From: Halapricum desulfuricans
Lineage (GTDB): Archaea > Halobacteriota > Halobacteria > Halobacteriales > Haloarculaceae
Assembly (NCBI RefSeq): GCF_017094525.1
Contig: NZ_CP064788.1
Span: forward strand, 2,031,030 to 2,095,029
DNA: 64,000 nt
Reading direction: 5' to 3'
Below, piece after piece: positions 1 to 64,000 of this stretch. The notes under the pieces are model-generated. The model saw nothing but the letters and a program-made list of their open reading frames with translations, ran no database searches and was not told where the DNA came from. How positions within the stretch are numbered: position 1 is the stretch's first letter; each line of letters opens with the position of its first letter. Made by a program: the position numbers and the translations under genes.

Positions 1-3000
1 GTGTCGTTTGTGAGCTCGATATCGGGCCACTGAGCGGCCTGGAGCTGCTCGCGGCGGTCCGCCAGCGTGATCCGACACTGCCCGTTCTCGTAGTCGGTGG
101 GGACGACAGCGATGCAGTTTCAGCTGTCATTGACGGCAAGACCGCCGAACACGTATTGTCGCCGGCTGATGAGGAGGCGATAGCCGAGGCTATCCGGGGT
201 CTGCTTGAGCGGACTGTCAATGACGAAGGCAAGGCGAGTATGGGGATGACACCCGACGGACAGGCTCAGACACAATCACTCGAACGGATCAACGACGCCA
301 CACAGCAGTGTATGGAGGCGACATCGACGTCCGAAGTCGCGACGATCGTTCTCGAAGCGGCCGCGGACGCGTTTGGGGCTGAGTTGGCATCAGTCTGGTA
401 CGTGAACGAGGCGGGCGATGCGTTGCAGTTACAAGAAGCGACAGACACGTTGTGGCAACTCCTCGGGAACGCCGGTGAGCCGCCGTTCGTCCACGAGCAG
501 GGCGACCGGGTCTGGCACGCCTTCCAGAACACGGCCCCCCAGGTGCTCTCAGATATCCAGCCGGAGGAGTTGGCGGCTGATATCCCCGTCGAGACAGCAC
601 TGATCGGGACGCTAGGCAGCCACGGAATCGTCTCAATCGCCCGGGGCACCGCCCGGCAGTTCACTGCCCACGAACGCGACTTGATTAGGATCCTCGCTCG
701 CAGTGCAACAGTGGCACTGGATCGGCTTGAACGCGAGCGCGAACTCGAACAGAACCGTGACTTGCTCGCACGTGCCCAGCGACTCGCGGACGTCGGTGCG
801 TGGGAATACGATCACGGATCCGATACGATTCACCTGACAGCACAGACGCGGCGAATCTGTGGCTTGCCGCCTGAGGGCGCAATCAACCTCAACGATGGGC
901 TAGCTGTGTATCACCCTGACGACCGCGGCCGGATCGAGCGCGCCGTCGACCGAGCGCTGCAGTTTGGTGTCGGCTTTGACTACCGAGTCCGTATCGTCCG
1001 CGAGGAATCAGTCCGGCGGGTCCGCGTGGTCGGCGAACCGGTGATCGAAGACGATTCTGTTGTCTCTGTCCGTGGCGCATTGCTTGACATCACGTCGACT
1101 TACCGGCGACAGCGCCAGTTGGAACGTAACGAACAGGCATTGCGTGACCTGCACGATATCGTCGTTGACACTGACCGACCGTTCGACGAGAGGATCGACG
1201 CGTTACTCGAAGTCGGCCGCGAGCGCGTCGGGCTCTCGGTAGGCTATCTCACGAATATCGACGACGAGACTGTTGAACTCTCGCGGATCGTGGGAGATGC
1301 TACCTCGCTCCAGAAGGGTCAGCAACTCTCGCTTGCGGAGACGTTTTGCCGAAAGGTGACTGAATCACAATCGGTCGTCAGCATATACGATGCCACTAAA
1401 CAAGGGCTGGACGACGATCCGGCCTACCGGCGGTTCGGCTTCGATTCGTATATCGGTGCGCCCTTTTTCGTTGAGGGCGAGTTGCGCGGCACGCTCTGTT
1501 TTGTCGATTCTGAACCTCGGGAGCGGCCGTTCTCAGACTTGCGGCTGGCGTTCGTTCGCGTGCTCGTCCAGCAAGTGGCCGCGCTATTCGCACGTCGGCA
1601 CCGCCGCGAGCAGTTGCAAGCGCTGCACGCGGCCACGCGGACGCTGTTCGAGGCTGATTCGACCGATGAGATTCCCACGCTGGTGGTTCAGTCACTCGAA
1701 CAGGCGACGACGCTCTCGGTGACGTTCTACCGGTGGGACGAAGACGTCGGCGGACTTGTCCGCGCTGCGTCGTCGACGGACCGGTCTGCTCGGGACGACG
1801 GCCCAATCCGCCCCGGCGATGACCCGGTCTGGGAGGGGTTTGTTCGGGGCGACGAGGCGCTGGAACCGCTGCAAGTCGAAGCCGATGAAACCGATATACA
1901 TGGGACAGACGTCGTCGTACCAGTCGGCGATTACGGAGTGATCGTCGCTGACAGCCCGAGCGGGAACGAGGAGACGCCGTTCGATATGGCGTTTCTCAGC
2001 ACACTCGCTCGGAATGTCACAGCCGCACTCCAGACAGCCGAACAGAACGAACAGCTACAGGAGTACACGGCGCGACTCGAAGACCAAAACGAACATCTCG
2101 AACGGCTCGAACGCATCAATGCCATTGTCCGTGATACGCTACGGACGCTCGTCGAGGCGGAGACTCGCGAGGAGATTGAACACGCGGTTTGTGCAAACCT
2201 CACCGCTATCGAGCACTGGGAACTGGCGTGGATCGGGCGCCAAGATGTCTCCGACCAGTCTCTGTCGGTGCGGGCGAGTTCCGACGAACGGGCGCGGGCC
2301 ATCGCGTCGATCACCGGGCACGAGGACGGTGAGTCGATCGCACAGACGGCGGCCGACGACGGCCGCATCGTCGAGGTCTCGAATGTCCTTACGACTGATG
2401 GCCCCGAGCCCTGGCGGCGGACCGTGCTTGAGCAGGGCCACCAGTCCGCGATCGCCATTCCGCTCAGTTTCGGCACGCGCGAATACGGCGTACTGGAGAT
2501 TTACGCCGACCGTCCCGGGGCATTCACCAGTGGGGAGCGATCCGTGCTGGCGGAATTGGGTACGACAATCGCATACGCCATCGCGGGCATCGAGCGACAG
2601 CAAACACTGCAGTCCGGCGCCGGTGTCGAACTCGACATCTCGATCCCACCGGCCGAGGAGTTCCTGTTGCATTTCGGGACGGCCCTCGATCAGGAACTGC
2701 GGGTCGAGAACCTCATTCATCGGACCGACGGTGGATACCTGGCATACGCGACCGCATCGGATCCCCAGGCCGCAGCGGAGGCCCTCGCCGAGGAGCCGCT
2801 GGTCGATCGGGCGACGGCGTTCGATACTGCTGAACATGGGAAAATCGAGTTCGGATTCGCGGACAGTCAACTCTTGGAGACATTGTCGGCATACGACGCC
2901 GGACTCGATCGGTTGATCGCCGGCAAGCAAGCGAACACGCTGACAGTTCGACTGCCCAGTACCGGACAGGTTCGGGCGTTCGTCGAGCACCTCAGAGCGG

Positions 3001-3275
3001 AGTATCCCGACGTGACACTACAGGCCCAGCGGACGGTCGAAACCGAGACAACTTCCCTGTCCGGCGTCCTTGAAGACGTGACTGACCGCCAGCGCGAAGT
3101 CGCGGCCATCGCCTATCGCCGAGGACTGTTCCAGTGGCCCCGCGAGAGCAGCGGCGAGGAGATCGCCGAAGCCGTCGGAATCTCACCGGCGACCTTCCAC
3201 CAGCATGTCCGAGCGGTCGAGCGGCAACTGTTTGAGGCGCTATTCGGGTCGAGAGAGTCTAGCCAGATGACCTAA
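1..3275 (+). CDS. Receiver/GAF/PAS bacterio-opsin-activator-type regulator (5' end outside window)
   Basis: This is a large soluble signal-responsive transcription regulator of the haloarchaeal HTH_10 (bacterio-opsin activator) family. The frame is open from base 3, well upstream of the TTG at 156. The upstream residues (ending in a run like LPVLVVGGDDSDAVSAVIDG) look like the C-terminal half of a response-regulator receiver domain, so the gene enters from the left and TTG 156 is not its start. Downstream, counted from base 156, are a GAF domain (about 40-190), a PAS domain (about 205-315) and further GAF-like segments (about 330-480, 500-620 and 660-820). A bacterio-opsin-activator middle region follows, and then the C-terminal HTH (about 970-1030: LTDRQREV-like start, EEIAEAVGISPATFHQHVRA). 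It probably senses small ligands or redox state through GAF/PAS. The regulated genes are unknown. The domain calls are from motif reading. Confidence 0.9.
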   Translation, partial: VVCELDIGPLSGLELLAAVRQRDPTLPVLVVGGDDSDAVSAVIDGKTAEHVLSPADEEAIAEAIRGLLERTVNDEGKASMGMTPDGQAQTQSLERINDATQQCMEATSTSEVATIVLEAAADAFGAELASVWYVNEAGDALQLQEATDTLWQLLGNAGEPPFVHEQGDRVWHAFQNTAPQVLSDIQPEELAADIPVETALIGTLGSHGIVSIARGTARQFTAHERDLIRILARSATVALDRLERERELEQNRDLLARAQRLADVGAWEYDHGSDTIHLTAQTRRICGLPPEGAINLNDGLAVYHPDDRGRIERAVDRALQFGVGFDYRVRIVREESVRRVRVVGEPVIEDDSVVSVRGALLDITSTYRRQRQLERNEQALRDLHDIVVDTDRPFDERIDALLEVGRERVGLSVGYLTNIDDETVELSRIVGDATSLQKGQQLSLAETFCRKVTESQSVVSIYDATKQGLDDDPAYRRFGFDSYIGAPFFVEGELRGTLCFVDSEPRERPFSDLRLAFVRVLVQQVAALFARRHRREQLQALHAATRTLFEADSTDEIPTLVVQSLEQATTLSVTFYRWDEDVGGLVRAASSTDRSARDDGPIRPGDDPVWEGFVRGDEALEPLQVEADETDIHGTDVVVPVGDYGVIVADSPSGNEETPFDMAFLSTLARNVTAALQTAEQNEQLQEYTARLEDQNEHLERLERINAIVRDTLRTLVEAETREEIEHAVCANLTAIEHWELAWIGRQDVSDQSLSVRASSDERARAIASITGHEDGESIAQTAADDGRIVEVSNVLTTDGPEPWRRTVLEQGHQSAIAIPLSFGTREYGVLEIYADRPGAFTSGERSVLAELGTTIAYAIAGIERQQTLQSGAGVELDISIPPAEEFLLHFGTALDQELRVENLIHRTDGGYLAYATASDPQAAAEALAEEPLVDRATAFDTAEHGKIEFGFADSQLLETLSAYDAGLDRLIAGKQANTLTVRLPSTGQVRAFVEHLRAEYPDVTLQAQRTVETETTSLSGVLEDVTDRQREVAAIAYRRGLFQWPRESSGEEIAEAVGISPATFHQHVRAVERQLFEALFGSRESSQMT

Positions 3276-3364
3276 AGAATTTGGTTGCATGATCTTCGCT
3301 GCCCAATTTCTATAGGTGGAGAACAAAAGTGTGGTCAAAATAATTACTATGGGTGTGAGGACAA

Positions 3365-4948
3365 ATGAGATTTACAGAGAAACTTTCAGATTGGCTTGAC
3401 GCGGGGCAACGCGACGAACGACACACCGAAGCAGACACGGCCGAGGACCGCGCGCAGACAGTTGTTGACGAAGACAACGGAGAGACGACCGAAAACCAAG
3501 CTGTAACGGCCACCGGCAATGACAGTGAACCGATTACACCGGACAGCGAGCGAACTGAGAGTGACGCATCGCCTGCTATTGACGGCTCAGTACGGGCCGG
3601 AAACGGAAAGACAGCCCAGTCCACGCAGGCGCTGCAGTCCGATGGCGGGACCGTACAAGACAGCGGCCTGGAGGTATCCACAGCCGAAGAGTCGGACCGA
3701 CCGCCGGAGCCGGATCGCCCCGAAATCGAAGTCGTCCTTGAAAACGATCCCGATCAGTTGTACGACACATCTGGATCGGCACAGCGGGTTATCGACGGGG
3801 ACCTGAACGTCGTCAAGCAAAATCGCGTGATGACCGAATGGACCGGTATGGACGCCGACCGACAGCAGGGCGAACTGAAATGTATGAACCAGATGTCGGG
3901 GAAGTTCTGTGGAACCAAAGACTGCACGATGCGGCAGTTGATGGAGCAGGGCAAACAGCGCGTCGAGGTCGAAATCGAGAAGGAACTACCCAACGGCGAG
4001 ACCAAGCAGACGTTGCTCGTGTCTGAGCAGATCACCAACGAACGTGGCGAAGTCGTCGGGATCACTGAGAGCTTCAAGGATATCTCGAACGTCAAGGCCG
4101 CGGCCGAGGAAGTCTCGAATTCGATCGACGAACTCAGTCAGAACGCCGATGACGTGGCAGCTAGTTCCGACGAGATCAGCTCGACTGCCGAGCAGATGGC
4201 CGAGTCGATGGATGAAGTGACCGGCGAGGTCGGCAACGTCAGCGCCTCGGTTGAGGAGGTCGCCTCCAGCGCCGAAGAGGTCGCAGCGACCAGCGAACAG
4301 GCCGAAAAGCGAGCGGAAGACGGCTACGACCGGGCCGAGAACGCGATCGACGAAATGGAGGGTATTGACGCTGCGACGGCCGAGGTAACCGAGGACCTCA
4401 ATGACCTCCAGGAGCGCGTTGACGAAATCGACGAAATCATCGAGGTGATCAACGACATCGCCGATCAGACGAACCTGCTGGCGCTGAATGCCAATATTGA
4501 GGCCGCACGGGCCGGCGAAGACGGCGAAGGATTCGCTGTCGTCGCAAACGAGGTCAAGAGCCTCGCCGAGGACGCCCAGGAGAACGCCGAGACCATCGAG
4601 TCGATGATCGCGGGGATCAAGGAAGACACCGACGAGACCGCTGAGAGTCTCCAGGAGGCAAACGAGCAGGTTGATTCCGGGATCGAACAGGTCCAGGCGA
4701 CAATGGAAGCGCTTGACGAGATTCTCGATGCGACCCAGGAGGCCTCCCGGGGTATCGGTGAAGTCGCCGAAGCTACCGACGACCAGGCCGCAAGCGCCGA
4801 GGAAGTCGCCTCCCTGGTTGATCAGGTCGCCGAGCAGGCCCGTGAAGTGTCCGCCGAGATTCAGAACATCTACGCCGCCAACGAAGAGCAGGCACAGATG
4901 GTCAAGAGCCTCGAAACAGCGGTCGATCAACTTGAGAACGGGAACTGA
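3365..4948 (+). CDS. Soluble methyl-accepting chemotaxis transducer with PAS-like sensor
   Basis: This 527-residue haloarchaeal transducer has no hydrophobic segments, so it should act in the cytoplasm. Residues 1-115 are a low-complexity acidic tail. Residues about 120-240 form a PAS-like sensor containing a cysteine cluster ([15 protein letters not shown]). Residues about 250-520 are the coiled-coil methyl-accepting signalling domain, with the conserved hairpin tip [20 protein letters not shown] and [16 protein letters not shown]. Such tips contact CheA/CheW. The stop is followed after 2 bp by a CheW-like gene, so the two are almost certainly co-transcribed and form a sensor-coupling module. 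No cheA, cheY or cheR/B lies in the window, so it must feed a kinase encoded elsewhere. The cysteines could hold a metal, heme or Fe-S group. That is inference. Confidence 0.95.
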
Positions 4949-4950
4949 AT

Positions 4951-5403
4951 ATGTCGCTGAAAGCTAGCGACTCCGAGACACAGACGGCAGATGAGGACAT
5001 CCAGGTACTTGAGTTCGAATTGGACGGCCAGCGGTACTGCGTCATGATAGCGGCGGTTATGGAGATTGTCGACGAGGAGCCACTGACGAAGGTCCCATCC
5101 AGCGGTCGGCACGTCCTTGGCGTGATGAACCTCCGCGATGAGACGACGACGATCATCGATCCAACGGTCGTCTTCGGAGTTGATTCGACCGCCGGCGATC
5201 GTCGCATCATCATCTTCGATGATGACTCGGACGAGCAGTATGGGTGGCTTGTCGACTCCGTCCACCGCGTCAGCACGTTCAAGCGGTCCGACGTCGAAGA
5301 ACAGGCCGACGCCGAGGCGATTCGTGGACTCGTTAATCGTGACGAGGACTTTCTCATCTGGGTCGATCCGAGCGTGATCAACGGGGAGTCGACGACGCTG
5401 TAG
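4951..5403 (+). CDS. CheW-like chemotaxis coupling protein
   Basis: This 150-residue protein consists of one CheW domain. It opens with the typical strand pattern (VLEFELDGQRYCVMI), has the VPSSGRHVLGVMNLRDET region that in CheW contacts transducer and CheA, and ends with VDPSVI. CheW bridges transducer tips and the CheA kinase. It starts 2 bp after the upstream transducer stop, a strong sign of co-translation and of a dedicated adaptor for that transducer. The stop is 17 bp from the convergent end of the hybrid kinase on the other strand. The gene symbol is withheld because haloarchaea often carry several CheW paralogues and this one is not in the main che cluster. Confidence 0.93.
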   Translation: MSLKASDSETQTADEDIQVLEFELDGQRYCVMIAAVMEIVDEEPLTKVPSSGRHVLGVMNLRDETTTIIDPTVVFGVDSTAGDRRIIIFDDDSDEQYGWLVDSVHRVSTFKRSDVEEQADAEAIRGLVNRDEDFLIWVDPSVINGESTTL

Positions 5404-5419
5404 GTGAGGTGAGGAGAGA

Positions 5420-8400
5420 TCAAGGCGGATTTTCTGTACCTTTTGAGAGTTGGATCGTGATTTCGTTCCCTTGCGGCTCGTTCGCTTGGAAGGTTAGCGA
5501 GCCCTCTGACTCACGGACGCTATAATTGACTAACCAGAGTCCGAGGCCTTGCCCGTGATATAGCGGTTCGATTTTCGAGGTGTCCCATAGTATCTCACGT
5601 TCCATCTCAGGAATCGTGGGATTGGAATCGGAAATCCGGACCGAGCCTGCTGTGGAGTCACAGTCGATTGCCACCTCGATCCGCGGATCGTCGCTCTCCG
5701 CGTGGACGATAGCATTTTCCAACAGTTCTGTGATCGCCTCTTCGATTGCAACGGATCCTTCCACCAAACATTCCTCAGGGAAGTCCTGACTAACACTCAC
5801 ATCTTGGTACGTATCGTGTATTCGTGTGAGGGCTGCCTCCGTCGTTGACACCAGATCGATTGTAATTGTCGGGGGTGGATCCGCGAGTAAATTCGTAATC
5901 CGGCGTTCCTTATCAACAATATTCGTGAGTTGACGGCTGTGCTCCTTGATTTTTGCTGCGTAGTCGCTGGCGGATGAACTAGCTGTTATCGACTGGATGT
6001 GTTCAGCGAGTCCATTGATGACCGTCATATGGTTTCGCACGTTGTGGCGAAGAACTCGCTCCATAATTTTCATTTGTGTCTCGTATTCATTGATCTCAGT
6101 TACATCACGACAGATAGCCACTGTCCCATCGACTGATCCTGAATTGTCGTAGTGTGGGTATCGAACTGTCGAGAGGTCTCGGATACCCTTTTCAGGGAGG
6201 TCTGCTGTAACCTCATAGTTGATAACAGTTTCATCGTTGACCACGCGATCTTTCATCTCCTGAATGCGTTTCGCGGTCTCGGAATCCATAAACGCAAATT
6301 CATCATTCCCGCGGAGTTCCGACTTCGTGAGGCCGGCATAATCGCTTACTCCGTCGTTTACCACTTCGAAGTTGCCGTCCAGATCTTGCAGCATAATTGG
6401 GTCGTCGATCCGGTTAGCAATTTCTTGAAATGTTTTATACCGCTGTTCGAGGGCGTAATTGTGGAGCACAAGTCCGATATCGTCAGCAAGCTGGCCCAAC
6501 AGTTCAATCTCGTCTACTACGATATCGGGTTCTGTCGGCGTATGTACTGTTAGGACGCCGAATTGTTCATCTTCGTATGAAATAGCGATCGCGATACCTT
6601 GGTGGGACGGTTGTTCGTTGATGTGTTGTCTGAACGGCTCAGTCGTGACATCATCTATTTTCAGGATGCCCTGTTCGAAAACCGCGTTGAGATACTCTTG
6701 TGTATGAAACTCCCTGACGTCTTGCTGGCTGAGTTCTGTGCCGCTCGTGCAAACGAACTCAGACGACCAATCAGATGTCAAAGCGAAAAATGTGCACTCG
6801 AAGAGATCGCTAGAAGCGATAATATTAGTCACACTGGACAGTGCGTCTTGGGGCGAATCGATCCGGACCAGTGAGCTATGGACGTTGTTCATCACCCGAC
6901 GGAATTCAGCTAGCTGTTGTTTGCTTTCAATGAGTTTCCGCTTCTCGGTTATATCACGCATCGATGCTCCGACACCGGTGATATCACCGTTCTCATTCTG
7001 CAACGGGAAGTACTGGACATTGAGTCGCCGTTTTTCCCCCTCAGCGTCAGTCCGGACTGTCTCGAACGTGCTGTGTTTGCCTTCTAACACCGTCGTTAGA
7101 TGGGGTTCAACCTGCTTCATCTCGTCCTGTTCGAGCACGTCTGAGAGAGCGAGATCGCTCACATCGGCCTCGGGTGATAGTCCGTGGAACTCTCGGTAGC
7201 GGGGGTTCGCAAAGAGGAAGTTATAGTTCCGATCAACTGCGGTGAGTAGGTCGTCTGTATTTTGTGCCGCCCGACGGTACTCTCTTAGTTCCTGTTCACG
7301 CCGTTTTTGCTCGGTAATATCGTGCTGAACCGCGACAAACGCAGTAATATTTTCATCTATATCGGTGATCGGTGCGATCGTTTGGTGTGCGTAGTAGATC
7401 TCACCGTTTTTCCGCCGATTTATCACTCTCTCTTCCCATATCTCTCCAGTAGTAAGCGTGCCCCACAGTGTCTCGTAGTACTCATCCGACATTTGCCCCG
7501 AGCGAAGGATCCGTGGGGTTGAACCAAGCGCTTCAGATGCCTCGTACCCAGTAATCTCCTCAAACGCCTCATTGACGTATTGAATGGTCCCCTCCGGATC
7601 GGTGATATACACAGCGTGACCTGACGCTTCGACGGCCTTCCGGAACTGTAATAACTGTGCTTCTCGCTCTCGGCGTTCAGAGAGATTTCGACAAATGAGA
7701 AGCACCGCCGAGCGTTCGTTCCATCGCATTGCTGTTGCTGTCACTTCCACAGCCGTGGTGGTGCCGTCGAGCGCAACGGCCCTGCGTTCCACTTGTTTGA
7801 GAACTCGCTCACCCTGTTGCACACTCTCGATGATCTCCGGCGTGGACTCTTCCAACTCTGCGTCAAAGCAGGGGACGGGGGCCCTATCGGCGAGGTCGGC
7901 AAGCGATTCGGCGTTGAATAAACTCAAGAGCTCTTCATTGCCATATTGCAGTTCCCCAGATTGAACGACTGCCATCGGGTCTGGGCTCGCCTGGAAGATA
8001 CTTTTGACTGTCAACTCAGGGGCGGTGACTGCCTGTCTCGTTTCGTAGTAGGACGTCACCTCGATGATCAATGCCCGGAGTTTCTCCCATTGATCTTGCA
8101 CTTGTGACTTGATCACATAGTCCGTCACTCCAGATGAAATCGCCCGACTAGCCAGTTTTTCGTCGCCGCTATCGGTAAAGAGAATAAACGGCAGTTCTGG
8201 GTATTGGACACGGATCGTTTGTAAGAGCGTAATGCCATCGAGGTCGGGCAGAGTATGGTCAGAGACGATACAATCGACGTGATTCTGGGTTTTCACATAC
8301 TCCAGTACTTCGCTAGCAGTAGAGTACGTCCGAACGTTCAGCCCTATCTCGTCTTCTAGTTGTTCTTGAAACTGCCGCTTGTCAGCCGCCACGTGAGTGG

Positions 8401-8455
8401 CATAAACAACCGATAAGGCGTCTGTGCTCGTTCGGTCGTCTGTCACAATTGTCAA
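5420..8455 (-). CDS. Multi-PAS hybrid sensor histidine kinase
   Basis: This is a 1011-residue cytoplasmic kinase with no membrane segments. From the N-terminus it has a receiver domain (about 17-140, with the phospho-acceptor aspartate in CIVSDHTLPDLDG), a PAS (about 150-265), a well-conserved PAS with PAC (about 270-395: YITDPEGTIQYVNEAFEEIT, then RRKNGEIYYAHQTIAPI), a third PAS (about 395-515), a GAF (about 520-670) and a fourth PAS (about 670-790). It ends with a HisKA-like helix carrying the phosphorylatable histidine in LRHNVRNHMTVING and a HATPase with ELLENAIVHAE and GQGLGLWLV. This is the usual haloarchaeal architecture, in which the receiver at the N-terminus suggests input from another kinase. 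No cognate regulator is adjacent. It converges on the CheW gene. Signal unknown. Confidence 0.95.
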   Translation of the reverse strand: MTIVTDDRTSTDALSVVYATHVAADKRQFQEQLEDEIGLNVRTYSTASEVLEYVKTQNHVDCIVSDHTLPDLDGITLLQTIRVQYPELPFILFTDSGDEKLASRAISSGVTDYVIKSQVQDQWEKLRALIIEVTSYYETRQAVTAPELTVKSIFQASPDPMAVVQSGELQYGNEELLSLFNAESLADLADRAPVPCFDAELEESTPEIIESVQQGERVLKQVERRAVALDGTTTAVEVTATAMRWNERSAVLLICRNLSERREREAQLLQFRKAVEASGHAVYITDPEGTIQYVNEAFEEITGYEASEALGSTPRILRSGQMSDEYYETLWGTLTTGEIWEERVINRRKNGEIYYAHQTIAPITDIDENITAFVAVQHDITEQKRREQELREYRRAAQNTDDLLTAVDRNYNFLFANPRYREFHGLSPEADVSDLALSDVLEQDEMKQVEPHLTTVLEGKHSTFETVRTDAEGEKRRLNVQYFPLQNENGDITGVGASMRDITEKRKLIESKQQLAEFRRVMNNVHSSLVRIDSPQDALSSVTNIIASSDLFECTFFALTSDWSSEFVCTSGTELSQQDVREFHTQEYLNAVFEQGILKIDDVTTEPFRQHINEQPSHQGIAIAISYEDEQFGVLTVHTPTEPDIVVDEIELLGQLADDIGLVLHNYALEQRYKTFQEIANRIDDPIMLQDLDGNFEVVNDGVSDYAGLTKSELRGNDEFAFMDSETAKRIQEMKDRVVNDETVINYEVTADLPEKGIRDLSTVRYPHYDNSGSVDGTVAICRDVTEINEYETQMKIMERVLRHNVRNHMTVINGLAEHIQSITASSSASDYAAKIKEHSRQLTNIVDKERRITNLLADPPPTITIDLVSTTEAALTRIHDTYQDVSVSQDFPEECLVEGSVAIEEAITELLENAIVHAESDDPRIEVAIDCDSTAGSVRISDSNPTIPEMEREILWDTSKIEPLYHGQGLGLWLVNYSVRESEGSLTFQANEPQGNEITIQLSKGTENPP

Positions 8456-8560
8456 TTATTAGAAGTTGACTACCTAAAGACCTTGTGCACAATGGTTGAT
8501 CTGCCCTTGAAGGTATCTGCACACCCTCGAAACAGGAAGCTTGCTCTCGTGAGCATAGGA

Positions 8561-8580
8561 GTCCCCCCACGCGGGGGAAC
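8561..8580. other. Small GC hairpin upstream of the TOBE gene
   Basis: A 6-bp stem (TCCCCC pairing with GGGGGA, 5-nt loop) lies about 33 bp before the ATG of the TOBE-domain gene. It sits in the space between divergently read genes, so it is not an obvious terminator. It could be part of the leader of the small gene or be chance. Confidence 0.3.
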
Positions 8581-8612
8581 ATTCAACTTGCTATGACCCG
8601 GTAAACTGGACG

Positions 8613-8822
8613 ATGGCACTCAGCGCCAGAAACCATCTCGAAGGTACCGTCACAGACGTGGAAACCGGGCAAGTGATGGCCGAAGTCGTGATCGAACTCG
8701 GCGACGGCCAAGAGGTCACTTCGACGATCACGCGCAACTCGTTCGAACGGCTCGATATCGAACCCGGCGATGAGGTCGCTGCCGTGATCAAGGCCAGCGA
8801 AGTCATGGTCAGCAACAACTAG
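8613..8822 (+). CDS. TOBE-domain (molbindin-like) small protein
   Basis: This 69-residue protein is essentially one TOBE/Mop domain. It starts LSARNHLEGTVTDVETG, follows with paired beta strands and ends with the typical AAVIKASEVMV. Molbindins of this size bind molybdate or tungstate as oligomers. Larger proteins carry the same domain in ModE and ModC. The start ATG fits the family length exactly. It stands alone: the neighbour to the left is divergent and the next gene is broken. It is most likely a molybdate/tungstate buffer or sensor. No transport genes are next to it in the window. Confidence 0.9.
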   Translation: MALSARNHLEGTVTDVETGQVMAEVVIELGDGQEVTSTITRNSFERLDIEPGDEVAAVIKASEVMVSNN

Positions 8823-9083
8823 CGCGTGGGCTTTTGCCGCGATACGATACTGCTGTACGCACTTGCGGGAACGACATCCCGAGATCCGGGAGTCGTATTT
8901 CGAGGGCGGTGGATTTTGGCAGCCTAGATGCGTGGATCTGGTAGATGCGGCGTCTGAGGGAATGAACGGTATCTCGACGAGGAGGAATATTTGACCGGGT
9001 GTCGGACTCCACCCCTCGATCCAGCGGAGTCGTGGCACACATCCCCCAAAGGGTGTAGACCCCGGGAACCCTACACTGGAGGG

Positions 9084-9143
9084 ATGGCCGACACCGATCG
9101 ACAGTACGATATCGTCGTCTGGGGTGCCACGGGCGTTGCCGGA
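9084..9143 (+). pseudogene. 5' fragment of a saccharopine-dehydrogenase-like gene
   Basis: Twenty codons beginning with ATG encode the start of a Rossmann fold (YDIVVWGATGVAG), the typical opening of haloarchaeal saccharopine dehydrogenase/trans-acting enoyl reductase family proteins. Directly after GVAG the homology stops. The next bases (CTAGTATCTCC) start AT-rich sequence, and the frame ends at 9218 without any dehydrogenase-like residues. The remaining gene of roughly 400 codons is not found elsewhere in the window. I infer that an insertion or a deletion between elements cut the gene, and that base 9144 is the left edge of the accessory island. Confidence 0.7.
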
Positions 9144-9766
9144 CTAGTATCTCCAAATTTGACGGTCTCTTTAAATACATGTGTGAGTGCTTTTGAGTGG
9201 GGTTTTCAGCCACTATAAGTCAAAAGGGAGTATATATGTAGTTATTGTTATGGTGAAAAATTAGAAATGCTTTTTATCCGATACAGCGGGACATGTTCTG
9301 ATTACATCTGCGAAGACGATCGATAGTGCTACTCTTGCCGAGAAATATGGCACAGCAAAATAAGAATTCACCATTCTTGCAAATAGGACCATATTTGACA
9401 TTTATAGAGGCTGCCTAGTTGAGGGATTGAGAAGTGAGGAAGCCGTAATGAGAAATGATTATCGAACTCGCATACCTCCGAAGAGAACGCTTAGACGTGT
9501 AGAATCAAGTACTTTGTAGGATCGCTATAGTGCCGCTTCAACCGTGATTTGCTAGATTTGTGCGGGTATAGTGCCTCTCTCGGTTGAATTTAGAAATTCA
9601 GAGAGATTCTCACTCGTCGTGGTATGTCTGTCCCCTGTACTGACCACTGAGAAGGCGTGAAACTCTTTCTATGACAGGCTTACACAGAAAAGCTGTTCTC
9701 GGCTAATGTCAAACCAAGACCGGTACGAGAGGGGCTACGTGAGGTTTAGACCAGTCCGCCCGGCTC
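9144..9766. other. AT-rich non-coding stretch at island edge
   Basis: This is more than 600 bases without a convincing gene. The composition drops sharply from the GC-rich flank. A TTTAAATA box lies at about 9170, but no open frame of useful length follows it. Several short frames broken by stops suggest decayed mobile-element DNA. I could not identify the element or its ends. Confidence 0.4.
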
Positions 9767-10948
9767 TTAGGCCAAATTATATAGTTCTCGATATGTGATG
9801 ATTTGTGACTGAGTGCACGCGACAAGAGTTTCCCAATCTACGCCGGATAAATAGCCACTCTCACGGATTTTTGCAATATCCTCAAACAGCGGCGATTGCC
9901 ACGTGGTTGCATCGTACCACTCTTGGAGTGCTTGTCCCCGTGCAAACTTGAATCGTCTCGGAACCATCGGATCATCCGGTTCATAGCCCACGGCAGGAAC
10001 ATCGTACCAGCCATCAATCGGTCGGTATCCGTACTCGGCTAATTTTTTCAACACGACCCTTGGACAGAGCTCTGCCTCGTTGAATTCCGCTTCTCCAGCG
10101 TCTGGCGTGATGACAAGCGATACCGTGTCTGTCTTCCATGGGACTGGTCCAGTACTGAGATTGGTAATGCTTGGCAGATTCTGTTTAAGATTCTGGAGTA
10201 CGGCCATCCGAACAAAATCGCCCACTCGGGGATTCGTTAAGCTCTCGAATCGGTCCTTGATTTGTGGGCGTCTATCAGGGAGATCCGGGAAGGCAGTCCA
10301 GTCTGTCATTTCGGCAGCCCGAGGCAGACGGTATGTCGAGACTGCAGTCGTTCGGTACCATTCGAGATAGTGGCCCCATGGGATGCTGTCAGCAGTCACA
10401 CGGTCAGCAAACGCCGTAACGGCTTCTTCATCAGAAAACCATCTCTCGTCCACTTCGAAGTCTTCCTGGGAATATTCATCTTTCCAAGCGAGTCCCAACT
10501 GCCGCTGTTCCCACGGCACACCGGCCACAGGATCAATGGAATCAGGCAACGTTCCACCCTCAGTAATTGACCACCATTCCGGCCAATACCCGTACTGATA
10601 GAGTTTTGCGAGTGATGGCAGATGCAGGAGTCTGTTGGGTGTTTCAAGCGTTGAAGGATGAGTAGTCATACTGATTTTACGCTCGTTATGCGTTTTGCTA
10701 AATCCAATATCGACGATTTCATCCCGAGATTTCAATGCGGCCAAAACAAGCTGTCGGATCGCATTTCGCACGGACCCGTTACCTGGGACCGGAGCCCCTA
10801 TCGGCTCAGCGAGTGGGGTTTCGCTTTCACGGACTCCTTGTATGGTTGTATCGCTGTGTTGATTCTCTTGTTCGAGGTAGCGGGCAAGTTGTTCTGCTAT
10901 CTCGTCCGGGCTCGCTGGGATCTCCGAATCTGGATCGTAGACTACCAT
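9767..10948 (-). CDS. Uncharacterised 393-residue protein
   Basis: I do not recognise a family. The protein is acidic and rich in tryptophan and tyrosine, with an N-terminal segment (about 1-90) containing SVRNAIRQLVLAAL. After that come short similar motifs of the form LAKLYQYGYWPEWW (about 110) and LKKLAEYGYRPIDGWYD (about 310), then a C-terminal IRESGYLSGVDWETLV. This suggests repeated small helical units that recognise a similar partner. No catalytic motif or membrane segment is visible. It stands alone on the minus strand, with a 323-bp divergent intergenic region before the next gene. The length and consistent haloarchaeal codon choice support a real gene, but its role is unknown. Confidence 0.75.
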   Translation of the reverse strand: MVVYDPDSEIPASPDEIAEQLARYLEQENQHSDTTIQGVRESETPLAEPIGAPVPGNGSVRNAIRQLVLAALKSRDEIVDIGFSKTHNERKISMTTHPSTLETPNRLLHLPSLAKLYQYGYWPEWWSITEGGTLPDSIDPVAGVPWEQRQLGLAWKDEYSQEDFEVDERWFSDEEAVTAFADRVTADSIPWGHYLEWYRTTAVSTYRLPRAAEMTDWTAFPDLPDRRPQIKDRFESLTNPRVGDFVRMAVLQNLKQNLPSITNLSTGPVPWKTDTVSLVITPDAGEAEFNEAELCPRVVLKKLAEYGYRPIDGWYDVPAVGYEPDDPMVPRRFKFARGQALQEWYDATTWQSPLFEDIAKIRESGYLSGVDWETLVACTQSQIITYRELYNLA

Positions 10949-11271
10949 TATTCACTTCTTAGGAGTTGTATGTTAAAACAGTTTCAGTGTGCCCTAGAAT
11001 CCTTTCCAACTGCTCAGCAGGCGTGTGTTGATACCGCTGTGTGTCTTATCAGATATGGGAGTGTTTCCTATAGCCGTGCAAGATGGGGGCGCATAGTCAG
11101 CAGTTCAAATCGTCAGTATGGAGATACGATCAGTTGTTTGGGTAGGGGAAAGAAGTTATCTCACTCTCATTGTAAGAACGGTCACCGATGGCAGTATATT
11201 CGTTTTCAGTCCTGATATCTGAGAGAGAATAAATAATAGGTGGCTTATTCAACTTTCACCAGAGATCTTAG
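10949..11271. other. Divergent intergenic region
   Basis: This gap separates two divergently transcribed genes and must carry both promoters. I see no RNA gene. At about 11081-11098 it contains a short sequence (CGTGCAAGATGGGGGCGC) that recurs in near-identical form at about 12491. A plus-strand open frame crossing the region overlaps the coding strand of the 393-residue gene and is not believable. Confidence 0.4.
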
Positions 11272-12348
11272 ATGAGATCAAAGCGTGATCTCGGCATCAG
11301 TTATTTTCTAGGACTGGGACTTGGCTTAATCGTTAGTCTGATTGTGTATCTGGCTCTGCTTCACCGCTCAGCCAATGTTGTGGCGATTGGAACACTGACA
11401 GCAATCGGATTTGCTGGATCTCTGCCTATTGTAGGCATCTGGCTTGCACAGTCTGAGCTAAGCGAGTCGGCGATTTGGCGTATTGCACAGTGGTGTACTC
11501 TCGGGATCGGTCTTGCAACAATGGGGACGAGTAGCTTGATGATTGCAGGGATCCGGCCAACCATTGTCATCCAATTCCCGCATTTGTTGGTGAATCTCAT
11601 TACTGCTGGTGGCGTCATCGGCACCCTCCTTGGCCTCATCCGGGAACTCCGGACTCAGTACAATCGGGTTGACGAACTCAACCGACGGAATACAGTCCTC
11701 AATCAGGTTATGCAGCATGATATCCGGAACGACGTAAATGTAATCGAAGCACGGACAGAACTTCTCGCCGACCAATACGACGAGATCAACCCGGAAGATA
11801 TTGCACCGCTTCAACGCAAATCGGAAGATATTATCGAAATCAGTCAACTCACCCGCCACGTGCAACAACTTCACGAGGATTCCGATACTGGGCCAGTTAA
11901 TGTTGTCTCTCTCGTCTCAAAGTGCGTTTCCAGTATGCGAAATTCCTATCCAGATGCAACGATTTCCGTGTCCAAGCCAGACGAAGCGTGGGCCGACACT
12001 GGTGAACTACTCCAGACGGTCATCAAAAATCTCGTCGAAAACTCCATTGAACATAACGATCAGTCGCCCGATATTACCATTGAAGTTGAGGTGGCTGGCG
12101 ATGACATCATTGTGATCGAGATCGAGGATAACGGCCCGGGATTGCCTGTTGAGCACCGCGAGATGCTACAGGCGGATAAAACGCCAGAGACCCCGCCAAG
12201 TGGAGACCTAGGACTTTGGCTTGTGAAATGGTTTGTCGATCAATATGAGGGGACGCTCAATATTACTATAAATGAACCGCGGGGTACACATATCACACTC
12301 AAGCTTCCAGCAGCAACAAAATATCCTGCTCCACCGGAGCATGTATAA
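11272..12348 (+). CDS. Membrane sensor histidine kinase
   Basis: This is a 358-residue kinase. Residues about 8-120 contain four hydrophobic membrane segments (for example YFLGLGLGLIVSLIVYLALL near the start). A helix follows with the phospho-acceptor histidine in MQHDIRNDVNVIEARTELL (about 145-160). The HATPase domain has KNLVENSIEHND (N box), IEDNGPGLP (G1 box) and GDLGLWLVKWF (G2 box). There is no PAS or GAF domain, so the membrane part itself is the likely sensor. No response regulator is adjacent. Such orphan kinases are common in haloarchaea. It lies in the accessory region and is somewhat less GC-rich than the flanking chromosome, which agrees with transfer. Confidence 0.93.
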   Translation: MRSKRDLGISYFLGLGLGLIVSLIVYLALLHRSANVVAIGTLTAIGFAGSLPIVGIWLAQSELSESAIWRIAQWCTLGIGLATMGTSSLMIAGIRPTIVIQFPHLLVNLITAGGVIGTLLGLIRELRTQYNRVDELNRRNTVLNQVMQHDIRNDVNVIEARTELLADQYDEINPEDIAPLQRKSEDIIEISQLTRHVQQLHEDSDTGPVNVVSLVSKCVSSMRNSYPDATISVSKPDEAWADTGELLQTVIKNLVENSIEHNDQSPDITIEVEVAGDDIIVIEIEDNGPGLPVEHREMLQADKTPETPPSGDLGLWLVKWFVDQYEGTLNITINEPRGTHITLKLPAATKYPAPPEHV

Positions 12349-12527
12349 GACGCATTACCTGGTACCGTTACATCGCATACTGAGCAATCAGTTCAATAGA
12401 ACGGTGCTACACGAAAGAACAGCCTCGTACTGACTACAGCCTCTACATCTCGCACGGCGATTCTGAGAGAAATTGGATAGGTCGATAGCACTCGTGCAAG
12501 ATAGAGGGCGCGAATGTCGCACTACTA

Positions 12528-13106
12528 CTACGGATTGAACGTGTATTCTGTGAGGATTGAGTTCGACTCCGTATGAATGACGAGTACTTCAAGTTCGTCA
12601 GCTCTTGGGTTCGAGGGGTCAAGGTCCGGTGGATCACGGAAGTCGGCTTCTTGTACTGCTATTCGAAATTGAATTGTGTCTCCCGCAGTCCATACATTCG
12701 AGTCATCGACAACGATTATCCGTGAGGTCCCATCAGGTCCTTGATCAATCAGGTCGTCTTCCCCCAAAATATTCTCATCGGCCAATGTATAAGAAAAATA
12801 TCCATCACCGGGAAGATCAATCAGACGTACCTCAATATTGTCTGTATTAGGCCGGGATACTCGAACGATGATTTCTATTTCTTCTACATCCACTTTGTCG
12901 CCTGCGATATGGGTAATCCGAACGTTTTGTTCGTCACTGTTACCCCCAGCTTCAAATTCGCCGGTTGTTTCCGCGATATTCGGCGCAGGGTCGTCAAGAT
13001 CCTCACTGAAATCAAGAACAATCACAGACAGAACTGCTGCTAATATAACCACAACTGCTACCATGAGTGTTACCGAAATAACCGGTGAAACACTGCGATT
13101 CTCCAT
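12528..13106 (-). CDS. Pilin-like secreted protein with archaeal type IV pilin N-terminus
   Basis: This 192-residue protein starts with a short polar stretch and then a hydrophobic helix (RSVSPVISVTLMVAVVVILA). This is the class III signal of archaeal type IV pilins, normally processed by the PibD/FlaK peptidase just before the hydrophobic segment. The remaining 150 residues are acidic, beta-rich and likely exposed at the cell surface. Halophile pilin-like proteins of this kind (archaeal pilin N-terminal domain family) form adhesion pili or sit in the membrane. No pilus ATPase or membrane platform gene is nearby, so it must use machinery encoded elsewhere. It stands alone on the minus strand. 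Confidence 0.9.
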   Translation of the reverse strand: MENRSVSPVISVTLMVAVVVILAAVLSVIVLDFSEDLDDPAPNIAETTGEFEAGGNSDEQNVRITHIAGDKVDVEEIEIIVRVSRPNTDNIEVRLIDLPGDGYFSYTLADENILGEDDLIDQGPDGTSRIIVVDDSNVWTAGDTIQFRIAVQEADFRDPPDLDPSNPRADELEVLVIHTESNSILTEYTFNP

Positions 13107-13294
13107 TCTTTCTAATGTATTTTAGAGCCCAGATACATATACCCCGCTGATGAACTTACGCTCTAAGTCTTGCACGCCGTTTGTGACAGATTTCACCGGC
13201 ATTAGCAAATGTCCCCGATTTCTTCCAGCCTGTTCAGGCCACCCCTCATAACTATGAGACGGGGTCTATGACACGGTGTCAAACAGCGCTCTCA

Positions 13295-14284
13295 TCACTC
13301 GCCGGTTGTTGGCTCGTGGAACGAGCGCCCGGAACGGAACTCAGTGAGTTCTTCAATGCGGTCTTCGAGTTCGTCGATCTCCTGGCGGAGTTCGTCAGCT
13401 TCCTCACCCTCTGTGGCCGCGAGTTGATCCTTAAGTCCCTGCAGGCGCGTCTCCTTCTCTGCTTCGTCTACCTCAGCCTTGCGGACGTACTCGCTCTCTT
13501 CGATGTCATAGACATCCGATTCGGCAAGTTCAGTCACGTCAAGCGCCTCATCCACCTTACTCGAATCGACAGTGGTCAACCGCTCACGTTCAATCCCAGC
13601 GGCCTCGAACGCATTTAGCACCAACTCATCGTCTTTGAGCGAGCGATTCCGACGAGTTGTACGCTGGACGGAGCCAAACTGCCCGCTGACGGGCTGGTCG
13701 TGGTGGAGCCGATCAAGCAGGAGACTCCGAATCTCTTTGCGCAACTCGTTGGCGTTGCGCTGGACGTCCGACAGCAGCGTATAGAGATTGACCAACGCGG
13801 GCGTCTCAGTGTCTTCGAGCGTCGTGAGATCGTGGCGTTCGAGGGCGTCAATGAGGAGGAGCGCGTCAGCGTAGACATCGACGTCAGGTTCTTCGCGTTG
13901 CTGGTTGGTCTCGTCAGTCGTCTCCTGGGCTTTGACGAGTGGCGAGCCTGTGGACTGCTCGCTTTCGGAGATCGTTGCCTCACGGTCATCAATCTCGTAG
14001 CGTGGGTGTAACGAGAGGACGGTGGCATAGGGTTCGGCGTCTGGCGGGAGTCGATCGAGATTGAATGTGCCATGCGTGTCCTGAATCCGATGATAGAGCG
14101 TCTCGAACTGGTCTTGCTGGAGCGGGATCGTCTGATCGTCGTCACGGTACTGTATCAGGATGCGATGTTGCTGAGTCTCGGTAATCTGGAACGCCTTGTT
14201 CGACAGCGGTGTCACGAGTGTGGCATCAGGCGGGAGTTCGTCGAGATTTTCGAGGAGGTTGTGCCAGGTTGTCGTGAACGGCAT
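13295..14284 (-). CDS. Uncharacterised protein with C-terminal coiled coil
   Basis: The product has about 329 residues if it starts at the second methionine (MPFTTTWHNLLENLDELPPD), which I prefer because the preceding eight residues look unlike the rest. The N-terminal 100 residues form a compact domain with DELPPDATLVTPLSNKAF and ILIQYRDDD, then an acidic linker. A helical middle region follows (LVNLYTLLSDVQRNANELRKEIRSLLLDRL). The last 60 residues (ETRLQGLKDQLAATEGEEAD and following) are a charged coiled coil. I recognise no enzyme motif. The shape suggests an oligomeric DNA- or partner-binding protein. It is divergent from the secreted metallo-beta-lactamase-fold gene, and no operon partner is evident. 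Confidence 0.8.
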   Translation of the reverse strand: MPFTTTWHNLLENLDELPPDATLVTPLSNKAFQITETQQHRILIQYRDDDQTIPLQQDQFETLYHRIQDTHGTFNLDRLPPDAEPYATVLSLHPRYEIDDREATISESEQSTGSPLVKAQETTDETNQQREEPDVDVYADALLLIDALERHDLTTLEDTETPALVNLYTLLSDVQRNANELRKEIRSLLLDRLHHDQPVSGQFGSVQRTTRRNRSLKDDELVLNAFEAAGIERERLTTVDSSKVDEALDVTELAESDVYDIEESEYVRKAEVDEAEKETRLQGLKDQLAATEGEEADELRQEIDELEDRIEELTEFRSGRSFHEPTTGE

Positions 14285-14470
14285 ACGAGAGACTAGCTGT
14301 GCGCACACGAAAATAATGGGTCTTTGTCACACTGATATCTCGGCGTATTTCAGGATGAGCACTGGGTTCCGTATGATCGTTCGAGCTGAGTGAATCTGTG
14401 ATCTATCGATCATTGTTCGCTGATATGGCCGGTAAGTCCTTACGCAAGCCAGCCGATTCTTTGCCTATCA

Positions 14471-15922
14471 ATGTCACGACGATGGATCGTGCTGCTCGTG
14501 CTCGGGAGCGGTCTGATCATTCTTGCAGGGTGTTCCGGGCCGGCGACTGATACCACGCCAGCCCCAACATCGACGCCGACAGACACGCACAGCACGGAGA
14601 CACCGACAAGCGAGCCATCTCCGAGCGCGAATGGGACGCTCTCGGTCTACACGCTGAACGTCGGGCAGGGGGCGAGCCTCCTAGTGATTGGCCCAACCGG
14701 TGAGACACTCCTGATCGATTCCGGCGATTGGCGTGATGAGGGTGAGGTCGCGCTGGCAACGCTTGACCGACTCGGGATTAACCGCATCGACTACCTGGTA
14801 ACGTCACATCCGGATGCGGACCATATCGGCGGGCATGCCGAGATTATCGACGCGCTCGAAACGAACGGCGACGGGATCGGCGCGATCTATGATCCAGGCA
14901 TCACATCCACATCGCAAACCTATCAGGATTACCTGAATGCCGTTGAGCGACACAACGTCACGCTCTATCAAGCCTACGCGGGCGACGAGATTCCGATGGT
15001 CGGGGCCGACGTCGAGATCTTAGGGCCACCGGCGGAACCACTCGCTGGCGGTGACCGAAACGAGAATAGTCTGGTCGTGCACATCGCCCACGGGAACACG
15101 AGCGTCCTCATCCCCGGCGACGCGGAATCCGAGGGCGAAGCGTACCTCACCGACACGTACGGTGAGCAGCTCAACGCAACAGTGTTAGTGCCGGGCCACC
15201 ACGGGAGTGCCTCAAGTTCGAGCGAGGCGTTCCTTGAGGAGGTTGATCCACGGATCGCTGCGATCACAAGCGCCTATGATTCCCAATACGGCCACCCACA
15301 CGAGGAAACGCTCCAGCGGTTAGCCAATATTGGCGTCCGCACCTATTGGACGGGAACACACGGGACGATACGCATGGTGTCCAACGGGACGCATCTACAC
15401 GTCGCGACAGAAGCTGACGCCCCCACAGAGCCACTCCAGCTTCGGAGTGCGTCGGGCACATCCGAAGGCCCGTACACGTCGCTCACTGATCGCTTCGTGC
15501 TGGCAGTTTCGTCGATTGATGGCTCGACGATCGTGACTGACGGAGGGGAGACCGAGCCGACGACGACAGCGTCACCGACGACAGATACTGGGCTAACAGT
15601 GACACAGATCCACGCGGACGCAGCAGGTGACGATCGGGAGAATCTGAACGACGAGTATGTCGTCTTCACGAACAGCGGCGATTCGACACTTGATCTGGCC
15701 GGCTGGACGATCGCTGATGCAGCGGGCCACACGTATACCGTCCCAGCCGGCGTCTCGCTTGATCCCGGAGCGGAGCTCGTGCTGCGAACCGGGAGCGGGA
15801 CGGATACCGCAACAGAATTGTACTGGGGATCGGGCTCGCCGATCTGGAACAACAATGGTGACACCGTGATCGTTCGCAATAGCACGGGTTCGATCGTCAT
15901 TGAGGAGGACTACGATGGCTAA
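14471..15922 (+). CDS. Secreted ComEC-type metallo-beta-lactamase-fold lipoprotein with lamin-tail domain
   Basis: This is a 483-residue exported protein. It begins with a signal ending in a lipobox (IILAGC), followed by a Thr/Pro/Ser-rich linker typical of surface-anchored haloarchaeal lipoproteins. Residues about 60-310 are a ComEC/Rec2-like metallo-beta-lactamase domain: DSGDW, the metal motif SHPDADHIGGH, LIPGDAE and the later HHGSASSSSEAF. In ComEC this domain acts on DNA strands. Here it is free and extracellular, so a phosphodiesterase or nuclease role is possible. Residues about 375-483 form a lamin-tail domain (DEYVVFTNSGDSTLDLAGWTI), found in secreted nucleases and adhesins. It overlaps the next gene by 8 bp, so the pair is co-expressed. 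Confidence 0.9.
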   Translation: MSRRWIVLLVLGSGLIILAGCSGPATDTTPAPTSTPTDTHSTETPTSEPSPSANGTLSVYTLNVGQGASLLVIGPTGETLLIDSGDWRDEGEVALATLDRLGINRIDYLVTSHPDADHIGGHAEIIDALETNGDGIGAIYDPGITSTSQTYQDYLNAVERHNVTLYQAYAGDEIPMVGADVEILGPPAEPLAGGDRNENSLVVHIAHGNTSVLIPGDAESEGEAYLTDTYGEQLNATVLVPGHHGSASSSSEAFLEEVDPRIAAITSAYDSQYGHPHEETLQRLANIGVRTYWTGTHGTIRMVSNGTHLHVATEADAPTEPLQLRSASGTSEGPYTSLTDRFVLAVSSIDGSTIVTDGGETEPTTTASPTTDTGLTVTQIHADAAGDDRENLNDEYVVFTNSGDSTLDLAGWTIADAAGHTYTVPAGVSLDPGAELVLRTGSGTDTATELYWGSGSPIWNNNGDTVIVRNSTGSIVIEEDYDG

Positions 15923-16178
15923 CGAATTCACGGGCGTTATCGATCGGTTCGAAGGCGAGCAGGCAGTCATCCTCCTCGAATCGGACGGTGAGACAGTTGA
16001 TGAAGTCGTCATACCACGAGAGGATTTGCCAGCTGATGGACGGCGTGTAGACGCTGTGCTACGGGTCGTGCGCGAGGGTGGGGAGATCATCGAACTGGAA
16101 TTCGATGCTGTAGAGACCAAGCAGCGAAAAGAGTCGGTGACCGATCAGTTTGACCGGCTCTCTGAACGACCCGATTAA
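15915..16178 (+). CDS. DUF3006 family small protein
   Basis: The product is 87 residues if read from the ATG at 15915 (MANEFTGVIDRFEGEQAV), which matches the DUF3006 pattern of a short beta-rich domain starting with a V/I-DRFEG motif and continuing VVIPREDLP. An in-frame upstream ATG at 15900 would add five residues inside the previous gene and is less likely. In bacteria and archaea, DUF3006 proteins are habitually encoded directly beside ComEC-like metallo-beta-lactamase-fold proteins, exactly as here with an 8-bp overlap. The biochemical role is not established. The pairing suggests it supports or regulates the exported hydrolase. Confidence 0.88.
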   Translation: MANEFTGVIDRFEGEQAVILLESDGETVDEVVIPREDLPADGRRVDAVLRVVREGGEIIELEFDAVETKQRKESVTDQFDRLSERPD

Positions 16179-16330
16179 CTCCGGATCGAATCCTCACTGT
16201 GAGGAGGTACTATCGGACGTTTTGGATACACGCACGCCTATCTATCCTACTGGACCATACGAAAAGAGTGATTACGCGCTTGTGGACTATGCGCGGTTAG
16301 GGCCACTTTGCTTCCAAGAACGAACTGAGA

Positions 16331-16338
16331 TTTAAATA
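16331..16338 (+). promoter_or_regulatory. Archaeal TATA box for the 66-residue gene
   Basis: The octamer TTTAAATA is centred about 27 bp before the ATG at 16362. That is the distance at which an archaeal TATA box places transcription start at or next to the start codon, so a leaderless mRNA is expected. Confidence 0.6.
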
Positions 16339-16361
16339 TCATCCCGGCTCACCACGGTCTG

Positions 16362-16562
16362 ATGCACTCTGAATGGCATCCACAGGACTGGCTACTGGTA
16401 CTCGAAGCACTCAGTAAGCACGCTGCCGATCCATACGTTGCGGCCCATCGTCGAGATCGAGCAGAGCTTCTCATTGATGGAATTGCTACCAAGCTCGGGG
16501 TTGATCCAGTACGATTCCCCCAGCAAATTGATTCCGATTGGCCAGGCTCTTCTAACTCGTGA
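16362..16562 (+). CDS. Small uncharacterised 66-residue protein
   Basis: This is a short acidic protein starting MHSEWHPQDWLLVLEALSKH and containing a helical stretch of the form VAAHRRDRAELLIDGIATKL. I do not recognise the family. The TATA box placed for a leaderless transcript and the consistent haloarchaeal codon choice favour a real gene. It converges on an interrupted minus-strand gene 18 bp away. It could be a small regulatory or antitoxin-like protein, but no partner is visible. Confidence 0.6.
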   Translation: MHSEWHPQDWLLVLEALSKHAADPYVAAHRRDRAELLIDGIATKLGVDPVRFPQQIDSDWPGSSNS

Positions 16563-16580
16563 CTAGCAAGCGGACTTGCG

Positions 16581-16871
16581 CTATTTGAGATTTTGCCTGT
16601 ACTCACTGTAGGCGCGTGCCATTTCGGCCTTCTGCCCGTCACTCCAGGACTCATTTTCTTCGGGATTGAAAAATGGCAGTTCCTCCTTTTCTGCCACATC
16701 CATCAGGACACCTGCGGGGAGGAACTCCGTGTACCAGTTTTCCAGCACCTACGCTTCGTTATGCTGCTTGATTTTCCGGTAAATATGCATAGTGATTTCG
16801 GGGTACTCGTGATACAGGTCCGGATACTGTTCATAGAGGTCTGGACACGTCGTCGAAGGATGTTCAGTCAT
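16581..16871 (-). pseudogene. Small ORF interrupted by an in-frame TAG
   Basis: Read on the minus strand, an ATG overlaps the stop of the upstream 262-residue gene (AATGACTGA) and opens 40 codons ending IYRKIKQHNEA. Then comes TAG at 16749-16751. The same frame continues without a break for 55 more codons (GTG, LENWYTEFLPAGVLMDVAEK, then FFNPEENESWSDGQKAEMAR) to a second TAG at 16581. Both halves have the same acidic, aromatic style, and the composite of about 96 codons reads as one protein. Options are a nonsense mutation, two coupled mini-genes with the second starting at GTG directly after the stop, or readthrough. The first seems simplest. The function is unknown, but the protein is coupled to the 262-residue gene. 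Confidence 0.6.
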
Positions 16872-17652
16872 TGTTTTGGTCTGTTTCTTGCACGGTCTGC
16901 CAGCTGTCTCTGTACCGTTGTTCGTCCTGCTGATCGCGCTCTCGTTCCCGAGAGTCAAACGGTTGGATCGCCTCTTGATCGAACTCAGTCCGCAAGATAT
17001 GGAACCCATCGGGGACCTTTCCGGCGACCCGATAGGCTCGTATCGGGTGATAATACGAGTGTTTGACGCTCTTGAGTCCCTCACGCAACCAGCGCTCGAC
17101 GAACACCAGTTGATTGACGTACTGTCGGTGCTCATAATCATCGAACGAACCGTCGCAGATTTCATCCTGAATGAACGTCGATTCGACCGATGTGTACGGG
17201 ATTTCCGGAAACCGGAACCAATTGAACCGCCCGCGGTCGTCAATCGGCACATCGGCTACCTCGGAATCGTCGGTATACGTTTCGCCGCGTGCAACAGCCT
17301 GCCACTCGGTGCGATGCCGACGGGCCCACGCGTGCCGCAGTTCCAGATCTTCATTGCGGTCCTGGCAAATAGTCTGCTCGGCTCTCGTCGGCTTCCTGAA
17401 CTCCGCGCGGACCCGATCGTACGCCGACGGATATTTCAGCGCGACCAGTGCGTCATTGTAGCTAATTCCGGACGCTGAGAGTCCAGTACAATTTTCCGGA
17501 TAGCCATTTCTGGCGAACCACTCGACAGAGATGAGACTATTGACGAACTGCCTGTACTCGATGTCATAGAAACTCCTCTCGTGAATCTGCTGACGAATAT
17601 ACATTGACTCCACGTCCTCGTAGGAGATCACGGGATACAGGCTATCGATCAT
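16864..17652 (-). CDS. Uncharacterised protein with internal duplication
   Basis: This 262-residue protein contains two similar halves of about 70 residues. One begins DVESMYIRQQIHERSFYDIE and the other SVESTFIQDEICDGSFDDYE. Both continue YRQFVNSL/HRQYVNQL, then a VE-W aromatic motif, then a stretch ending VRAEF/LRTEF. The linker is charged. No known enzyme motif is seen. The repeat suggests a scaffold that binds two copies of something or a two-fold symmetric partner. Its stop overlaps the ATG of the small interrupted ORF that follows, so the two formed an operon. A TATA-like AT-rich stretch lies upstream (about 17740). Confidence 0.75.
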   Translation of the reverse strand: MIDSLYPVISYEDVESMYIRQQIHERSFYDIEYRQFVNSLISVEWFARNGYPENCTGLSASGISYNDALVALKYPSAYDRVRAEFRKPTRAEQTICQDRNEDLELRHAWARRHRTEWQAVARGETYTDDSEVADVPIDDRGRFNWFRFPEIPYTSVESTFIQDEICDGSFDDYEHRQYVNQLVFVERWLREGLKSVKHSYYHPIRAYRVAGKVPDGFHILRTEFDQEAIQPFDSRERERDQQDEQRYRDSWQTVQETDQNND

Positions 17653-17835
17653 CTCTTGGGGTTCTCCATGACGACTGGCTGTCTACGCGCTACAATTGGG
17701 TTGGCCTTATCCCGATATAGTACCCCAGTGTATAAATAATCTATTGAAAATTACCAAAGGGAATATTCAGACTAGAGAAGCCAGCAGAGTACTTAAATCG
17801 GACACCCGACCGCACAGCGGATGGTCACACCGGAT

Positions 17836-19686
17836 TCACTCGTTCGCGGATGTGTCTGGTTCTTGAACCGAGAGTTCGACTTGTGCCTCGTGTTCGAGCA
17901 AGTGATCAAGATCTTCTACTGCATCAGGATCCACACGAAGGAGTATGAGGTCGTTCTGTCGCATTACAGTTCCAGTCACTGTCGAGGGGTCGTCACGAGC
18001 AAGCTGTTCAGGGAGACGTTCAACGGTAGTTTCGATTGCGTCTAACCGTGTCTCGATTGTGTCGAATCTCGTCTCGACGGTGTCGGCTGTCGCGCTCTCA
18101 GCGACGAGATCGCTCACCGACGATTCGAGTGCCTCCAGACGGTCATTGACCGTCGACTGGAATTCTCGATCGATCTGTGGCTGCACCTTTTCATTGGTCT
18201 CCTCCTTGACCGCGTCCGCTTGTTGATCAGGCTGATCCTGTATGGCATCCACGGTCGAGGTCTGTCCACCATCAGACGTGGCGACATCCTGTTGTGGCGA
18301 GTGTTGTGGCTCGGCCGACTCGAACTTGCCCAGAAGATGGTCAACGGCCAGGCCTTCATCCTCAAGTTCGGCCGTTCCCTTCTCCCACGAAACGGCTGGC
18401 AGTTTCTCGATTGGTTTGTCAAGTGGTATCCGCATTCCACTCTCTCGATAATTCCGCTGGCGAATGAGATTCGCCCCTGAATCAGAGAGCCATCGAGGAG
18501 CGGACCATGACCCATCATCATACAGGCAATGTGTGTTCATATCATCGTTCTCCCAATGGAACAGATTCTCCAAGGAGGAAGCCAGCGATTTCGCCTGATC
18601 TGTCTGGATGTGCTTGAACACGAGATGCCGGGGAAGTTGTTCGTCCACGAACGCCAGGAATTCTTCTTCTGTGGGGTGATTGGGGACCTCAAAATAGTGT
18701 GTTGCACAGACGCCACGCTCAACGATATCAGGGCTGGACGTAGCTAGTTGGACAAAGACAGCGCCGGGGTCGTCTTCGATGACGCCGAACAGTCGTCGGA
18801 TGCTTCCTTGTGATGGGGCTTCGGGTCCTGCAATCGTAATCGCTCCCGACGCAAGGACTTCGTCAGTATGGTCAAAGTGTGAGTGGGGGGTAACCGATGG
18901 TACGTCGTAGCCAAGTGCTATGTAGTGCTTTGCGGCCTGGCCGACGAGATGGATCGGATGAGCGCGGTCAAGGCGGTCAATCATATGTCCGAGGAGGTAC
19001 GCCACATGGACACCCGTGAGCGCGCTTGCAGCGACTACCGTTGTCGCGCCACTCAGGGTCCGTTCGAGTATCGTCTCCAGTGCTTCGGACAGCGTCGGCT
19101 GAAAAGACTCGGCGGTTGACGCATTCGCAATTAGGATATCAATATCAATCGGATCCGGAATCGATAGCCCGGGGTAGCCAGCGACCGGTCGTGTCGTGAA
19201 GTCTCCGGTCGCAAGCACTGTGATGGTTTCCTCGTTGTACTCTAAATCGTCGATCCGGAACAGGAATGCGGCTGCGCCCGGCGTGTGACCAGCGGGGAGG
19301 GGCAGCACATCAATGCCATCGCTCAACGATGTCCACGTCTCGATACCAGTGAGCGCAGATGTGATCGCCTCCAGATTGCCGAGATTTTGATACTGCTCAG
19401 CTTCGGCATAGACTTGTTCCAGTATCGTCGCCGTGCCTGGTGCTGTGTATAATGGCACATCTGCACTCGTATCGAGAATCTGCCCGAGGCTGGCATAATG
19501 ATCCGAATGTGCATGCGTCAACAGAACACCATCCAACGACTCGTCTGTCCCAAGAAAGGCATTCGGTGAGACGCTCTGTCCAGCATCGATCAGATATCGA
19601 TATGGATCCCCATCTCTCGGGGTAATAGTCAGGAGTGTCGAATCATGACTCGCTGAGGGATTCGTATGCTGGAAGGATATCTCCAT
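17836..19686 (-). CDS. Beta-CASP-like metallo-beta-lactamase-fold protein with coiled-coil tail
   Basis: This is a 616-residue protein. Residues 1-370 form a metallo-beta-lactamase fold with LLTHAHSDHYASL (motif 2), LPAGHTPGAAAF (motif 3) and ATGDFTTRP (motif 4). A following segment resembles the beta-CASP region of RNA/DNA-processing nucleases (RNase J, CPSF-73). The region after residue 450 is an acidic linker, then a heptad-rich coiled coil (TRFDTIETRLDAIETTVERL), then a short C-terminal domain (VTGTVMRQNDLILLRV). It lacks a signal peptide, so it is cytoplasmic, unlike the exported hydrolase at 14.5 kb. A nuclease role is likely by family, but the substrate is unknown. A decayed IS element lies just upstream of its promoter. 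Confidence 0.85.
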   Translation of the reverse strand: MEISFQHTNPSASHDSTLLTITPRDGDPYRYLIDAGQSVSPNAFLGTDESLDGVLLTHAHSDHYASLGQILDTSADVPLYTAPGTATILEQVYAEAEQYQNLGNLEAITSALTGIETWTSLSDGIDVLPLPAGHTPGAAAFLFRIDDLEYNEETITVLATGDFTTRPVAGYPGLSIPDPIDIDILIANASTAESFQPTLSEALETILERTLSGATTVVAASALTGVHVAYLLGHMIDRLDRAHPIHLVGQAAKHYIALGYDVPSVTPHSHFDHTDEVLASGAITIAGPEAPSQGSIRRLFGVIEDDPGAVFVQLATSSPDIVERGVCATHYFEVPNHPTEEEFLAFVDEQLPRHLVFKHIQTDQAKSLASSLENLFHWENDDMNTHCLYDDGSWSAPRWLSDSGANLIRQRNYRESGMRIPLDKPIEKLPAVSWEKGTAELEDEGLAVDHLLGKFESAEPQHSPQQDVATSDGGQTSTVDAIQDQPDQQADAVKEETNEKVQPQIDREFQSTVNDRLEALESSVSDLVAESATADTVETRFDTIETRLDAIETTVERLPEQLARDDPSTVTGTVMRQNDLILLRVDPDAVEDLDHLLEHEAQVELSVQEPDTSANE

Positions 19687-19834
19687 ACGTATGTCAGGCC
19701 TGTCCAGTGCATTAAGATAGGGGTCGCTTGTCGCAATACTACAACCGATATCGGCCGAATCAAGCGTTGGATAGATCGACGCCAGCTGAGGTGGTGCAGA
19801 ACGGCCGTAGTGAATCGCCAGACGTAGCTTGATT

Positions 19835-20638
19835 TCATTGTTTCACTGCCTGGTTGATGTTGTGAACTACACACATCAGAACGATTTCTCGAAATTCACC
19901 GTACCATGATCAAGCACGCACGGCGTCGCCGAGCGTGCGCTTGATCGTCGAGAAGACGGTTTCACACATCGCTCGTTGGCGGTATCGAGACCCATTGATC
20001 CACGCGTTGTGCGCGTGATCGATGGGCCGGAACTTTCGATGCTTGATTAGCGATCTTACGCCTTCTTCGCGGAGTTTTTCGCGTGACTCCATCCAGTCGT
20101 AGCCTTTGTCCGCAGCGAGGCTGGCGAGGTCGCCCGCGTGCGGCGGGCGACCTGCCAGCCGAGCTGTGTGTCGTGGCGTTTCTCGCTCGTACAGTGAACG
20201 TCCAGAATTGCTTGGCTTTCTGTATCGACGAGAGCTGTCGCTTTGAGCGTCTGGACGCGGCAATTCGTCCGTTGGTAGTAGTGTTTGCTGGCGTTTTTGC
20301 GGTCAAAGAACGTCGCGTCGATCGCAGCGTGGCCGCTCGGGTCGTGAAACTGCGCCGAGAGGCGCAGCAGCACTCGCCAGAGTGCTGTCTTGATTCTATC
20401 AAACCACTTCACTAACGTCGAGTGGTGCGGGAGATCGGCCGCGTTAAGGCCGATTTCCCCAGTATATGTGGTATCTCGCTCAGCAGATCCAACGCCTCTC
20501 GGTAGGGCTTCTCCAAGCAAACCCGAAGACAGTGGAGCGATACGACAGCATAATCGGCGACTTCGCCTCGGCCACCGACGGCATTTTAGCTAACTGAACC
20601 GCTTTCTTCGTGAAGAAGGAAATCTTCGACATAGACAT
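19835..20638 (-). pseudogene. IS5-family transposase, decayed
   Basis: A DDE transposase of the haloarchaeal IS5 type can be reassembled from three frames: VSLHCLRVCLEKPYREALDL, then GEIGLNAADLPHHSTLVKWF through DATFFDRKNASKHYYQRTN, then GDLASLAADKGYDWMESREK through MCETVFSTIKRTLGDAV and the terminal YGEFREIVLMCVVHN. The frame changes fit single-base losses: one in the AAA(A)TGCC stretch near the N-terminus (about 20585), one in the G run near 20460, and one at CGC(A)ACGCG near 20145. The element is therefore inactive by itself. It sits between the metallo-beta-lactamase-fold gene and the zinc-finger protein. Terminal inverted repeats were not resolved. Confidence 0.85.
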
Positions 20639-20766
20639 CGGCGGTTTCCCGCCTCATACTCCTAGTTCTAACGGTCGAAAACGACGCCTTCCAGCGATTC
20701 ACCAGAGACTGTAGCTGTATTGTTCGCTTATATAAAAGCAGTTTGTCGCTCCGAATATTGTTTCAA

Positions 20767-21957
20767 TTATTTCAACAGCTCATCTTCCGCGTTACCGACG
20801 TTCTTCGAGATTGCGCTCGGAGTTTTACCACGGATGTCAGCCCATTCAGTTTGATTCATCGCATCAAACTGTTCGGTCATAATGTAATCGACAGCTTCGG
20901 CACCGGATGCTCCAGCTTCACAGATTGCGCGGATTTCGTACCCATCAGGCATCGACACATCACTATCAACATCCACCCTCACCTCTGGATACGGTGGGAT
21001 AATCCGTGCCTCTTTCAGCTCAGTCATAACGCCGTCTAACGTCTCGTCTTCGACATCGAGGAACCGGCCGATTAGGTAGTCGTTGTCGGCAGTGTCGAGC
21101 CACGGATCAAGCGTCCACCCTTCGAGTGAGATCGGTTCGTGCGTCAATGAGCCACCAAAGACCGCTTCCTGAGCGTGTAGGTTGATGTCCTCAGCGAACT
21201 TCCGCTCAAAATGGTCCTTCCGACGGTGGAGTGATTTAAGCGCGTCAACGACATCGTCGCCAACCTCGTCGATCTCTTTTACATTCTCGATAGTCTGTTC
21301 AAGTTTATCCCATTCGATTCTGTCGTCGTAAGTTACCTCAAGTTGCCCGACATTTTCGATGCCGTACCACGCATCAACGAGGTAGTTATTGTTCGGGATC
21401 GTCGCCAGTACATCAACATCAGTTTCTGGGATGTTATAGATACCGTACCGCGCTTCTGCCTCGCCTTTGATGGTCGCCCGCTTCTCCCAATTGTCCGGAA
21501 TCGTCCACAGTTGCTCACCTTCCAGCACCGCCCCTCGTTCAGCTGGGACGCGCTTCGTCCATCGCATCCGAGGTTCGTCACCCCGAGCGACAATCACATG
21601 CTCATCGCCTTCGCGGTAGGCGTAAAGGTGCCCGTCAGCACTGTAGCGTCGAACCTCATCGTCACTGTTTCGGACATCTCTTAAATCGCGGATTTCTTCT
21701 GTGCCACCATCGGCAACTACTTCCGCCGTGTGTCCGTCACTCTCGTCGGTAGATGATGGTCCATCGTTGCTGTGAGTGAGCCCTTCGTGCGTTGCGAGGC
21801 CGTGTTCGGTGTCAAACTCATCGCCGCATCCGTCGCATTCGTGCGTCTCGGTGATGACTGAAACCCATTGCTTGTTACCGGTATTCGCTTTGGCTTCGAT
21901 GGTGTTTCCGTTCAGTTCGACCGTTATCTTTGAGCCGCCGATTTTGAGTTCCGACAT
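20767..21957 (-). CDS. Uncharacterised protein with C2H2 zinc finger and C-terminal helix-turn-helix-like end
   Basis: This is a 396-residue acidic protein. The N-terminus (about 1-35) is beta-rich (GGSKITVELNGNTIEAKA). A single C2H2 finger follows (HECDGCGDEFDTEHGLATHE, spacing C-x2-C-x12-H-x4-H). The central part has strands with WTKRVPAERGAVLEGEQLW. The last 40 residues (MNQTEWADIRGKTPSAISKNVG) resemble a helix-turn-helix found repeatedly at the ends of haloarchaeal plasmid and provirus proteins. This points to a DNA-binding protein of a mobile element. It is not coupled to its neighbours and lies between an IS remnant and the RAMP operon. Specific function unknown. Confidence 0.8.
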   Translation of the reverse strand: MSELKIGGSKITVELNGNTIEAKANTGNKQWVSVITETHECDGCGDEFDTEHGLATHEGLTHSNDGPSSTDESDGHTAEVVADGGTEEIRDLRDVRNSDDEVRRYSADGHLYAYREGDEHVIVARGDEPRMRWTKRVPAERGAVLEGEQLWTIPDNWEKRATIKGEAEARYGIYNIPETDVDVLATIPNNNYLVDAWYGIENVGQLEVTYDDRIEWDKLEQTIENVKEIDEVGDDVVDALKSLHRRKDHFERKFAEDINLHAQEAVFGGSLTHEPISLEGWTLDPWLDTADNDYLIGRFLDVEDETLDGVMTELKEARIIPPYPEVRVDVDSDVSMPDGYEIRAICEAGASGAEAVDYIMTEQFDAMNQTEWADIRGKTPSAISKNVGNAEDELLK

Positions 21958-22361
21958 TGTCTTGCTAACCCCACATGTGAGTATAGGTTAGAACGAATTA
22001 AGTATATTGGTCTAATATATCATAATTCATACTTTTATTCTATTACTTCTGTCTCAGCTGAACTTAGCCTCATAGTAATTTTCTTAGGTGGAAACCTGTT
22101 TTTGCTCGGTTCTCTGAGGCCGTAGCTACCCCTCTGCTGCGTGATGAACGACCGGACCTCCTGTGCATAATATCTAAGAATCGGAACTCATAGTCGGAGG
22201 GCTGCCGAACTTGTCTCGGTACCAGCCCCAAAGGACACCATCGAACAGCTCAGCAAAGTCGTACGTGAATGATAAAGGTCGAACTCAAATCGACCGACAT
22301 TGAGGGGGAGCAGGCGGGATGATCGCGGCCGGGTGCCGTCGCCGACGTATGACCGCGCGCG
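21958..22361. other. Intergenic region with coding-like scraps
   Basis: About 400 bases lie between two minus-strand genes. The first 150 bases are AT-rich and probably hold the promoter of the 396-residue gene. At about 22195-22273 a plus-strand frame reads AAELVSVPAPKDTIEQLSKV and ends in TGA, overlapped by a 16-codon ATG frame. These look like the tail of a lost gene rather than functional ORFs. Confidence 0.35.
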
Positions 22362-23480
22362 CTACGAACGCGACGCCGTCAGGACCGCAGTGAGCAGCTG
22401 CACGGGCGAGATACTCTCCGGCAACTGCTCGTGGAGCTCATCAGGATCCAATTCCGCCACCATCGACGCGATGTCCGGATCCCCATTAACTGGGTCGGAC
22501 GCACTGTGGTGCCTGGTCCAGGTTTCGACGGGAGCGTCCGCGTCGCCATCAGCGGCCGCATCTATATCATCACTCTCGTCTTCGGGTTCGCTCTCGACTT
22601 CGCCGCTTGCTGTAGCCGCTGTGTCGGCTCCCGCGGCACTGTCACCCATCGTCGCGTTGTCGCTGCGATTGTGCTGGAGACGCTCGTCGGTGGGCTGGCT
22701 TTTCGGCGGCCGACCACCATCGCGGAACGCATCTATCGGAAAGTCGTAGGCGCGGGCTCGTTTTTCCTTGGTGGCCACCGTGCGTCGCGTGACATCGAAT
22801 ACCTCGGCGACCGTCTCTTGATTGCACCCCCGCTCTAACGCTTGCCGAACCAGCTCGTCTTCCATCCGCTGGAGGAGGGCTTTGGTCTCGCTCGGAATGT
22901 GTCCGCGTGCCGAATGCTCGATCTGCTCGGGAAGGCCCCACTTGCCAGTCTCGATGTCCTTATCGACGAGCGGGTGCTCGCGCCCCTCGACGACTTTGTC
23001 CAACCCCATCAGCTGCCAGAGTCGGTCGCGGATCGACACCGTCGACTGATCGACTGACAACCGGTCGGCGATATCACCCGTCCGCAGCGGCCCGTTCGCG
23101 GCGAGCAATTGCAGTATCTCACGATCCTGGGGCAGCATCTCACGCTCGTCGGCTGCAGTGAGCTCAACCGGCAGCGTCTCGGGCTCGGGCTGCTGGTGAT
23201 ACCAGGTATGACACGCGTGACAGAGGACCGTCAGGTTCGCCGGGTCGTGGACGTCCACCTGGTCGGGATCGCGATCGAGATGATGGACCTGGAGCGTCGC
23301 CATCCCGCCGTTCTGCGGGCCGTACGTCCCACAGTTCTGACAGCGGTAATTGTACGCCTCTAGCATCTGTTTGCGTGTCTCCGCATTAACCGTCTCGGCG
23401 TCGGAACGGCCGCGAGCGGTGTCGTCGCTTGGATAATTGTCTGTCGAGTCGTCGTCGGCTAGTGCTTTGGTGTCACTCAT
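22362..23480 (-). CDS. HNH endonuclease-like protein with winged-helix domain
   Basis: This 372-residue protein has an N-terminal HNH nuclease domain (about 30-105): paired CXXC metal ligands (YRCQNCGTYG and TVLCHACHTWYH) and the catalytic-type VHHLDRDPDQVDVHDPANL. A helix-turn-helix of the repressor type comes next (about 125-180: DREILQLLAANGPLRTGDIA), then a second helix-turn-helix-like stretch (about 210-240: QETVAEVFDVTRRTVATKEK) and an acidic low-complexity tail. It closes the minus-strand operon that starts at 26075, separated from the exonuclease gene by 177 bp. It is probably a site-directed nuclease or an autoregulating nuclease of a mobile or defence module. Confidence 0.88.
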   Translation of the reverse strand: MSDTKALADDDSTDNYPSDDTARGRSDAETVNAETRKQMLEAYNYRCQNCGTYGPQNGGMATLQVHHLDRDPDQVDVHDPANLTVLCHACHTWYHQQPEPETLPVELTAADEREMLPQDREILQLLAANGPLRTGDIADRLSVDQSTVSIRDRLWQLMGLDKVVEGREHPLVDKDIETGKWGLPEQIEHSARGHIPSETKALLQRMEDELVRQALERGCNQETVAEVFDVTRRTVATKEKRARAYDFPIDAFRDGGRPPKSQPTDERLQHNRSDNATMGDSAAGADTAATASGEVESEPEDESDDIDAAADGDADAPVETWTRHHSASDPVNGDPDIASMVAELDPDELHEQLPESISPVQLLTAVLTASRS

Positions 23481-23657
23481 ATCTTAGTGGAGTCTGCACG
23501 GCAGTGTTCGTTCGTATGCGATGCGTCTCGACGGTGGGCGGGACGGCTGCGCCATACCCGGGCCGGCCGTGACTGGCGTATGGCGTCCGCCGCGACGGCT
23601 CGGCTGTTCTGACCAGCTCTCCATCGCGCTAGCCGTCCCGCTATTGGGGTGGCTGTC

Positions 23658-24323
23658 TCACTCATCGATCGTTGGCGTCAGCGACTTCAGGTCGAAATCG
23701 GACTTGCTGCAGTACCGCTGGGCGAGCGTGCTCAGCGCTTCCGTCCGCAGGATGTCCGCCAGATTGTGCATGACGACATCTGTATAGTGTCCGGTCTCGA
23801 AGGCTGTTACCGCCTCACTGCTCTCGTCGAAGGGATCATACGCGCCGGCGTCACCATCACAGAGCACGTCGTAGGCGGTGACGAGATCAGCGTCCGCGTC
23901 GCCATCGACAGTCGTGTTGAACAGCCGCTGGATGAGGGGCAACAGGTCGGCATACGGGACATCTACGAATGGCCAGGCGATCCCGTGAGCAGCTAGCCGC
24001 GTCCTGAGGAAGGGTAGGTCAAACCCGCCCTGCCAGGTCTCGCCATTGTACGCGACGAGTAGGACATCTACCGGCGAAAGCTGCTCACGGACGTACGTCG
24101 CGACGGCGGTCAGCAGCTTGGCTTCCGTCCGATAGGTTGCGACTCGGACGTGTTCGTCGGTCGTATCTTGGACGGCCGTCGCGATATCGCCGGTCGGGTG
24201 GCTGGCCGTCTGGGCGAACAGCTGATAGCCCAAGTCACGCTCGACGCCGACGACTGTCACCGCATCCGACGCGTTGAAGCCTGTCGTCTCGATATCGAAC
24301 GCCCGCTGGGTCAACTGCGTCAT
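23658..24323 (-). CDS. DEDD (RNase H-like) 3'-5' exonuclease
   Basis: This is a 221-residue protein if started at the ATG of MTQLTQRAFDIETTGF. That ATG overlaps the upstream stop as ATGA, which decides the start. The DEDD exonuclease motifs are visible: FDIETTGF (Exo I, residues about 9-16), a YNGETWQGGFDLPFL segment (Exo II, about 95-110) and a C-terminal HNLADILRTEAL (Exo III-like, about 180-195). The last reads as the DEDDh/DEDDy class used for single-strand DNA or RNA trimming. It is translationally coupled to the small protein and the RAMP-like gene upstream. Such a nuclease beside a Cas7-like protein would suit guide or target RNA processing, but this is inference. Confidence 0.85.
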   Translation of the reverse strand: MTQLTQRAFDIETTGFNASDAVTVVGVERDLGYQLFAQTASHPTGDIATAVQDTTDEHVRVATYRTEAKLLTAVATYVREQLSPVDVLLVAYNGETWQGGFDLPFLRTRLAAHGIAWPFVDVPYADLLPLIQRLFNTTVDGDADADLVTAYDVLCDGDAGAYDPFDESSEAVTAFETGHYTDVVMHNLADILRTEALSTLAQRYCSKSDFDLKSLTPTIDE

Positions 24324-24529
24324 TGGCGCGCACCTCCAGCCCACGTCGTCGCCGTCCGCGATGCGACGCGGGGTGTGGCTGCCGACTCGCGTGCCTGGCC
24401 TCGACTCGTATGGCCGTGGTGGTGATCCGCGGCCAAGAGCGGGACCGCTGCTGGCTCGTCAGTGCCACTGTCGCCGGATTCGCGGTCGCTGCGCTCGCAG
24501 CTGTCAGGTACACCCTCAGCCGCGGTCAT
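24320..24529 (-). CDS. Small coupled protein of the RAMP operon
   Basis: This product of 69 residues is low-complexity, rich in Ala, His, Ser and Arg (ADHHHGHTSRGQARESAA). It would look doubtful alone, but it starts in an ATGA overlap with the upstream RAMP-like gene and ends in an ATGA overlap with the exonuclease gene. A translated spacer of this exact fit suggests it is made. It has no recognisable domain. It may be a disordered linker protein or only a coupling ORF. Confidence 0.5.
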   Translation of the reverse strand: MTAAEGVPDSCERSDRESGDSGTDEPAAVPLLAADHHHGHTSRGQARESAATPRVASRTATTWAGGARQ

Positions 24530-25467
24530 GTCTCCTCATCGGCTGTGGGTAGCCCTAGATCACCATCACGGGCGGCCGTCCGCGCCTGCACCGCTTGCGT
24601 GACTGCGTCGCGGCAATCTTCTCGCCAGTGTTTGTCTTTCGTGTCCATCGCTTTCGTCGATGGGCGGGCGCGATCGATATCCCGGCGCACTTCGTTGTTG
24701 TTATACAGCGGGTTTATCAGCCAGACGTCTACAATCTCGGCGTCGATCGTCTGTGCGTCATCTCCTTGGATGGTGACCTCGTCGCTGTGGCTGTCAAGGT
24801 ACGACATCGCTTCGGCGATGAGTCCGACAAACTCCGGCCTCAACTCGCTCAGCGTGAGCCGCCACATCTCCCGGATGGTGCCGAGGATGTCCCGGTCAGC
24901 TTGGTGCCGTGGCTGACCGTCCTCCTGCTGGGAACCCTGCGTGCGCGACTGTTGATAGGGCTCGCCGTGCGGGATGGCTCCCTCCCGGTGCGTTGTCACC
25001 ACCGTGATTGGCCGGCGTGACAACTTACCCGACTGGTCGTCGTGCGCGCCGAACAGCTCGTGGACGAGGCAGCCGGCATCGTGCTCGTCGGTGCACGTGC
25101 CGTGCTCGTGATATCCCGTCTCTAGGTCGCGGTCGGGGATGTCCGCTCGACTGTCGTCGCCAGTCGAGACGCCGGGGCGACAGGCCGTCGCGCCAGCCAG
25201 CTGGATGACCTGCTCGCAGCTATAGCGCAGCCAGCGATGCAGTGAGGCCGACGAGAGCTGCCCGCTGAGCTGGTCCATCGGGTTATCGTCCGTGTGGTGA
25301 TCAGATGGAACGTGCTGGTGGTCTGTGGCGACGCCGTCGGCCGGGGCCAGTACGTCGAGCTCCAGGCCAATATACAGATCGGGCAGCGTCATCTCGTCGA
25401 GCCGGTAGGGGCACTCGATGTCGATATCGAGCGGTGTCTCGTCGAGGGTCTGCGGGGCGGTCGTCAT
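24526..25467 (-). CDS. Cas7/RAMP-superfamily-like protein
   Basis: This 313-residue protein has several features of CRISPR RAMP (Cas7/Csm3-like) proteins. There is an early strand (PDLYIGLELDVLAP) and then LSSASLHRWLRYSCEQVIQL, which takes the position of the (I/P)GSSLKGxLR signature. Then comes GCLVHELFGAHDDQSGKLSR, matching the C-x2-x(L/I)FG...GxL loop of these proteins. The C-terminal half has LTLSELRPEFVGLIAEAMSY and VDVWLINPLYNNNEVRR. The usual glycine-rich loop is weak (VTIQGDDAQTIDAEIV), so this may be a derived member. No cas1, cas2, cas6, cas10 or CRISPR array is present. It is coupled by ATGA overlaps to both neighbours. Haloarchaeal RAMP-like loci without arrays have been described, and this could be one. 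Confidence 0.6.
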   Translation of the reverse strand: MTTAPQTLDETPLDIDIECPYRLDEMTLPDLYIGLELDVLAPADGVATDHQHVPSDHHTDDNPMDQLSGQLSSASLHRWLRYSCEQVIQLAGATACRPGVSTGDDSRADIPDRDLETGYHEHGTCTDEHDAGCLVHELFGAHDDQSGKLSRRPITVVTTHREGAIPHGEPYQQSRTQGSQQEDGQPRHQADRDILGTIREMWRLTLSELRPEFVGLIAEAMSYLDSHSDEVTIQGDDAQTIDAEIVDVWLINPLYNNNEVRRDIDRARPSTKAMDTKDKHWREDCRDAVTQAVQARTAARDGDLGLPTADEET

Positions 25468-26075
25468 CGGTGTGATCCCCCGCTAGGCTCGTCGTGTGCC
25501 GTGTCGTGCCCGACGTCCGTCGGTGTGGAGTTGGTGTCGGTCTCAGAGTCGGTGTCAGTGTCCGTGGACGGGTAGTCGCGGGTGGCTCGGTCAGTGCGTA
25601 CGGCCGCGCGCTGCCAAGGGTGGCGATCGGTCGCGTCGTCAGTGGCCACGTAGTGGTCGCTGGACGCGATCGGCTGGCGGACGACGGTCGCGCCGGGCAC
25701 GGGGTGCAGCTCGGTCGTGTCGGCCGGGCTTACCGCGCGTAGTTGGGGTGCCAGCAGCACCGGCCACGACGATTGGGTGGCCTGGTCAGTGCAGGTGCCG
25801 ATGCGGCCGTCCAAGATGAGGTCGCGCACACCCCGAGTCAGGTGTTCTGTTGGCTCGTGCCGACAGTCCGGGCATTTGAGATGCGCGATCTGGACGGTAG
25901 GTTGATCGGCCACCCGGACGGCAACTGCGGTGCAGCGGGCGCCGTCCCGGAGGTCCGTGCCGCAGACGTGGCACGTTGCGGTTTCCTCCCTGAGTGGGAT
26001 TTGTGTTATTTGGTGTATCTCTTCAATCAGTTGTCTGTCGCTACCTTCTTGAGTCAGGGGTGTTGACCTATTCAT
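25464..26075 (-). CDS. Zinc-ribbon protein heading the RAMP operon
   Basis: The product is about 203 residues from the ATG of MNRSTPLTQEGSDRQLIEEI. The longer open frame (to 26138) adds 21 basic residues unlike the rest, so the internal start is preferred. A zinc ribbon is clear: TCHVCGTDLRDG, then HLKCPDCRHE. It continues with IGTCTDQATQSSWPVLLAPQ and ends in a Thr/Asp/Ser-rich tail that is likely unstructured. Its stop overlaps the ATG of the RAMP-like gene. A zinc-finger protein immediately before a Cas7-like gene recalls the order seen in type IV CRISPR loci, but sequence homology cannot be shown here. It is also divergent from a small winged-helix gene that could regulate the operon. Confidence 0.75.
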   Translation of the reverse strand: MNRSTPLTQEGSDRQLIEEIHQITQIPLREETATCHVCGTDLRDGARCTAVAVRVADQPTVQIAHLKCPDCRHEPTEHLTRGVRDLILDGRIGTCTDQATQSSWPVLLAPQLRAVSPADTTELHPVPGATVVRQPIASSDHYVATDDATDRHPWQRAAVRTDRATRDYPSTDTDTDSETDTNSTPTDVGHDTAHDEPSGGSHR

Positions 26076-26280
26076 GGGTTCTGTACTCTCAACCCGAGAA
26101 CCCGGCCTGCGTGTAGCAGCACGCGGGCACTTCCGCACTTCAGTTCCGTGCCCTAGACAGCCAGGCTCTCAATCATCTCTATATTCTCTGCAGTTATAAA
26201 CTTAACGGATTGTAAAGGTAGATAGTAAATACGGTTTGTAGGGATGGAGATAAGGGAGATGCAGAGACATATAGAACCAA

Positions 26281-26493
26281 ATGCCTATCAAAATCGATGA
26301 CAACACTGATCTAGTCATTGACCAATTTCTTGAAAAGGGAAATCTGACTACAGGAGCTTTAGTTGATTTCACAGGATTATCGCGACCAACAGTGACAAAA
26401 CGTCTAGATCGCCTGCACGCTGCAAATCATATCAAATATCTACATAAGCCGACTGCTCTTTGGACACTAATAGAGGATCCCAGAGAAGAGTGA
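26281..26493 (+). CDS. Small winged-helix DNA-binding protein
   Basis: This 70-residue protein is a single helix-turn-helix domain (FLEKGNLTTGALVDFTGLSR, PTVTKRLDRLHAANHIKYLH), as in MarR-like minimal haloarchaeal regulators. It begins 205 bp from, and is divergent to, the zinc-ribbon/RAMP operon, so it is well placed to repress that promoter and its own. The upstream region is AT-rich with possible TATA elements. The composition is lower in GC than that of the operon. Regulation of the operon is inference from position. Confidence 0.82.
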   Translation: MPIKIDDNTDLVIDQFLEKGNLTTGALVDFTGLSRPTVTKRLDRLHAANHIKYLHKPTALWTLIEDPREE

Positions 26494-26812
26494 GATTGCT
26501 GTCGTTGAACGTAGAAGCACTCTCTGCGTGTGTAATTGTGTCGGGTGGAAACATCGCTTGTAGCACATAGACCGGCATCTGAAATTCCAGAAATTGCGGG
26601 CGGCGACTGGTCTCTGCTTAAGGACAATAAGGAGAGGGGATGGAGTCTCGGGAAAGAGATCTTCGACTTTCACTCGGATAGGGATCTTTTCACGTCTCGT
26701 CTGTTTGGGCAATCATCGGCTCTACAACCTTGGTCACCACCTAGTCGTGTATTTGGTCGTCGCCAAGATCCACTTGTACCCCTATGATTTCCCTAATTAT
26801 ACCAATATATTA
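26494..26812. other. Intergenic region, no gene seen
   Basis: Open frames on both strands overlap each other and show no haloarchaeal codon bias. The right half is AT-rich and lies downstream of a minus-strand gene. I see no RNA gene or terminal repeat. Confidence 0.35.
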
Positions 26813-27418
26813 TTATTTGATAATACGGGGTGTGTCGTTGTACTGTTCAACAAGTCGCTTGTTCAATTCACGGAGCCATATGACCAGCGGTTTATCCGCC
26901 GTCTGGTATTCGGGGCCGCGGAGTCCTTTGACCTCTTCAACGATACCACTATCAATCAAATTGGTGATTTGATCAACGACTGTTTGGTAGGACACGTCAG
27001 CGCCACGTTCAATGGCGGCCTTTGTGTGGGACTCGTTACCCGCCAAATCGAGGAAAAAACTTATGAGTTGTTGTCGTCCCGGTGTATCGAAAACCTCGAT
27101 TACTTCCTCAATATCAGTGGGACAGTTACGGAGGTAAGCAATGATAGAGTTGTCTCCTATCGTGTAGTGGACGATCCGTGCATCGGGTGACCCTGGCTCG
27201 AAGATCCCGAATCGAACCATCGGACCAGCCATAAGCTTGTCATCGTCTTGGCGACCGATTTCCTTGATGATCGTCGTATGAGATCGATCAGTCGCATCTT
27301 TTAGATCGCTTTTAGTGTACTGACGCTCAGGATCTGCTGTGGTCAGTGCAAACTGAACAAGATCACGCCGGGTTTCGCTCCCGAACAACTGGACAACAGG
27401 CAATTCGTATTCATTCAT
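26813..27418 (-). CDS. Winged-helix regulator with two helix-turn-helix units
   Basis: The product has about 201 residues from the ATG of MNEYELPVVQLFGSETRRDL, which overlaps the upstream gene's stop (AATGAATGA). This decides the start over a longer frame reaching 27547. The N-terminal half has ETRRDLVQFALTTADPERQY and a DLKDATDRSHTTIIKEIG helix-turn-helix. The second half has DTPGRQQLISFFLDLAGNES and another helix-turn-helix (ERGADVSYQTVVDQITNLID) followed by a wing. This matches haloarchaeal proteins with duplicated winged helices. The paired gene upstream is small and coupled, so the two may form a regulator/effector or toxin-antitoxin-like pair. Confidence 0.83.
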   Translation of the reverse strand: MNEYELPVVQLFGSETRRDLVQFALTTADPERQYTKSDLKDATDRSHTTIIKEIGRQDDDKLMAGPMVRFGIFEPGSPDARIVHYTIGDNSIIAYLRNCPTDIEEVIEVFDTPGRQQLISFFLDLAGNESHTKAAIERGADVSYQTVVDQITNLIDSGIVEEVKGLRGPEYQTADKPLVIWLRELNKRLVEQYNDTPRIIK

Positions 27419-27764
27419 TGATCCACCACTCTCCGTCTGGCACTGGGGTAAAGCCAAACCCCTGCAAGACCGTGCGAATTGTTTCGTCAAGGGTAGCACC
27501 CCCTGAACGAGTGACGCCGCCAAGTCGATCTGTCTTCCCACGCCCAATTTCAGTCAGTGGTGTAAACTGGATGTTGCGACGACGGAAGGCGGTTCTAAAT
27601 TCCCTTTCACCATCTTCAGTCGCGTACAGAACCACTCTTTCGGGGTCGTTCTCGATGTTAGTCAATAGTACGTACTGATCGTGAGGTAGTACGTCCGTAT
27701 GCCTGGTTGGCGTAATCTTATGTTCGACGGTTCCGTCATCATACATAACTGTCCGCGTTTCCAT
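27411..27764 (-). CDS. Uncharacterised 117-residue protein coupled to a winged-helix gene
   Basis: It starts METRTVMYDDGTVEHKITPT, has a beta-rich core (YVLLTNIENDPERVVLYATE), then GEREFRTAFRRRNIQFTPLT, and ends in TIRTVLQGFGFTPVPDGEWW. No family is recognised. It overlaps the winged-helix gene by 8 bp, so the two are translated together. An AT-rich promoter region of about 90 bp precedes it. The size and pairing suit an accessory or antitoxin-like component, but no direct sign of toxicity is visible. Confidence 0.7.
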   Translation of the reverse strand: METRTVMYDDGTVEHKITPTRHTDVLPHDQYVLLTNIENDPERVVLYATEDGEREFRTAFRRRNIQFTPLTEIGRGKTDRLGGVTRSGGATLDETIRTVLQGFGFTPVPDGEWWINE

Positions 27765-27853
27765 AGCTCCCTATTATGCTATATGTAACATAAAAGTATA
27801 GCAAATGCCGACCACTACTATCCATTTTAATTAAATATAGAAATATGAGAATA

Positions 27854-28345
27854 TCATTCTTCCAGTGAAATGGCTCGATGCAGCCCCGCTCGAACCACCT
27901 CGTCGAACTGCTCGTACTCCGTCCTTTCAATGATCGCTTTCAGTATGGTATGTACAACAGGGGCTGTTGCCGCATTGATGTGTTTGTCTGATCCTTCAAC
28001 TAGTTCAATTGAGTCGACAGTACACTGTGGTGTGTTCTCGGCTACCCAGTTCTCTGGTGGGATGGTATAGGCTACGTCAAATTTCGTACGCGCCAGTGGC
28101 ATGTCAGCTTGATCTAGCACTGCTGCCACTTCGATACGTAGCGCGCGGTCGATCGCTTCGCTAAGTGTGGTCAAGTCCTCACACCGGATGAATGCCTGTG
28201 CAAGTGAGCGAATTTCACCGTCGTAGTCCATAATCCCGAGCTGTTGGGTCCGTGTTGATTCAAGATCCGTGGTAGTTAGTTCCATAATCGAGTCTTCGAT
28301 TCGCCACGGCTGTACAACGATATGAGGCATACTTATGATCCGCAT
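27854..28345 (-). CDS. Uncharacterised 163-residue protein
   Basis: The protein starts MRIISMPHIVVQPWRIEDSI (the second methionine, residue 6, is an alternative). It contains IRSLAQAFIRCEDLTTLSEA, RALRIEVAAVLDQADMPLAR and a C-terminal helical TILKAIIERTEYEQFDEVVR. I do not recognise it. It has the acidic haloarchaeal style but low-GC surroundings. It stands just before the recombinase on the opposite strand, with a 282-bp divergent region that holds no RNA gene I can see. Confidence 0.68.
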   Translation of the reverse strand: MRIISMPHIVVQPWRIEDSIMELTTTDLESTRTQQLGIMDYDGEIRSLAQAFIRCEDLTTLSEAIDRALRIEVAAVLDQADMPLARTKFDVAYTIPPENWVAENTPQCTVDSIELVEGSDKHINAATAPVVHTILKAIIERTEYEQFDEVVRAGLHRAISLEE

Positions 28346-28627
28346 ATACGATATAAAACATATATAGGCTTGGCGCTGATTTAGGGAGAAATACCACCAT
28401 TTCGCCCCTCATAATCACTGTATTCTACCTGATCGCGTATGGATAATCGCTATATTTTATATTAATTATATTGATATATTTAACACTGAATTCTTTTGCA
28501 CGCCCGCTTATGTTGATAATCGACTTGTTTCACAACTCGATTACGAACTAACCGATAACCCCAATCTAACCGCGAAATTGGCCCGGACAACCGAAAGAAC
28601 TAGACGGATTCCCAGTAATATCCGATT

Positions 28628-29218
28628 ATGGTCCGCGTCGACGACGCAACGGACGTGCCGAAGTGCTGGTTGTCGCCGGAGGAGCTAACGCAACTGGAAC
28701 GGACGGCAGGTGAACAGGGATGGGAACGAGAGATCGCGATGCAACTGATGGGACGATGTGGGCTGCGGGCTTCTGAAGTGAGCTATCCGGGCGATGATGA
28801 CCTCCGGTACTCGGAGAAAGGTGACGTATGGCTATTCGAAGTGCGTGGGAAGAACACGAAGGGCGGGAATCGGAAGCTCCGGGACGCTTGGATGCCCGAC
28901 GCGGTAGCCGACGATGTCCACAAATACAGCCGTGAGCGCGATCTCACCCCGTCAGAGTCGTGGGTTGATGTGAGCACGCCCACTGTCCGTCGTTGGGTGA
29001 AAGAAGCCGCACAGACGCTTGCTGACGAGCTTGATGAACCACGCTGGCGGATGGTCTCGTCTCACGATCTGCGACGCTCTTGGGCGACATATCACCTCGT
29101 CGAGCGCCAGGTAGATGTCCGGACTATGATGAGTATCGGTGGATGGTCAGATTACTCGGCTATTGAACCGTATCTTGCGGAACCAACTGAGGCCAGGATT
29201 GGAGAAGCGATGGCATAG
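28628..29218 (+). CDS. Tyrosine recombinase/phage integrase-type protein (catalytic domain only)
   Basis: This 196-residue protein is a tyrosine recombinase catalytic domain with the core-binding domain largely missing. Visible residues are the first arginine in GRCGLRASEV, a KGGNRKLRDAW segment for the beta-hairpin lysine, HDLRRSWATYHL (H-x-x-R), GGWSDYSAI for the H/W position and the nucleophilic tyrosine in IEPYLAEP. Such short enzymes are frequent in haloarchaeal integrative elements and plasmids. It lies directly upstream of the defence operon, so it may have mobilised it. No att site next to it was recognised. tRNA 3' fragments that could be att scars are about 17 kb away at 46 kb. Confidence 0.9.
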   Translation: MVRVDDATDVPKCWLSPEELTQLERTAGEQGWEREIAMQLMGRCGLRASEVSYPGDDDLRYSEKGDVWLFEVRGKNTKGGNRKLRDAWMPDAVADDVHKYSRERDLTPSESWVDVSTPTVRRWVKEAAQTLADELDEPRWRMVSSHDLRRSWATYHLVERQVDVRTMMSIGGWSDYSAIEPYLAEPTEARIGEAMA

Positions 29219-29556
29219 GCCTCTGTCAATCAGTACGCGAGTGTACCATCTATAGAAGCGAATACCCGATATTTCAACTCCCACGACTCGTAGATCTCTA
29301 TTCCTCATTCAGGCGGTATCAGTGTCGAGATTGCGTCACTCGCAAACCTTTAAGTCGATCTTGGTGCCATCGCTAGTGTGGAAATAATGACTGTAAGGGA
29401 CAGTTGCCTCCCTTGCATCCGCCAGCAATCTATTCATGATTACAACCGTAAGTAGCCACTATACTAAATCGGATATCAACAGATCGGAATCAGTGGAAAC
29501 ATCCGAGGGACGATTCAACCGTCAAAGAACCACCCACAGAAGGCGGAGGGAATAAA
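29219..29556. other. Upstream region of the defence operon
   Basis: This 338-bp gap has a TTTAAG box at about 29350 and an AAGGCGGAGGG ribosome-binding-like stretch just before the ATG at 29557. The long leader could hold regulatory sites. I see no repeat array or RNA gene. A 22-codon ATG frame at about 29387 has no support. Confidence 0.4.
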
Positions 29557-32500
29557 ATGAAACACCAGCAATCACCTCCATCAGTATTCGACGCTTGCGA
29601 ACCACGTGATGACGTGTTACGCGGAGAGCTTGCGGAAGATCAATTTGCCGCAAACCTCGCGTCGGTCGCATTCGATCCAGAAGACGCCGCGCCGGTGTAT
29701 CGAGACGCAGACGAATTCTACGCTAGTACCTACCCGACGGACGGGCTCCAGACCCTGCTGAGCACCATCACGAGTCGGTTCCTCTCGACGACCGGTAGAG
29801 AACCCGAGTACTCGGCCGGGATCCTGTGTCTGGACACCACCTTCGGTGGCGGGAAGACACACGATATGATCGCCTCGTACCATCTCGCCTCTAATCCAGG
29901 TGAGATTACGGGACTCGACCGTCACGTCGAAGACGAGGGGCTAGCAACGGCGTATGAAGACGCCGTCGAAGACGGGTTATCGCCACGTTCAGCCGTCTTC
30001 GTTGGTGGGTATGTCGACGCCAGAAACGCCCGGAGTGATACGAACGATCCTGACGCCCCGAACACGAATACTATGTGGGGCGAGATCGCGTACCAGCTCT
30101 ACGGCAACGACGGCTACGAGTACCTCAAAGAATACGACCGAAACCGCGACTCTCCGGGTGAAAGCACGCTACAGGGCCTCTTCGATCTTTCAGACGATCC
30201 GGCGCTTATCCTCATCGACGAGATCGCACAGTACCTCGAAGACGCCTCCGGTATCGAGACTGGCAACACGCTCCTCAGCACGCAGACGCTTAGCTTTATG
30301 AAGTCGCTGCTGGAGACAGCGTCAAACCGAACCGACGTAACCGTCGTCTACAGCATCGCCGACACCGCGTTCACTGACGAAGCTGAGACCGTCCGCCAAG
30401 AAATCAAAGATCTCGACTCCATCGAGCAACGCCAACAGCAGACGATCACCCCGACGGGCGACACTGAGATCAGCTCCGTTCTTCGGCGTCGGCTCTTCGA
30501 TGACATCGAGGACGACGTTGCTGAGTCTGTCGCAACGTCTTTCTACGAGTTCTACCGCACGATCGACCGGCAACTGCCTCCGGGTGTTCTCGACACGGAA
30601 TACCGCGAGAAGCTCGAACGCAACTATCCGTTCCACCCGACGACGATCAATACGCTCACCGACAAAATCGACTCAATTCCTGGTTTCCAGAAAACGCGGG
30701 ACGCTCTCCGGCTGCTCGCGCGTGCTATCTACTACCTCTGGAACCACAAACCCACGTCGTACGACCGACATCTGCTTCGCCTCTATGATCTAACCCCGGC
30801 TGACAACGAACCAGATGGGAGTATCCGAACGAAGCTAAGCAATACCCTCTTCGATGCGATTGATCTCGACTCAGCCGTCTCTGCGGACATCTACACTGAC
30901 GACGAATCGGCACACGCACAGCAAGAAGACAAGCGGTGGAGCGAAAAGGGGCTCCCACCACTCGGAACGCACGTCGCCACGTCGGTGCTGTGGAACAGTC
31001 TGGCCGTCGGAGAGAAAGCGACCGGGATGACGCGGGCAGAGCTGTACGCGTCAGTCGCTCATCCGGAAGTGTCGTTCGACCACTACGATAATGCGCTAGA
31101 GAATCTGACCGGTAGCGACCACCAGGTCGGCTGTTACTACCTCTACGACGAGGACCGGATCAAGTTCAAAGCCCAGCCGCGTCTGCTCTACATCATCGAC
31201 CAGTATACGCAGAACACACCCCGAGCGCAAGCACGAGACCGATTCGAAGGACGACTACGCCAGGAGATCGGTACTGGAGGTTTCGAAACGGTTCCAACCG
31301 CAAATCCGGATTCAGCGTTCCCAGAAGAGCCGGCGGACGTACCGGATAGCGCCACGACGCCGACGCTTGCGATTATGCACTTCGATTCGGTCACTGTCGC
31401 TGACGGCGGCGAGAAGGTCCCGTCGAAGGTCCAAACCCTCTACGATGAAACAGCGTCCAGCCACAACGCCCCAACACAGTCACGCACATACAAGAACTAC
31501 GTGCTATTCCTCGTGCCCGATCACGATCTCGTCGAGAACGGCGTCGAGAAAGCTCGGCGATTGGAAGGGCTTGAGCGGATGCGCGAAGACTCCGACCAGA
31601 TCGCGCAACTGACCGACGAGCAGTTCGACGAGCTCGGAGAGCGGATCGACCGGCACAAGGGGTTACTGGGCGAGCAGGTTCGGAACGTCTACCGTCACCT
31701 GTACTATCCGGACAAGGACGGCCTCGAACACGTCTCTATCACGGCGGTCGATGCAAACGGCGATACGACGATGGTTGAAGCGGTCGAGGCGACTCTGGAC
31801 GACCGCATCCTCAGAGACGACGACTCTGCCCGTGGGGAAGTCTGGTTCAAGAGTCGGCTCTGGCAACAGACGAAATCGCGGATGGACACCGAGCAACTGG
31901 CTGCTCAGTTCGCGAAAAAGCCCGGTTTACCGTACCTGTTCAGCACGAAGCCGCTCCGGAAGACGGTCGCCAGGATGGTCGACGAATCCGGCTACGCCTA
32001 CTGGGACGGCGAGCGTGAGCAGGCATATTGGACCGGCGATGAAGAACCGGACGAGTGGCACTGTGACCATCCCATCAGCGAGTCACCGGACGTAGAAACG
32101 TCAATTACTTCGACCGATGTGAAGATCGGCGACGAATACGCTGTCTTTGAGGGGATCGACCCGCTAGTCGACGCCACAGACCTCGCGTGTCGTGAACCGG
32201 AGTATCGTGTCTCCATCGAAGAGACTCTTGACGAGGATACCGAATCGTTCGACGTGACCGTCGAAACCGAGTCGGCCACAAGCGGCCATCTCGTCGTGGA
32301 TACGGGCAACGATACGGTAGTGTTCTCCGATATTAGCGCCGAGACGGTGACTGTGAGCGACTTCAACGACTTGACTGAGGGTGATGTCGTTATGGCGGCG
32401 CTGTACGAGTCAGAAGCGCAGGAGTCCGAACTCGCGTCCGAACGCCAGCGCGTCAAGGACGGTGGTGGCCCGCAACCGTCTTGGGAAGAGACATCCAAAA

Positions 32501-32961
32501 CAGCGGCCGCCAAGCGTGCATTCGGATCCGTTCGAGACGATGCGCTGGCCAGTGCGTCCGACGATGCGACGCCAGGAATCGAAACAGTCGAGGTCGAAGT
32601 CGCTGGGGATTCGGTCCTCGATCACGGGTTCTTCCTCGCCCAGCGGTCGCTTGACGACTACGCCGAGCAGACGACCGCGTCGATGGACTACCGGGCAAAG
32701 GACGGAGACGGATCGACGCAGTTCACGGCCGATTTCAGAGGGGATCTCGAAGACTTCCGCAGCATCAACCAGCACCCAGAGAGTTTCTCCGATAATGACG
32801 GCCAGCGAAACGTCAACCTGATCTTCCGGGTCAACTTCGACGTGCCGGAACCGCTGGACGGTGACGATCTCCTCGCGTCGCTTCGAGACGAGCTTGACGG
32901 AACGGACATCACGGTCCAGGTCCACGCCCAAGGGCCGGCTGACGTGGAGGGCGATACATGA
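29557..32961 (+). CDS. DUF499-type P-loop ATPase (BrxC/PglY-like) of a defence operon
   Basis: This is a 1134-residue ATPase. The Walker A is LDTTFGGGKTHDMIA (about residue 92-106) and the Walker B is PALILIDEIAQYL (about 215-227). The N-terminal QFAANLASVAFDPEDAAPVY and NYPFHPTTINTL are typical of the DUF499 family, to which PglY/BrxC of the phage-growth-limitation/BREX systems belong. The C-terminal third is acidic and beta-rich, possibly a DNA- or partner-binding part. It is followed by a gene overlapping as ATGA, then by the DUF1156 methylase and a helicase. This ATPase-methylase-helicase set is known as an antiviral arrangement (Hma-type, BREX-related). No PglZ is present. A ribosome-binding-like GGAGG precedes the ATG. 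Confidence 0.9.
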   Translation: MKHQQSPPSVFDACEPRDDVLRGELAEDQFAANLASVAFDPEDAAPVYRDADEFYASTYPTDGLQTLLSTITSRFLSTTGREPEYSAGILCLDTTFGGGKTHDMIASYHLASNPGEITGLDRHVEDEGLATAYEDAVEDGLSPRSAVFVGGYVDARNARSDTNDPDAPNTNTMWGEIAYQLYGNDGYEYLKEYDRNRDSPGESTLQGLFDLSDDPALILIDEIAQYLEDASGIETGNTLLSTQTLSFMKSLLETASNRTDVTVVYSIADTAFTDEAETVRQEIKDLDSIEQRQQQTITPTGDTEISSVLRRRLFDDIEDDVAESVATSFYEFYRTIDRQLPPGVLDTEYREKLERNYPFHPTTINTLTDKIDSIPGFQKTRDALRLLARAIYYLWNHKPTSYDRHLLRLYDLTPADNEPDGSIRTKLSNTLFDAIDLDSAVSADIYTDDESAHAQQEDKRWSEKGLPPLGTHVATSVLWNSLAVGEKATGMTRAELYASVAHPEVSFDHYDNALENLTGSDHQVGCYYLYDEDRIKFKAQPRLLYIIDQYTQNTPRAQARDRFEGRLRQEIGTGGFETVPTANPDSAFPEEPADVPDSATTPTLAIMHFDSVTVADGGEKVPSKVQTLYDETASSHNAPTQSRTYKNYVLFLVPDHDLVENGVEKARRLEGLERMREDSDQIAQLTDEQFDELGERIDRHKGLLGEQVRNVYRHLYYPDKDGLEHVSITAVDANGDTTMVEAVEATLDDRILRDDDSARGEVWFKSRLWQQTKSRMDTEQLAAQFAKKPGLPYLFSTKPLRKTVARMVDESGYAYWDGEREQAYWTGDEEPDEWHCDHPISESPDVETSITSTDVKIGDEYAVFEGIDPLVDATDLACREPEYRVSIEETLDEDTESFDVTVETESATSGHLVVDTGNDTVVFSDISAETVTVSDFNDLTEGDVVMAALYESEAQESELASERQRVKDGGGPQPSWEETSKTAAAKRAFGSVRDDALASASDDATPGIETVEVEVAGDSVLDHGFFLAQRSLDDYAEQTTASMDYRAKDGDGSTQFTADFRGDLEDFRSINQHPESFSDNDGQRNVNLIFRVNFDVPEPLDGDDLLASLRDELDGTDITVQVHAQGPADVEGDT

Positions 32962-33569
32962 GTACGCCATCGCCGACTGACGCACCCGTGCCGGAGACGG
33001 GATTCGAAGACGGCACGAGCGTTCACGGTGGGCGGCCGACGTTCGGGTTGCGCCGGTACCAGGACGAGGGCCAGCCGGTCGTCGTGTTGTACGAGTTGCT
33101 TCCCGCAGAGCAGGCCCACGCACGTCGAGAGCGCCACGAACGCCGGGGTCGGCGCATAACGATCGAGGCGTTCGACGAGGTGTTCGACGACCCACCGACC
33201 GTCCACGCTCGCGGTGCGGCGTGGGACGGCTGGGCGGCGGTGAAGATCGCCCGGCTCTCAGGATCGCGACTCCAGTCGGTACTGTCGGTCATCCGTGAGG
33301 CACTCGGCGAGGCCGGGATCGAGCACAGCCCAGTGTCGAGCACGGAAGGCGGCGAGGTGTTTCTCCCGGAGCACGTCGGTGTGAAAGTCGCGCTGGCGTT
33401 CGTCGGGGTGAAGGACCTCCGACGAGTTGACCGGATGCGCGGGTTAGTTCGGGGTGTTGCGCGGATGAGTACTGAGGAATGCTATTACTGGCACGCGAAA
33501 ACTCGATCTCCTTCCAGCCCAAACGGCGTCAAGGCACTGCGAACGCTACTAACTGACCACATCAACTAG
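32958..33569 (+). CDS. Small embedded protein of the defence operon
   Basis: This 203-residue protein has the region GGRPTFGLRRYQDEGQPVVV, an arginine-rich segment (AHARRERHERRGRRITIEAF), AAWDGWAAVKIARLSGSRLQ, and a C-terminal ECYYWHAKTRSPSSPNGVKA. I cannot prove a family. It sits exactly where the DUF3780 protein sits in comparable bacterial operons between ATPase and methylase, and its WHAK-type end may be related. Its ATG overlaps the stop of the ATPase (ATGA), and the methylase follows 6 bp later, so it is an integral translated part of the operon and probably a structural or specificity subunit. Confidence 0.8.
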   Translation: MSTPSPTDAPVPETGFEDGTSVHGGRPTFGLRRYQDEGQPVVVLYELLPAEQAHARRERHERRGRRITIEAFDEVFDDPPTVHARGAAWDGWAAVKIARLSGSRLQSVLSVIREALGEAGIEHSPVSSTEGGEVFLPEHVGVKVALAFVGVKDLRRVDRMRGLVRGVARMSTEECYYWHAKTRSPSSPNGVKALRTLLTDHIN

Positions 33570-33575
33570 ACGACT

Positions 33576-36473
33576 ATGAGCGATAACGAATCCAATCACG
33601 GCGAAGCTGACGAACAGACCCGGCCACGGTTGAAGATCGAGGACAACGTTCCGATTCGAACAGTTGGGATCGAGACTCAGCGCGAACGGAACAACTACAG
33701 CGATCTACCTCCGCAAAACTACCTCCACGTTTGGTGGGCTCGGAGGCCAACCCCGGCCTCCCGTCTGGGTATTCTCGCCTCTGTGCTTCCGGATTCCGTC
33801 GATGATGATACGCTCCTTCGGTGGATGGGGATTATCCCGGACAATAAAGATCCCGAGAGTAGCATCTCCGAGCACGTTCGACAGAAGCAGAAAACGAAAG
33901 ACGACCGCGACGGGTTCGTGTACGAACACTACGGCTACCGGAAGTCGTACAAGAACTTGCCAGAAGGTGACGAATTAGAGGAACTCCACGATACTGTCCG
34001 AGAAACGTGGGGCGGAGAACTACCTACCATTCTCGATGCGACCGCTGGCGGAGGTTCAATCCCATTCGAGAGCGTCCGATACGAATTCCCTACAATTGCT
34101 AATGAACTGAATCCGGTGGCGTCGGTGATTCTTAAAGCCGTACTGGAACATCCTCGGGTTGACGGAAACTTGTCAGATGACATTCGGAAGTGGGGCGAGA
34201 GGATCAACGAGCAAGCACGGTCCGAACTAGACGAGTACTTCCCATCGCCCCCTGACGAGAAACCACTTGAATATCTGTGGGTACACACTGCAACCTGTCC
34301 AGATTGCGGTCTTGAAGTGCCATTGGCGCCGGATTGGTGGTTAGATAAAGACTCAGGGAGTGAGGGAATTGCTGCAAAGCTGAATACATCTCCTGACTCA
34401 AATCAGGTAAATTTCGAGATTGTTGAACTTCCAACCGATATCGAGAAGGCGGATTACAACCCGACAGACGGGACTGTGTCACGAGGATCAGGGACGTGTC
34501 CACGTTGTGAGGTAGCAATTGAAGGCGACGAAATCAAAGAACAGGCACAGACAGACGGGCTCGGGCATCAACTGTATGCTATCCATTACGAGAATCTCTC
34601 TAAGAACGGTGATCGCCACTTCCGGGCGCCTAGAGACGAGGATGTACAAGGTTTCGAAAAAGCAAGGGAAACCGTTGAGAAAGATCCTGACCTGGCTAAC
34701 CTATTGAATGAAGAACGTTTTGTCGGGCCTGCGGATCGGTCTGCAAATTATGGCCTCACACAGTGGCGGGATATGTATTCGCCTCGTCAGCTCCTTGTTC
34801 ATTACACATACTGGCAGGCATTTGAAAAGGTCAAATCAGAGATCCAGACGGAATATTCAGAGTCAATAACTGATGTGATAGTAACCTATCTCGCTATTGC
34901 AGCTGACAAGGGTCTTGATTACAATTCAAAGATGTGTAGTTGGCATAATAGCCGAGCACTAATCAGAAATGGTTTTGAGAGGCATGACTTCGCATTTAAG
35001 TGGTCGTTTGCAGAGAGTAATTTCCTTAGCGAAGGTTCAGGGTATGATTGGGTTCTTGACTCAATTGTCGAAGTATATGAAGAACTGACAGACCTAGCAG
35101 GCCATAGTGGTTCCCCTGTAAAGGTACTACAAGAAGACGCAGCGAAACTTTCTATTGACGACGAAGAAGTGGAGGCCATCGTTCTTGATCCTCCGTACTA
35201 TGATAACGTAATGTACTCGGAGTTGTCTGATTTCTTTTACGTTTGGCTGAAAAAGTATCTTGATGATGTCTACCCGGGATTCTTCCAACAGGAATTAACC
35301 GAGAAACACAACGAAGCTGTGGCGAACCAGGCGAAGTTCGAAGATGTAGCGAGTGGTGATACATCCAAACGAGAGTTGGCTAAGCAGGACTATGAAGGAA
35401 AAATGACAGACATATTTGAGGAGATGCATCGCGTTCTCGACGAAGACGGCATCTTCACTCTGATGTTTACTCATAAAAAGACGGAAGCTTGGGATACTCT
35501 TACCAAGGCACTCATCAACGCTGGATTTTCTGTCAAATCTACACATCCAATTAGTACCGAAAGCCGTCTAAGCCTTCATCAGGCTGGCAAGAACGCCGCC
35601 GAGAGTACAATTCTCCTCAGTAGCGAAAAGCGAGATACTACCGACGAGCAACCCACTCTTTGGGACGATGTAAAGCGAGAGACCCGGCAGGCTGCCCGTG
35701 ACCGCGCCGAAGAACTTGACGAGCAGGAGTCCGAATTCTCTAAGGTCGATATGGTCTTGGCCTCGTTCGGCCCGACGCTTCGCGTCTTCACCGAATATTA
35801 CCCCGTCGTTGATGAGGAAGGCAACAAGATAACACCGCAGGTCGCCCTTGATGAAGCACGAGACGCAGTAACGCACTACCTGAACAACAAACACCTCAAC
35901 GAAGGTATCAACGATTTGGATCCTCAGACAGAGTGGTACGTCCATGCTTGGTTTATGTTCGAAGCCCAGCGGTTCCCCTACGACGAAGCTCGCCGACACG
36001 CGATTAACGTCGGTGTTGACCTTGACGACCTGAAGCGATCAAACCGACTATGGCGTAAACGAAGCGGCGACGTAGTCCTCCGGCCCAGTGAAGACCGGGT
36101 CCAGAACGTGAACAAGAAGCCCGAAGACCGTTCGTCACGCAAACCAGTCGATCCCGAAGCCTTGTCGTTCACAACAGCCCTAGACAAGGTCCACGCAGCG
36201 TTACACATCTACGACAAGCAGGGCGCGACGGAAGCCTGGAACTGGATGGAACAGCGAAGTTGCGGCTCTGACCCCGAGTTCAAAGCCACGCTGGAAGCCC
36301 TCCTCCGCGTGCTTCCCCACGATCACGACGACTGGGAAATCGCACAAGACCTTGCTGCCGGCGAGACCGGCGATATGCTCGATCTGGACCTCGACGCCGA
36401 CATCTTCCGCGACGAAGACGACGAAAGCGAGGACAAGCAGGGGAAGATCACCGACGACTACACGTCCGAGTAA
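33576..36473 (+). CDS. DUF1156 N6-adenine/N4-cytosine DNA methylase with zinc ribbon
   Basis: This is a 965-residue DNA methyltransferase. The N-terminus has PQNYLHVWWARRPTPASRLG, the DUF1156 signature. The SAM-binding motif is LDATAGGGSIPFES (about residue 152-165). Zinc-ribbon cysteines lie at about 240 (ATCPDCGLEVPL) and 308 (GTCPRCEVAI). The catalytic motif IV is IVLDPPYYDNVMYSELSDFF (about 536-555). The C-terminal 300 residues are helical and acidic. In the related PglX and DUF1156 proteins the methylase marks self DNA. The central third (about 34270-35600) is clearly more AT-rich than both ends, which suggests replacement of the recognition part by recombination. The gene is embedded in the operon, 12 bp before the helicase. 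Confidence 0.93.
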   Translation: MSDNESNHGEADEQTRPRLKIEDNVPIRTVGIETQRERNNYSDLPPQNYLHVWWARRPTPASRLGILASVLPDSVDDDTLLRWMGIIPDNKDPESSISEHVRQKQKTKDDRDGFVYEHYGYRKSYKNLPEGDELEELHDTVRETWGGELPTILDATAGGGSIPFESVRYEFPTIANELNPVASVILKAVLEHPRVDGNLSDDIRKWGERINEQARSELDEYFPSPPDEKPLEYLWVHTATCPDCGLEVPLAPDWWLDKDSGSEGIAAKLNTSPDSNQVNFEIVELPTDIEKADYNPTDGTVSRGSGTCPRCEVAIEGDEIKEQAQTDGLGHQLYAIHYENLSKNGDRHFRAPRDEDVQGFEKARETVEKDPDLANLLNEERFVGPADRSANYGLTQWRDMYSPRQLLVHYTYWQAFEKVKSEIQTEYSESITDVIVTYLAIAADKGLDYNSKMCSWHNSRALIRNGFERHDFAFKWSFAESNFLSEGSGYDWVLDSIVEVYEELTDLAGHSGSPVKVLQEDAAKLSIDDEEVEAIVLDPPYYDNVMYSELSDFFYVWLKKYLDDVYPGFFQQELTEKHNEAVANQAKFEDVASGDTSKRELAKQDYEGKMTDIFEEMHRVLDEDGIFTLMFTHKKTEAWDTLTKALINAGFSVKSTHPISTESRLSLHQAGKNAAESTILLSSEKRDTTDEQPTLWDDVKRETRQAARDRAEELDEQESEFSKVDMVLASFGPTLRVFTEYYPVVDEEGNKITPQVALDEARDAVTHYLNNKHLNEGINDLDPQTEWYVHAWFMFEAQRFPYDEARRHAINVGVDLDDLKRSNRLWRKRSGDVVLRPSEDRVQNVNKKPEDRSSRKPVDPEALSFTTALDKVHAALHIYDKQGATEAWNWMEQRSCGSDPEFKATLEALLRVLPHDHDDWEIAQDLAAGETGDMLDLDLDADIFRDEDDESEDKQGKITDDYTSE

Positions 36474-36485
36474 CCACCCAAGCTG

Positions 36486-39400
36486 ATGACCTCTCTTCGA
36501 CACTACGACTGGCGCGCCGTCTACGAGAGCCAGCCTAGCGACGACCGGTCGTACCTCGTCGAGGAGTTCTACCGGCCCGCCCTGGAGCGTGCGACGCAGT
36601 ACGACCGTATCGCGGGTTACTTCAACAGCGGTGCGCTCGCTGCGGCCGCGAAAGGCATCGAGGCGTTTATCGACAACGACGCGGAGATGCGGCTTATCGT
36701 CGGCGCGCAACTTCAGGAACGCGATCGGCCGATACTCGAAGCCCTCGAAGACGAGTTCGACGAGCGATTTACTGACCTCGACGAATCCCAACTGGACGGC
36801 CGCCTGGAAATTCTCGCGTGGCTCCTCGAACACGACCGACTGAAGATCAAAGTCGCCCAGCCGAAGCACGGCAAATGGGGAGTCTTCCACCCGAAGGTCG
36901 GCATCTTCTACGACAGCGAGGGAAACCGCCTCTCGTTCGAAGGATCGGTCAACGAGACCAAAAGCGGCTGGACAATGAACTACGAGCGATTCAAAGTCCA
37001 CCGTGACTGGCGACGCGAAGAAGCGACTTACCTTACTGCCGACGTGGAATCGTTCGACCAGCTCTGGAACGACGACCACGAGTACGTCGATGTCTACGAC
37101 CTCTCGACCGCGATCGAGGAGAACATCATCGAGTGGAAATCACCCGACTCCTTCGACGGCGTCGAGAAAGCCGCCAAACGGGCACAGGGTAAGGACGAAC
37201 GACCCGAGGAAAGCGAAACGGGTGAGGTGACGGCGTCCGGCGCAGCAGCGGCAACGATCCTCGATAAGGGGCCGAAGATGCCGCAGGGGCTCCATATTGC
37301 CGAGGAAGCCAGCACGATCGACCCGTGGCCCCACCAGCGTGTCGTCTCCGACACCGCCGTCAACACGTACCCGCAGGGCTTCCTGTTCTGCGACGAGGTC
37401 GGACTGGGCAAGACCATTGAGATCGGGTTCACGCTGTCCCGGCTCGGCCTCACTGACGAGATCCAAAACTCGCTGCTCCTGGTTCCGGCCGGACTGACCC
37501 AGCAATGGCAGGAAGAACTCTGGGAGAAGTTCAACCTCAACACCTATCGGTACGACCGCACGACCGGCGGTGACTACGTCTTCTACGACGCATTCGGCAA
37601 CGCGACTGCGCCCCCTGGAGAAAGCGAACTCGATATCGACGCGGCCCGGCGTGCAGAGGATTGGACTGAGAGCCCGATCTGGCGGTTCGTACACGATCGT
37701 CAGGCCGACTCCGACCAGCCCGTCATCGTTATTATGTCGTGGCACACGGCACGTCTCTCCCGCTACTGGGACGATATCGCCCCTGGTGGCAAGGACAATG
37801 GCCGACAACGGGGCAACGTCCCGGCAAGCGTCCGTGGCCGCGACGCCAGTGAACGCGAGGGCGTCTGGGATACAGTCGTCGTCGACGAAGCGCACAATGC
37901 GCGCCGAACGACCAACCTCTACGGACTCCTCGAAGAGCTCCGGCCACACACTCAAACCTACTACCTGATGACGGCGACGCCGATGCAACTCCACCACGAG
38001 GAACTCTACGATCTTCTCACGTTGCTTGAGCTTCCTGACGAGTGGGACAACCGCAACCGGTTCTCGGACTTCTTCCGAACACGCCGGGCGCTCATCGATG
38101 CGCTCGACGAGAGCGGATCCGACGAGGCACTGACCGAGATCAGCACACAGCAAACGCTGGATGGGGAGTATCAAGCCGGGATCGACACGTCGCTGTCCAC
38201 GTCGGAAGAGATCTACCTGAAAGTGAGCGAAGCACTCGGTCTTGAAGACGAAGCAATCGCTCGTCAGCGTCTGCTGACGGCGTGTAAGCTTGCTCGTTCG
38301 TACGGAGACTCCTACGACGGATACGTGGAAACGGTAGACGAAGCGATAGCTGCCGCCGATCTCGACACGTTCATGGGCGAAGATCGACAGCTCAAGCAAC
38401 TCCTCTATCCGGAGAGTGTCGTGGCGACTGAGCCGTTTATCGTTAGTCGGTCGGACCGACGAACCGCGATCGATGAGCTCTCGGAAGACGCCTGGCGCGT
38501 CATTCAGGAAGTGCTTGACGAGGCCACACCGGTAAACGCGTTGCTACATCGGAATACTCGGGACACCCTAGAAAAATATAGCGAGGCGGATATCCTGGAC
38601 GAGTCGGTCGCTGACCGAGATCCCGAGCGGAAAGACATCTCGCTGTCCGACGAAGCCGCTGAAGTGTACGAGCGCATCGACGAGTACACAACGAAGTTCT
38701 ACAAGAAGGCCCAGGAAGCCGAAGAGCAGCAGACACAGGCGCTCGGGTTCGTTATGACAACCTATCGGGAGCGCCTCACCAGCAGCATCGCAGCGATTCG
38801 CAAGAGCCTCTCACACCGACTTGAGACGCTGGAGCGACAGCATAAGGCGCTCGAACGCAAGGCCGCAGTCGAAGAAGACATTGACGCGGAGGCGGCAGCC
38901 AGTCTGGCCGAGTTCTCGACAGCGGAGCAGGTCGACTTCGCCGAGTTAGAAGACGGAGGCGAAAGTATGCTCGGTGTCGATATCTCGGAAGTGGTGCCGG
39001 GCGATACCGACGAGGGCCTGTCCCTCATCGAAGAGGAGATCACTGAGCTCAGGTCATTTATCCAAGACGTTCGGCAGATCGGGCGTGACCCGAAGATCAA
39101 CCAGCTGCGCGATGACCTCAGAGAACTCGACAAGCAAGGACACGACCGTGTGCTTGTCTTCACCCAATACACGGATACGCTCGACTACGTCCGGAGCCAT
39201 TTGACGCAGACGCACGGAGAAAACGTAGCGACGTACTCGGGACGGGGTGGCGAGATGTACGATGCCGACGCCGATGAGTGGTATGGAGTGAGCAAAGAGC
39301 AGGTTAAGCGCGCGTTTGCAGCCGAAGAAGACGGCGTCGACGTGCTCGTCGGGACCGAGGCAGCGAGCGAAGGGCTGAACCTCCAGGAGTGTGGCGCGGT

Positions 39401-40379
39401 CATCAACTACGACCTGCCGTGGAATCCGATGAAAGTCGAGCAGCGGATCGGTCGTGTGGACCGGATTGGCCAGGAACACGACGAGATCACGATTTACCAC
39501 TACATCTACGAAGACACGATCGAGAACGACATCTACGACGCGTTGGACGACCGGATCAATATGTTCGAAGACGTGGTCGGAGAGCTACAGCCGATCTTGG
39601 CCGGCGTGAATCAAAACATCAAGTCGGCAACGCTGGAGGGCGATGGGGACGCAGCTGCGTCTGTAAGCGAGCAGATGCAGGCCACTGGCGACCAAGATAC
39701 GGTCGACGTTCGAGAGGCGTTGACCGAGGTCGAGTCCGCAACACGCGAGGAGGTCCTTGCGAATGCACGTCTCACAGCGTGGGAATCATACAGCCACCCC
39801 GACATCGAATCAGTCGGTGCTGAATCACACGATAACGTACCATTCACTACGGGTAGTGTCGAAGCCGCCTTTACGTCTGTCTTTCCGGGTATCTTGGACT
39901 CGCTCACGGTCACTCCTGTGGCAGAGATCGAAGAAGCGAGCGAAATAGACGAGGAGTATCGCGAGGCCGTATATCGGGTTACGCTACCAGATGAAGTCGA
40001 AATCTCCTGGCAGTTGGAAGAGGGGACAGTTGCATCACAAATCGCCAATAAGGAAAATACCGTTGCAGTGACGTTCGATCCGGCCTGTGCAGACGAATAC
40101 CCGTCTCTTCGATTCGCCCTGCCCGGTGAACCGATCTTTGACCAGTTGGTCGATCTAGTCTGTTCTGCGACGGATACGGACAAATATGAATGGGTCCAGC
40201 TCGGGTACGACTGGACCGGCGACGACTACAGAACAGGTGGAGAGAGCTGGATTATTGGGCACTTATTTAAGGACGAAGCGGGAGTAGTTCTAGGCCCGGA
40301 TGGGACGGCAGTCGAGACTCCGACCGATATGGAAAGACTAGAAGAGTGGGTGCATCTGTTTACTCAAAATAGGACGTAG
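36486..40379 (+). CDS. PLD-SNF2 helicase of the defence operon
   Basis: This 1297-residue protein fuses an N-terminal phospholipase-D-like domain (about 15-200: an HPKVGIFYDSEGN H-K-D motif followed by SFEGSVNETKSG) to a superfamily-2 SNF2-type helicase. Helicase motifs are FCDEVGLGKTIEIGFTLSRL (motif I, about 300), VVDEAHNARR (motif II, about 466), MTATPMQL (motif III), and in the C-terminal lobe TQYTDTLDYVRSHL and QRIGRVDRIGQEHDEITIYH (motif VI, about 980). A coiled region with KSLSHRLETLERQHKALERK separates the lobes. It is 12 bp downstream of the methylase and completes the ATPase-methylase-helicase set. The PLD part may add a nuclease activity. Confidence 0.95.
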   Translation: MTSLRHYDWRAVYESQPSDDRSYLVEEFYRPALERATQYDRIAGYFNSGALAAAAKGIEAFIDNDAEMRLIVGAQLQERDRPILEALEDEFDERFTDLDESQLDGRLEILAWLLEHDRLKIKVAQPKHGKWGVFHPKVGIFYDSEGNRLSFEGSVNETKSGWTMNYERFKVHRDWRREEATYLTADVESFDQLWNDDHEYVDVYDLSTAIEENIIEWKSPDSFDGVEKAAKRAQGKDERPEESETGEVTASGAAAATILDKGPKMPQGLHIAEEASTIDPWPHQRVVSDTAVNTYPQGFLFCDEVGLGKTIEIGFTLSRLGLTDEIQNSLLLVPAGLTQQWQEELWEKFNLNTYRYDRTTGGDYVFYDAFGNATAPPGESELDIDAARRAEDWTESPIWRFVHDRQADSDQPVIVIMSWHTARLSRYWDDIAPGGKDNGRQRGNVPASVRGRDASEREGVWDTVVVDEAHNARRTTNLYGLLEELRPHTQTYYLMTATPMQLHHEELYDLLTLLELPDEWDNRNRFSDFFRTRRALIDALDESGSDEALTEISTQQTLDGEYQAGIDTSLSTSEEIYLKVSEALGLEDEAIARQRLLTACKLARSYGDSYDGYVETVDEAIAAADLDTFMGEDRQLKQLLYPESVVATEPFIVSRSDRRTAIDELSEDAWRVIQEVLDEATPVNALLHRNTRDTLEKYSEADILDESVADRDPERKDISLSDEAAEVYERIDEYTTKFYKKAQEAEEQQTQALGFVMTTYRERLTSSIAAIRKSLSHRLETLERQHKALERKAAVEEDIDAEAAASLAEFSTAEQVDFAELEDGGESMLGVDISEVVPGDTDEGLSLIEEEITELRSFIQDVRQIGRDPKINQLRDDLRELDKQGHDRVLVFTQYTDTLDYVRSHLTQTHGENVATYSGRGGEMYDADADEWYGVSKEQVKRAFAAEEDGVDVLVGTEAASEGLNLQECGAVINYDLPWNPMKVEQRIGRVDRIGQEHDEITIYHYIYEDTIENDIYDALDDRINMFEDVVGELQPILAGVNQNIKSATLEGDGDAAASVSEQMQATGDQDTVDVREALTEVESATREEVLANARLTAWESYSHPDIESVGAESHDNVPFTTGSVEAAFTSVFPGILDSLTVTPVAEIEEASEIDEEYREAVYRVTLPDEVEISWQLEEGTVASQIANKENTVAVTFDPACADEYPSLRFALPGEPIFDQLVDLVCSATDTDKYEWVQLGYDWTGDDYRTGGESWIIGHLFKDEAGVVLGPDGTAVETPTDMERLEEWVHLFTQNRT

Positions 40380-40547
40380 CTGGCTCTACACGGGGTCAGC
40401 ATAATCTGGTTGTAAGTAAGGCGTATATGCACCACTCACCGATCGGTGATTCTGTGTGGTGGTCCTATCGATCACGTGGGATCATCACACTCACAAAGGG
40501 GAAACGACTAACTTTTTGGAAAATCACATTTCACCAGATAGAGTCTC

Positions 40548-41654
40548 ATGGCTACCTCCCAACCAATCACTAGTAGATCGGAGATGCACCGAGTTTTCGA
40601 GGATCGTCTCCAGAACGTCCACTCCGATCTGCTGGAGGATACGCGGCTCGATGTCGGGAGGAATATGCTAAAAACCGCCCTTATTGAGACGAATATCTCG
40701 CCAGCTGCGTTTCGTGAGAAGCCGGTGCTTGAGGAGGTCATCAAGATTGAAGAGGAACTTCTGATGGTCAAAACCAAGAATCGAGAGGGGGAAGGTTGGT
40801 TATTTGTAGACGTTTATGATGACCGGTTATGGTCGATTTACTCCCTAACACCCTCGACATTCTTTAAAATCGCGATCAGCGATCTATTGAACAGCGACGG
40901 CGGTGGACTAGATCGCCTCTGGTTGCCGAGCGGCCATATCGAAGAGATCGGCGACATGGGAAAATTTGAGGGAGTGAAGATGAGCTTCGAGGCAGAAAAT
41001 ATCTTCCCAGAAGAGTTCTTAGAGGATAACGATGGCTTGCGCTTTACCGACTTGAATATCAGCGGATCCGGCCGGAACTCACGCGACCTCTACAATATCC
41101 TCCGGCAGACGGAAGAGGTTGCCGACTACATCTCGCTTACTCGTGTCCAGATTCGTCGCGAACGAGATGGGCACTTTATCCGCGAGCGGGTAACTAACGA
41201 TGGGAAGTTTACAACCCGCGGAGGTGACAGCATCAGACTCCACCTCTCTACTGTTGAAGAGATTAAAGCTCGGTATGAGCAACTTCTCACCCGTGTCGAA
41301 AATCATCATCGGATTAATGCTACGGAGAGTGACCACGGTGCCCGGGCTAGTGGCGGGCCAGTTGTGATCGAGTTCAGTCACCCAATTAAGGATGTCGAGA
41401 GATTTCTTTCACATATAGTAAATTCGAAGGAGCCGTTTCGGCTGACAGGACATATCAGACAGGTCAATGAGAACGCCTGCAAGGTCGACGCCGTCGACGG
41501 CCATAATGGCGATCGACTCACGCTTGAGGTTGCCGATGAGTGGCTACGTGTTTACCTTCACGGCGATGCCTGTGGGAATACTGCTCTTCGATTGTTCTCG
41601 AACCTTCAGCACTACTACGACCCCGCAGCAGAGTTGGTGATCCGAAATGGCTAG
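40548..41654 (+). CDS. Uncharacterised protein downstream of the defence operon
   Basis: This 368-residue protein shows no recognised domain. Visible segments are RLQNVHSDLLEDTRLDVGRN, KTKNREGEGWLFVDVYDDRL, VADYISLTRVQIRRERDGHF, VEEIKARYEQLLTRVENHHR (a likely helix), and a C-terminal beta-rich HGDACGNTALRLFSNLQHYY. It follows the helicase after 168 bp, long enough for its own promoter, and its stop overlaps the next ATG by 8 bp. The pair belongs with the defence operon by position and strand. A role as regulator or sensor module is possible. There is no direct sign. Confidence 0.8.
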   Translation: MATSQPITSRSEMHRVFEDRLQNVHSDLLEDTRLDVGRNMLKTALIETNISPAAFREKPVLEEVIKIEEELLMVKTKNREGEGWLFVDVYDDRLWSIYSLTPSTFFKIAISDLLNSDGGGLDRLWLPSGHIEEIGDMGKFEGVKMSFEAENIFPEEFLEDNDGLRFTDLNISGSGRNSRDLYNILRQTEEVADYISLTRVQIRRERDGHFIRERVTNDGKFTTRGGDSIRLHLSTVEEIKARYEQLLTRVENHHRINATESDHGARASGGPVVIEFSHPIKDVERFLSHIVNSKEPFRLTGHIRQVNENACKVDAVDGHNGDRLTLEVADEWLRVYLHGDACGNTALRLFSNLQHYYDPAAELVIRNG

Positions 41655-42588
41655 TCTGGATCGATCGCCACACACCCACCAAATCAACCTTTGGATTGCA
41701 CTCACCCAGTTCGAACCCACATTCACAGCAACCCTCGGTGAGTTAGGCTACGAGTGTGATGTCATCGAAGACCAGTTCTACATTACCGACGCCGACGGTG
41801 CCCAGATTATCCACCCTGACGTAATTCTCACCAATATTAATACGGATCACTCACTGGTCATAGACTGTAAAAGTTCCAGTCTAGACCGTGAGCAGTTGAT
41901 CCGGTACTTGGCGCTCAACGATCACGAAGAACAACTGGTCGTCCAGGATGTAATCGACGGCATTTCAGCCGGGGAGATATCGACGGAAGTCACACTTTCT
42001 TCGTTCGACGATCTTACAGACCAAGGTGTGCCGACTGATATCGCGGTCGTACACTTTGATCAAGACCCCTATAGTGGGCTTGCGATCTGGAACCCAGAGC
42101 CGCAGGAGTTTAGCCACCCACCAACGGCAGACCTGTTCCCAATTAACGTTGAGCCCGGGGAACCGTTGCCGACTGGGTATTATCCGTTTGATATATACGA
42201 GGCAGACAAAGAGGCGATGGTATCGAGCATCCTCAACTCGATTATCTCGCTGGCGATGAAACAGGGCGAATATTCGTTCGAGGAAATTCTTGACCAGGCA
42301 CATCCATACTGGGATAAGATCGGCTCTGATAAGCAGGCCGAGCTGCTAGAGCGGACTGAACGTATACACGCCGAACTGTTGGATGCCGGCCTTGACGAGT
42401 ATGTCGAGAAGATTGCCGGCACGAGCGGGCAAGAATGGGGACAGATATCGGCGACGATGCAAGCTATACAGGCTCGAACGGATTATTATGTGGATCGAGC
42501 ATTAGATCGGCTTCCACAAAGCCGATTAGATAGTGACGCTTGGCAGTCATCCACAGGTAGCGAAGATGATGAAGAGAACCCGGTGTAA
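41647..42588 (+). CDS. PD-(D/E)xK-like predicted nuclease or nuclease-fold protein
   Basis: This 313-residue protein has IIHPDVILTNINTDHSLVID followed by CKSSSLDREQLIRYL at residues about 55-90. The order of an aspartate in a hydrophobic strand, a linker and a D-x-K motif (VIDCK) is that of PD-(D/E)xK nuclease folds. The rest is a helical, acidic domain (SILNSIISLAMKQGEYSFEE, LLERTERIHAELLDAGLDEY, ATMQAIQARTDYYVDRALDR). The 8-bp overlap with the upstream gene shows that they are made together. It is the plausible effector of the two-gene add-on to the ATPase-methylase-helicase operon. The residue set is incomplete to my eye, so the nuclease call is tentative. Confidence 0.75.
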   Translation: MASLDRSPHTHQINLWIALTQFEPTFTATLGELGYECDVIEDQFYITDADGAQIIHPDVILTNINTDHSLVIDCKSSSLDREQLIRYLALNDHEEQLVVQDVIDGISAGEISTEVTLSSFDDLTDQGVPTDIAVVHFDQDPYSGLAIWNPEPQEFSHPPTADLFPINVEPGEPLPTGYYPFDIYEADKEAMVSSILNSIISLAMKQGEYSFEEILDQAHPYWDKIGSDKQAELLERTERIHAELLDAGLDEYVEKIAGTSGQEWGQISATMQAIQARTDYYVDRALDRLPQSRLDSDAWQSSTGSEDDEENPV

Positions 42589-42663
42589 GAAGAGAAGAGT
42601 TCGTCTGACTCGATATTAAGCGATTACTATCTTGCAACTCGATCTGAAAGTAGCCGTAGACAG

Positions 42664-43815
42664 TCAACTACGTTCGATCTCGAATGCTCTCTCCAGTAAC
42701 CTTGCAAGCTCAACCAGCGCGTGGACCGCACGGGGGCCGACAATCAAACTGACGCGGTCCGTCTCCACTTGGTGCTTCTTACCGAGAGAGATGACAAGGT
42801 CGTCATCCGGCGAGAATGAAGCGGAAAGCCACGCGGTAACGGTCTCTGTCCCAGAAAACCAGCTGGTTGTTATGTCGTGCCACTCGTCCTCACGTTTGTC
42901 ACCCGACGGCGGTTCTGACTCGAACCCCTCGCGTCTAAGCCGATCCGCGAATGAACGGAGTACGTCACAGTCTCCAGGAAAGACCTGCACGGTGACGCTC
43001 TCAATATCAGCGTTGTATCCACGCCCTCTCTTGCCGAGTTGAAACGTCAGGTCCTCCCACGGAGAACGCGAAATTGTGGCCCAAGCCCGACCACGTCGTC
43101 GGAGCGTCTGTTTTGCCACTGTCAGCCATTCATCCGACTGATCGAACGACTGCCAGAACTCGCCTGGGATCGGAATATCGAGCTCAACCGCGGGCTGCTT
43201 CTCTTGGCGGAGCCATCGGATGACATCCGGATAGCCCTCTAGTCCGGTACGATCTGGGAGCGCATACGGCCACACTGTCAAAACGCCCGAAAGATCGACA
43301 TCGTAATTCGAAAAGTCGTCTGGATACAGCCATGCGACGCTGAATCCCTTCTGTAAGTAATGATCGGTTACAGTCTCAATGTCCTTCCCCTCATTTCGGT
43401 ACTGGACTTCAACTGCGATGCCTTTTCCGTAGGGATATCGGGGCTCGTCAAGCGAAAGGAGGACATCGGCGATACGGTCACCGAGGCGTGATTCGAGTTC
43501 CAGTGTGCCATTCTGGAAGTCCTCTGTAAGTCGAGAGTAGGCTATCGACTTCATCCGAAGATGCTGGTCGGACTCACCGGGACATTTCCCCGTCTTGCCG
43601 ATATCGTCAAGCGTTATCTGGCCGCTTGTTTTCGTGAGTTCGATATCTTCCTCTTGTTTGTGGTGCCGGAAATGACGCGATACAAAGCTATCTCCGCGCT
43701 CGAAAGAAGGGATGACACTCATCGGTCCATCGCAGACCGGACAAGTCACGGTTTCATTGTCGTCGACCTGCGGTGGGATCACCCTATCGCCGTTAAGGAG
43801 TCCAAGAAACGGCAT
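42664..43815 (-). CDS. CoiA-like nuclease-fold protein with zinc finger
   Basis: This is a 383-residue protein. Residues about 20-60 contain CPVCDGPM and HFRHHKQ, a zinc-finger-like entry like that of competence protein CoiA. Residues about 75-175 follow CoiA: PGESDQHLRMKSIAYSRL, then a LGDRIADVLLSL segment and AVEVQYRNEGKDIETVTDHY, in which E and the Q/K region are the nuclease core, then GFSVAWLYPDDF. The C-terminal 150 residues are unassigned. CoiA homologues act in DNA uptake or recombination in bacteria. In an archaeal defence island the fold probably processes invading or recombining DNA. It is on the opposite strand to the defence operon, and 75 bp separates it from the end of that operon. 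Confidence 0.82.
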   Translation of the reverse strand: MPFLGLLNGDRVIPPQVDDNETVTCPVCDGPMSVIPSFERGDSFVSRHFRHHKQEEDIELTKTSGQITLDDIGKTGKCPGESDQHLRMKSIAYSRLTEDFQNGTLELESRLGDRIADVLLSLDEPRYPYGKGIAVEVQYRNEGKDIETVTDHYLQKGFSVAWLYPDDFSNYDVDLSGVLTVWPYALPDRTGLEGYPDVIRWLRQEKQPAVELDIPIPGEFWQSFDQSDEWLTVAKQTLRRRGRAWATISRSPWEDLTFQLGKRGRGYNADIESVTVQVFPGDCDVLRSFADRLRREGFESEPPSGDKREDEWHDITTSWFSGTETVTAWLSASFSPDDDLVISLGKKHQVETDRVSLIVGPRAVHALVELARLLERAFEIERS

Positions 43816-44038
43816 CTATTGATCTGAGATGAAGATTACTCATCGTCTGTACGATTATTGAATGGGCCGGGGTCGTCCCTGCTGGGTAGACTGGTGCAGC
43901 ATACTTATCAATCAAAAACAAATACCTGTAAAATATATTTTTTGGACACCTACCGACCCCCGTTTCAAGTGCTTCACCTGGAGTTGCTGCTGAGGTGTGG
44001 GCGGTGTATTTTGGTCAGGTGGCCTTAGCCACACGACT

Positions 44039-44076
44039 AAGGGGGAACCGGAAGCTTGTCTTCCGGATTCCCCCTT
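44039..44076. other. Strong hairpin A
   Basis: The left arm AAGGGGGAACCGGAAG (44039-44054) and the right arm CTTCCGGATTCCCCCTT (44060-44076) pair with only one bulged base and a 5-nt loop. It lies in the 389-bp space between the CoiA-like gene's start and the stop of the 588-residue gene, adjacent to hairpin B. It could be an intrinsic-like structure at the transcript end, a replication or processing signal, or part of a structured RNA. Confidence 0.75.
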
Positions 44077-44079
44077 GGT

Positions 44080-44121
44080 CGCGCGGCTGGGCGCGAGCAA
44101 CGTGAGCGTCCCAGCCGCGCG
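44080..44121. other. Strong hairpin B
   Basis: CGCGCGGCTGGG (44080-44091) pairs perfectly with CCCAGCCGCGCG (44110-44121), and the inner CGC/GCG can extend the stem to about 15 bp. The loop (44095-44105) is short. Together with hairpin A this gives two of the strongest inverted repeats in the window, only 3 bp apart, in otherwise featureless sequence. The role is unknown. Confidence 0.75.
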
Positions 44122-44204
44122 AAACGCGGGGTTATACCTAATTACGACAAAATAAGCCGAAATAAAGTGAAAATGAGAGTGATGCCTCTAATCAGGGCAC
44201 GATG

Positions 44205-45971
44205 CTACCCGGTGTCCCACTCGTCAGCGGGTGGACAGCCGGCGGCTTTCCACTCCTCAAAATCGAACATCTCGCGAGCTTTCTTGTTGTGCCGGGCCTC
44301 GCGTTGCTGGCCTTCAACCGACTTCTGGAAAGCCCGGTTCATATCACGGATGCGTAGCCGCTCACCGTCTGCCAGCGTCATCACGACGTGGACACCGGCG
44401 ATGAACTGCTCGACGTGCTGCTGGTAGGCCGTCTTGATCTCACGAAGGATCGACTGGGCTTCGTCTCGATCTGCCGGCTGGTAGCCGACCTTCAGGAGCT
44501 TTCGGCAGTCGTTTCGGTCAACCGTGCTAATCGCATACTCGCGCCGGAGCCGGCTCCACGCGTCGCGAGCGCGCTCCTCAGCGGCGTCAGCCAAGTCCAT
44601 AGCGGCACTCCCAATCTCCTGCTCGAAGCGATCTCCGGCCGCACGGATCCGTTTCAGGAGCTCCTGCTGGATCTTCTTCGACTCCAGTTCCAACTCGCCG
44701 TACGTATGGCGAATTAGCCCTTCCATCCGGCTTGTCACTTCTCGGATCGTCCGGTAGGTGTTGCCCGTCTGCTCGGCGGCCTCTTTCGGCGAGACCTTGC
44801 CACCGTCGGTTAGCAGCAACTCCGTCACGTCCCGGTCGGCCTCGGTCATATCGCCCCACAGCTGCATCACGCGGTGCTCTTGCTCGCTTTCGATCTTCGG
44901 CAGGGGGCACTGTACGATCTTCCGGGCTTCGTGGGTGTTCTCGACATCCCAGAAGGGATCGAACTCGACGAACGCGTGGCTATCGGCTGTGACCGCTAAC
45001 CCGGCCCACTCTAGGGCATTCAGGATCGTCTCTTCGAGCTCGCGGTGGGCGTCGTCGAGATCGTCCCATCGGACGGTCTGCTCGGTCCGGCTCGTCTGAT
45101 AGGCGACCTCGAACTTTGGATGGTAAGGTGCTTGGTCGGGTTCGTACTGTTGCGGTTCATTCGGGTAGTAGTGTTTCAGCTCTTTGCCGAGTTCGTGGCC
45201 CCGGATTAGCTCGCCAGCTTTCTCGTCTTCGACGGTGGCTGTGACGTAGTAACCGGGGATCTTCGTGTGGTCTTCGACGTGCTTGCGATAGCCCGAGCGG
45301 TCGCCCTGGATAAGCGTGTGCGCCCGTGCAATCGGACCATCAGGTGCGTGCAGTGAGCCGCTCTCGTCGCGATACAGCCGGACATAGTACGCAAGATCGT
45401 CGATGTGGCTATCTGGGTGTGGATGGTCGAAATAGCGACTCGCGATCCCGTACGCGCTCATCACGCGCTTTACGAGCGTCAAATACTCCTCGTGGGGGAT
45501 GTTGGACGCCTGGACCTGGACATCGATATACGGCGCGCCGTAGTCCGGTACGGAAACAGGCTTGCCGTCGGACCGAAGATCTGGCCAGCGCGGCCGGACT
45601 GTGATCGTTCCGCCTTTGACACGCTTGTCTCGATCGGCTCGCTTGCCCTCGTAGGTAGGCGAGTCCTTTGAGACGAAGTAAAACTGGAATTCCCGGACTT
45701 GCTCAAGCTGGAAGTCCGGATTGTCCCAGGGGTCGAGTCCACTTTTCGAGTAATCGAAGCACGTAGCCCACGTCTCGCCGAGAAGCTGGATCTCTTCGGT
45801 GGGCTTGCCTTCGGTTTCCCAGCGGTCGCCCCACTCTTTGATGAGGTTGTCCATCGCGTAGTAGGGCGCGAGTCCGTGGTCAGTCACGTTCGCGCCGGGG
45901 TGGACGCCGAATGTGAACCGAACGTCGCCCTCGTGAGGCGCGGCTTTGACGTGCCGGCTCACGCGCGACAC
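44205..45971 (-). CDS. Large uncharacterised HTH protein, possibly replication- or element-associated
   Basis: This is a 588-residue protein. The N-terminal part contains FGVHPGANVTDHGLAPYYAM, then a beta-rich region with VSVPDYGAPYIDVQVQASNI, VMSAYGIASRYFDHPHPDSH and DDLAYYVRLYRDESG. The middle has ADRDVTELLLTDGGKVSPKE and AAEQTGNTYRTIREVTSRME, a winged-helix-like module, and the end is a helical DRFEQEIGSAAMDLADAAEE. Haloarchaeal proviruses and integrative elements often carry proteins of this size and shape near their ends; a replication or control role is suspected, not shown. Two strong hairpins follow its stop, and tRNA 3' fragments lie just upstream of its start, which fits a position near the end of an integrated element. 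Confidence 0.78.
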   Translation of the reverse strand: MSRVSRHVKAAPHEGDVRFTFGVHPGANVTDHGLAPYYAMDNLIKEWGDRWETEGKPTEEIQLLGETWATCFDYSKSGLDPWDNPDFQLEQVREFQFYFVSKDSPTYEGKRADRDKRVKGGTITVRPRWPDLRSDGKPVSVPDYGAPYIDVQVQASNIPHEEYLTLVKRVMSAYGIASRYFDHPHPDSHIDDLAYYVRLYRDESGSLHAPDGPIARAHTLIQGDRSGYRKHVEDHTKIPGYYVTATVEDEKAGELIRGHELGKELKHYYPNEPQQYEPDQAPYHPKFEVAYQTSRTEQTVRWDDLDDAHRELEETILNALEWAGLAVTADSHAFVEFDPFWDVENTHEARKIVQCPLPKIESEQEHRVMQLWGDMTEADRDVTELLLTDGGKVSPKEAAEQTGNTYRTIREVTSRMEGLIRHTYGELELESKKIQQELLKRIRAAGDRFEQEIGSAAMDLADAAEERARDAWSRLRREYAISTVDRNDCRKLLKVGYQPADRDEAQSILREIKTAYQQHVEQFIAGVHVVMTLADGERLRIRDMNRAFQKSVEGQQREARHNKKAREMFDFEEWKAAGCPPADEWDTG

Positions 45972-46050
45972 CCCATTTTATGAGGGTTGAGACTGTTAGT
46001 TTCAGGTAGCTCTCCCCGATGAACGGGAGATATTGAAGGAGTCGTCTCAA

Positions 46051-46097
46051 GCCTAGGCCGGGATTTGAATCCGGGCTCTCGTCCTTACCAAGGATAC
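46051..46097 (-). tRNA. 3' fragment of tRNA-Thr(GGT)
   Basis: On the minus strand, GTATCCTTGGTAAGGAC (anticodon arm with GGT) is followed by a variable region, a T-arm with the loop TTCAAAT and the acceptor 3' strand CCTAGGC. The matching 5' half (D-arm and 5' acceptor) is absent, so this is not a functional tRNA. 3' halves like this are the att scars left by integration into a tRNA gene. Confidence 0.55.
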
Positions 46098-46260
46098 TCG
46101 GTTAGACGAAATAATCGTCTGAATCGATGTTGTCTGCAAGGCAATTCACCGGGTTTTTATAAGCAATTGCACCCTATATGCGACCGGCACAGGGTAAATC
46201 CCCGGAATTTGGAGGAGAAACCGAAGTCCAAGTGGATGCACGTTCGTGCGAAGGGGCGTG

Positions 46261-46303
46261 GCCTCTCACGGCAATGACCAGGGTTCAAATCCCTGCCGGA
46301 GCA
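46261..46303 (+). tRNA. 3' fragment of tRNA-Glu(CTC)
   Basis: The 3' part of a tRNA-Glu is present from the anticodon loop (CCTCTCACGG) through the T-arm GGGTTCAAATCCC to the acceptor strand TGCCGGAGCA. The D-arm and the 5' acceptor (GCTCCGG) are missing. It is a likely att copy from integration of a mobile element, with the crossover near the anticodon loop. Confidence 0.7.
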
Positions 46304-46402
46304 CTTTTGCGACGAACAAGTCGCGAGTCGCAAATGCGACCCGGGATTTGAGCCACGCGAGTCGCAGCGCGCGAGCGAAGTGAGCGCGACCGTCTCGCCA
46401 TC

Positions 46403-46425
46403 GGGTTCAAATCCCTGCCGGAGCA
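46403..46425 (+). tRNA. Second, shorter 3' fragment of tRNA-Glu
   Basis: A further copy of the tRNA-Glu T-arm/acceptor end (GGGTTCAAATCCCTGCC, then GGAGCA) lies 122 bp downstream of the first and shares 25 bp with it (46403-46427 against 46281-46305). Tandem 3' ends of one tRNA record successive integrations or excision events at one attachment site. Confidence 0.65.
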
Positions 46426-46720
46426 CTCCTCGTTTGTGGCGTCTGTGGATTCCCGGGTGCGAGCGACCATACAGAACCCCCTGAACGGGGGCAGCCGACT
46501 CACCGTGATCGGGCTATCCCGACTCATACGGACCGGCGTCGCAACGTACCGGTCAGAGCCAACCCCAGAGTCGGCGTTTGCCGAAAATAATCTACAACGG
46601 TCCGTGTCATAGTGGTCGCTGTACGTCTGTTCCGGGTTGACCGCACGACGACGCCCGGTCACACCGGTAGATCGTTACAGCAACCACGATCAGTGATGCG
46701 ATTACAGGGATAACAGGAGG

Positions 46721-46755
46721 AATCCCACGACTTCAGTCGTGTGGAGGATGTCAAA
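46721..46755. mobile_element. Remnant end of an IS200/IS605 (tnpB) element
   Basis: The sequence AATCCCACGACTTCAGTCGT followed by GTGGAGGATGTCAA matches the right-end hairpin that closes haloarchaeal IS200/IS605-type elements downstream of tnpB. The stem is CACGACT/AGTCGTG with a 2-base loop. No tnpB or tnpA remains in the window, so only the terminus is left. Confidence 0.6.
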
Positions 46756-46794
46756 TGGACCAAACAGTAAGGGCCTGCCGAAACAACACCCAGT

Positions 46795-47307
46795 ATGGAC
46801 CGACAAGACGTTTTCGAGGCACTTCCATCACCAGCCACACACTCGTTTCCGGACTACTCGTTGCCGACGGGCGATCCTGTGTTACCGATCGCGATCACTG
46901 CCGACGAGCTGGAGACGCTGTTCGACCTCTACGACCGGTTCGCTGCCGTCGATCCGACCGGAATCGACGACAACCCCGTCCTGAGGGCCTCAACGGAGTT
47001 TCTCCAGCAGGCGTTCGGCGCGCCCGCCTATCGACCGGACGACCAGCTCAAAGAGGACATCGCCGCTATGCTCAATGACTTCGCTGACGGGCTCGGCGGT
47101 GCGGATATCGGCGTCGTCGACGCGACACCGAAACACCACCAGACGCTGTATTTCTTCCTGACGACGTGCAAAGGGTATCACCTCGCGCCGCATCTCCGGT
47201 TTTCGCCATCCGGGGACGGCATCGAGACGCTGTATACCGTCTATCAGCGGGTCGTCGAACAGGACGTGTATCTCAAGCGCCCACAGACAGTCTTCGAGAA
47301 CGGTTGA
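46795..47307 (+). CDS. Uncharacterised 170-residue protein
   Basis: It begins MDRQDVFEALPSPATHSFPD and has VLPIAITADELETLFDLYDR, EFLQQAFGAPAYRPDDQLKE and a C-terminal TLYTVYQRVVEQDVYLKRPQ. The protein is acidic with GC-rich codon use that fits the core chromosome, unlike most of the island. I do not recognise a family. It is isolated, between an IS605 end and an IS5 remnant, and no partner gene is visible. It could be the last original chromosomal gene before the archaeosine operon. Confidence 0.7.
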   Translation: MDRQDVFEALPSPATHSFPDYSLPTGDPVLPIAITADELETLFDLYDRFAAVDPTGIDDNPVLRASTEFLQQAFGAPAYRPDDQLKEDIAAMLNDFADGLGGADIGVVDATPKHHQTLYFFLTTCKGYHLAPHLRFSPSGDGIETLYTVYQRVVEQDVYLKRPQTVFENG

Positions 47308-47376
47308 CCCGGAAGGGACGTACAACGGTCACTATGACGCTTCGACCGGACGAGCCGATGGTCGCGACGGTCAACC

Positions 47377-47492
47377 ATCGCGATCGACACGACGTTCTTC
47401 GACCGAACACCAGCAAACCGACTGTCATCGGACGAATTACCGCGTTCAGACGCTCGAAACAACGGCTCTCGTCGATACAGAGACGCAAGCGA
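47377..47492 (+). pseudogene. Fragment of an IS5-family transposase
   Basis: The plus strand reads IAIDTTFFDR then, after a frame change, HRTNYRVQTLETTALVDTET. This is the same catalytic region seen in the decayed transposase at 20 kb (DATFFDRKNASKHYYQRTN...). Only about 115 bp remain, and the fragment abuts the end of the queC gene. Confidence 0.6.
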
Positions 47493-47518
47493 CCGTCCCG
47501 CGTTCGTTCGAAGGGCCG

Positions 47519-48211
47519 TCAGCGATCGGCGTACGACGGTCGTTGCGCGTATTCGATCGGATCCCGCTCACCGAGATTCTGGAACGCCTGCAGCCGGAGC
47601 GCGCACGCGTCGCAGGTGCCACAGGCCGGTTCCTCGTCTCGATAGCAGCTCCACGTGTGCTCGTACGGCACGCCGAGTTCGAGTCCGCGTTCGGCGATGT
47701 CCGTCTTCGACCAGTCGACGAACGGCGCGACGATCTCGATCTCGGTTCCGGGCTTCGTCCCGGCGTCGACGACCCCCTGAAACGCCTCGAAGAACGCGGG
47801 CCGACAGTCGGGATAGCCGGAGAAGTCCTCGCTGTGGGCACCGATGAAGACAGCCGAACAGTCGTTGGCCTCGGCGTACGAGACGGCCATGGCGAGGAGA
47901 TTGGCGTTCCGGAACGGCACGTAGGAACTCGGGATCTCGTCGCTATCGAGGTCGGCGTCTTCGACAGCCACCCCCTCGTCGGTGAGGCTGGAGGCCCCGA
48001 TCGCCGCGAGGTGTTCCGTCTCGACGTGCAAAAAGTCAGCCGCGTCGACGTCTTCGGCCAGCGCCTGCGCACACTCCAGTTCCCTCGTCGCCGTATTCTG
48101 CCCGTAGGACGTGTGCAGGAAGTACGGCTCGTAGCCACGGTCGATCGCCTCGTAGACCGCGGTCGCACTGTCCATCCCGCCCGAGACCAGCACGACAGCG
48201 CGGTCGCTCAT
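47519..48211 (-). CDS. queC: 7-cyano-7-deazaguanine synthase
   Basis: QueC converts 7-carboxy-7-deazaguanine to preQ0 using ATP and ammonia. In archaea preQ0 is the precursor of the tRNA base archaeosine. The 230-residue protein has the ATP pyrophosphatase loop VLVSGGMDSATA at residues 8-18, VPFRNANLLAMA, FIGAHSEDFSGYPDCRPAFF, and the C-terminal zinc-binding SCYRDEEPACGTCDACALR. The stop-side sequence is next to an IS5 fragment, but the gene looks intact. It overlaps folE by 4 bp (ATGA). The order folE-queC with queE-queD upstream makes a complete preQ0 set. Confidence 0.97.
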   Translation of the reverse strand: MSDRAVVLVSGGMDSATAVYEAIDRGYEPYFLHTSYGQNTATRELECAQALAEDVDAADFLHVETEHLAAIGASSLTDEGVAVEDADLDSDEIPSSYVPFRNANLLAMAVSYAEANDCSAVFIGAHSEDFSGYPDCRPAFFEAFQGVVDAGTKPGTEIEIVAPFVDWSKTDIAERGLELGVPYEHTWSCYRDEEPACGTCDACALRLQAFQNLGERDPIEYAQRPSYADR

Positions 48212-48846
48212 CGCGTCTCACCGTCGGTCCGTGCGATCGCGTCAGTGAACCGCTCTCGCTCCGCAGCGGTCGGCTCACCGACGATTTCCCGGGTCGTCGT
48301 GGTCGTTTCCGTCTCGATGCCGCGCATCGCTTCGCACATGTGCGTCGCCGAGATCTCGACCAGTACGGTCCCGGCGTCGAGTTCGTCGGCCAGTCCGCGG
48401 GCGATGTCCCGTGTCAGTTCCTCTTGCACCGTCAGTCGCCGGGACTGCCAGCGTACGTACCGGATCAGTTTCGAGAGGCCGACCACCTCGTCGTCCGGCC
48501 GGTACGCGACGTGTGCAGTCCCGTGGTACGGTAACATGTGATGTTCACAGAGACTGTAGACCGGAATGCCGGTTTTCACCACGAGATCGCGGTGAGTCGC
48601 CTCGAAGGTTCGCATCGTGGGTTTGGCAGCTTGCCGATCGCCTTCGGTCAGCGTTTCGAGCATCTCCGGGATGCGGCGCTGCCAGGTGTCGGTCAATCCG
48701 GCCCGGTCCGGGTCCTCGCCGATGGCGTCGAGGACGAGTCTGACGCCGCGCTGGGCTTTCTCGTGGTCGATCCCGGTGGCCGGGTCGGTCTGTATGGGGA
48801 GCGATTCGTCAGTCGAGTGGTCGTCGAGTGTCGTGTCGTCACTCAT
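48208..48846 (-). CDS. folE: GTP cyclohydrolase I
   Basis: FolE makes 7,8-dihydroneopterin triphosphate from GTP, the first step for both folate and archaeosine. The 212-residue protein shows GIDHEKAQRGVRLVLDAIGE, the zinc/GTP motif SLCEHHMLPYHGTAHVAYRP, SKLIRYVRWQSRRLTVQEEL and the terminal ATHMCEAMRGIET. These are the classical type I residues (two His, one Cys). The operon position between queC and queE shows its duty for preQ0 synthesis. The stop overlaps queC's ATG. Its start is 12 bp after the end of queE. Confidence 0.97.
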   Translation of the reverse strand: MSDDTTLDDHSTDESLPIQTDPATGIDHEKAQRGVRLVLDAIGEDPDRAGLTDTWQRRIPEMLETLTEGDRQAAKPTMRTFEATHRDLVVKTGIPVYSLCEHHMLPYHGTAHVAYRPDDEVVGLSKLIRYVRWQSRRLTVQEELTRDIARGLADELDAGTVLVEISATHMCEAMRGIETETTTTTREIVGEPTAAERERFTDAIARTDGETR

Positions 48847-48858
48847 CGGTATGTGCTG

Positions 48859-49629
48859 TCAGGTTCCGGGGGCGTCGTTCCACAGGTCGACGTGGAGTCG
48901 CGGTGTGTAGCGGTAGCCGTACTCCATCGCCAGGTCGGCGACGGTATTTCGCGTCCGATCCAGTTCCGCTCGCGTCGTCCCTTCGGGCATCAGCAACACG
49001 TCGTCGTCGGCAACTTCGGTCGTGGTCGTCTCACGGATCCGCGAGAGAAGGCTCTCGATCTCGGCCATGTCCTCCCGATCGGTCACGACGAACTTGAGCT
49101 GGTTCGGGTAGGTATCGATCAGCCGGGAGAGTGCGCCGACGTCGATCCGTCGCTGCTCGTGTCGGTCGGCCCACTCGCCGTCGCCCTTCGGATCGCGGCC
49201 GACGGTCGGGGTGCTGCTCCGGAGCTTGGGGCTGATGCTTGCAAGGTCGATATGTGCGTCGCGGTAGATCGTGCCGTTGGTCTCGACAGTGGTGTGGTAG
49301 CCGCGGTCGCCGAGGCGGTCAAGCAACTCGACGGCCTCGTCGTGGATCATCGGTTCGCCGCCGGTCAACACGACGTGTTCGGCGTCGTAACCCGCGATTT
49401 CCTCGAGAATGTCCTCGAGGTCCATCCAGGCGTGGGTGGGCTCCCACGAGGTGTGATACGAGTCGCAGAACCAGCAGCGCAGGTTACAGCCACTGGTCCG
49501 GACGAACACCGTCGGGACGCCCGAGAGCTTGCCCTCGCCCTGGAGCGAATAGAACACCTCGTTGATCGGCAACGCGGTGTCGTGCTCGGGGTCAGCCTCG
49601 AAGGCGTCGCTGTCGGCGTTGACGGGCAT
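48859..49629 (-). CDS. queE: 7-carboxy-7-deazaguanine synthase (radical SAM)
   Basis: QueE rearranges 6-carboxy-tetrahydropterin to 7-carboxy-7-deazaguanine with SAM and a [4Fe-4S] cluster. The 256-residue protein has NEVFYSLQGEGKLSGVPTVF, the cluster motif TSGCNLRCWFCDSYH (CX3CX2C) and VVLTGGEPMIHDEAVELLDR. The long region around residues 155-185 is more basic and may be a halophile insertion. Its ATG shares a base with the TGA of queD (TGATG), so the two are co-translated. This is the usual archaeal preQ0 gene set. Confidence 0.96.
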   Translation of the reverse strand: MPVNADSDAFEADPEHDTALPINEVFYSLQGEGKLSGVPTVFVRTSGCNLRCWFCDSYHTSWEPTHAWMDLEDILEEIAGYDAEHVVLTGGEPMIHDEAVELLDRLGDRGYHTTVETNGTIYRDAHIDLASISPKLRSSTPTVGRDPKGDGEWADRHEQRRIDVGALSRLIDTYPNQLKFVVTDREDMAEIESLLSRIRETTTTEVADDDVLLMPEGTTRAELDRTRNTVADLAMEYGYRYTPRLHVDLWNDAPGT

Positions 49630-50093
49630 CAGTCGGACGCACAGAGTTCGCTGGTCTCACAGACCTGCACCGAGACGTCGGAGACGGTGTCCGGGAACGC
49701 CTCGAGCATCTTCGCCTCCAGTTCGAGGCCCATGACCTCGGCCGTCGGCGGTCGCTCTAGCACGACGACCGCGTCCCCGTCGCCGCTCTGTTCGAAGGCG
49801 TCGACCAGCGGGTCGCCCCGCTCGAGCAGGAACTGGTGATCCCACTCGTATAATACCGAAGTAATATCGCCTTTGTCCACGACCCAGCCCTGCTCGGTGA
49901 GCTCGCCGGTGACTTCGACGACGAACTCGTAGTTGTGTCCATGGGGGCGTGAACACTTCCCGTCGTGGTCCCGAAGCCGGTGCCCGGTACTGATCCGGAT
50001 CGGACGGTCCTGTCCGACGACCAGCGTTCGTTCGGCCGTGCTGGTTTCCGTGTCAGACGCAACGTTCTCTTCCGCCAAGACTCCATCAGGCAT
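49629..50093 (-). CDS. queD: 6-carboxytetrahydropterin synthase
   Basis: QueD turns dihydroneopterin triphosphate into 6-carboxytetrahydropterin. The protein (154 residues) has the zinc ligands in ISTGHRLRDHDGKCSRPHGH (His and the HGHNY pair) with the catalytic cysteine in KCSRPHGH. It then has VVDKGDITSVLYEWDHQFLL and TAEVMGLELEAKMLEAF, with a final CETSELCA. The N-terminal 30 residues are an acidic extension. It is the first gene of the four-gene minus-strand operon and is divergent from the racemase gene at 50218. Confidence 0.95.
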   Translation of the reverse strand: MPDGVLAEENVASDTETSTAERTLVVGQDRPIRISTGHRLRDHDGKCSRPHGHNYEFVVEVTGELTEQGWVVDKGDITSVLYEWDHQFLLERGDPLVDAFEQSGDGDAVVVLERPPTAEVMGLELEAKMLEAFPDTVSDVSVQVCETSELCASD

Positions 50094-50217
50094 ATCTGGG
50101 GATTATCTCGAGAGTACATAAGTCTGTCCAGACCACGCCGAAAGTGGTACGCCGTCAATCGGGTCGATAGCGGATCGGGGAAGGTAAGTCGATCCCGTGT
50201 GATGGGGCCACCCATCG

Positions 50218-50949
50218 ATGGACGCGACCGACGACCTTCGGACGATCGGCGTGCTCGGCGGGATGAGCAGCGAATCGACGATTACCTACTACCGTCAGAT
50301 CGATCAGGGCATCAACGACGCTCTGGGGGGCCACGCGGCGGGCGAGGTGCTGATCCGCAGTGTCAACTTCGGCGAGATCGAGCGCTTCATCCGGACCGAG
50401 CAGTGGGACACGGCGGGCGACTATCTCGCACAGGCAGCTCGAGGGCTGGAGGCGGGCGGTGCCGACTTCGTCGTGATGGCGACGAACACGATGCACAGGG
50501 TCGCCCCGGCGATCGAACGCGCGATCTCGATTCCGTTCGTGCACATCGTCGACGTGACTGCCGACGCCATCCGTGCGGCGGGCATCGAGACGGTCGGACT
50601 CCTTGGGACCCAGCCGACGATGGAGGCGTCGTTCTATCGCGACCGACTGGCCGAGCACGGCATTGACGTCGTCGTCCCGGAACCGACAGATCGGGAGGCA
50701 GTCGATACGATCATCTTCGAGGAACTCACCGACGGGATCGTCCGGGACGAATCACGGGAGCGATATCTGGATGTCATCGACGACATGGTGGCTGCGGGCG
50801 CGGACGGCGTCGTGCTCGGCTGCACGGAAATCGAATTGCTGATCGAGCAGGCTGATCGGCCGGACGTCCCCCTGTTCGATACGACCGCGCTACACGTCGA
50901 GCGGGCGATCGCTCACGGTCTCGGCGAACGGGCCTTTGACGATGAGTGA
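50218..50949 (+). CDS. Aspartate/glutamate racemase family protein
   Basis: This 243-residue protein is a member of the Asp/Glu/hydantoin racemase family: IGVLGGMSSESTITYYRQID at the start, FVVMATNTMHRVAPAI in the middle, and GVVLGCTEIELLIEQ near residue 200. In most family members two cysteines act as acid and base. Here only the second (GCTE) is present and the first site reads ATNT, so threonine takes its place. I recall that a Thr/Cys pair has been reported for an Escherichia coli L-Asp/Glu-specific racemase. The protein may therefore be an amino-acid racemase with that atypical site. It starts a single-gene plus-strand unit. Confidence 0.88.
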   Translation: MDATDDLRTIGVLGGMSSESTITYYRQIDQGINDALGGHAAGEVLIRSVNFGEIERFIRTEQWDTAGDYLAQAARGLEAGGADFVVMATNTMHRVAPAIERAISIPFVHIVDVTADAIRAAGIETVGLLGTQPTMEASFYRDRLAEHGIDVVVPEPTDREAVDTIIFEELTDGIVRDESRERYLDVIDDMVAAGADGVVLGCTEIELLIEQADRPDVPLFDTTALHVERAIAHGLGERAFDDE

Positions 50950-51111
50950 TACTGGTGGCGATACCATTTCGAAATGGCCCGGCACGACGTATGCCGGATA
51001 TCGTTACGAACGGATAGCCACCAGTATGAAGTGCTGATGCCGGTGGGTGCGTAGCCGGTCGCTCACACGGGCGACCCGACAATTGATGGGTCTCGTCTCC
51101 GTAGACGACCC

Positions 51112-51465
51112 ATGGGAATACTGGATCGTCTGCGTCCGGGCAAGCCGGCAGTCCCGGCGGACGCACCCACGCTCTACCGGGCAGACATTGCGACCGACGG
51201 CGGAAACGTCCACAGCTTCTCCTACCTGGTCGAAAGCGAGACGGAAATAACGATCGTGTACAACGAGCGGCAGTTCGTCATGCCGAAAGGGGCGACGTTC
51301 GTCGTGACCGACACCGGCCAGACCGAGTGGGACGGGCAGCCGATCCACGTGAAATCGATCGCTCCGGTCCGTCCGGAGGAGGTCGCTGACGAATCGACGT
51401 ACTCGCCCCCAGAGGCACTTCAGGGTGAGTCGATTCCTCCCGTGAACGCGGACGAAGCCCGGTGA
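51112..51465 (+). CDS. Uncharacterised 117-residue protein
   Basis: This is a small, acidic, beta-rich protein (MGILDRLRPGKPAVPADAPT, then TLYRADIATDGGNVHSFSYL, TEITIVYNERQFVMPKGATF, and an acidic C-terminal tail). Its GC-rich codon use fits the core chromosome. I do not recognise a family, and no partner gene is visible. It ends 86 bp before the convergent kinase gene. Confidence 0.72.
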   Translation: MGILDRLRPGKPAVPADAPTLYRADIATDGGNVHSFSYLVESETEITIVYNERQFVMPKGATFVVTDTGQTEWDGQPIHVKSIAPVRPEEVADESTYSPPEALQGESIPPVNADEAR

Positions 51466-51550
51466 TGGATAGGACGAGCAGCAGCGAGACAGCAGCGACA
51501 CCGTTCGCGGCTCTCTCGTTCAGTTGTCAACCTGTCGCGCATACGAGCGT

Positions 51551-53314
51551 TCAATCGGTTGTCGCCGACGACAGCGTTCGAGGGACCGTCACGGTGACCA
51601 CGTTCCCGTCGTCGTATTCGAACGTGATCTCTCCGTCGATGAAATTCAGCGACCACGTCACGATCCACAGACCGATCCCCTGACCGTGCTGTAAGGCGGA
51701 TTCCTCTGTGGACTCGAGCGTGTCGATCTCGATATCCGGGATTCGATCGTTCGTATCTCGCAGTTCGAAACGCACGGTCTCGTCGTCCGTCTCGTGGAGT
51801 CGCATCTCCGCGACCGCGTCTCTACTTTCGGTGTGTCTGATCGCGTTGCCGAGCAGGTTCGTCAATACGAGTTCGAGAATTTCCTCGTCTGTTTCGAGGT
51901 ATCGCTGTGAGACCGTTGCCTCGATATCGACCGTCGCTTCGAGGTGCTGTTCGCGGACGCTGTCCGCGACGCGTTCTGCGAGCGCGACCGGATCGACAGA
52001 CGACACTGTGAGGTCGCGGTCCTGTACCTGCTGGAAGTCGCGGATCCGCCGGCCGATCGAAAGCAGCTGTTCGTTGGCGTCTCTGATCGTCGCCGCGTGC
52101 GACTCGATTGCGGAGTCGGTCGTCTCAGCTTCGATGAGCTCCGCGCGACCCTGTGCCACGTTCAACTGGTTTCGGAGGTTGTGCCTGAGAACACGACCGA
52201 GGACGGACAGGCGTTGTTTCTGTCGACGGACAGTCGTGATGTCGTAGAACACGAGCATCTCACCGACGTCGGTGCCGCTGGAGTCGGTGAGCGACGTGAA
52301 CGAAACGGCATAGACGCTGTTTCGCTTCGCACACTCGAATTCGCCGGTCGACCGAAGCGCGTTCAGATCGGCTCCAGTGAGCGCGTCAACTGACGACGGG
52401 AGCGTGACCGCTTCGGCGTCGAACAGCTGTTCGGCCTGCGCGTTCATGTTCACCACCCGTCCGTCCGGATCGACCACGAGCAACGGGTCCTCGAGGTCGT
52501 TGAGCGCGCCCCGCTCTGCGGCCCGCTGTGTGGTCGGATTCGTCTCGAACATGTACGTGCCTACGAACGCGTACGCATCGAGCAACACGTGCGGGAGAAA
52601 CATCGCAGCCGAGAGGTTCAGCGACGGCACCGGGCCGAGTTCGAACATCCACACCCAGAACGCGCCCGCCGGCGGGACGGTACTGAGCGTGACTGCGATC
52701 GCTTCTCGCTTGTACAGCGGGCCGTAGGAAACGATCGCGCCGACAAGCAGGAGCACCCCGACGCCCGCGGCGCCGAGCGAGACGATCGCGACGAAATAGC
52801 CGATCGGTTGGAGCGTATACTCGACAGTCCGCAGGCCGAACACCGGCGCGAACTGGAACTCCTGCCACAGCAGCGAGTGATACGGACGTGTCACCCCGAG
52901 CGCGACCGCCGCGATAGCGGGGACGAACACGCCCGGAAACCACTTCGAGTAAGCGATGTTGGTCCGGCCGGTGTAGACGAGCGCAAACGATAGAAACAGC
53001 GGGCCGAGCCACGCGATTCCGATCCACATGAGCGTTTCGGCTGACGCCCGCCAGAGCGGCGCACGCAGGAAGAGTCCGCCCGTATACGCGAACACCCAAA
53101 GGGCCTGTGCACCGAGCATCGCCATGAACCACTTCGCGCCGGGTGCGTGACGGTGACGTGACAGGTACCAGATCAGCGCCAGCGTGCCGATACCCGCGGC
53201 GAGCGAGAGCAGGACGACGACCCAGCCAGTCTGAGTGATCGAGTCGAGAGGGACAACGGCGCTGGAGACAGCAAGCGCTTGCGTTGGCATCGAAGCGATT
53301 GCAATAAGACGCAT
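51551..53314 (-). CDS. 7TM sensor histidine kinase with PAS domain
   Basis: This is a 587-residue kinase. The first 240 residues hold about seven hydrophobic segments (WVVVLLSLAAGIGTLALIWY, AETLMWIGIAWLGPLFLSFA, VPAIAAVALGV, YFVAIVSLGAAGVGVLLLVG), which is the haloarchaeal HisKA_7TM arrangement. A PAS domain follows (DLEDPLLVVDPDGRVVNMNA), then the phospho-acceptor helix VLRHNLRNQLNVAQGRAELI (H near residue 380) and a HATPase with LTNLLGNAIRHTESRD and HGQGIGLWIVTW. The ATG used gives a 30-residue leader. A second start at residue 9 is possible. No regulator is adjacent. A signal at the membrane is likely. Confidence 0.94.
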   Translation of the reverse strand: MRLIAIASMPTQALAVSSAVVPLDSITQTGWVVVLLSLAAGIGTLALIWYLSRHRHAPGAKWFMAMLGAQALWVFAYTGGLFLRAPLWRASAETLMWIGIAWLGPLFLSFALVYTGRTNIAYSKWFPGVFVPAIAAVALGVTRPYHSLLWQEFQFAPVFGLRTVEYTLQPIGYFVAIVSLGAAGVGVLLLVGAIVSYGPLYKREAIAVTLSTVPPAGAFWVWMFELGPVPSLNLSAAMFLPHVLLDAYAFVGTYMFETNPTTQRAAERGALNDLEDPLLVVDPDGRVVNMNAQAEQLFDAEAVTLPSSVDALTGADLNALRSTGEFECAKRNSVYAVSFTSLTDSSGTDVGEMLVFYDITTVRRQKQRLSVLGRVLRHNLRNQLNVAQGRAELIEAETTDSAIESHAATIRDANEQLLSIGRRIRDFQQVQDRDLTVSSVDPVALAERVADSVREQHLEATVDIEATVSQRYLETDEEILELVLTNLLGNAIRHTESRDAVAEMRLHETDDETVRFELRDTNDRIPDIEIDTLESTEESALQHGQGIGLWIVTWSLNFIDGEITFEYDDGNVVTVTVPRTLSSATTD

Positions 53315-53366
53315 ACTACATAGTAGTTACCGGTCGCCGATCGGACTGGAAAGACGGAACAACTGA

Positions 53367-53437
53367 TGGGACCGCCGTGATTCGAACACGGGTCCGACGC
53401 ACCCCATGCGCCGAGGATACCGCTACCCTACGGTCCC
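53367..53437 (-). tRNA. tRNA-Pro(GGG)
   Basis: A complete 71-nt tRNA can be folded on the minus strand. The acceptor is GGGACCG/CGGTCCC with discriminator A, and the anticodon arm is GGCGC-ATGGGGT-GCGTC with anticodon GGG. The T-arm is CCGTG-TTCGAAT-CACGG and the variable loop has 4 nt. CCA is not encoded (TCA follows). It lies between the 7TM kinase and truB genes and is intact, unlike the tRNA fragments at 46 kb. Confidence 0.9.
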
Positions 53438-53502
53438 GCACATGGATCGAATACGGTGTCGTAATTAAGGGTGTCGTTTCGCCCGACGTATGGGCTCCGA
53501 TC

Positions 53503-54372
53503 TCAGACCAGTACGCGTTCGAGTTCGACGACGAGACCCGCGTCGGCGTCGGGATCGCCGACGAGACGGCCGAGACACACGGCCGCTCCGTCAGGCGTAT
53601 AGCAGGCGACCAGTTGTCCGTCGGGAACGTGTGGACAGTCGATCACGCCAGGGGCATACACTGGAGCCCCGGTGGCGACGCTTTCGGCGGCACTCGGGGC
53701 GATCGTGACCTCGGGAACGTCCTCGAGCGCCCGCTCGGCCGGCTGGACGACTTCTCGCAGGTGTGTCGGGTCGTCGTCTTCGCGCCACCAGGCCAGCGCG
53801 TCGGCCAGGTCGTGCATCGTGACCAGCGAGCGATCGTCGAACGACCCGGTCGCAGTGCGACGGAGATCGCCCATGTGCGCGCCGATACCCAGCGCGAGTC
53901 CGATGTCGTGACACAGCTTCCGAACGTAGGTCCCGCTCTCGGACCGCACCCGAAGCAGCGCCTGCCGATCCCGGACTTCGAGGACGGCCAACTCGTGGAC
54001 CTCGCGGACGCGAAGTCGCCGGGCGACGGCGCTCTTTCGCGGTGGCTTCTGGTAGATCGGAGCCTCGAATTCGGCGACGACCTCGCGCAGATTCTCCGGC
54101 GGTTCGCCGTGTAACTCGAGCACCGCAACGTACTCCTTGACGGCGTCGTCGAAGACCTGTGCCATCCGCGTGGCGTCGCCGAGCAACACCGGGAGACAGC
54201 CCGTAACCTTCGGGTCGAGCGTGCCGGCGTGGGCCGCCCGATCGAGCTCGGCCATGTCCCGCAGCCAGGCGACGACCTGATGCGCGGAGGGGCCGGGCGG
54301 CTTGTCGAGGTTGACGACGCCGAACTCGAGCAGTTCGGCCGGCGAGCGCTCGGACGGTGGGCCACGGGTCAT
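53503..54372 (-). CDS. truB: tRNA/rRNA pseudouridine synthase of the archaeal Cbf5/TruB family
   Basis: This 289-residue enzyme isomerises uridine to pseudouridine. In archaea it is the catalytic subunit of H/ACA particles and can also act on tRNA alone. It has FGVVNLDKPPGPSAHQVVAW (motif I), AAHAGTLDPKVTGCLPVLLG with the catalytic aspartate in TLDPKVTG, and QALLRVRSESGTYVRKLCHD. The end (APSAAESVATGAPVYAPGVI and following) is the PUA domain that binds the tRNA end. The gene starts 1 bp after the stop of cmk; the run cmk-truB with DUF106 and adk upstream is the common haloarchaeal ribosome/nucleotide cluster. The alternative symbol is cbf5. Confidence 0.95.
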   Translation of the reverse strand: MTRGPPSERSPAELLEFGVVNLDKPPGPSAHQVVAWLRDMAELDRAAHAGTLDPKVTGCLPVLLGDATRMAQVFDDAVKEYVAVLELHGEPPENLREVVAEFEAPIYQKPPRKSAVARRLRVREVHELAVLEVRDRQALLRVRSESGTYVRKLCHDIGLALGIGAHMGDLRRTATGSFDDRSLVTMHDLADALAWWREDDDPTHLREVVQPAERALEDVPEVTIAPSAAESVATGAPVYAPGVIDCPHVPDGQLVACYTPDGAAVCLGRLVGDPDADAGLVVELERVLV

Positions 54373-54373
54373 C

Positions 54374-54952
54374 TCAGAGATCGTACTCGACGTCGGTGAT
54401 CGGCGTCTTGCCCTCGTCGCCGGTCTCCTTGTACGACTGGACGGCGTGCAGCGTCAGGCTGAGCACGCCTTGGGGATCCCAGCGAGCGGTGTTGATCGAC
54501 AGGTCGTAGATCGACAGATCGTCGAAGGCGATGTTGTAGTACTCCTTGTACCGATGAGCCTCACTCTCGCCCCGCTCGAGGGTTTCCTCGCGAGCCTGCT
54601 CGAAGGGCTTGTTCTCCCGCTGTGAGATCCGTTCGGATCGGACCTCGAGCGGCGCGGACAGCCAGATTTTCAGATCGGCGTAATCGCCGGCCATCCATCC
54701 CGCGAGTCTGGATTCGAGGATCACCTCGTCGCGCTCGCGGGCGATCTCGCGCAGTCGCCGGTCGAGATCGCGGTCGATGTCCTCGTCCTCTTCGGCCTGC
54801 TTGTTCAGTTCGAGAGGCGTCATGCCGCGCTCTTCGGCGAGATCGCGGAAGATGTCGCCCCCGGAGACGTGCTCGTAATCCAGTGCGTCGGCGAGGCTCG
54901 CGGCGAGCGTGCTCTTGCCGCTCCCGGCGGGGCCGGAGACGGTGATCAACAT
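54374..54952 (-). CDS. cmk: Cytidylate kinase (archaeal type)
   Basis: Cmk phosphorylates CMP and dCMP. The archaeal enzyme is short, like this 192-residue product read from the ATG at 54952 ([20 protein letters not shown]). A longer open frame reaching 55012 adds 20 residues before the P-loop and is rejected because the family starts with the P-loop. The P-loop [29 protein letters not shown], the LID-like [16 protein letters not shown] and the terminal [12 protein letters not shown] support the call. The stop lies 1 bp before truB. DUF106 starts upstream by 81 bp. Confidence 0.93.
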
Positions 54953-55033
54953 ATCCCTACTCGGAGAGTGTGACTCAAAGAGATTGCGTCTCGGCTGCGA
55001 TGCAACCGTCAAAGGACCGAAACGCGCGCTACG

Positions 55034-55918
55034 TCAGGTCGGCGACGTCTGGATGTTCAGCGACTTGCGAATGAACTGCGAGAGGCTCATCGAGCAGAGG
55101 ACGTACCAGAAGATCCACGCCTGCATGGGCCCGATGATACCGGCCTGCCAACTGCTCACCTCGCCGATCAGCGGCATGACGATCACCGTCGAACTCCCGT
55201 CGCCGACGCCGACGCCGAGGACTTGCCAGTACACCCACAGGAAGACGGGGATCGTGAACAGCATGATCCAGGGCATCGATCGGAACTGCTGTTTCATCAT
55301 CCCGAACTGGTCTGTCATCATCTCCATCTGTTCCTCGCGGATCTCATCGAGCGCTTCTTCGTCGTCCTGCTCTTTCGCACGCTGTTCGCGCTCGCGGAGC
55401 TCCTGCTGTTTCTCCTGGTAGTCGCTCATCCCGTCGAGGTTCGTCAGCCGATCCTGCAGCAGCGTCGACCAGAGGCCGGTGAGGACCGCCAGCACGAGAA
55501 TCACGAGATAGAAGGGCATGGCAGCGTCGATCGGCCCGATGACGAGATCGAGGACCCCACCGATCTGGTTGCGGATCGATGGATCCCAGTAACCGACGAA
55601 AAACGCAAGCGAGCCGACCAGTGCGATCTTGTCCCAGCTCGACCAGCCGCCGTCGCCCTCTTCGTCGGCCGGTTCGGCGTCCTCGAGCGCGTCTCTGACA
55701 CCGTCAGGGTCGTCGACGACGAACCCGTCGCCATCGGCGTCGACGAGGATTCCCTTCTCGATGAGACGGCCCCACTGACCGCTCGTCAACTCGTCGCTGA
55801 CGTCGCTCCATTCGACGACACCCCTGTCCTCGGCGGTTTCGAGGACGGTCTCGATCGCGGCCTCCATGCTGGCGTCCTCCGCGACGAGGGAGTCGATCTT
55901 CTGTGCCGTTCGTACCAT
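55034..55918 (-). CDS. DUF106 family membrane protein (Oxa1/EMC3-related)
   Basis: This 294-residue protein has an N-terminal helical HTH-like part (IDSLVAEDASMEAAIETVLE), then membrane segments (KIALVGSLAFFVGYW; FYLVILVLAVLTGLWSTLLQ; SMPWIMLFTIPVFLWVYWQV; a final AWIFWYVLCSMSLSQFIRK). Between the second and third lies a charged coiled-coil loop (REREQRAKEQDDEEALDEIR). This is the topology of archaeal DUF106 proteins, related to Oxa1/YidC/EMC3 insertases. It probably helps place tail-anchored or small membrane proteins. It sits in the conserved run adk-DUF106-cmk-truB. Confidence 0.92.
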   Translation of the reverse strand: MVRTAQKIDSLVAEDASMEAAIETVLETAEDRGVVEWSDVSDELTSGQWGRLIEKGILVDADGDGFVVDDPDGVRDALEDAEPADEEGDGGWSSWDKIALVGSLAFFVGYWDPSIRNQIGGVLDLVIGPIDAAMPFYLVILVLAVLTGLWSTLLQDRLTNLDGMSDYQEKQQELREREQRAKEQDDEEALDEIREEQMEMMTDQFGMMKQQFRSMPWIMLFTIPVFLWVYWQVLGVGVGDGSSTVIVMPLIGEVSSWQAGIIGPMQAWIFWYVLCSMSLSQFIRKSLNIQTSPT

Positions 55919-55945
55919 TGTGGATCTCTAATGTTCCAGCCTAAA

Positions 55946-56593
55946 TCAGGCTTTGCGTTCGATCGCCGTCTCGATGTCGTTCCAGACCCCTTCGAGAGAC
56001 TGTTCGCCGTCGATCTCGACGAAGTTCTCGCGCTCGCGATAGTGGTCGATCACCGGGGCGGTGTTCTCCTCGAAAACTTCGAGACGGTTGCGCACCGCCT
56101 GTTCGGTGTCGTCCTCGCGGTGGATCAGCTCGCCGCCGCACTCGTCGCAGACGCCTTCCTCCTCGGGCGGGTTGAATTCGACGTGATAGTTCGCGCCGCA
56201 GTCGTCACAGACGCGCCGACCCGTGAGTCGGTCGACGAGTTCCGCCTCGCCGACTGACAGCGAGATGACGACGTCGAGATCAGTCATGTCCTCGAGCTGT
56301 TCGGCCTGTTCGAGGTTGCGCGGGTAGCCGTCGAGCACGAACCCGTCGGCGGACGTGAGCGCCTTTTCGACGATCGCGTTGACGACGGCATCGGGAACGA
56401 GCTCGCCCTGATCCATGTACTCGCCGGGCGTGTCGTACTCCGTGTCCATCTCGGAGATGTCCATCTCCTTGTTCGAGCGGAGCGCGTCGCCCGTCGTGAC
56501 GTGTTCGACGTCGAACTCCTCGGCGATGTTACTCGACTGTGTGCCCTTGCCAGCGCCCGGTGGCCCGAGCAGCAGCACGCGTGGCTTGCTCAT
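55946..56593 (-). CDS. adk: Adenylate kinase
   Basis: Adk interconverts ATP, AMP and ADP. The 215-residue product is read from [20 protein letters not shown] at 56593. The longer frame to 56632 adds a 13-residue leader with no family support. The P-loop [36 protein letters not shown] and a zinc-bearing lid ([12 protein letters not shown] and [10 protein letters not shown]) identify a long-form kinase with four cysteines. The final [20 protein letters not shown] fits. It is 27 bp upstream of DUF106 in the same operon. Its start faces the divergent hemE gene. Confidence 0.96.
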
Positions 56594-56717
56594 GGGCGTC
56601 GCTTTCGCGTCGGTGGTTAAAGGGTTGTCCAAACGCGCCCGAAACCGGAGTAGCTGACTGTCCCCGGAAAGGGGACCGTTCGGAACGTCTTAACCGCTCG
56701 CCGCCGAATGGCGATCG

Positions 56718-57725
56718 ATGAGTGATCTCCTCGTCCGCGCCGCCCGCGGTGAGCGGACCGAACGGCCCCCAGTCTGGCTGATGCGCCAGGCCGGCCGACA
56801 CATCCCGGAGTACCGTGAGATCCGCGAGACCCATTCGTTTGTCGAGGCCGTCACCGATCCCGACGTTGCCGAGCGGATCACGCTGTTGCCCTGGGAGCGA
56901 TATCGGACGGACGGACTGGTCATGTTCTCGGACATCCTGACGATTCTCGAACCGCTGGGCTTTCAGTACCACATCGAATCCGGCGTCGGACCGGTGATAG
57001 AAAACCCCGTCTCGGGACCTGACGACCTCGATCGAGCGCGCGAACCGATCGCCGAGCGACTCGACTACGTCGGCGACCTGCTGGACCGTCTCGACGATCG
57101 GGTCGGCGATCGGACCTCGCTGATCGGCTTCGCCGGCGGTCCGTTCACCCTGGCCTCGTACGCGATCGCCGGCGAGCCCTCGCGCAACCAGCTCCCCGCG
57201 CGCAAGTTCCGTCTCCAGCACCCCGAAGCGTTCGAGCGACTGCTCGATCTGTTCACCGAGGCTGTCGCCGAGTTCCTGCAGTATCAGGTCGCCCACGGGG
57301 CGGACGTCGTGCAACTGTTTGACACCTACGCCGGCATCTTGCCGCCGGCCGACTACGAGCGCCACATCGTTCCCCGCCACCGAGAGATCGTCGCGGCCGT
57401 CGACGCGCCGACGATCCTGTTCGTCCGGAACATGAACGGGCGCCTCGAGCAGCTGGCCGCGGCCGATCCCGACGTAGCCGGGCTCGACTGGACGGTCGAG
57501 ATGAGCGACGCCCGCGAGCGACTCGGCGATCTCGGCGTGCAGGGCAATCTCGATCCGTCCGTGCTGTTCGCCGACCGGGAGACGATACGGGAGCGCACCC
57601 GGGAGATCATCGAGGCGGCCGGTCCACGGGGTCACGTGCTGAATCTCGGCCACGGCGTTGATCGGGAAACGCCAGTCGAGAGCGTTCAGACGTTCGTCGA
57701 GACGGCGAAGAACTTCCAATGGTGA
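56718..57725 (+). CDS. hemE: Uroporphyrinogen decarboxylase
   Basis: HemE removes four carboxyl groups from uroporphyrinogen III to give coproporphyrinogen III. The 335-residue protein has PPVWLMRQAGRHIPEYREI near the N-terminus (family motif WxMRQAGRxxPEY), VMFSDILTILEPLGFQ, GFAGGPFTLASYAIAGEPS, VQLFDTYAGILPPADYERHI and VLNLGHGVDRETPVESV at the end. All are diagnostic. The gene starts in a short space divergent to adk. Its tail is part of a direct repeat (separate entry). hemH lies 2 kb away, so the window carries two enzymes of porphyrin synthesis, though not one operon. Confidence 0.97.
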   Translation: MSDLLVRAARGERTERPPVWLMRQAGRHIPEYREIRETHSFVEAVTDPDVAERITLLPWERYRTDGLVMFSDILTILEPLGFQYHIESGVGPVIENPVSGPDDLDRAREPIAERLDYVGDLLDRLDDRVGDRTSLIGFAGGPFTLASYAIAGEPSRNQLPARKFRLQHPEAFERLLDLFTEAVAEFLQYQVAHGADVVQLFDTYAGILPPADYERHIVPRHREIVAAVDAPTILFVRNMNGRLEQLAAADPDVAGLDWTVEMSDARERLGDLGVQGNLDPSVLFADRETIRERTREIIEAAGPRGHVLNLGHGVDRETPVESVQTFVETAKNFQW

Positions 57726-57982
57726 CCTGCATACAGCGACCGCAGGGAGCCGTTTCACTCGACCGAACGGTAGCGCGGTCGCTTCGCGACCGCGGAAAGC
57801 CGAGCGGCGAAGCCGCGAGGCAGTGAGGTCGAGGTCGTTTTTCCCCACGTTTTTGCGAGGAGAGGTTCCCGCAGGGCCGAAGGCCCGAGGAAACCCGACG
57901 AAGTAAAAAGTGGCGTCGAGACGGCGAAGAACTTCCAATGGTGACCTGCATACGGCGACCGCAGGGAGCCGTTTCACTCGAC
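57695..57982 (+). repeat. 69-bp direct repeat of the hemE tail
   Basis: The last 31 bp of hemE plus 38 bp beyond (57695-57763) recur at 57914-57982 with one mismatch (ATACAGCG against ATACGGCG), 219 bp apart. The spacer is GC-rich with CGCGGTCGC/GCGACCGCG palindromes and runs such as CCGAGGAAACCCGACGAAG. It looks like a tandem duplication or an inserted short repeat, perhaps a MITE-like unit. The remaining gap to 58224 shows no gene. Confidence 0.8.
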
Positions 57983-58224
57983 TGGAATGAGGGGCGTCCG
58001 AAGTGACGGTTTTGATCCGATTATGAGTGGAAGTGTGTCGGCCTAGTACGGTCTATTCTTATCGTCCGTCCAGAAACGGCCGCCAGACCTTCATCGTAGT
58101 AAATTAGTATTCAATTTCACTCCTATTCATTTCACCTGATGCTTAAGTGTATCCAACCCGTAGTCGTTAGTGTGTCAGACAAGACCGGATCGCAACTGAC
58201 TGCGGATATACAACCCCTCCAATC

Positions 58225-59505
58225 ATGTCTACTATGAACAATCGCCAGGAAAGCGGCCGATCGTACGTTATCATCGGTGATGGAATCGCCGGTAGTTCTG
58301 CAGCTGAGATCCTCGCCGAGGAGACTGATAGTGCGTCGATTACAATACTCTCGGCCGAATCCGAGCCGCTCTACAACCGCATTCTTATCAAGGAGTACGC
58401 GAAGGGCAAGCTCCCGAGAGACGTCGTCGAGATCCACGACCAGTCCTGGTACGACGAACGCGGGATCGACCTGCGTCTGGACACGCGCGTGCAGACGGTC
58501 GAGACGGGCGAGAAAACGGTCGTCACTGCCGACGGCGAGCGCATCGCCTACGACGAACTCATCGTCGCGACGGGCGGAACCCCGCGTCAGCTCCCGGTCC
58601 CGAACGGGTCGGCGGACGGCGTCACGACGTTCTGGACCGTCGAGGACGCGGCCCGGATCCGCGAGCAGGCGTCGGAGGCCGAGACCGGGGCGATCGTCGG
58701 CGGCGGGCTGCTCGGGATCGACTACGCGGCCGTCGCGGCCGCTCAGGACGTCGAAGCCCACTACCTGATCCGGGAGGACCGGTGGTTCGCGCGTGCGATG
58801 TCTCCTGCGGGCGCGGCGATCGTCCACGACGCGTTGCGCGAGCGCGGGGTCGAACCCGTCTTCGAGACGACCGTCGAGGGGTTCGAAACCGATCCGGAGG
58901 GTCGCGTGGCCGCGACCGTGACCGAGGACGGCCGCACGTATGACAGCGATTTCGTCGGCGTCGCCATCGGGACGGAGCCGAACACGGCGTTCCTCGAAGA
59001 CACCCCGGTGACGCTGGACGGTGGCGTCGTGGTCGACAGCCACCTCCGGACAGGTGTTGAGTCCGTCTGGGCGGCGGGCGACGTCACGCGCTATTACGAC
59101 GAACGGTTCTCGACGCACCTCTCGAATGGGACCTGGGAGAGTGCCGCCACGCAGGGCGAACTCGCGGCCAGAAACGCGCTGGCAGACGACAGTGGCGACC
59201 CCTTCGAGACCGTCCCCTCGTACACGGTCAATCACTTCCCGTTCCCGATCGCGTCGTTCGGCCATCCGTCGCTCGGGGACGCCTACGTCGAGCGGACCTA
59301 CGGCGAGCGGGAGTGGCGGCGACTCGCGTTCAGAGACGGGATGCTCGTCGGCGGCGTGTTGATCGGCGACCTCGCGCCGCTCAAGCCGCTCAAAGAGCTC
59401 ACTGCAAGCGGCGCACGCGTCCAGCATCGCGCACCCGCGCTGCTCGCCCAGTCGTTCGACGGCCTGACCGTCGAGCAGGCACCGACTCCGGTCTCCTCGG
59501 ACTGA
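58225..59505 (+). CDS. FAD-dependent pyridine-nucleotide oxidoreductase
   Basis: This 426-residue flavoprotein has the N-terminal FAD motif YVIIGDGIAGSSAAEILAEE (GxGxxG-like), ATGGTPRQLPVPN, the second dinucleotide motif GAIVGGGLLGIDYAAVAAAQ and the C-terminal FAD site ESVWAAGDVTRYYDERF. The layout matches rubredoxin/nitrite-reductase-type NAD(P)H:acceptor reductases (class I FAD/NAD-binding). No partner nitrite reductase or rubredoxin is adjacent, so the acceptor is unknown. It begins about 500 bp after hemE, with a TTAAG box near 58142 as a possible promoter. An alternative start five codons in (MNNRQESG) is possible. Confidence 0.93.
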   Translation: MSTMNNRQESGRSYVIIGDGIAGSSAAEILAEETDSASITILSAESEPLYNRILIKEYAKGKLPRDVVEIHDQSWYDERGIDLRLDTRVQTVETGEKTVVTADGERIAYDELIVATGGTPRQLPVPNGSADGVTTFWTVEDAARIREQASEAETGAIVGGGLLGIDYAAVAAAQDVEAHYLIREDRWFARAMSPAGAAIVHDALRERGVEPVFETTVEGFETDPEGRVAATVTEDGRTYDSDFVGVAIGTEPNTAFLEDTPVTLDGGVVVDSHLRTGVESVWAAGDVTRYYDERFSTHLSNGTWESAATQGELAARNALADDSGDPFETVPSYTVNHFPFPIASFGHPSLGDAYVERTYGEREWRRLAFRDGMLVGGVLIGDLAPLKPLKELTASGARVQHRAPALLAQSFDGLTVEQAPTPVSSD

Positions 59506-59586
59506 TACAGATCGCTGGACGTCTGTTCCGTTATCGATCGCGCGCTCGGCGCGGTATACGACACTGACAGCGTCCGTTTGTCCGGG

Positions 59587-60657
59587 TCACTCCCAGTCCG
59601 GGTCAGGCGCGTTCAGACACATCGTGCCCGGCTTGTCCCGGCAGTGACACTGCCGGAACTGGAAGTAGCCCGGATCGAAGTCGGCGAGAAACGGCTCGGC
59701 GAGGTCCGCAAGCACCGACGGGAATCGGTCGTCGTCGTGGGGAATCGGGACGCGGTAGAACTCCTCGATTCCCGCCTCTTCGGCCTCCTCGCGGAGTTCG
59801 ATATCGAGTTCCGAAAGGGTCTCGCTCTGCTCGTGCATGAAGCTGACCGGCTCGACGACGACCCGCTCGGCGTCGAGACTCTCGATGGCTTCCTCGACGT
59901 CGGGTTCGGTCCAGGCGACCTCGCTGCGGTTGTCGTGGTTCTGGAACCCGAGTTCGTAGTCCTCGAGGCCCAATATTCCGGCCATCCCGGCACACCACTC
60001 CTCGACGTACCGATCGTAGCGACTCCCCTCGTCCAGATAGTACCGGGGCGTCCCGTGGGCCGAAAAGAACAGGACAGTGTCCTCGTCGTGGAGATCGACC
60101 CCCTCGCGCTCGGCGTACTCGCGGATGTTCTCGGCGCGCAGGCGGTTGTAGGTCGGGTGGCGGTGCCAGCCGCTGACCTCGTGGAGTTCACCGTCGAAGC
60201 CGGCCGAATCGAGCCCGTCAGCGAGGTGATCCAGCGAGAGGTTCGTCGTCGAGGGGCCACAGAGGGGATAGATCGGCAGGCCGAGTACCTCGTCATGGCC
60301 GTCGGCGACGGCCCGCTCGGCGGCCTCGTCGGTGAACGGCTCGGTGTAGAGCATCCCGGTGTAGGTCGCGACGTCGTAGCCGCGGTCGCGGAGTTCGGTC
60401 TCCAGGGCGTCGGCCTGAGCGCTTGCCTGTTCGTTCAGCGGCGACCCGCCGCCAATCTCCTCGTACTCCTCGATCAGCCCGGGCGCGCGACGCTCCGCGA
60501 GCTTGCCGGCGCGTTTGCGCGCGGCCTCCGGGGTGAGATCCGGGTCCTCCTCGATGTCCATGTTCGAGTAGAAGATGCGCTCGAGGTAGTCCACGACGGC
60601 CTCGCGGTCGGCCGTCGGCGGTTCGCCGAAGTTCAGCAGGACGACGCCTGTCGACAT
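59587..60657 (-). CDS. hemH: Ferrochelatase
   Basis: HemH inserts Fe2+ into a porphyrin. The 356-residue protein opens VVLLNFGEPPTADREAVVDY (typical LLNfGeP start), with KLAERRAPGLIEEYEEIGGG, LFFSAHGTPRYYLDEGSRYD (the metal-binding His) and EPVSFMHEQSETLSELDIEL (the conserved E and H). The last 35 residues are Cys-rich (FRQCHCRDKPGTMCLNAPDP), perhaps a metal or Fe-S site. In haloarchaea the product may be protoheme or a coproheme intermediate. Which one cannot be decided here. Its C-terminal end is convergent with the FAD oxidoreductase. Confidence 0.96.
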   Translation of the reverse strand: MSTGVVLLNFGEPPTADREAVVDYLERIFYSNMDIEEDPDLTPEAARKRAGKLAERRAPGLIEEYEEIGGGSPLNEQASAQADALETELRDRGYDVATYTGMLYTEPFTDEAAERAVADGHDEVLGLPIYPLCGPSTTNLSLDHLADGLDSAGFDGELHEVSGWHRHPTYNRLRAENIREYAEREGVDLHDEDTVLFFSAHGTPRYYLDEGSRYDRYVEEWCAGMAGILGLEDYELGFQNHDNRSEVAWTEPDVEEAIESLDAERVVVEPVSFMHEQSETLSELDIELREEAEEAGIEEFYRVPIPHDDDRFPSVLADLAEPFLADFDPGYFQFRQCHCRDKPGTMCLNAPDPDWE

Positions 60658-60734
60658 GCCCGATCCTTACGGCCGCTTGTAAATAGACCCCGGGGTTGCG
60701 GCGAGCGCGTGGCGCGTTACGCAACCCGTTCCGC

Positions 60735-62273
60735 TCACTGGTTGCGGTCGAACACCGAGATGAACACCGCGAGCACCGGAACGATCTCGAGTCGGCCGAC
60801 CCACATCAGAAAGATCATTAGCATTTTCGAGGCATCTGAGAAAAACAAGTAGTTCCCGAACGGTCCCAGTCGACCGAAGCCCGGACCGATGTTCCCGATT
60901 GTCGCCAGAGACGCGCTGACCGCCTCCAACGTCGTGAGTTCGATCCCGATCCGGGCCGTATCGAGAGAGATGAACACCGCCGAGAACCCGAACAGAAGGA
61001 TATAAAGCAGGGTGAACGACGCGATCCCGCGGACCGCGTCCTCGTCGACGACACTCCCGCTGAGCCGGACCGGCTCAACGACGTCCGGATTGGCGGTGGT
61101 ATACAGCTCGCGTCGAATCGCTTTGAACACGACCAGCCACCGGACGACCTTCACGCCGCCGCCGGTCGAACCCGCCGAGCCGCCGATGAACATCACGAAA
61201 AGCAGGAAGACCTGTGCGTGAGTGCCCCACTGAGCGAAATCCGAGGTCGCGTAGCCAGTGGAGTTCAAGAGTGAGGCGATCTGAAAGGCGGCCTGACGGA
61301 ACGTGTTCTCGGTGACGCCGCCCGTGACGCCGCCGATGTCGAGCGGTGGGGCCGCCCCCCGAACGAGCAACAGCGAGAGCACTGCAGTCGTCACCGCGAT
61401 CGCCCCGGCATATGCCCGAAACTCCGTGTTCTCAAGCATAACGTCGACTTCCCCTTTCAGGACGTGCCAGAACAGCGCGAAGTTGACTCCCGCGACGACC
61501 AGGAATGGGATCGCGGCCCACTGGACGGCCGCAGAGAAGTACGCGATACTTTCCGCCTGCGGGGAGAACCCGCCCGTCGGCAGCGTCGTGAACCCGTGTG
61601 CGACAGCGTTGTACAGGTCCATGTTCGGCGCGAACCCAGCCAGATGAAGGCCGTACATCACTGCGATGTACATGAGTGTGAACGCGAAGTAGATCAGCCA
61701 GAGGACGCGCGCGGTCTCGGCGATCTTCGGCGTGAGCTTCTGGAGTTCGGGCCCTGGCGCTTCCGAGGCCATCAACTGTGCGCCGTTGACAGCCACCTCG
61801 GGGAGAATCGCGATCATCAGGACGATGATCCCCATCCCGCCGAGCCACTGGGTGAGCTGGCGCCAGATGAGCAGAGCGTGGGAGTGTTGTTCCAAGCTGA
61901 TCTGACCCATTACGGTCGCCCCCGTCGTCGTGAACCCGCTCATCGACTCGAAGAGCGCGTTGACGGGATCGGCGAGCGTCGAACTCGTCCCGAACCCGGC
62001 CAGCAGATACGGAATCGTGCCGACGACAGCGGCCGTGAGCCACGCCAGCGACACGAACACCAGCGCCTCCCGGGGACCGATGTCGGGATCCGTATCGATC
62101 CGCTCGAGCGCGAACCCAAGCGTCGTGACGAAAACGATAGAGAGCGCGAACACCCAGATGTCCTCCATATACACGACTGCGACGAACAGCGGCACGAACA
62201 TCGTGACGGCGAGATACTTGAGGCCAGTGCCGAGAAGGCCGACACTCGCCTGCCAGTCCACTCGCCACGACAT
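60735..62273 (-). CDS. trkH: Trk/Ktr potassium transporter channel subunit
   Basis: TrkH forms the K+ translocating subunit. The 512-residue protein is strongly hydrophobic, with about ten membrane segments and re-entrant loops. Selectivity-filter-like stretches are SGFTTTGATVMGQI, HGFTTLPTGGFSPQAES, LNSTGYATSDFAQW and TIGNIGPGFGRLG. These four glycine-containing turns are the TrkH hallmark. It follows trkA after 80 bp on the same strand, so they form an operon. Potassium accumulation underlies the salt-in strategy of haloarchaea. The protein uses the TrkA partner for gating. Confidence 0.95.
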   Translation of the reverse strand: MSWRVDWQASVGLLGTGLKYLAVTMFVPLFVAVVYMEDIWVFALSIVFVTTLGFALERIDTDPDIGPREALVFVSLAWLTAAVVGTIPYLLAGFGTSSTLADPVNALFESMSGFTTTGATVMGQISLEQHSHALLIWRQLTQWLGGMGIIVLMIAILPEVAVNGAQLMASEAPGPELQKLTPKIAETARVLWLIYFAFTLMYIAVMYGLHLAGFAPNMDLYNAVAHGFTTLPTGGFSPQAESIAYFSAAVQWAAIPFLVVAGVNFALFWHVLKGEVDVMLENTEFRAYAGAIAVTTAVLSLLLVRGAAPPLDIGGVTGGVTENTFRQAAFQIASLLNSTGYATSDFAQWGTHAQVFLLFVMFIGGSAGSTGGGVKVVRWLVVFKAIRRELYTTANPDVVEPVRLSGSVVDEDAVRGIASFTLLYILLFGFSAVFISLDTARIGIELTTLEAVSASLATIGNIGPGFGRLGPFGNYLFFSDASKMLMIFLMWVGRLEIVPVLAVFISVFDRNQ

Positions 62274-62353
62274 ACGGGGAGGGAATCATTTCTGAGGTAT
62301 CAAAGTATCGAAACGGTGGCCAGTGATGCGTACGAACTCTATCGCTTCCGGCT

Positions 62354-63685
62354 TCAGATCAATTCCATCGTCTCCTCGACGATCTCCTGTGCAGCAAAGA
62401 CCACGATGTGATCGTCCTTCTCGATGACCGTGTCGCCACGCGGAATCACGTATGTTCCATCGCGGGCGATCGCGCCGATTACGACGCCGTCGGGGAGATC
62501 TCTGATAGACTGACTGATCGGCCGATCCAGTAGCACGCTGCCGCTATCGACTTCGACTTCGATGACTTCCGCACGGTCGTGCTCGATGATGGCGACGTTC
62601 TCGGCGTGTTGCTCTCGGGTGAACCGCGTAATCTCCTCGGCGATGGCTTCGCGGGGATTGACAGCGACGTCCACGCCGACGGCCTCGAAGAGGTCGCTGT
62701 AATCGCCGTCTTCGACGACTGCGATAGAACGAGCGGCACCGAGTCGTTTTGAGAGGAGTGCCGAAAGGAGGTTCCGCTCGTCGCTGTCGAGCGTCGCGAT
62801 GGCGACGTCGACGTCACCGATGTGTTCGCGCAAGAGGAACTCCTGGTCGGTCGGATCGTTCTGTAGCACGGTCGTCTTCGGGAGGGTCTCGGCCAGATAC
62901 CTGGCTCGTTCCGGGTCGGGCTCAACGAGGCGGTTCGGGGTTCCCTTCTCATCGAGGAGTCTGGCCACCTCAAGCCCGATCTCGTTCCCGCCGACGATCA
63001 ACACGTCAGAGACGCCGTCGACGTCCGGTTCGATCGTCTGTGCGAAATCGCTGATGCTCCCGGGTGAACCGATCACGACCACGTCATCGTCGGTCTGCAA
63101 GCAGGTGTCACCACTCGGGATCACGACCTCGTCGTCTCGGATGATCGCCGCGAACGTTAGTGAATCGAACGTGTCGGCCTCCGCGACGGACATCCCGGTG
63201 ACCGGCGTCTCGTCGGTGATCCGGAATTCCGCCATCTGGATGAGACCGTCGGCGAACCGATCGACGTCCTCGGCACCGGGGAGCCCGATCACGCGGACGA
63301 TGCTCTGGGCGGCGAGCAAGTTCGTCCCGACCATGAGGTCGATCCCGAGTGCGCCTTTGGACTGACTCCAGGTGTCCAGAAACTTCGTGTTGCGGATGCG
63401 AGCGATCGTGAACGCGTCCGAGATCGTCTTGGCGGTCCCACAGGAAACGATGTTCGTCTCGTCGTCGTCCGTGCAGGCGATGAGGAGATCGGCGTCGTCG
63501 ATACCGGCCTCACGAAGCGTCTTCACGGACGCTCCGTCGCCTTCGACAGCCAGGACGTCGAGCGAATACGTCAGCGTGTCCACTCGCTCGCTGTCCAGAT
63601 CGATTACCATGACCTCGTGGTCACCGGCGAGACTCGCGGCGACTGACGAACCGACCTCGCCTGCACCGACGATCACGACGCGCAT
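62354..63685 (-). CDS. trkA: TrkA-type regulatory subunit (two RCK modules)
   Basis: This 443-residue cytoplasmic protein binds NAD(H)/ATP and gates TrkH. Two repeats are visible: a Rossmann start MRVVIVGAGEVGSSVAASLA with ACTDDDETNIVSCGTAKTIS, and a second VLIVGGNEIGLEVARLLDEK with VAIATLDSDERNLLSALLSK. Each is followed by a TrkA-C module (for example the terminal EVEVDSGSVLLDRPISQSIR). Full two-repeat length agrees with TrkA. It is the upstream gene of trkA-trkH. An AT-rich promoter region lies at 63690-63780. Confidence 0.96.
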   Translation of the reverse strand: MRVVIVGAGEVGSSVAASLAGDHEVMVIDLDSERVDTLTYSLDVLAVEGDGASVKTLREAGIDDADLLIACTDDDETNIVSCGTAKTISDAFTIARIRNTKFLDTWSQSKGALGIDLMVGTNLLAAQSIVRVIGLPGAEDVDRFADGLIQMAEFRITDETPVTGMSVAEADTFDSLTFAAIIRDDEVVIPSGDTCLQTDDDVVVIGSPGSISDFAQTIEPDVDGVSDVLIVGGNEIGLEVARLLDEKGTPNRLVEPDPERARYLAETLPKTTVLQNDPTDQEFLLREHIGDVDVAIATLDSDERNLLSALLSKRLGAARSIAVVEDGDYSDLFEAVGVDVAVNPREAIAEEITRFTREQHAENVAIIEHDRAEVIEVEVDSGSVLLDRPISQSIRDLPDGVVIGAIARDGTYVIPRGDTVIEKDDHIVVFAAQEIVEETMELI

Positions 63686-63935
63686 TGTGGGCCCCCGTAT
63701 TCAGGCATTGGGTTCGCTGTAGCAGCGGATCTTACAAGTCGATTTCCCTCTCGAACGACACACCGCGATCTAGAACTGGCGCACCGAACAGTCGCGTGTT
63801 TCTCCCTACCCCGTGATATTGGGGGAGCAGACCCGGAGCCTAGTCGAACGAATTAAGAACGCCCTCAGGTAGAGTACAGATATGAGCACCGTCCGCAGGC
63901 TGCGGCAGTCGGATTCGACACACAGGTGATCTATC

Positions 63936-64000
63936 GTGTCTGACACACTGTTCAGTCGAGTGATCGTGCCAGTTGCCAGCATAGACGACGCACGCGCGAC
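63936..64000 (+). CDS. Start of a UspA-like universal stress protein gene
   Basis: A GTG start opens a frame reading SDTLFSRVIVPVASIDDARA that runs off the right edge. The RVIVPVASIDDA pattern is the usual beginning of a UspA ATP-binding domain. Such domains often accompany ion-transport genes. It is divergent from trkA, and only 21 codons are in view. Confidence 0.6.
   Translation, partial: MSDTLFSRVIVPVASIDDARA

Follow-up and report, generated by a model that had tools for sequence, protein, structure and literature searches.

A probable core-deleted HRAMP locus with retained nuclease genes in Halapricum desulfuricans

The operon at positions 22362-26075 of the window, i.e. the stretch of 64,000 nucleotides of Halapricum desulfuricans DNA analysed here, belongs to HRAMP (haloarchaeal RAMP), an array-less, type III-derived system. 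With a probability of roughly 80%, we regard it as an HRAMP locus that has lost its core genes and is most likely decaying, with its nuclease and zinc-ribbon part still under selection. HRAMP itself is a known CRISPR derivative; new here is the degenerate, core-deleted variant. Since nature has here removed the RNA-binding core and spared the nucleases, the locus is a useful probe of the role of each part.

Layout of the operon and comparison with related loci

The ORF check yielded five tightly packed minus-strand genes and a divergent winged-helix gene. The zinc-ribbon, Cas7-like, small and DEDD genes are all joined by ATGA overlaps, and the HNH gene follows after a gap of 177 bp, as had been described in an earlier, sequence-only reading of this DNA. 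The absence of two core genes between Cas7 and DEDD, the loss of a loop in Cas7 and the structured RNA at 26070-26171 had escaped that reading. The features are as follows.

26281-26493, plus strand: divergent small winged-helix regulator, 70 aa (ORF and domain searches, locus comparison)
26070-26171, minus strand: structured leader RNA with a three-way junction (P1/P2/P3) that extends to the zinc-ribbon start codon (model match, covariation, folding energy)
25464-26075, minus strand: zinc-ribbon protein, 203 aa, ATG start (conserved positions mostly kept)
24526-25467, minus strand: degenerate HRAMP Cas7, 313 aa (family alignment, fold, branch length)
24736-24768, minus strand: stretch where the glycine-rich RAMP loop has been lost, residues 234-244 (family alignment)
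24320-24529, minus strand: 69-codon ORF where intact loci have the Cas10-like and Cas5 genes (weak N-terminal similarity)
23658-24323, minus strand: DEDD 3'-5' exonuclease-like protein, 221 aa from ATG (domain search, catalytic motifs)
23481-23657, minus strand: DEDD-HNH gap, 177 bp (motif comparison with intact loci)
22362-23480, minus strand: HNH endonuclease with HTH domains (domain search, conserved positions)

For comparison, an HMM presence table was compiled for 55 related Cas7-family loci other than the window copy. In intact operons the order is winged-helix gene and leader RNA, zinc ribbon, Cas7, a protein of ~250 residues, Cas5, DEDD and HNH; a second HRAMP clade exists without the nucleases. 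Within the clade to which the window copy belongs, most HRAMP loci likewise have such a small divergent gene. Conservation of gene order in other haloarchaea had been suggested as a check, and the order of the window is indeed repeated in dozens of haloarchaeal loci, which is more than chance. The ~250-residue gene and a GGxRNFG loop in Cas7 are present in 55 of 55 other loci, and Cas5 in all of them bar one, which is truncated where its contig stops. From the window copy, the gene, the loop and Cas5 are all missing. No Cas5 was detected in any frame of window positions 16000-34000, and the sole copy of the genome sits at a second locus. The Cas5 assignment is based on Cmr3 models, which match 27/27 family members (best E 8.6e-8).

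The conserved ~250-residue gene was likewise not found at the window locus, where at most a short N-terminal remnant is left. The 69-codon ORF resembles the Cas10-like family weakly at the N-terminus, with a score that 24 of 3000 shuffles also reached, and is a probable deletion remnant. Its assignment as a C-terminal remnant of Cas5 was rejected, as there is no HMM signal.

In intact loci the ~250-residue protein has a predicted Cas10/Csm1 fold with an HD-like motif (HDxHK). Among the 31 members of this family a GGDD motif occurs in none (0/31), and neither a PADLOC match nor a meaningful Pfam match was obtained. From the structural model it is predicted to be a reduced Cas10-like large subunit. 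For none of the three core families did PDB sequence profiles give a relative. In the accessible text of the HRAMP literature (PMC8730458, PMC12669027) the core protein(s) are uncharacterized and the function of HRAMP is untested. Given the Cas10/Csm1 fold, intact HRAMP would comprise a Cas7 backbone, a Cmr3-like Cas5 and a reduced Cas10 in an array-less type III-like complex, whose assembly and HD activity are directly testable. The DEDD and HNH proteins would be the associated nucleases of this complex.

A kinship with array-less HRAMP had been suspected from the sequence alone and is supported by the related loci; no array lies nearby. Features shared with HRAMP, as far as the accessible text describes it (PMC8730458, PMC12669027), are the haloarchaeal host, the Cas7 homologue, the HNH and further nuclease genes, and a locus without an array; according to the same text, HRAMP-associated nucleases are most often HNH or PD-(D/E)xK. 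The related loci additionally share Cas5 and the conserved third protein, whereas the window copy differs by the lack of both and by the lost glycine loop of Cas7. Type III (Csm/Cmr) systems are similar: within the family, HMM comparison places Cas7 closest to Csm3, Cas5 is closest to Cmr3, and a Csm1/Cas10 fold is predicted for the third protein. They differ, since the HRAMP-type locus contains no array or Cas6, its Cas10-like protein is without GGDD and HNH/DEDD nucleases are part of the operon.

Identity and decay of the window Cas7

By fold and family, the 313-residue protein of the window is a Cas7/RAMP protein, as had been proposed. It is 46-51% identical over its full length to loop-bearing family members. 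RAMP models are matched within the family, and the Csm3 model is matched by up to 12 of 34 Cas7 members in profile searches, a comparison that had been suggested. For the window protein alone, Pfam, NCBIfam and PADLOC gave nothing useful. A Peptidase_G2 hit (E 0.06) was discarded. The LFG motif, previously taken as a RAMP sign, corresponds to the conserved LFGG of the family and is not a RAMP hallmark.

Structure prediction with AlphaFold2, using an alignment that left out rows from plasmid records, resulted in a model with a mean pLDDT of 66 and a pTM of 0.69, which keeps the Cas7-type RAMP fold. Foldseek ranks chains from Cas7-containing CRISPR complexes highest among PDB entries (E down to 1.8e-4), and the 50 matches listed by VIA-align 2 are all chains of class 1 CRISPR effectors (Z up to 10.7). 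Hence the proposed structural check supports the Cas7 assignment. The top structural scores fall on type IV/VII Cas7 proteins (Csf2; Cas7 of the Cas14 complex), namely type IV-A3 in VIA-align and type VII in Foldseek, but this ranking of Cas7 families is within error and the locus showed no further genes of these types. Beyond the fold rank, the supposed likeness to the zinc-finger and Cas7 pair of type IV loci finds no specific support.

Decay is concentrated in this protein. The family sequence QxGGARNFGAG of the glycine loop is changed to QGDDAQTIDAE in the window Cas7 only, while the loop is intact in 33/33 other aligned members. Altogether 46 of 102 conserved columns are changed, compared to 7 in the next member, and the branch of the window protein in the Cas7 tree measures 1.14 (median 0.09, next longest 0.32). 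Changes at conserved sites are distributed nearly equally over codon positions 1/2/3 (0.23/0.21/0.28); those of the window HNH gene are unequal (0.15/0.11/0.40). Changes at conserved columns of DEDD (8/70), HNH (3/60) and the zinc ribbon (3/17) are all within the range of other members; the zinc ribbon keeps most of its conserved positions. In their own trees, the window DEDD and HNH do not have the longest branch; the DEDD catalytic motifs and conserved HNH positions are intact and the frames open.

Without Cas10-like and Cas5 genes, and with a Cas7 deprived of its loop and about half of its conserved residues, the window locus is presumably unable to make its own complex. An RNA-guided system, as considered before, is hence unsupported for this copy.

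The second copy and competing explanations

The same genome contains a second HRAMP copy with Cas7, Cas10-like, Cas5, DEDD and HNH genes. An IS with 18-nt inverted repeats has cost this copy its leader, its regulator and most of the zinc ribbon. Outside the window copy, a single Cas7, a single Cas5 and a single Cas10-like gene occur in the genome. The array check covered the surroundings of both HRAMP loci and the Cas1 locus: array-like repeats were absent both from window positions 16000-34000 and from the vicinity of the second copy, and a separate Cas1/Cas6 locus with two arrays lies elsewhere in the genome. A dependence of HRAMP on host CRISPR was rejected, as co-occurrence with Cas1 is weak (odds ratio 2.0, P 0.04; P 0.07 once fragmentary matches are removed).

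The open frame of the window Cas7 speaks against the core-deletion reading. In neutral simulation, 313 codons without a stop have a probability of 0.005-0.019, and replacements at conserved columns are milder than simulated (P 0.0003-0.011), which indicates that the protein was under some constraint during part of its divergence. It is possible, though we hold it only tentatively, that the frame is kept open solely for expression of the overlapping downstream nucleases while the protein drifts. The ATGA overlaps throughout the operon and the loss of constraint in Cas7 alone fit such translational coupling, the mild replacements do not; this would refine rather than exclude the core-deletion reading. 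Rather unlikely is a functional minimal system that needs no guide RNA and consists of the retained nucleases, the zinc ribbon and a Cas7-fold scaffold put to new use, e.g. as a stand-alone nuclease module triggered via the leader RNA or the regulator. Apart from the open frame and its partly conservative changes, the retained nuclease and zinc-ribbon motifs, the retained ATGA coupling and a C..P..YH..C pattern (possible zinc site) still present in Cas7 speak for it. However, the very long single branch and the near-equal codon positions argue against it, as does the failure to find a second genome with the same arrangement; searches of viral and genome contigs with window-specific peptides gave no sister of the degenerate form.

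That the 313-residue protein is no RAMP/Cas7 and the operon an unrelated nuclease cluster could be argued from its lack of meaningful database matches and of the glycine loop, but its identity to members matching Csm3/RAMP models, the fold matches to Cas7 subunits and the HRAMP-like gene neighbourhood refute this. We favour core deletion, with the window copy most likely decaying and its nuclease/zinc-ribbon part under selection. These proteins may serve the core of the second copy in trans. A more elaborate version, in our view improbable, is a split HRAMP, in which the leader-controlled zinc ribbon and nucleases work with the second copy's core, and RNA of their own operon (leader and ATTGAAG...ATA motif) takes the place of an array as guide or trigger.

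Leader RNA and HNH-side motif

The window leader RNA matches model R1 with 67.1 bits (E 8e-14); R1 itself was built from 12 seed sequences that include the window leader. The family shows strong covariation and a three-way junction, and the window sequence folds with an MFE of -46.7 (z -3.7). Together with the winged-helix protein, the leader probably controls expression of the intact HRAMP operon. That the RNA is specific to HRAMP was rejected, because it is present in 114 of 195 haloarchaeal genomes with up to 16 copies. Where tested, Rfam 15 gave no match, and this widespread RNA could represent a new class of cis-regulatory elements.

In intact loci the DEDD-HNH gap carries ATTGAAGCGATANNNCA or a near variant, one per genome; in the window it is reduced to GCGGACGCCATACGCCA. 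The ATTGAAG...ATA motif occurs before HNH and in the zinc-ribbon codons, which are frozen. Leader RNA, frozen codons and HNH-side motif are unmentioned in the accessible text of the HRAMP literature (PMC8730458, PMC12669027). A role of the HNH-side motif as guide for the zinc-ribbon site is unsupported, since by eye the variable positions of both sites do not co-vary. A coding function was rejected as well, because on visual inspection its frame does not stay in a fixed relation to that of HNH and is closed by stops in some loci. Within the gap of the window lies a 62-codon ORF (23477-23665) with ATGA at both ends.

Operon anatomy and the 313-residue protein

The five minus-strand genes with ATGA overlaps and the divergent winged-helix gene described in the sequence-only reading are all present in the window, which spans positions 2,031,030-2,095,029 of a single-contig genome of 2.89 Mb.

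Features at the locus
22362-26075, minus strand: operon of Zn ribbon, Cas7-like (313 residues), 69-codon ORF, DEDD and HNH genes
26070-26171, minus strand: leader RNA, a three-way junction directly before the Zn-ribbon start codon
26281-26493, plus strand: divergent winged-helix (wHTH) gene
within 28628-40376, plus strand: three large defence-island genes matching Hma-type defence models (DUF499/HmaC ATPase; HmaB methylase; helicase with HmaA and PbeA matches)

In family searches the DEDD protein matched RNase_H_2 and a CRISPR-associated DEDDh model, and the HNH protein matched HNH and several HTH families; the 313-residue protein alone gave no family match. A 62-codon arginine-rich ORF (23477-23665, minus strand) has ATGA overlaps with both the DEDD and HNH genes; no similar bridging ORF was seen in this gap of the intact loci checked. 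A DDE transposase fragment (20056-20520, minus strand) adjoins the operon, as does a defence island (28628-40376, plus strand), in which the three large genes are accompanied by a phage-integrase-family gene.

Homologues of the 313-residue protein occur in 50 of the 195 genomes sampled in the order and split into two clades (approximately 43-51% and 33-39% identity), with another copy within the same genome. Unlike the window protein, the relatives show clear signs of being RAMP proteins. They carry a loop GGARNFGAG, they are matched by Csm3 models with E values as low as 1.8e-6 (one model hits as many as 12 of the 34 members), and one member falls just under the cut-off of the Pfam RAMPs family. 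The RAMP fold proposed from sequence was examined in a predicted structure: the AlphaFold2 model (mean pLDDT 66, pTM 0.69) matches Cas7 chains. The twelve Foldseek matches with E ≤ 0.001 (best 1.8e-4) all come from type VII complexes; chains from type IV and Csm complexes rank next. VIA-align 2 listed 50 rows, every one a class 1 CRISPR effector chain (best Z 10.7, type IV-A3). The outcome that the sequence-only reading named as refuting it therefore did not occur, and the 313-residue protein is a Cas7 protein.

Intact HRAMP loci and losses in the window copy

Conserved gene order in other haloarchaea had been suggested as a check, and among 40 neighbourhoods compared it recurs with two extra genes in the middle. 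The clade near the window has a divergent wHTH gene, followed on the other side by Zn ribbon, Cas7, a protein of 245-290 residues, a protein of about 310 residues, DEDD and HNH; a second clade keeps the middle three genes and has other neighbours. All 27 members of the ~310-residue protein family match Cmr3, which belongs to the Cas5 group; the best E is 8.6e-8.

For the 245-290-residue protein, the third of the core, sequence-family searches gave no match. Foldseek with its model (mean pLDDT 82.7) returned mostly Cas10/Csm1 chains, but only at E 0.6 and above; in a realignment all 44 entries listed are Csm1 (Z up to 12.6 over 228 residues) or Cmr2 (Z 6.8-6.9). HDxHK is found in 29 of 31 members, GGDD in none of the 31. 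On the structural matches, the protein is read as a probable reduced Cas10 without the cyclase motif. Between the Cas7 and Cas10-like genes a small acidic ORF was observed in one related locus (L037:6648-6980, minus strand) and ten similar ones, holding two copies of a short motif, approximately LDELxEPxxxLRTAQ; in loci without this ORF, the Cas10-like protein can be extended at its N-terminus by a stretch that bears a similar motif.

Two papers describe HRAMP as an array-less derivative of type III that has homologues of Cas5 and Cas7 together with nucleases and uncharacterized proteins (PMC8730458; PMC12669027). The intact operon has this gene content.

All 55 other loci with the same Cas7 family contain both the GGxRNFG loop and the Cas10-like gene; Cas5 is present in every one but a locus cut by a contig end. 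In the window copy all three are missing. Its 69-codon ORF stands where intact loci have the Cas10-like and Cas5 genes, together about 1.7 kb long; the sole HMM signal of this ORF is a weak likeness to the N-terminal part of Cas10-like proteins, on the correct strand and in the correct place, which 24 of 3000 shuffles reach. The HRAMP kinship put forward from sequence is borne out by gene order and Cas7 family, but since two defining genes were searched for and not found at the locus, the window operon is a derivative of the HRAMP system and is not classed as HRAMP proper.

The window Cas7 is altered at 46 of 102 conserved columns (next member: 7), and its branch measures 1.14 substitutions per site versus a median of 0.09 and a next longest of 0.32. 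DEDD (8/70 columns altered), HNH (3/60) and Zn ribbon (3/17) look normal, the motifs of both nucleases are conserved, and the DEDD and HNH branches are long, with others longer. Changes at otherwise conserved nucleotides are spread nearly evenly over codon positions in Cas7, unlike HNH. The Cas7 frame is open, which simulated neutral drift achieved in 0.5-2% of runs, and its replacements are milder than under such drift. So, either constraint was reduced but not missing all along, or the open frame is retained to translate the downstream genes.

The second copy and the reading of the operon

Second HRAMP copy in the same genome
G000:C1:134279-149244 (stretch L035 of the host contig), copy at about 137-142 kb: identified by alignment, ORFs and HMM table

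The core genes of this copy are complete: it has Cas7 with an intact loop, Cas5 and a Cas10-like gene that contains long low-complexity inserts, besides DEDD and HNH. Its Zn-ribbon gene is interrupted and cut off by an IS whose inverted repeats are 18 nt long, and neither leader RNA nor wHTH gene is left. The one Cas5 and one Cas10-like gene of the whole genome both lie here. Thus, the two copies are complementary in their losses. About 120 kb before the window, the same genome has a CRISPR locus that includes Cas1, Cas6 and two arrays; co-occurrence of HRAMP and Cas1 over genomes is weak.

We consider it probable (about 0.8) that the window operon is a core-deleted HRAMP. An intact HRAMP would make a type III-like complex recruiting DEDD and HNH; the window copy would be unable to make it, and may be decaying or serving the second copy in trans. 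Alternatively, the operon might be a self-standing new nuclease system, which appears unlikely.

Leader RNA and conserved marks

In 35 aligned matches of the leader RNA two-sided changes occur at 19 of 21 pairs, in an alignment fitted to the model and including four weak matches (E 0.16 or worse). There, 92.7% of cells pair versus at most 42% with partners slid, and no shuffle reached the covariation score. An unfitted MAFFT alignment has two-sided changes at 12 of 20 pairs. The window RNA scores 67 bits, though it is part of the model seed, and folds with -46.7 kcal/mol (z -3.7). No Rfam 15 family matched in the stretches tested.

The element is not HRAMP-specific: matches were found in 114 of 195 haloarchaeal genomes (E up to 0.1; maximum 16 copies per genome), and in about 59 of these genomes they reach E 1e-6 or lower. 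In 20 regions outside the studied HRAMP loci (L092-L111) copies end at or beside a start codon, with diverse downstream genes. Upstream there is usually a small divergent ORF of ~70-83 residues, the wHTH gene in HRAMP loci. The RNA is taken for a cis-regulatory leader and is a candidate for a new family of such RNAs.

Intact HRAMP loci also carry a conserved non-coding motif, ATTGAAGCGATANNNCA, in the DEDD-HNH gap.

Examples of the motif in related loci
L037:4111, minus strand: DEDD-HNH gap
L040:10810, plus strand: DEDD-HNH gap

It occurs once per genome in 19 of 195 genomes, nearly always within an HRAMP locus, with zero reversed-control matches. Its first 8 bases are similar to the 3' end of CRISPR repeats in haloarchaea. 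In codons 16-33 of the Zn-ribbon gene (L036-L059, related loci) synonymous sites are frozen, including a rare ATA (ATT GAA. ATA ... CTC GGG GAA GGG GCC), and the stretch begins at a fixed 45-48 nt past the ATG. The window copy has lost ATTGAAGCGATANNNCA and partly kept the frozen stretch. Common to the frozen codons and the HNH-side motif is ATTGAAGNNATA.
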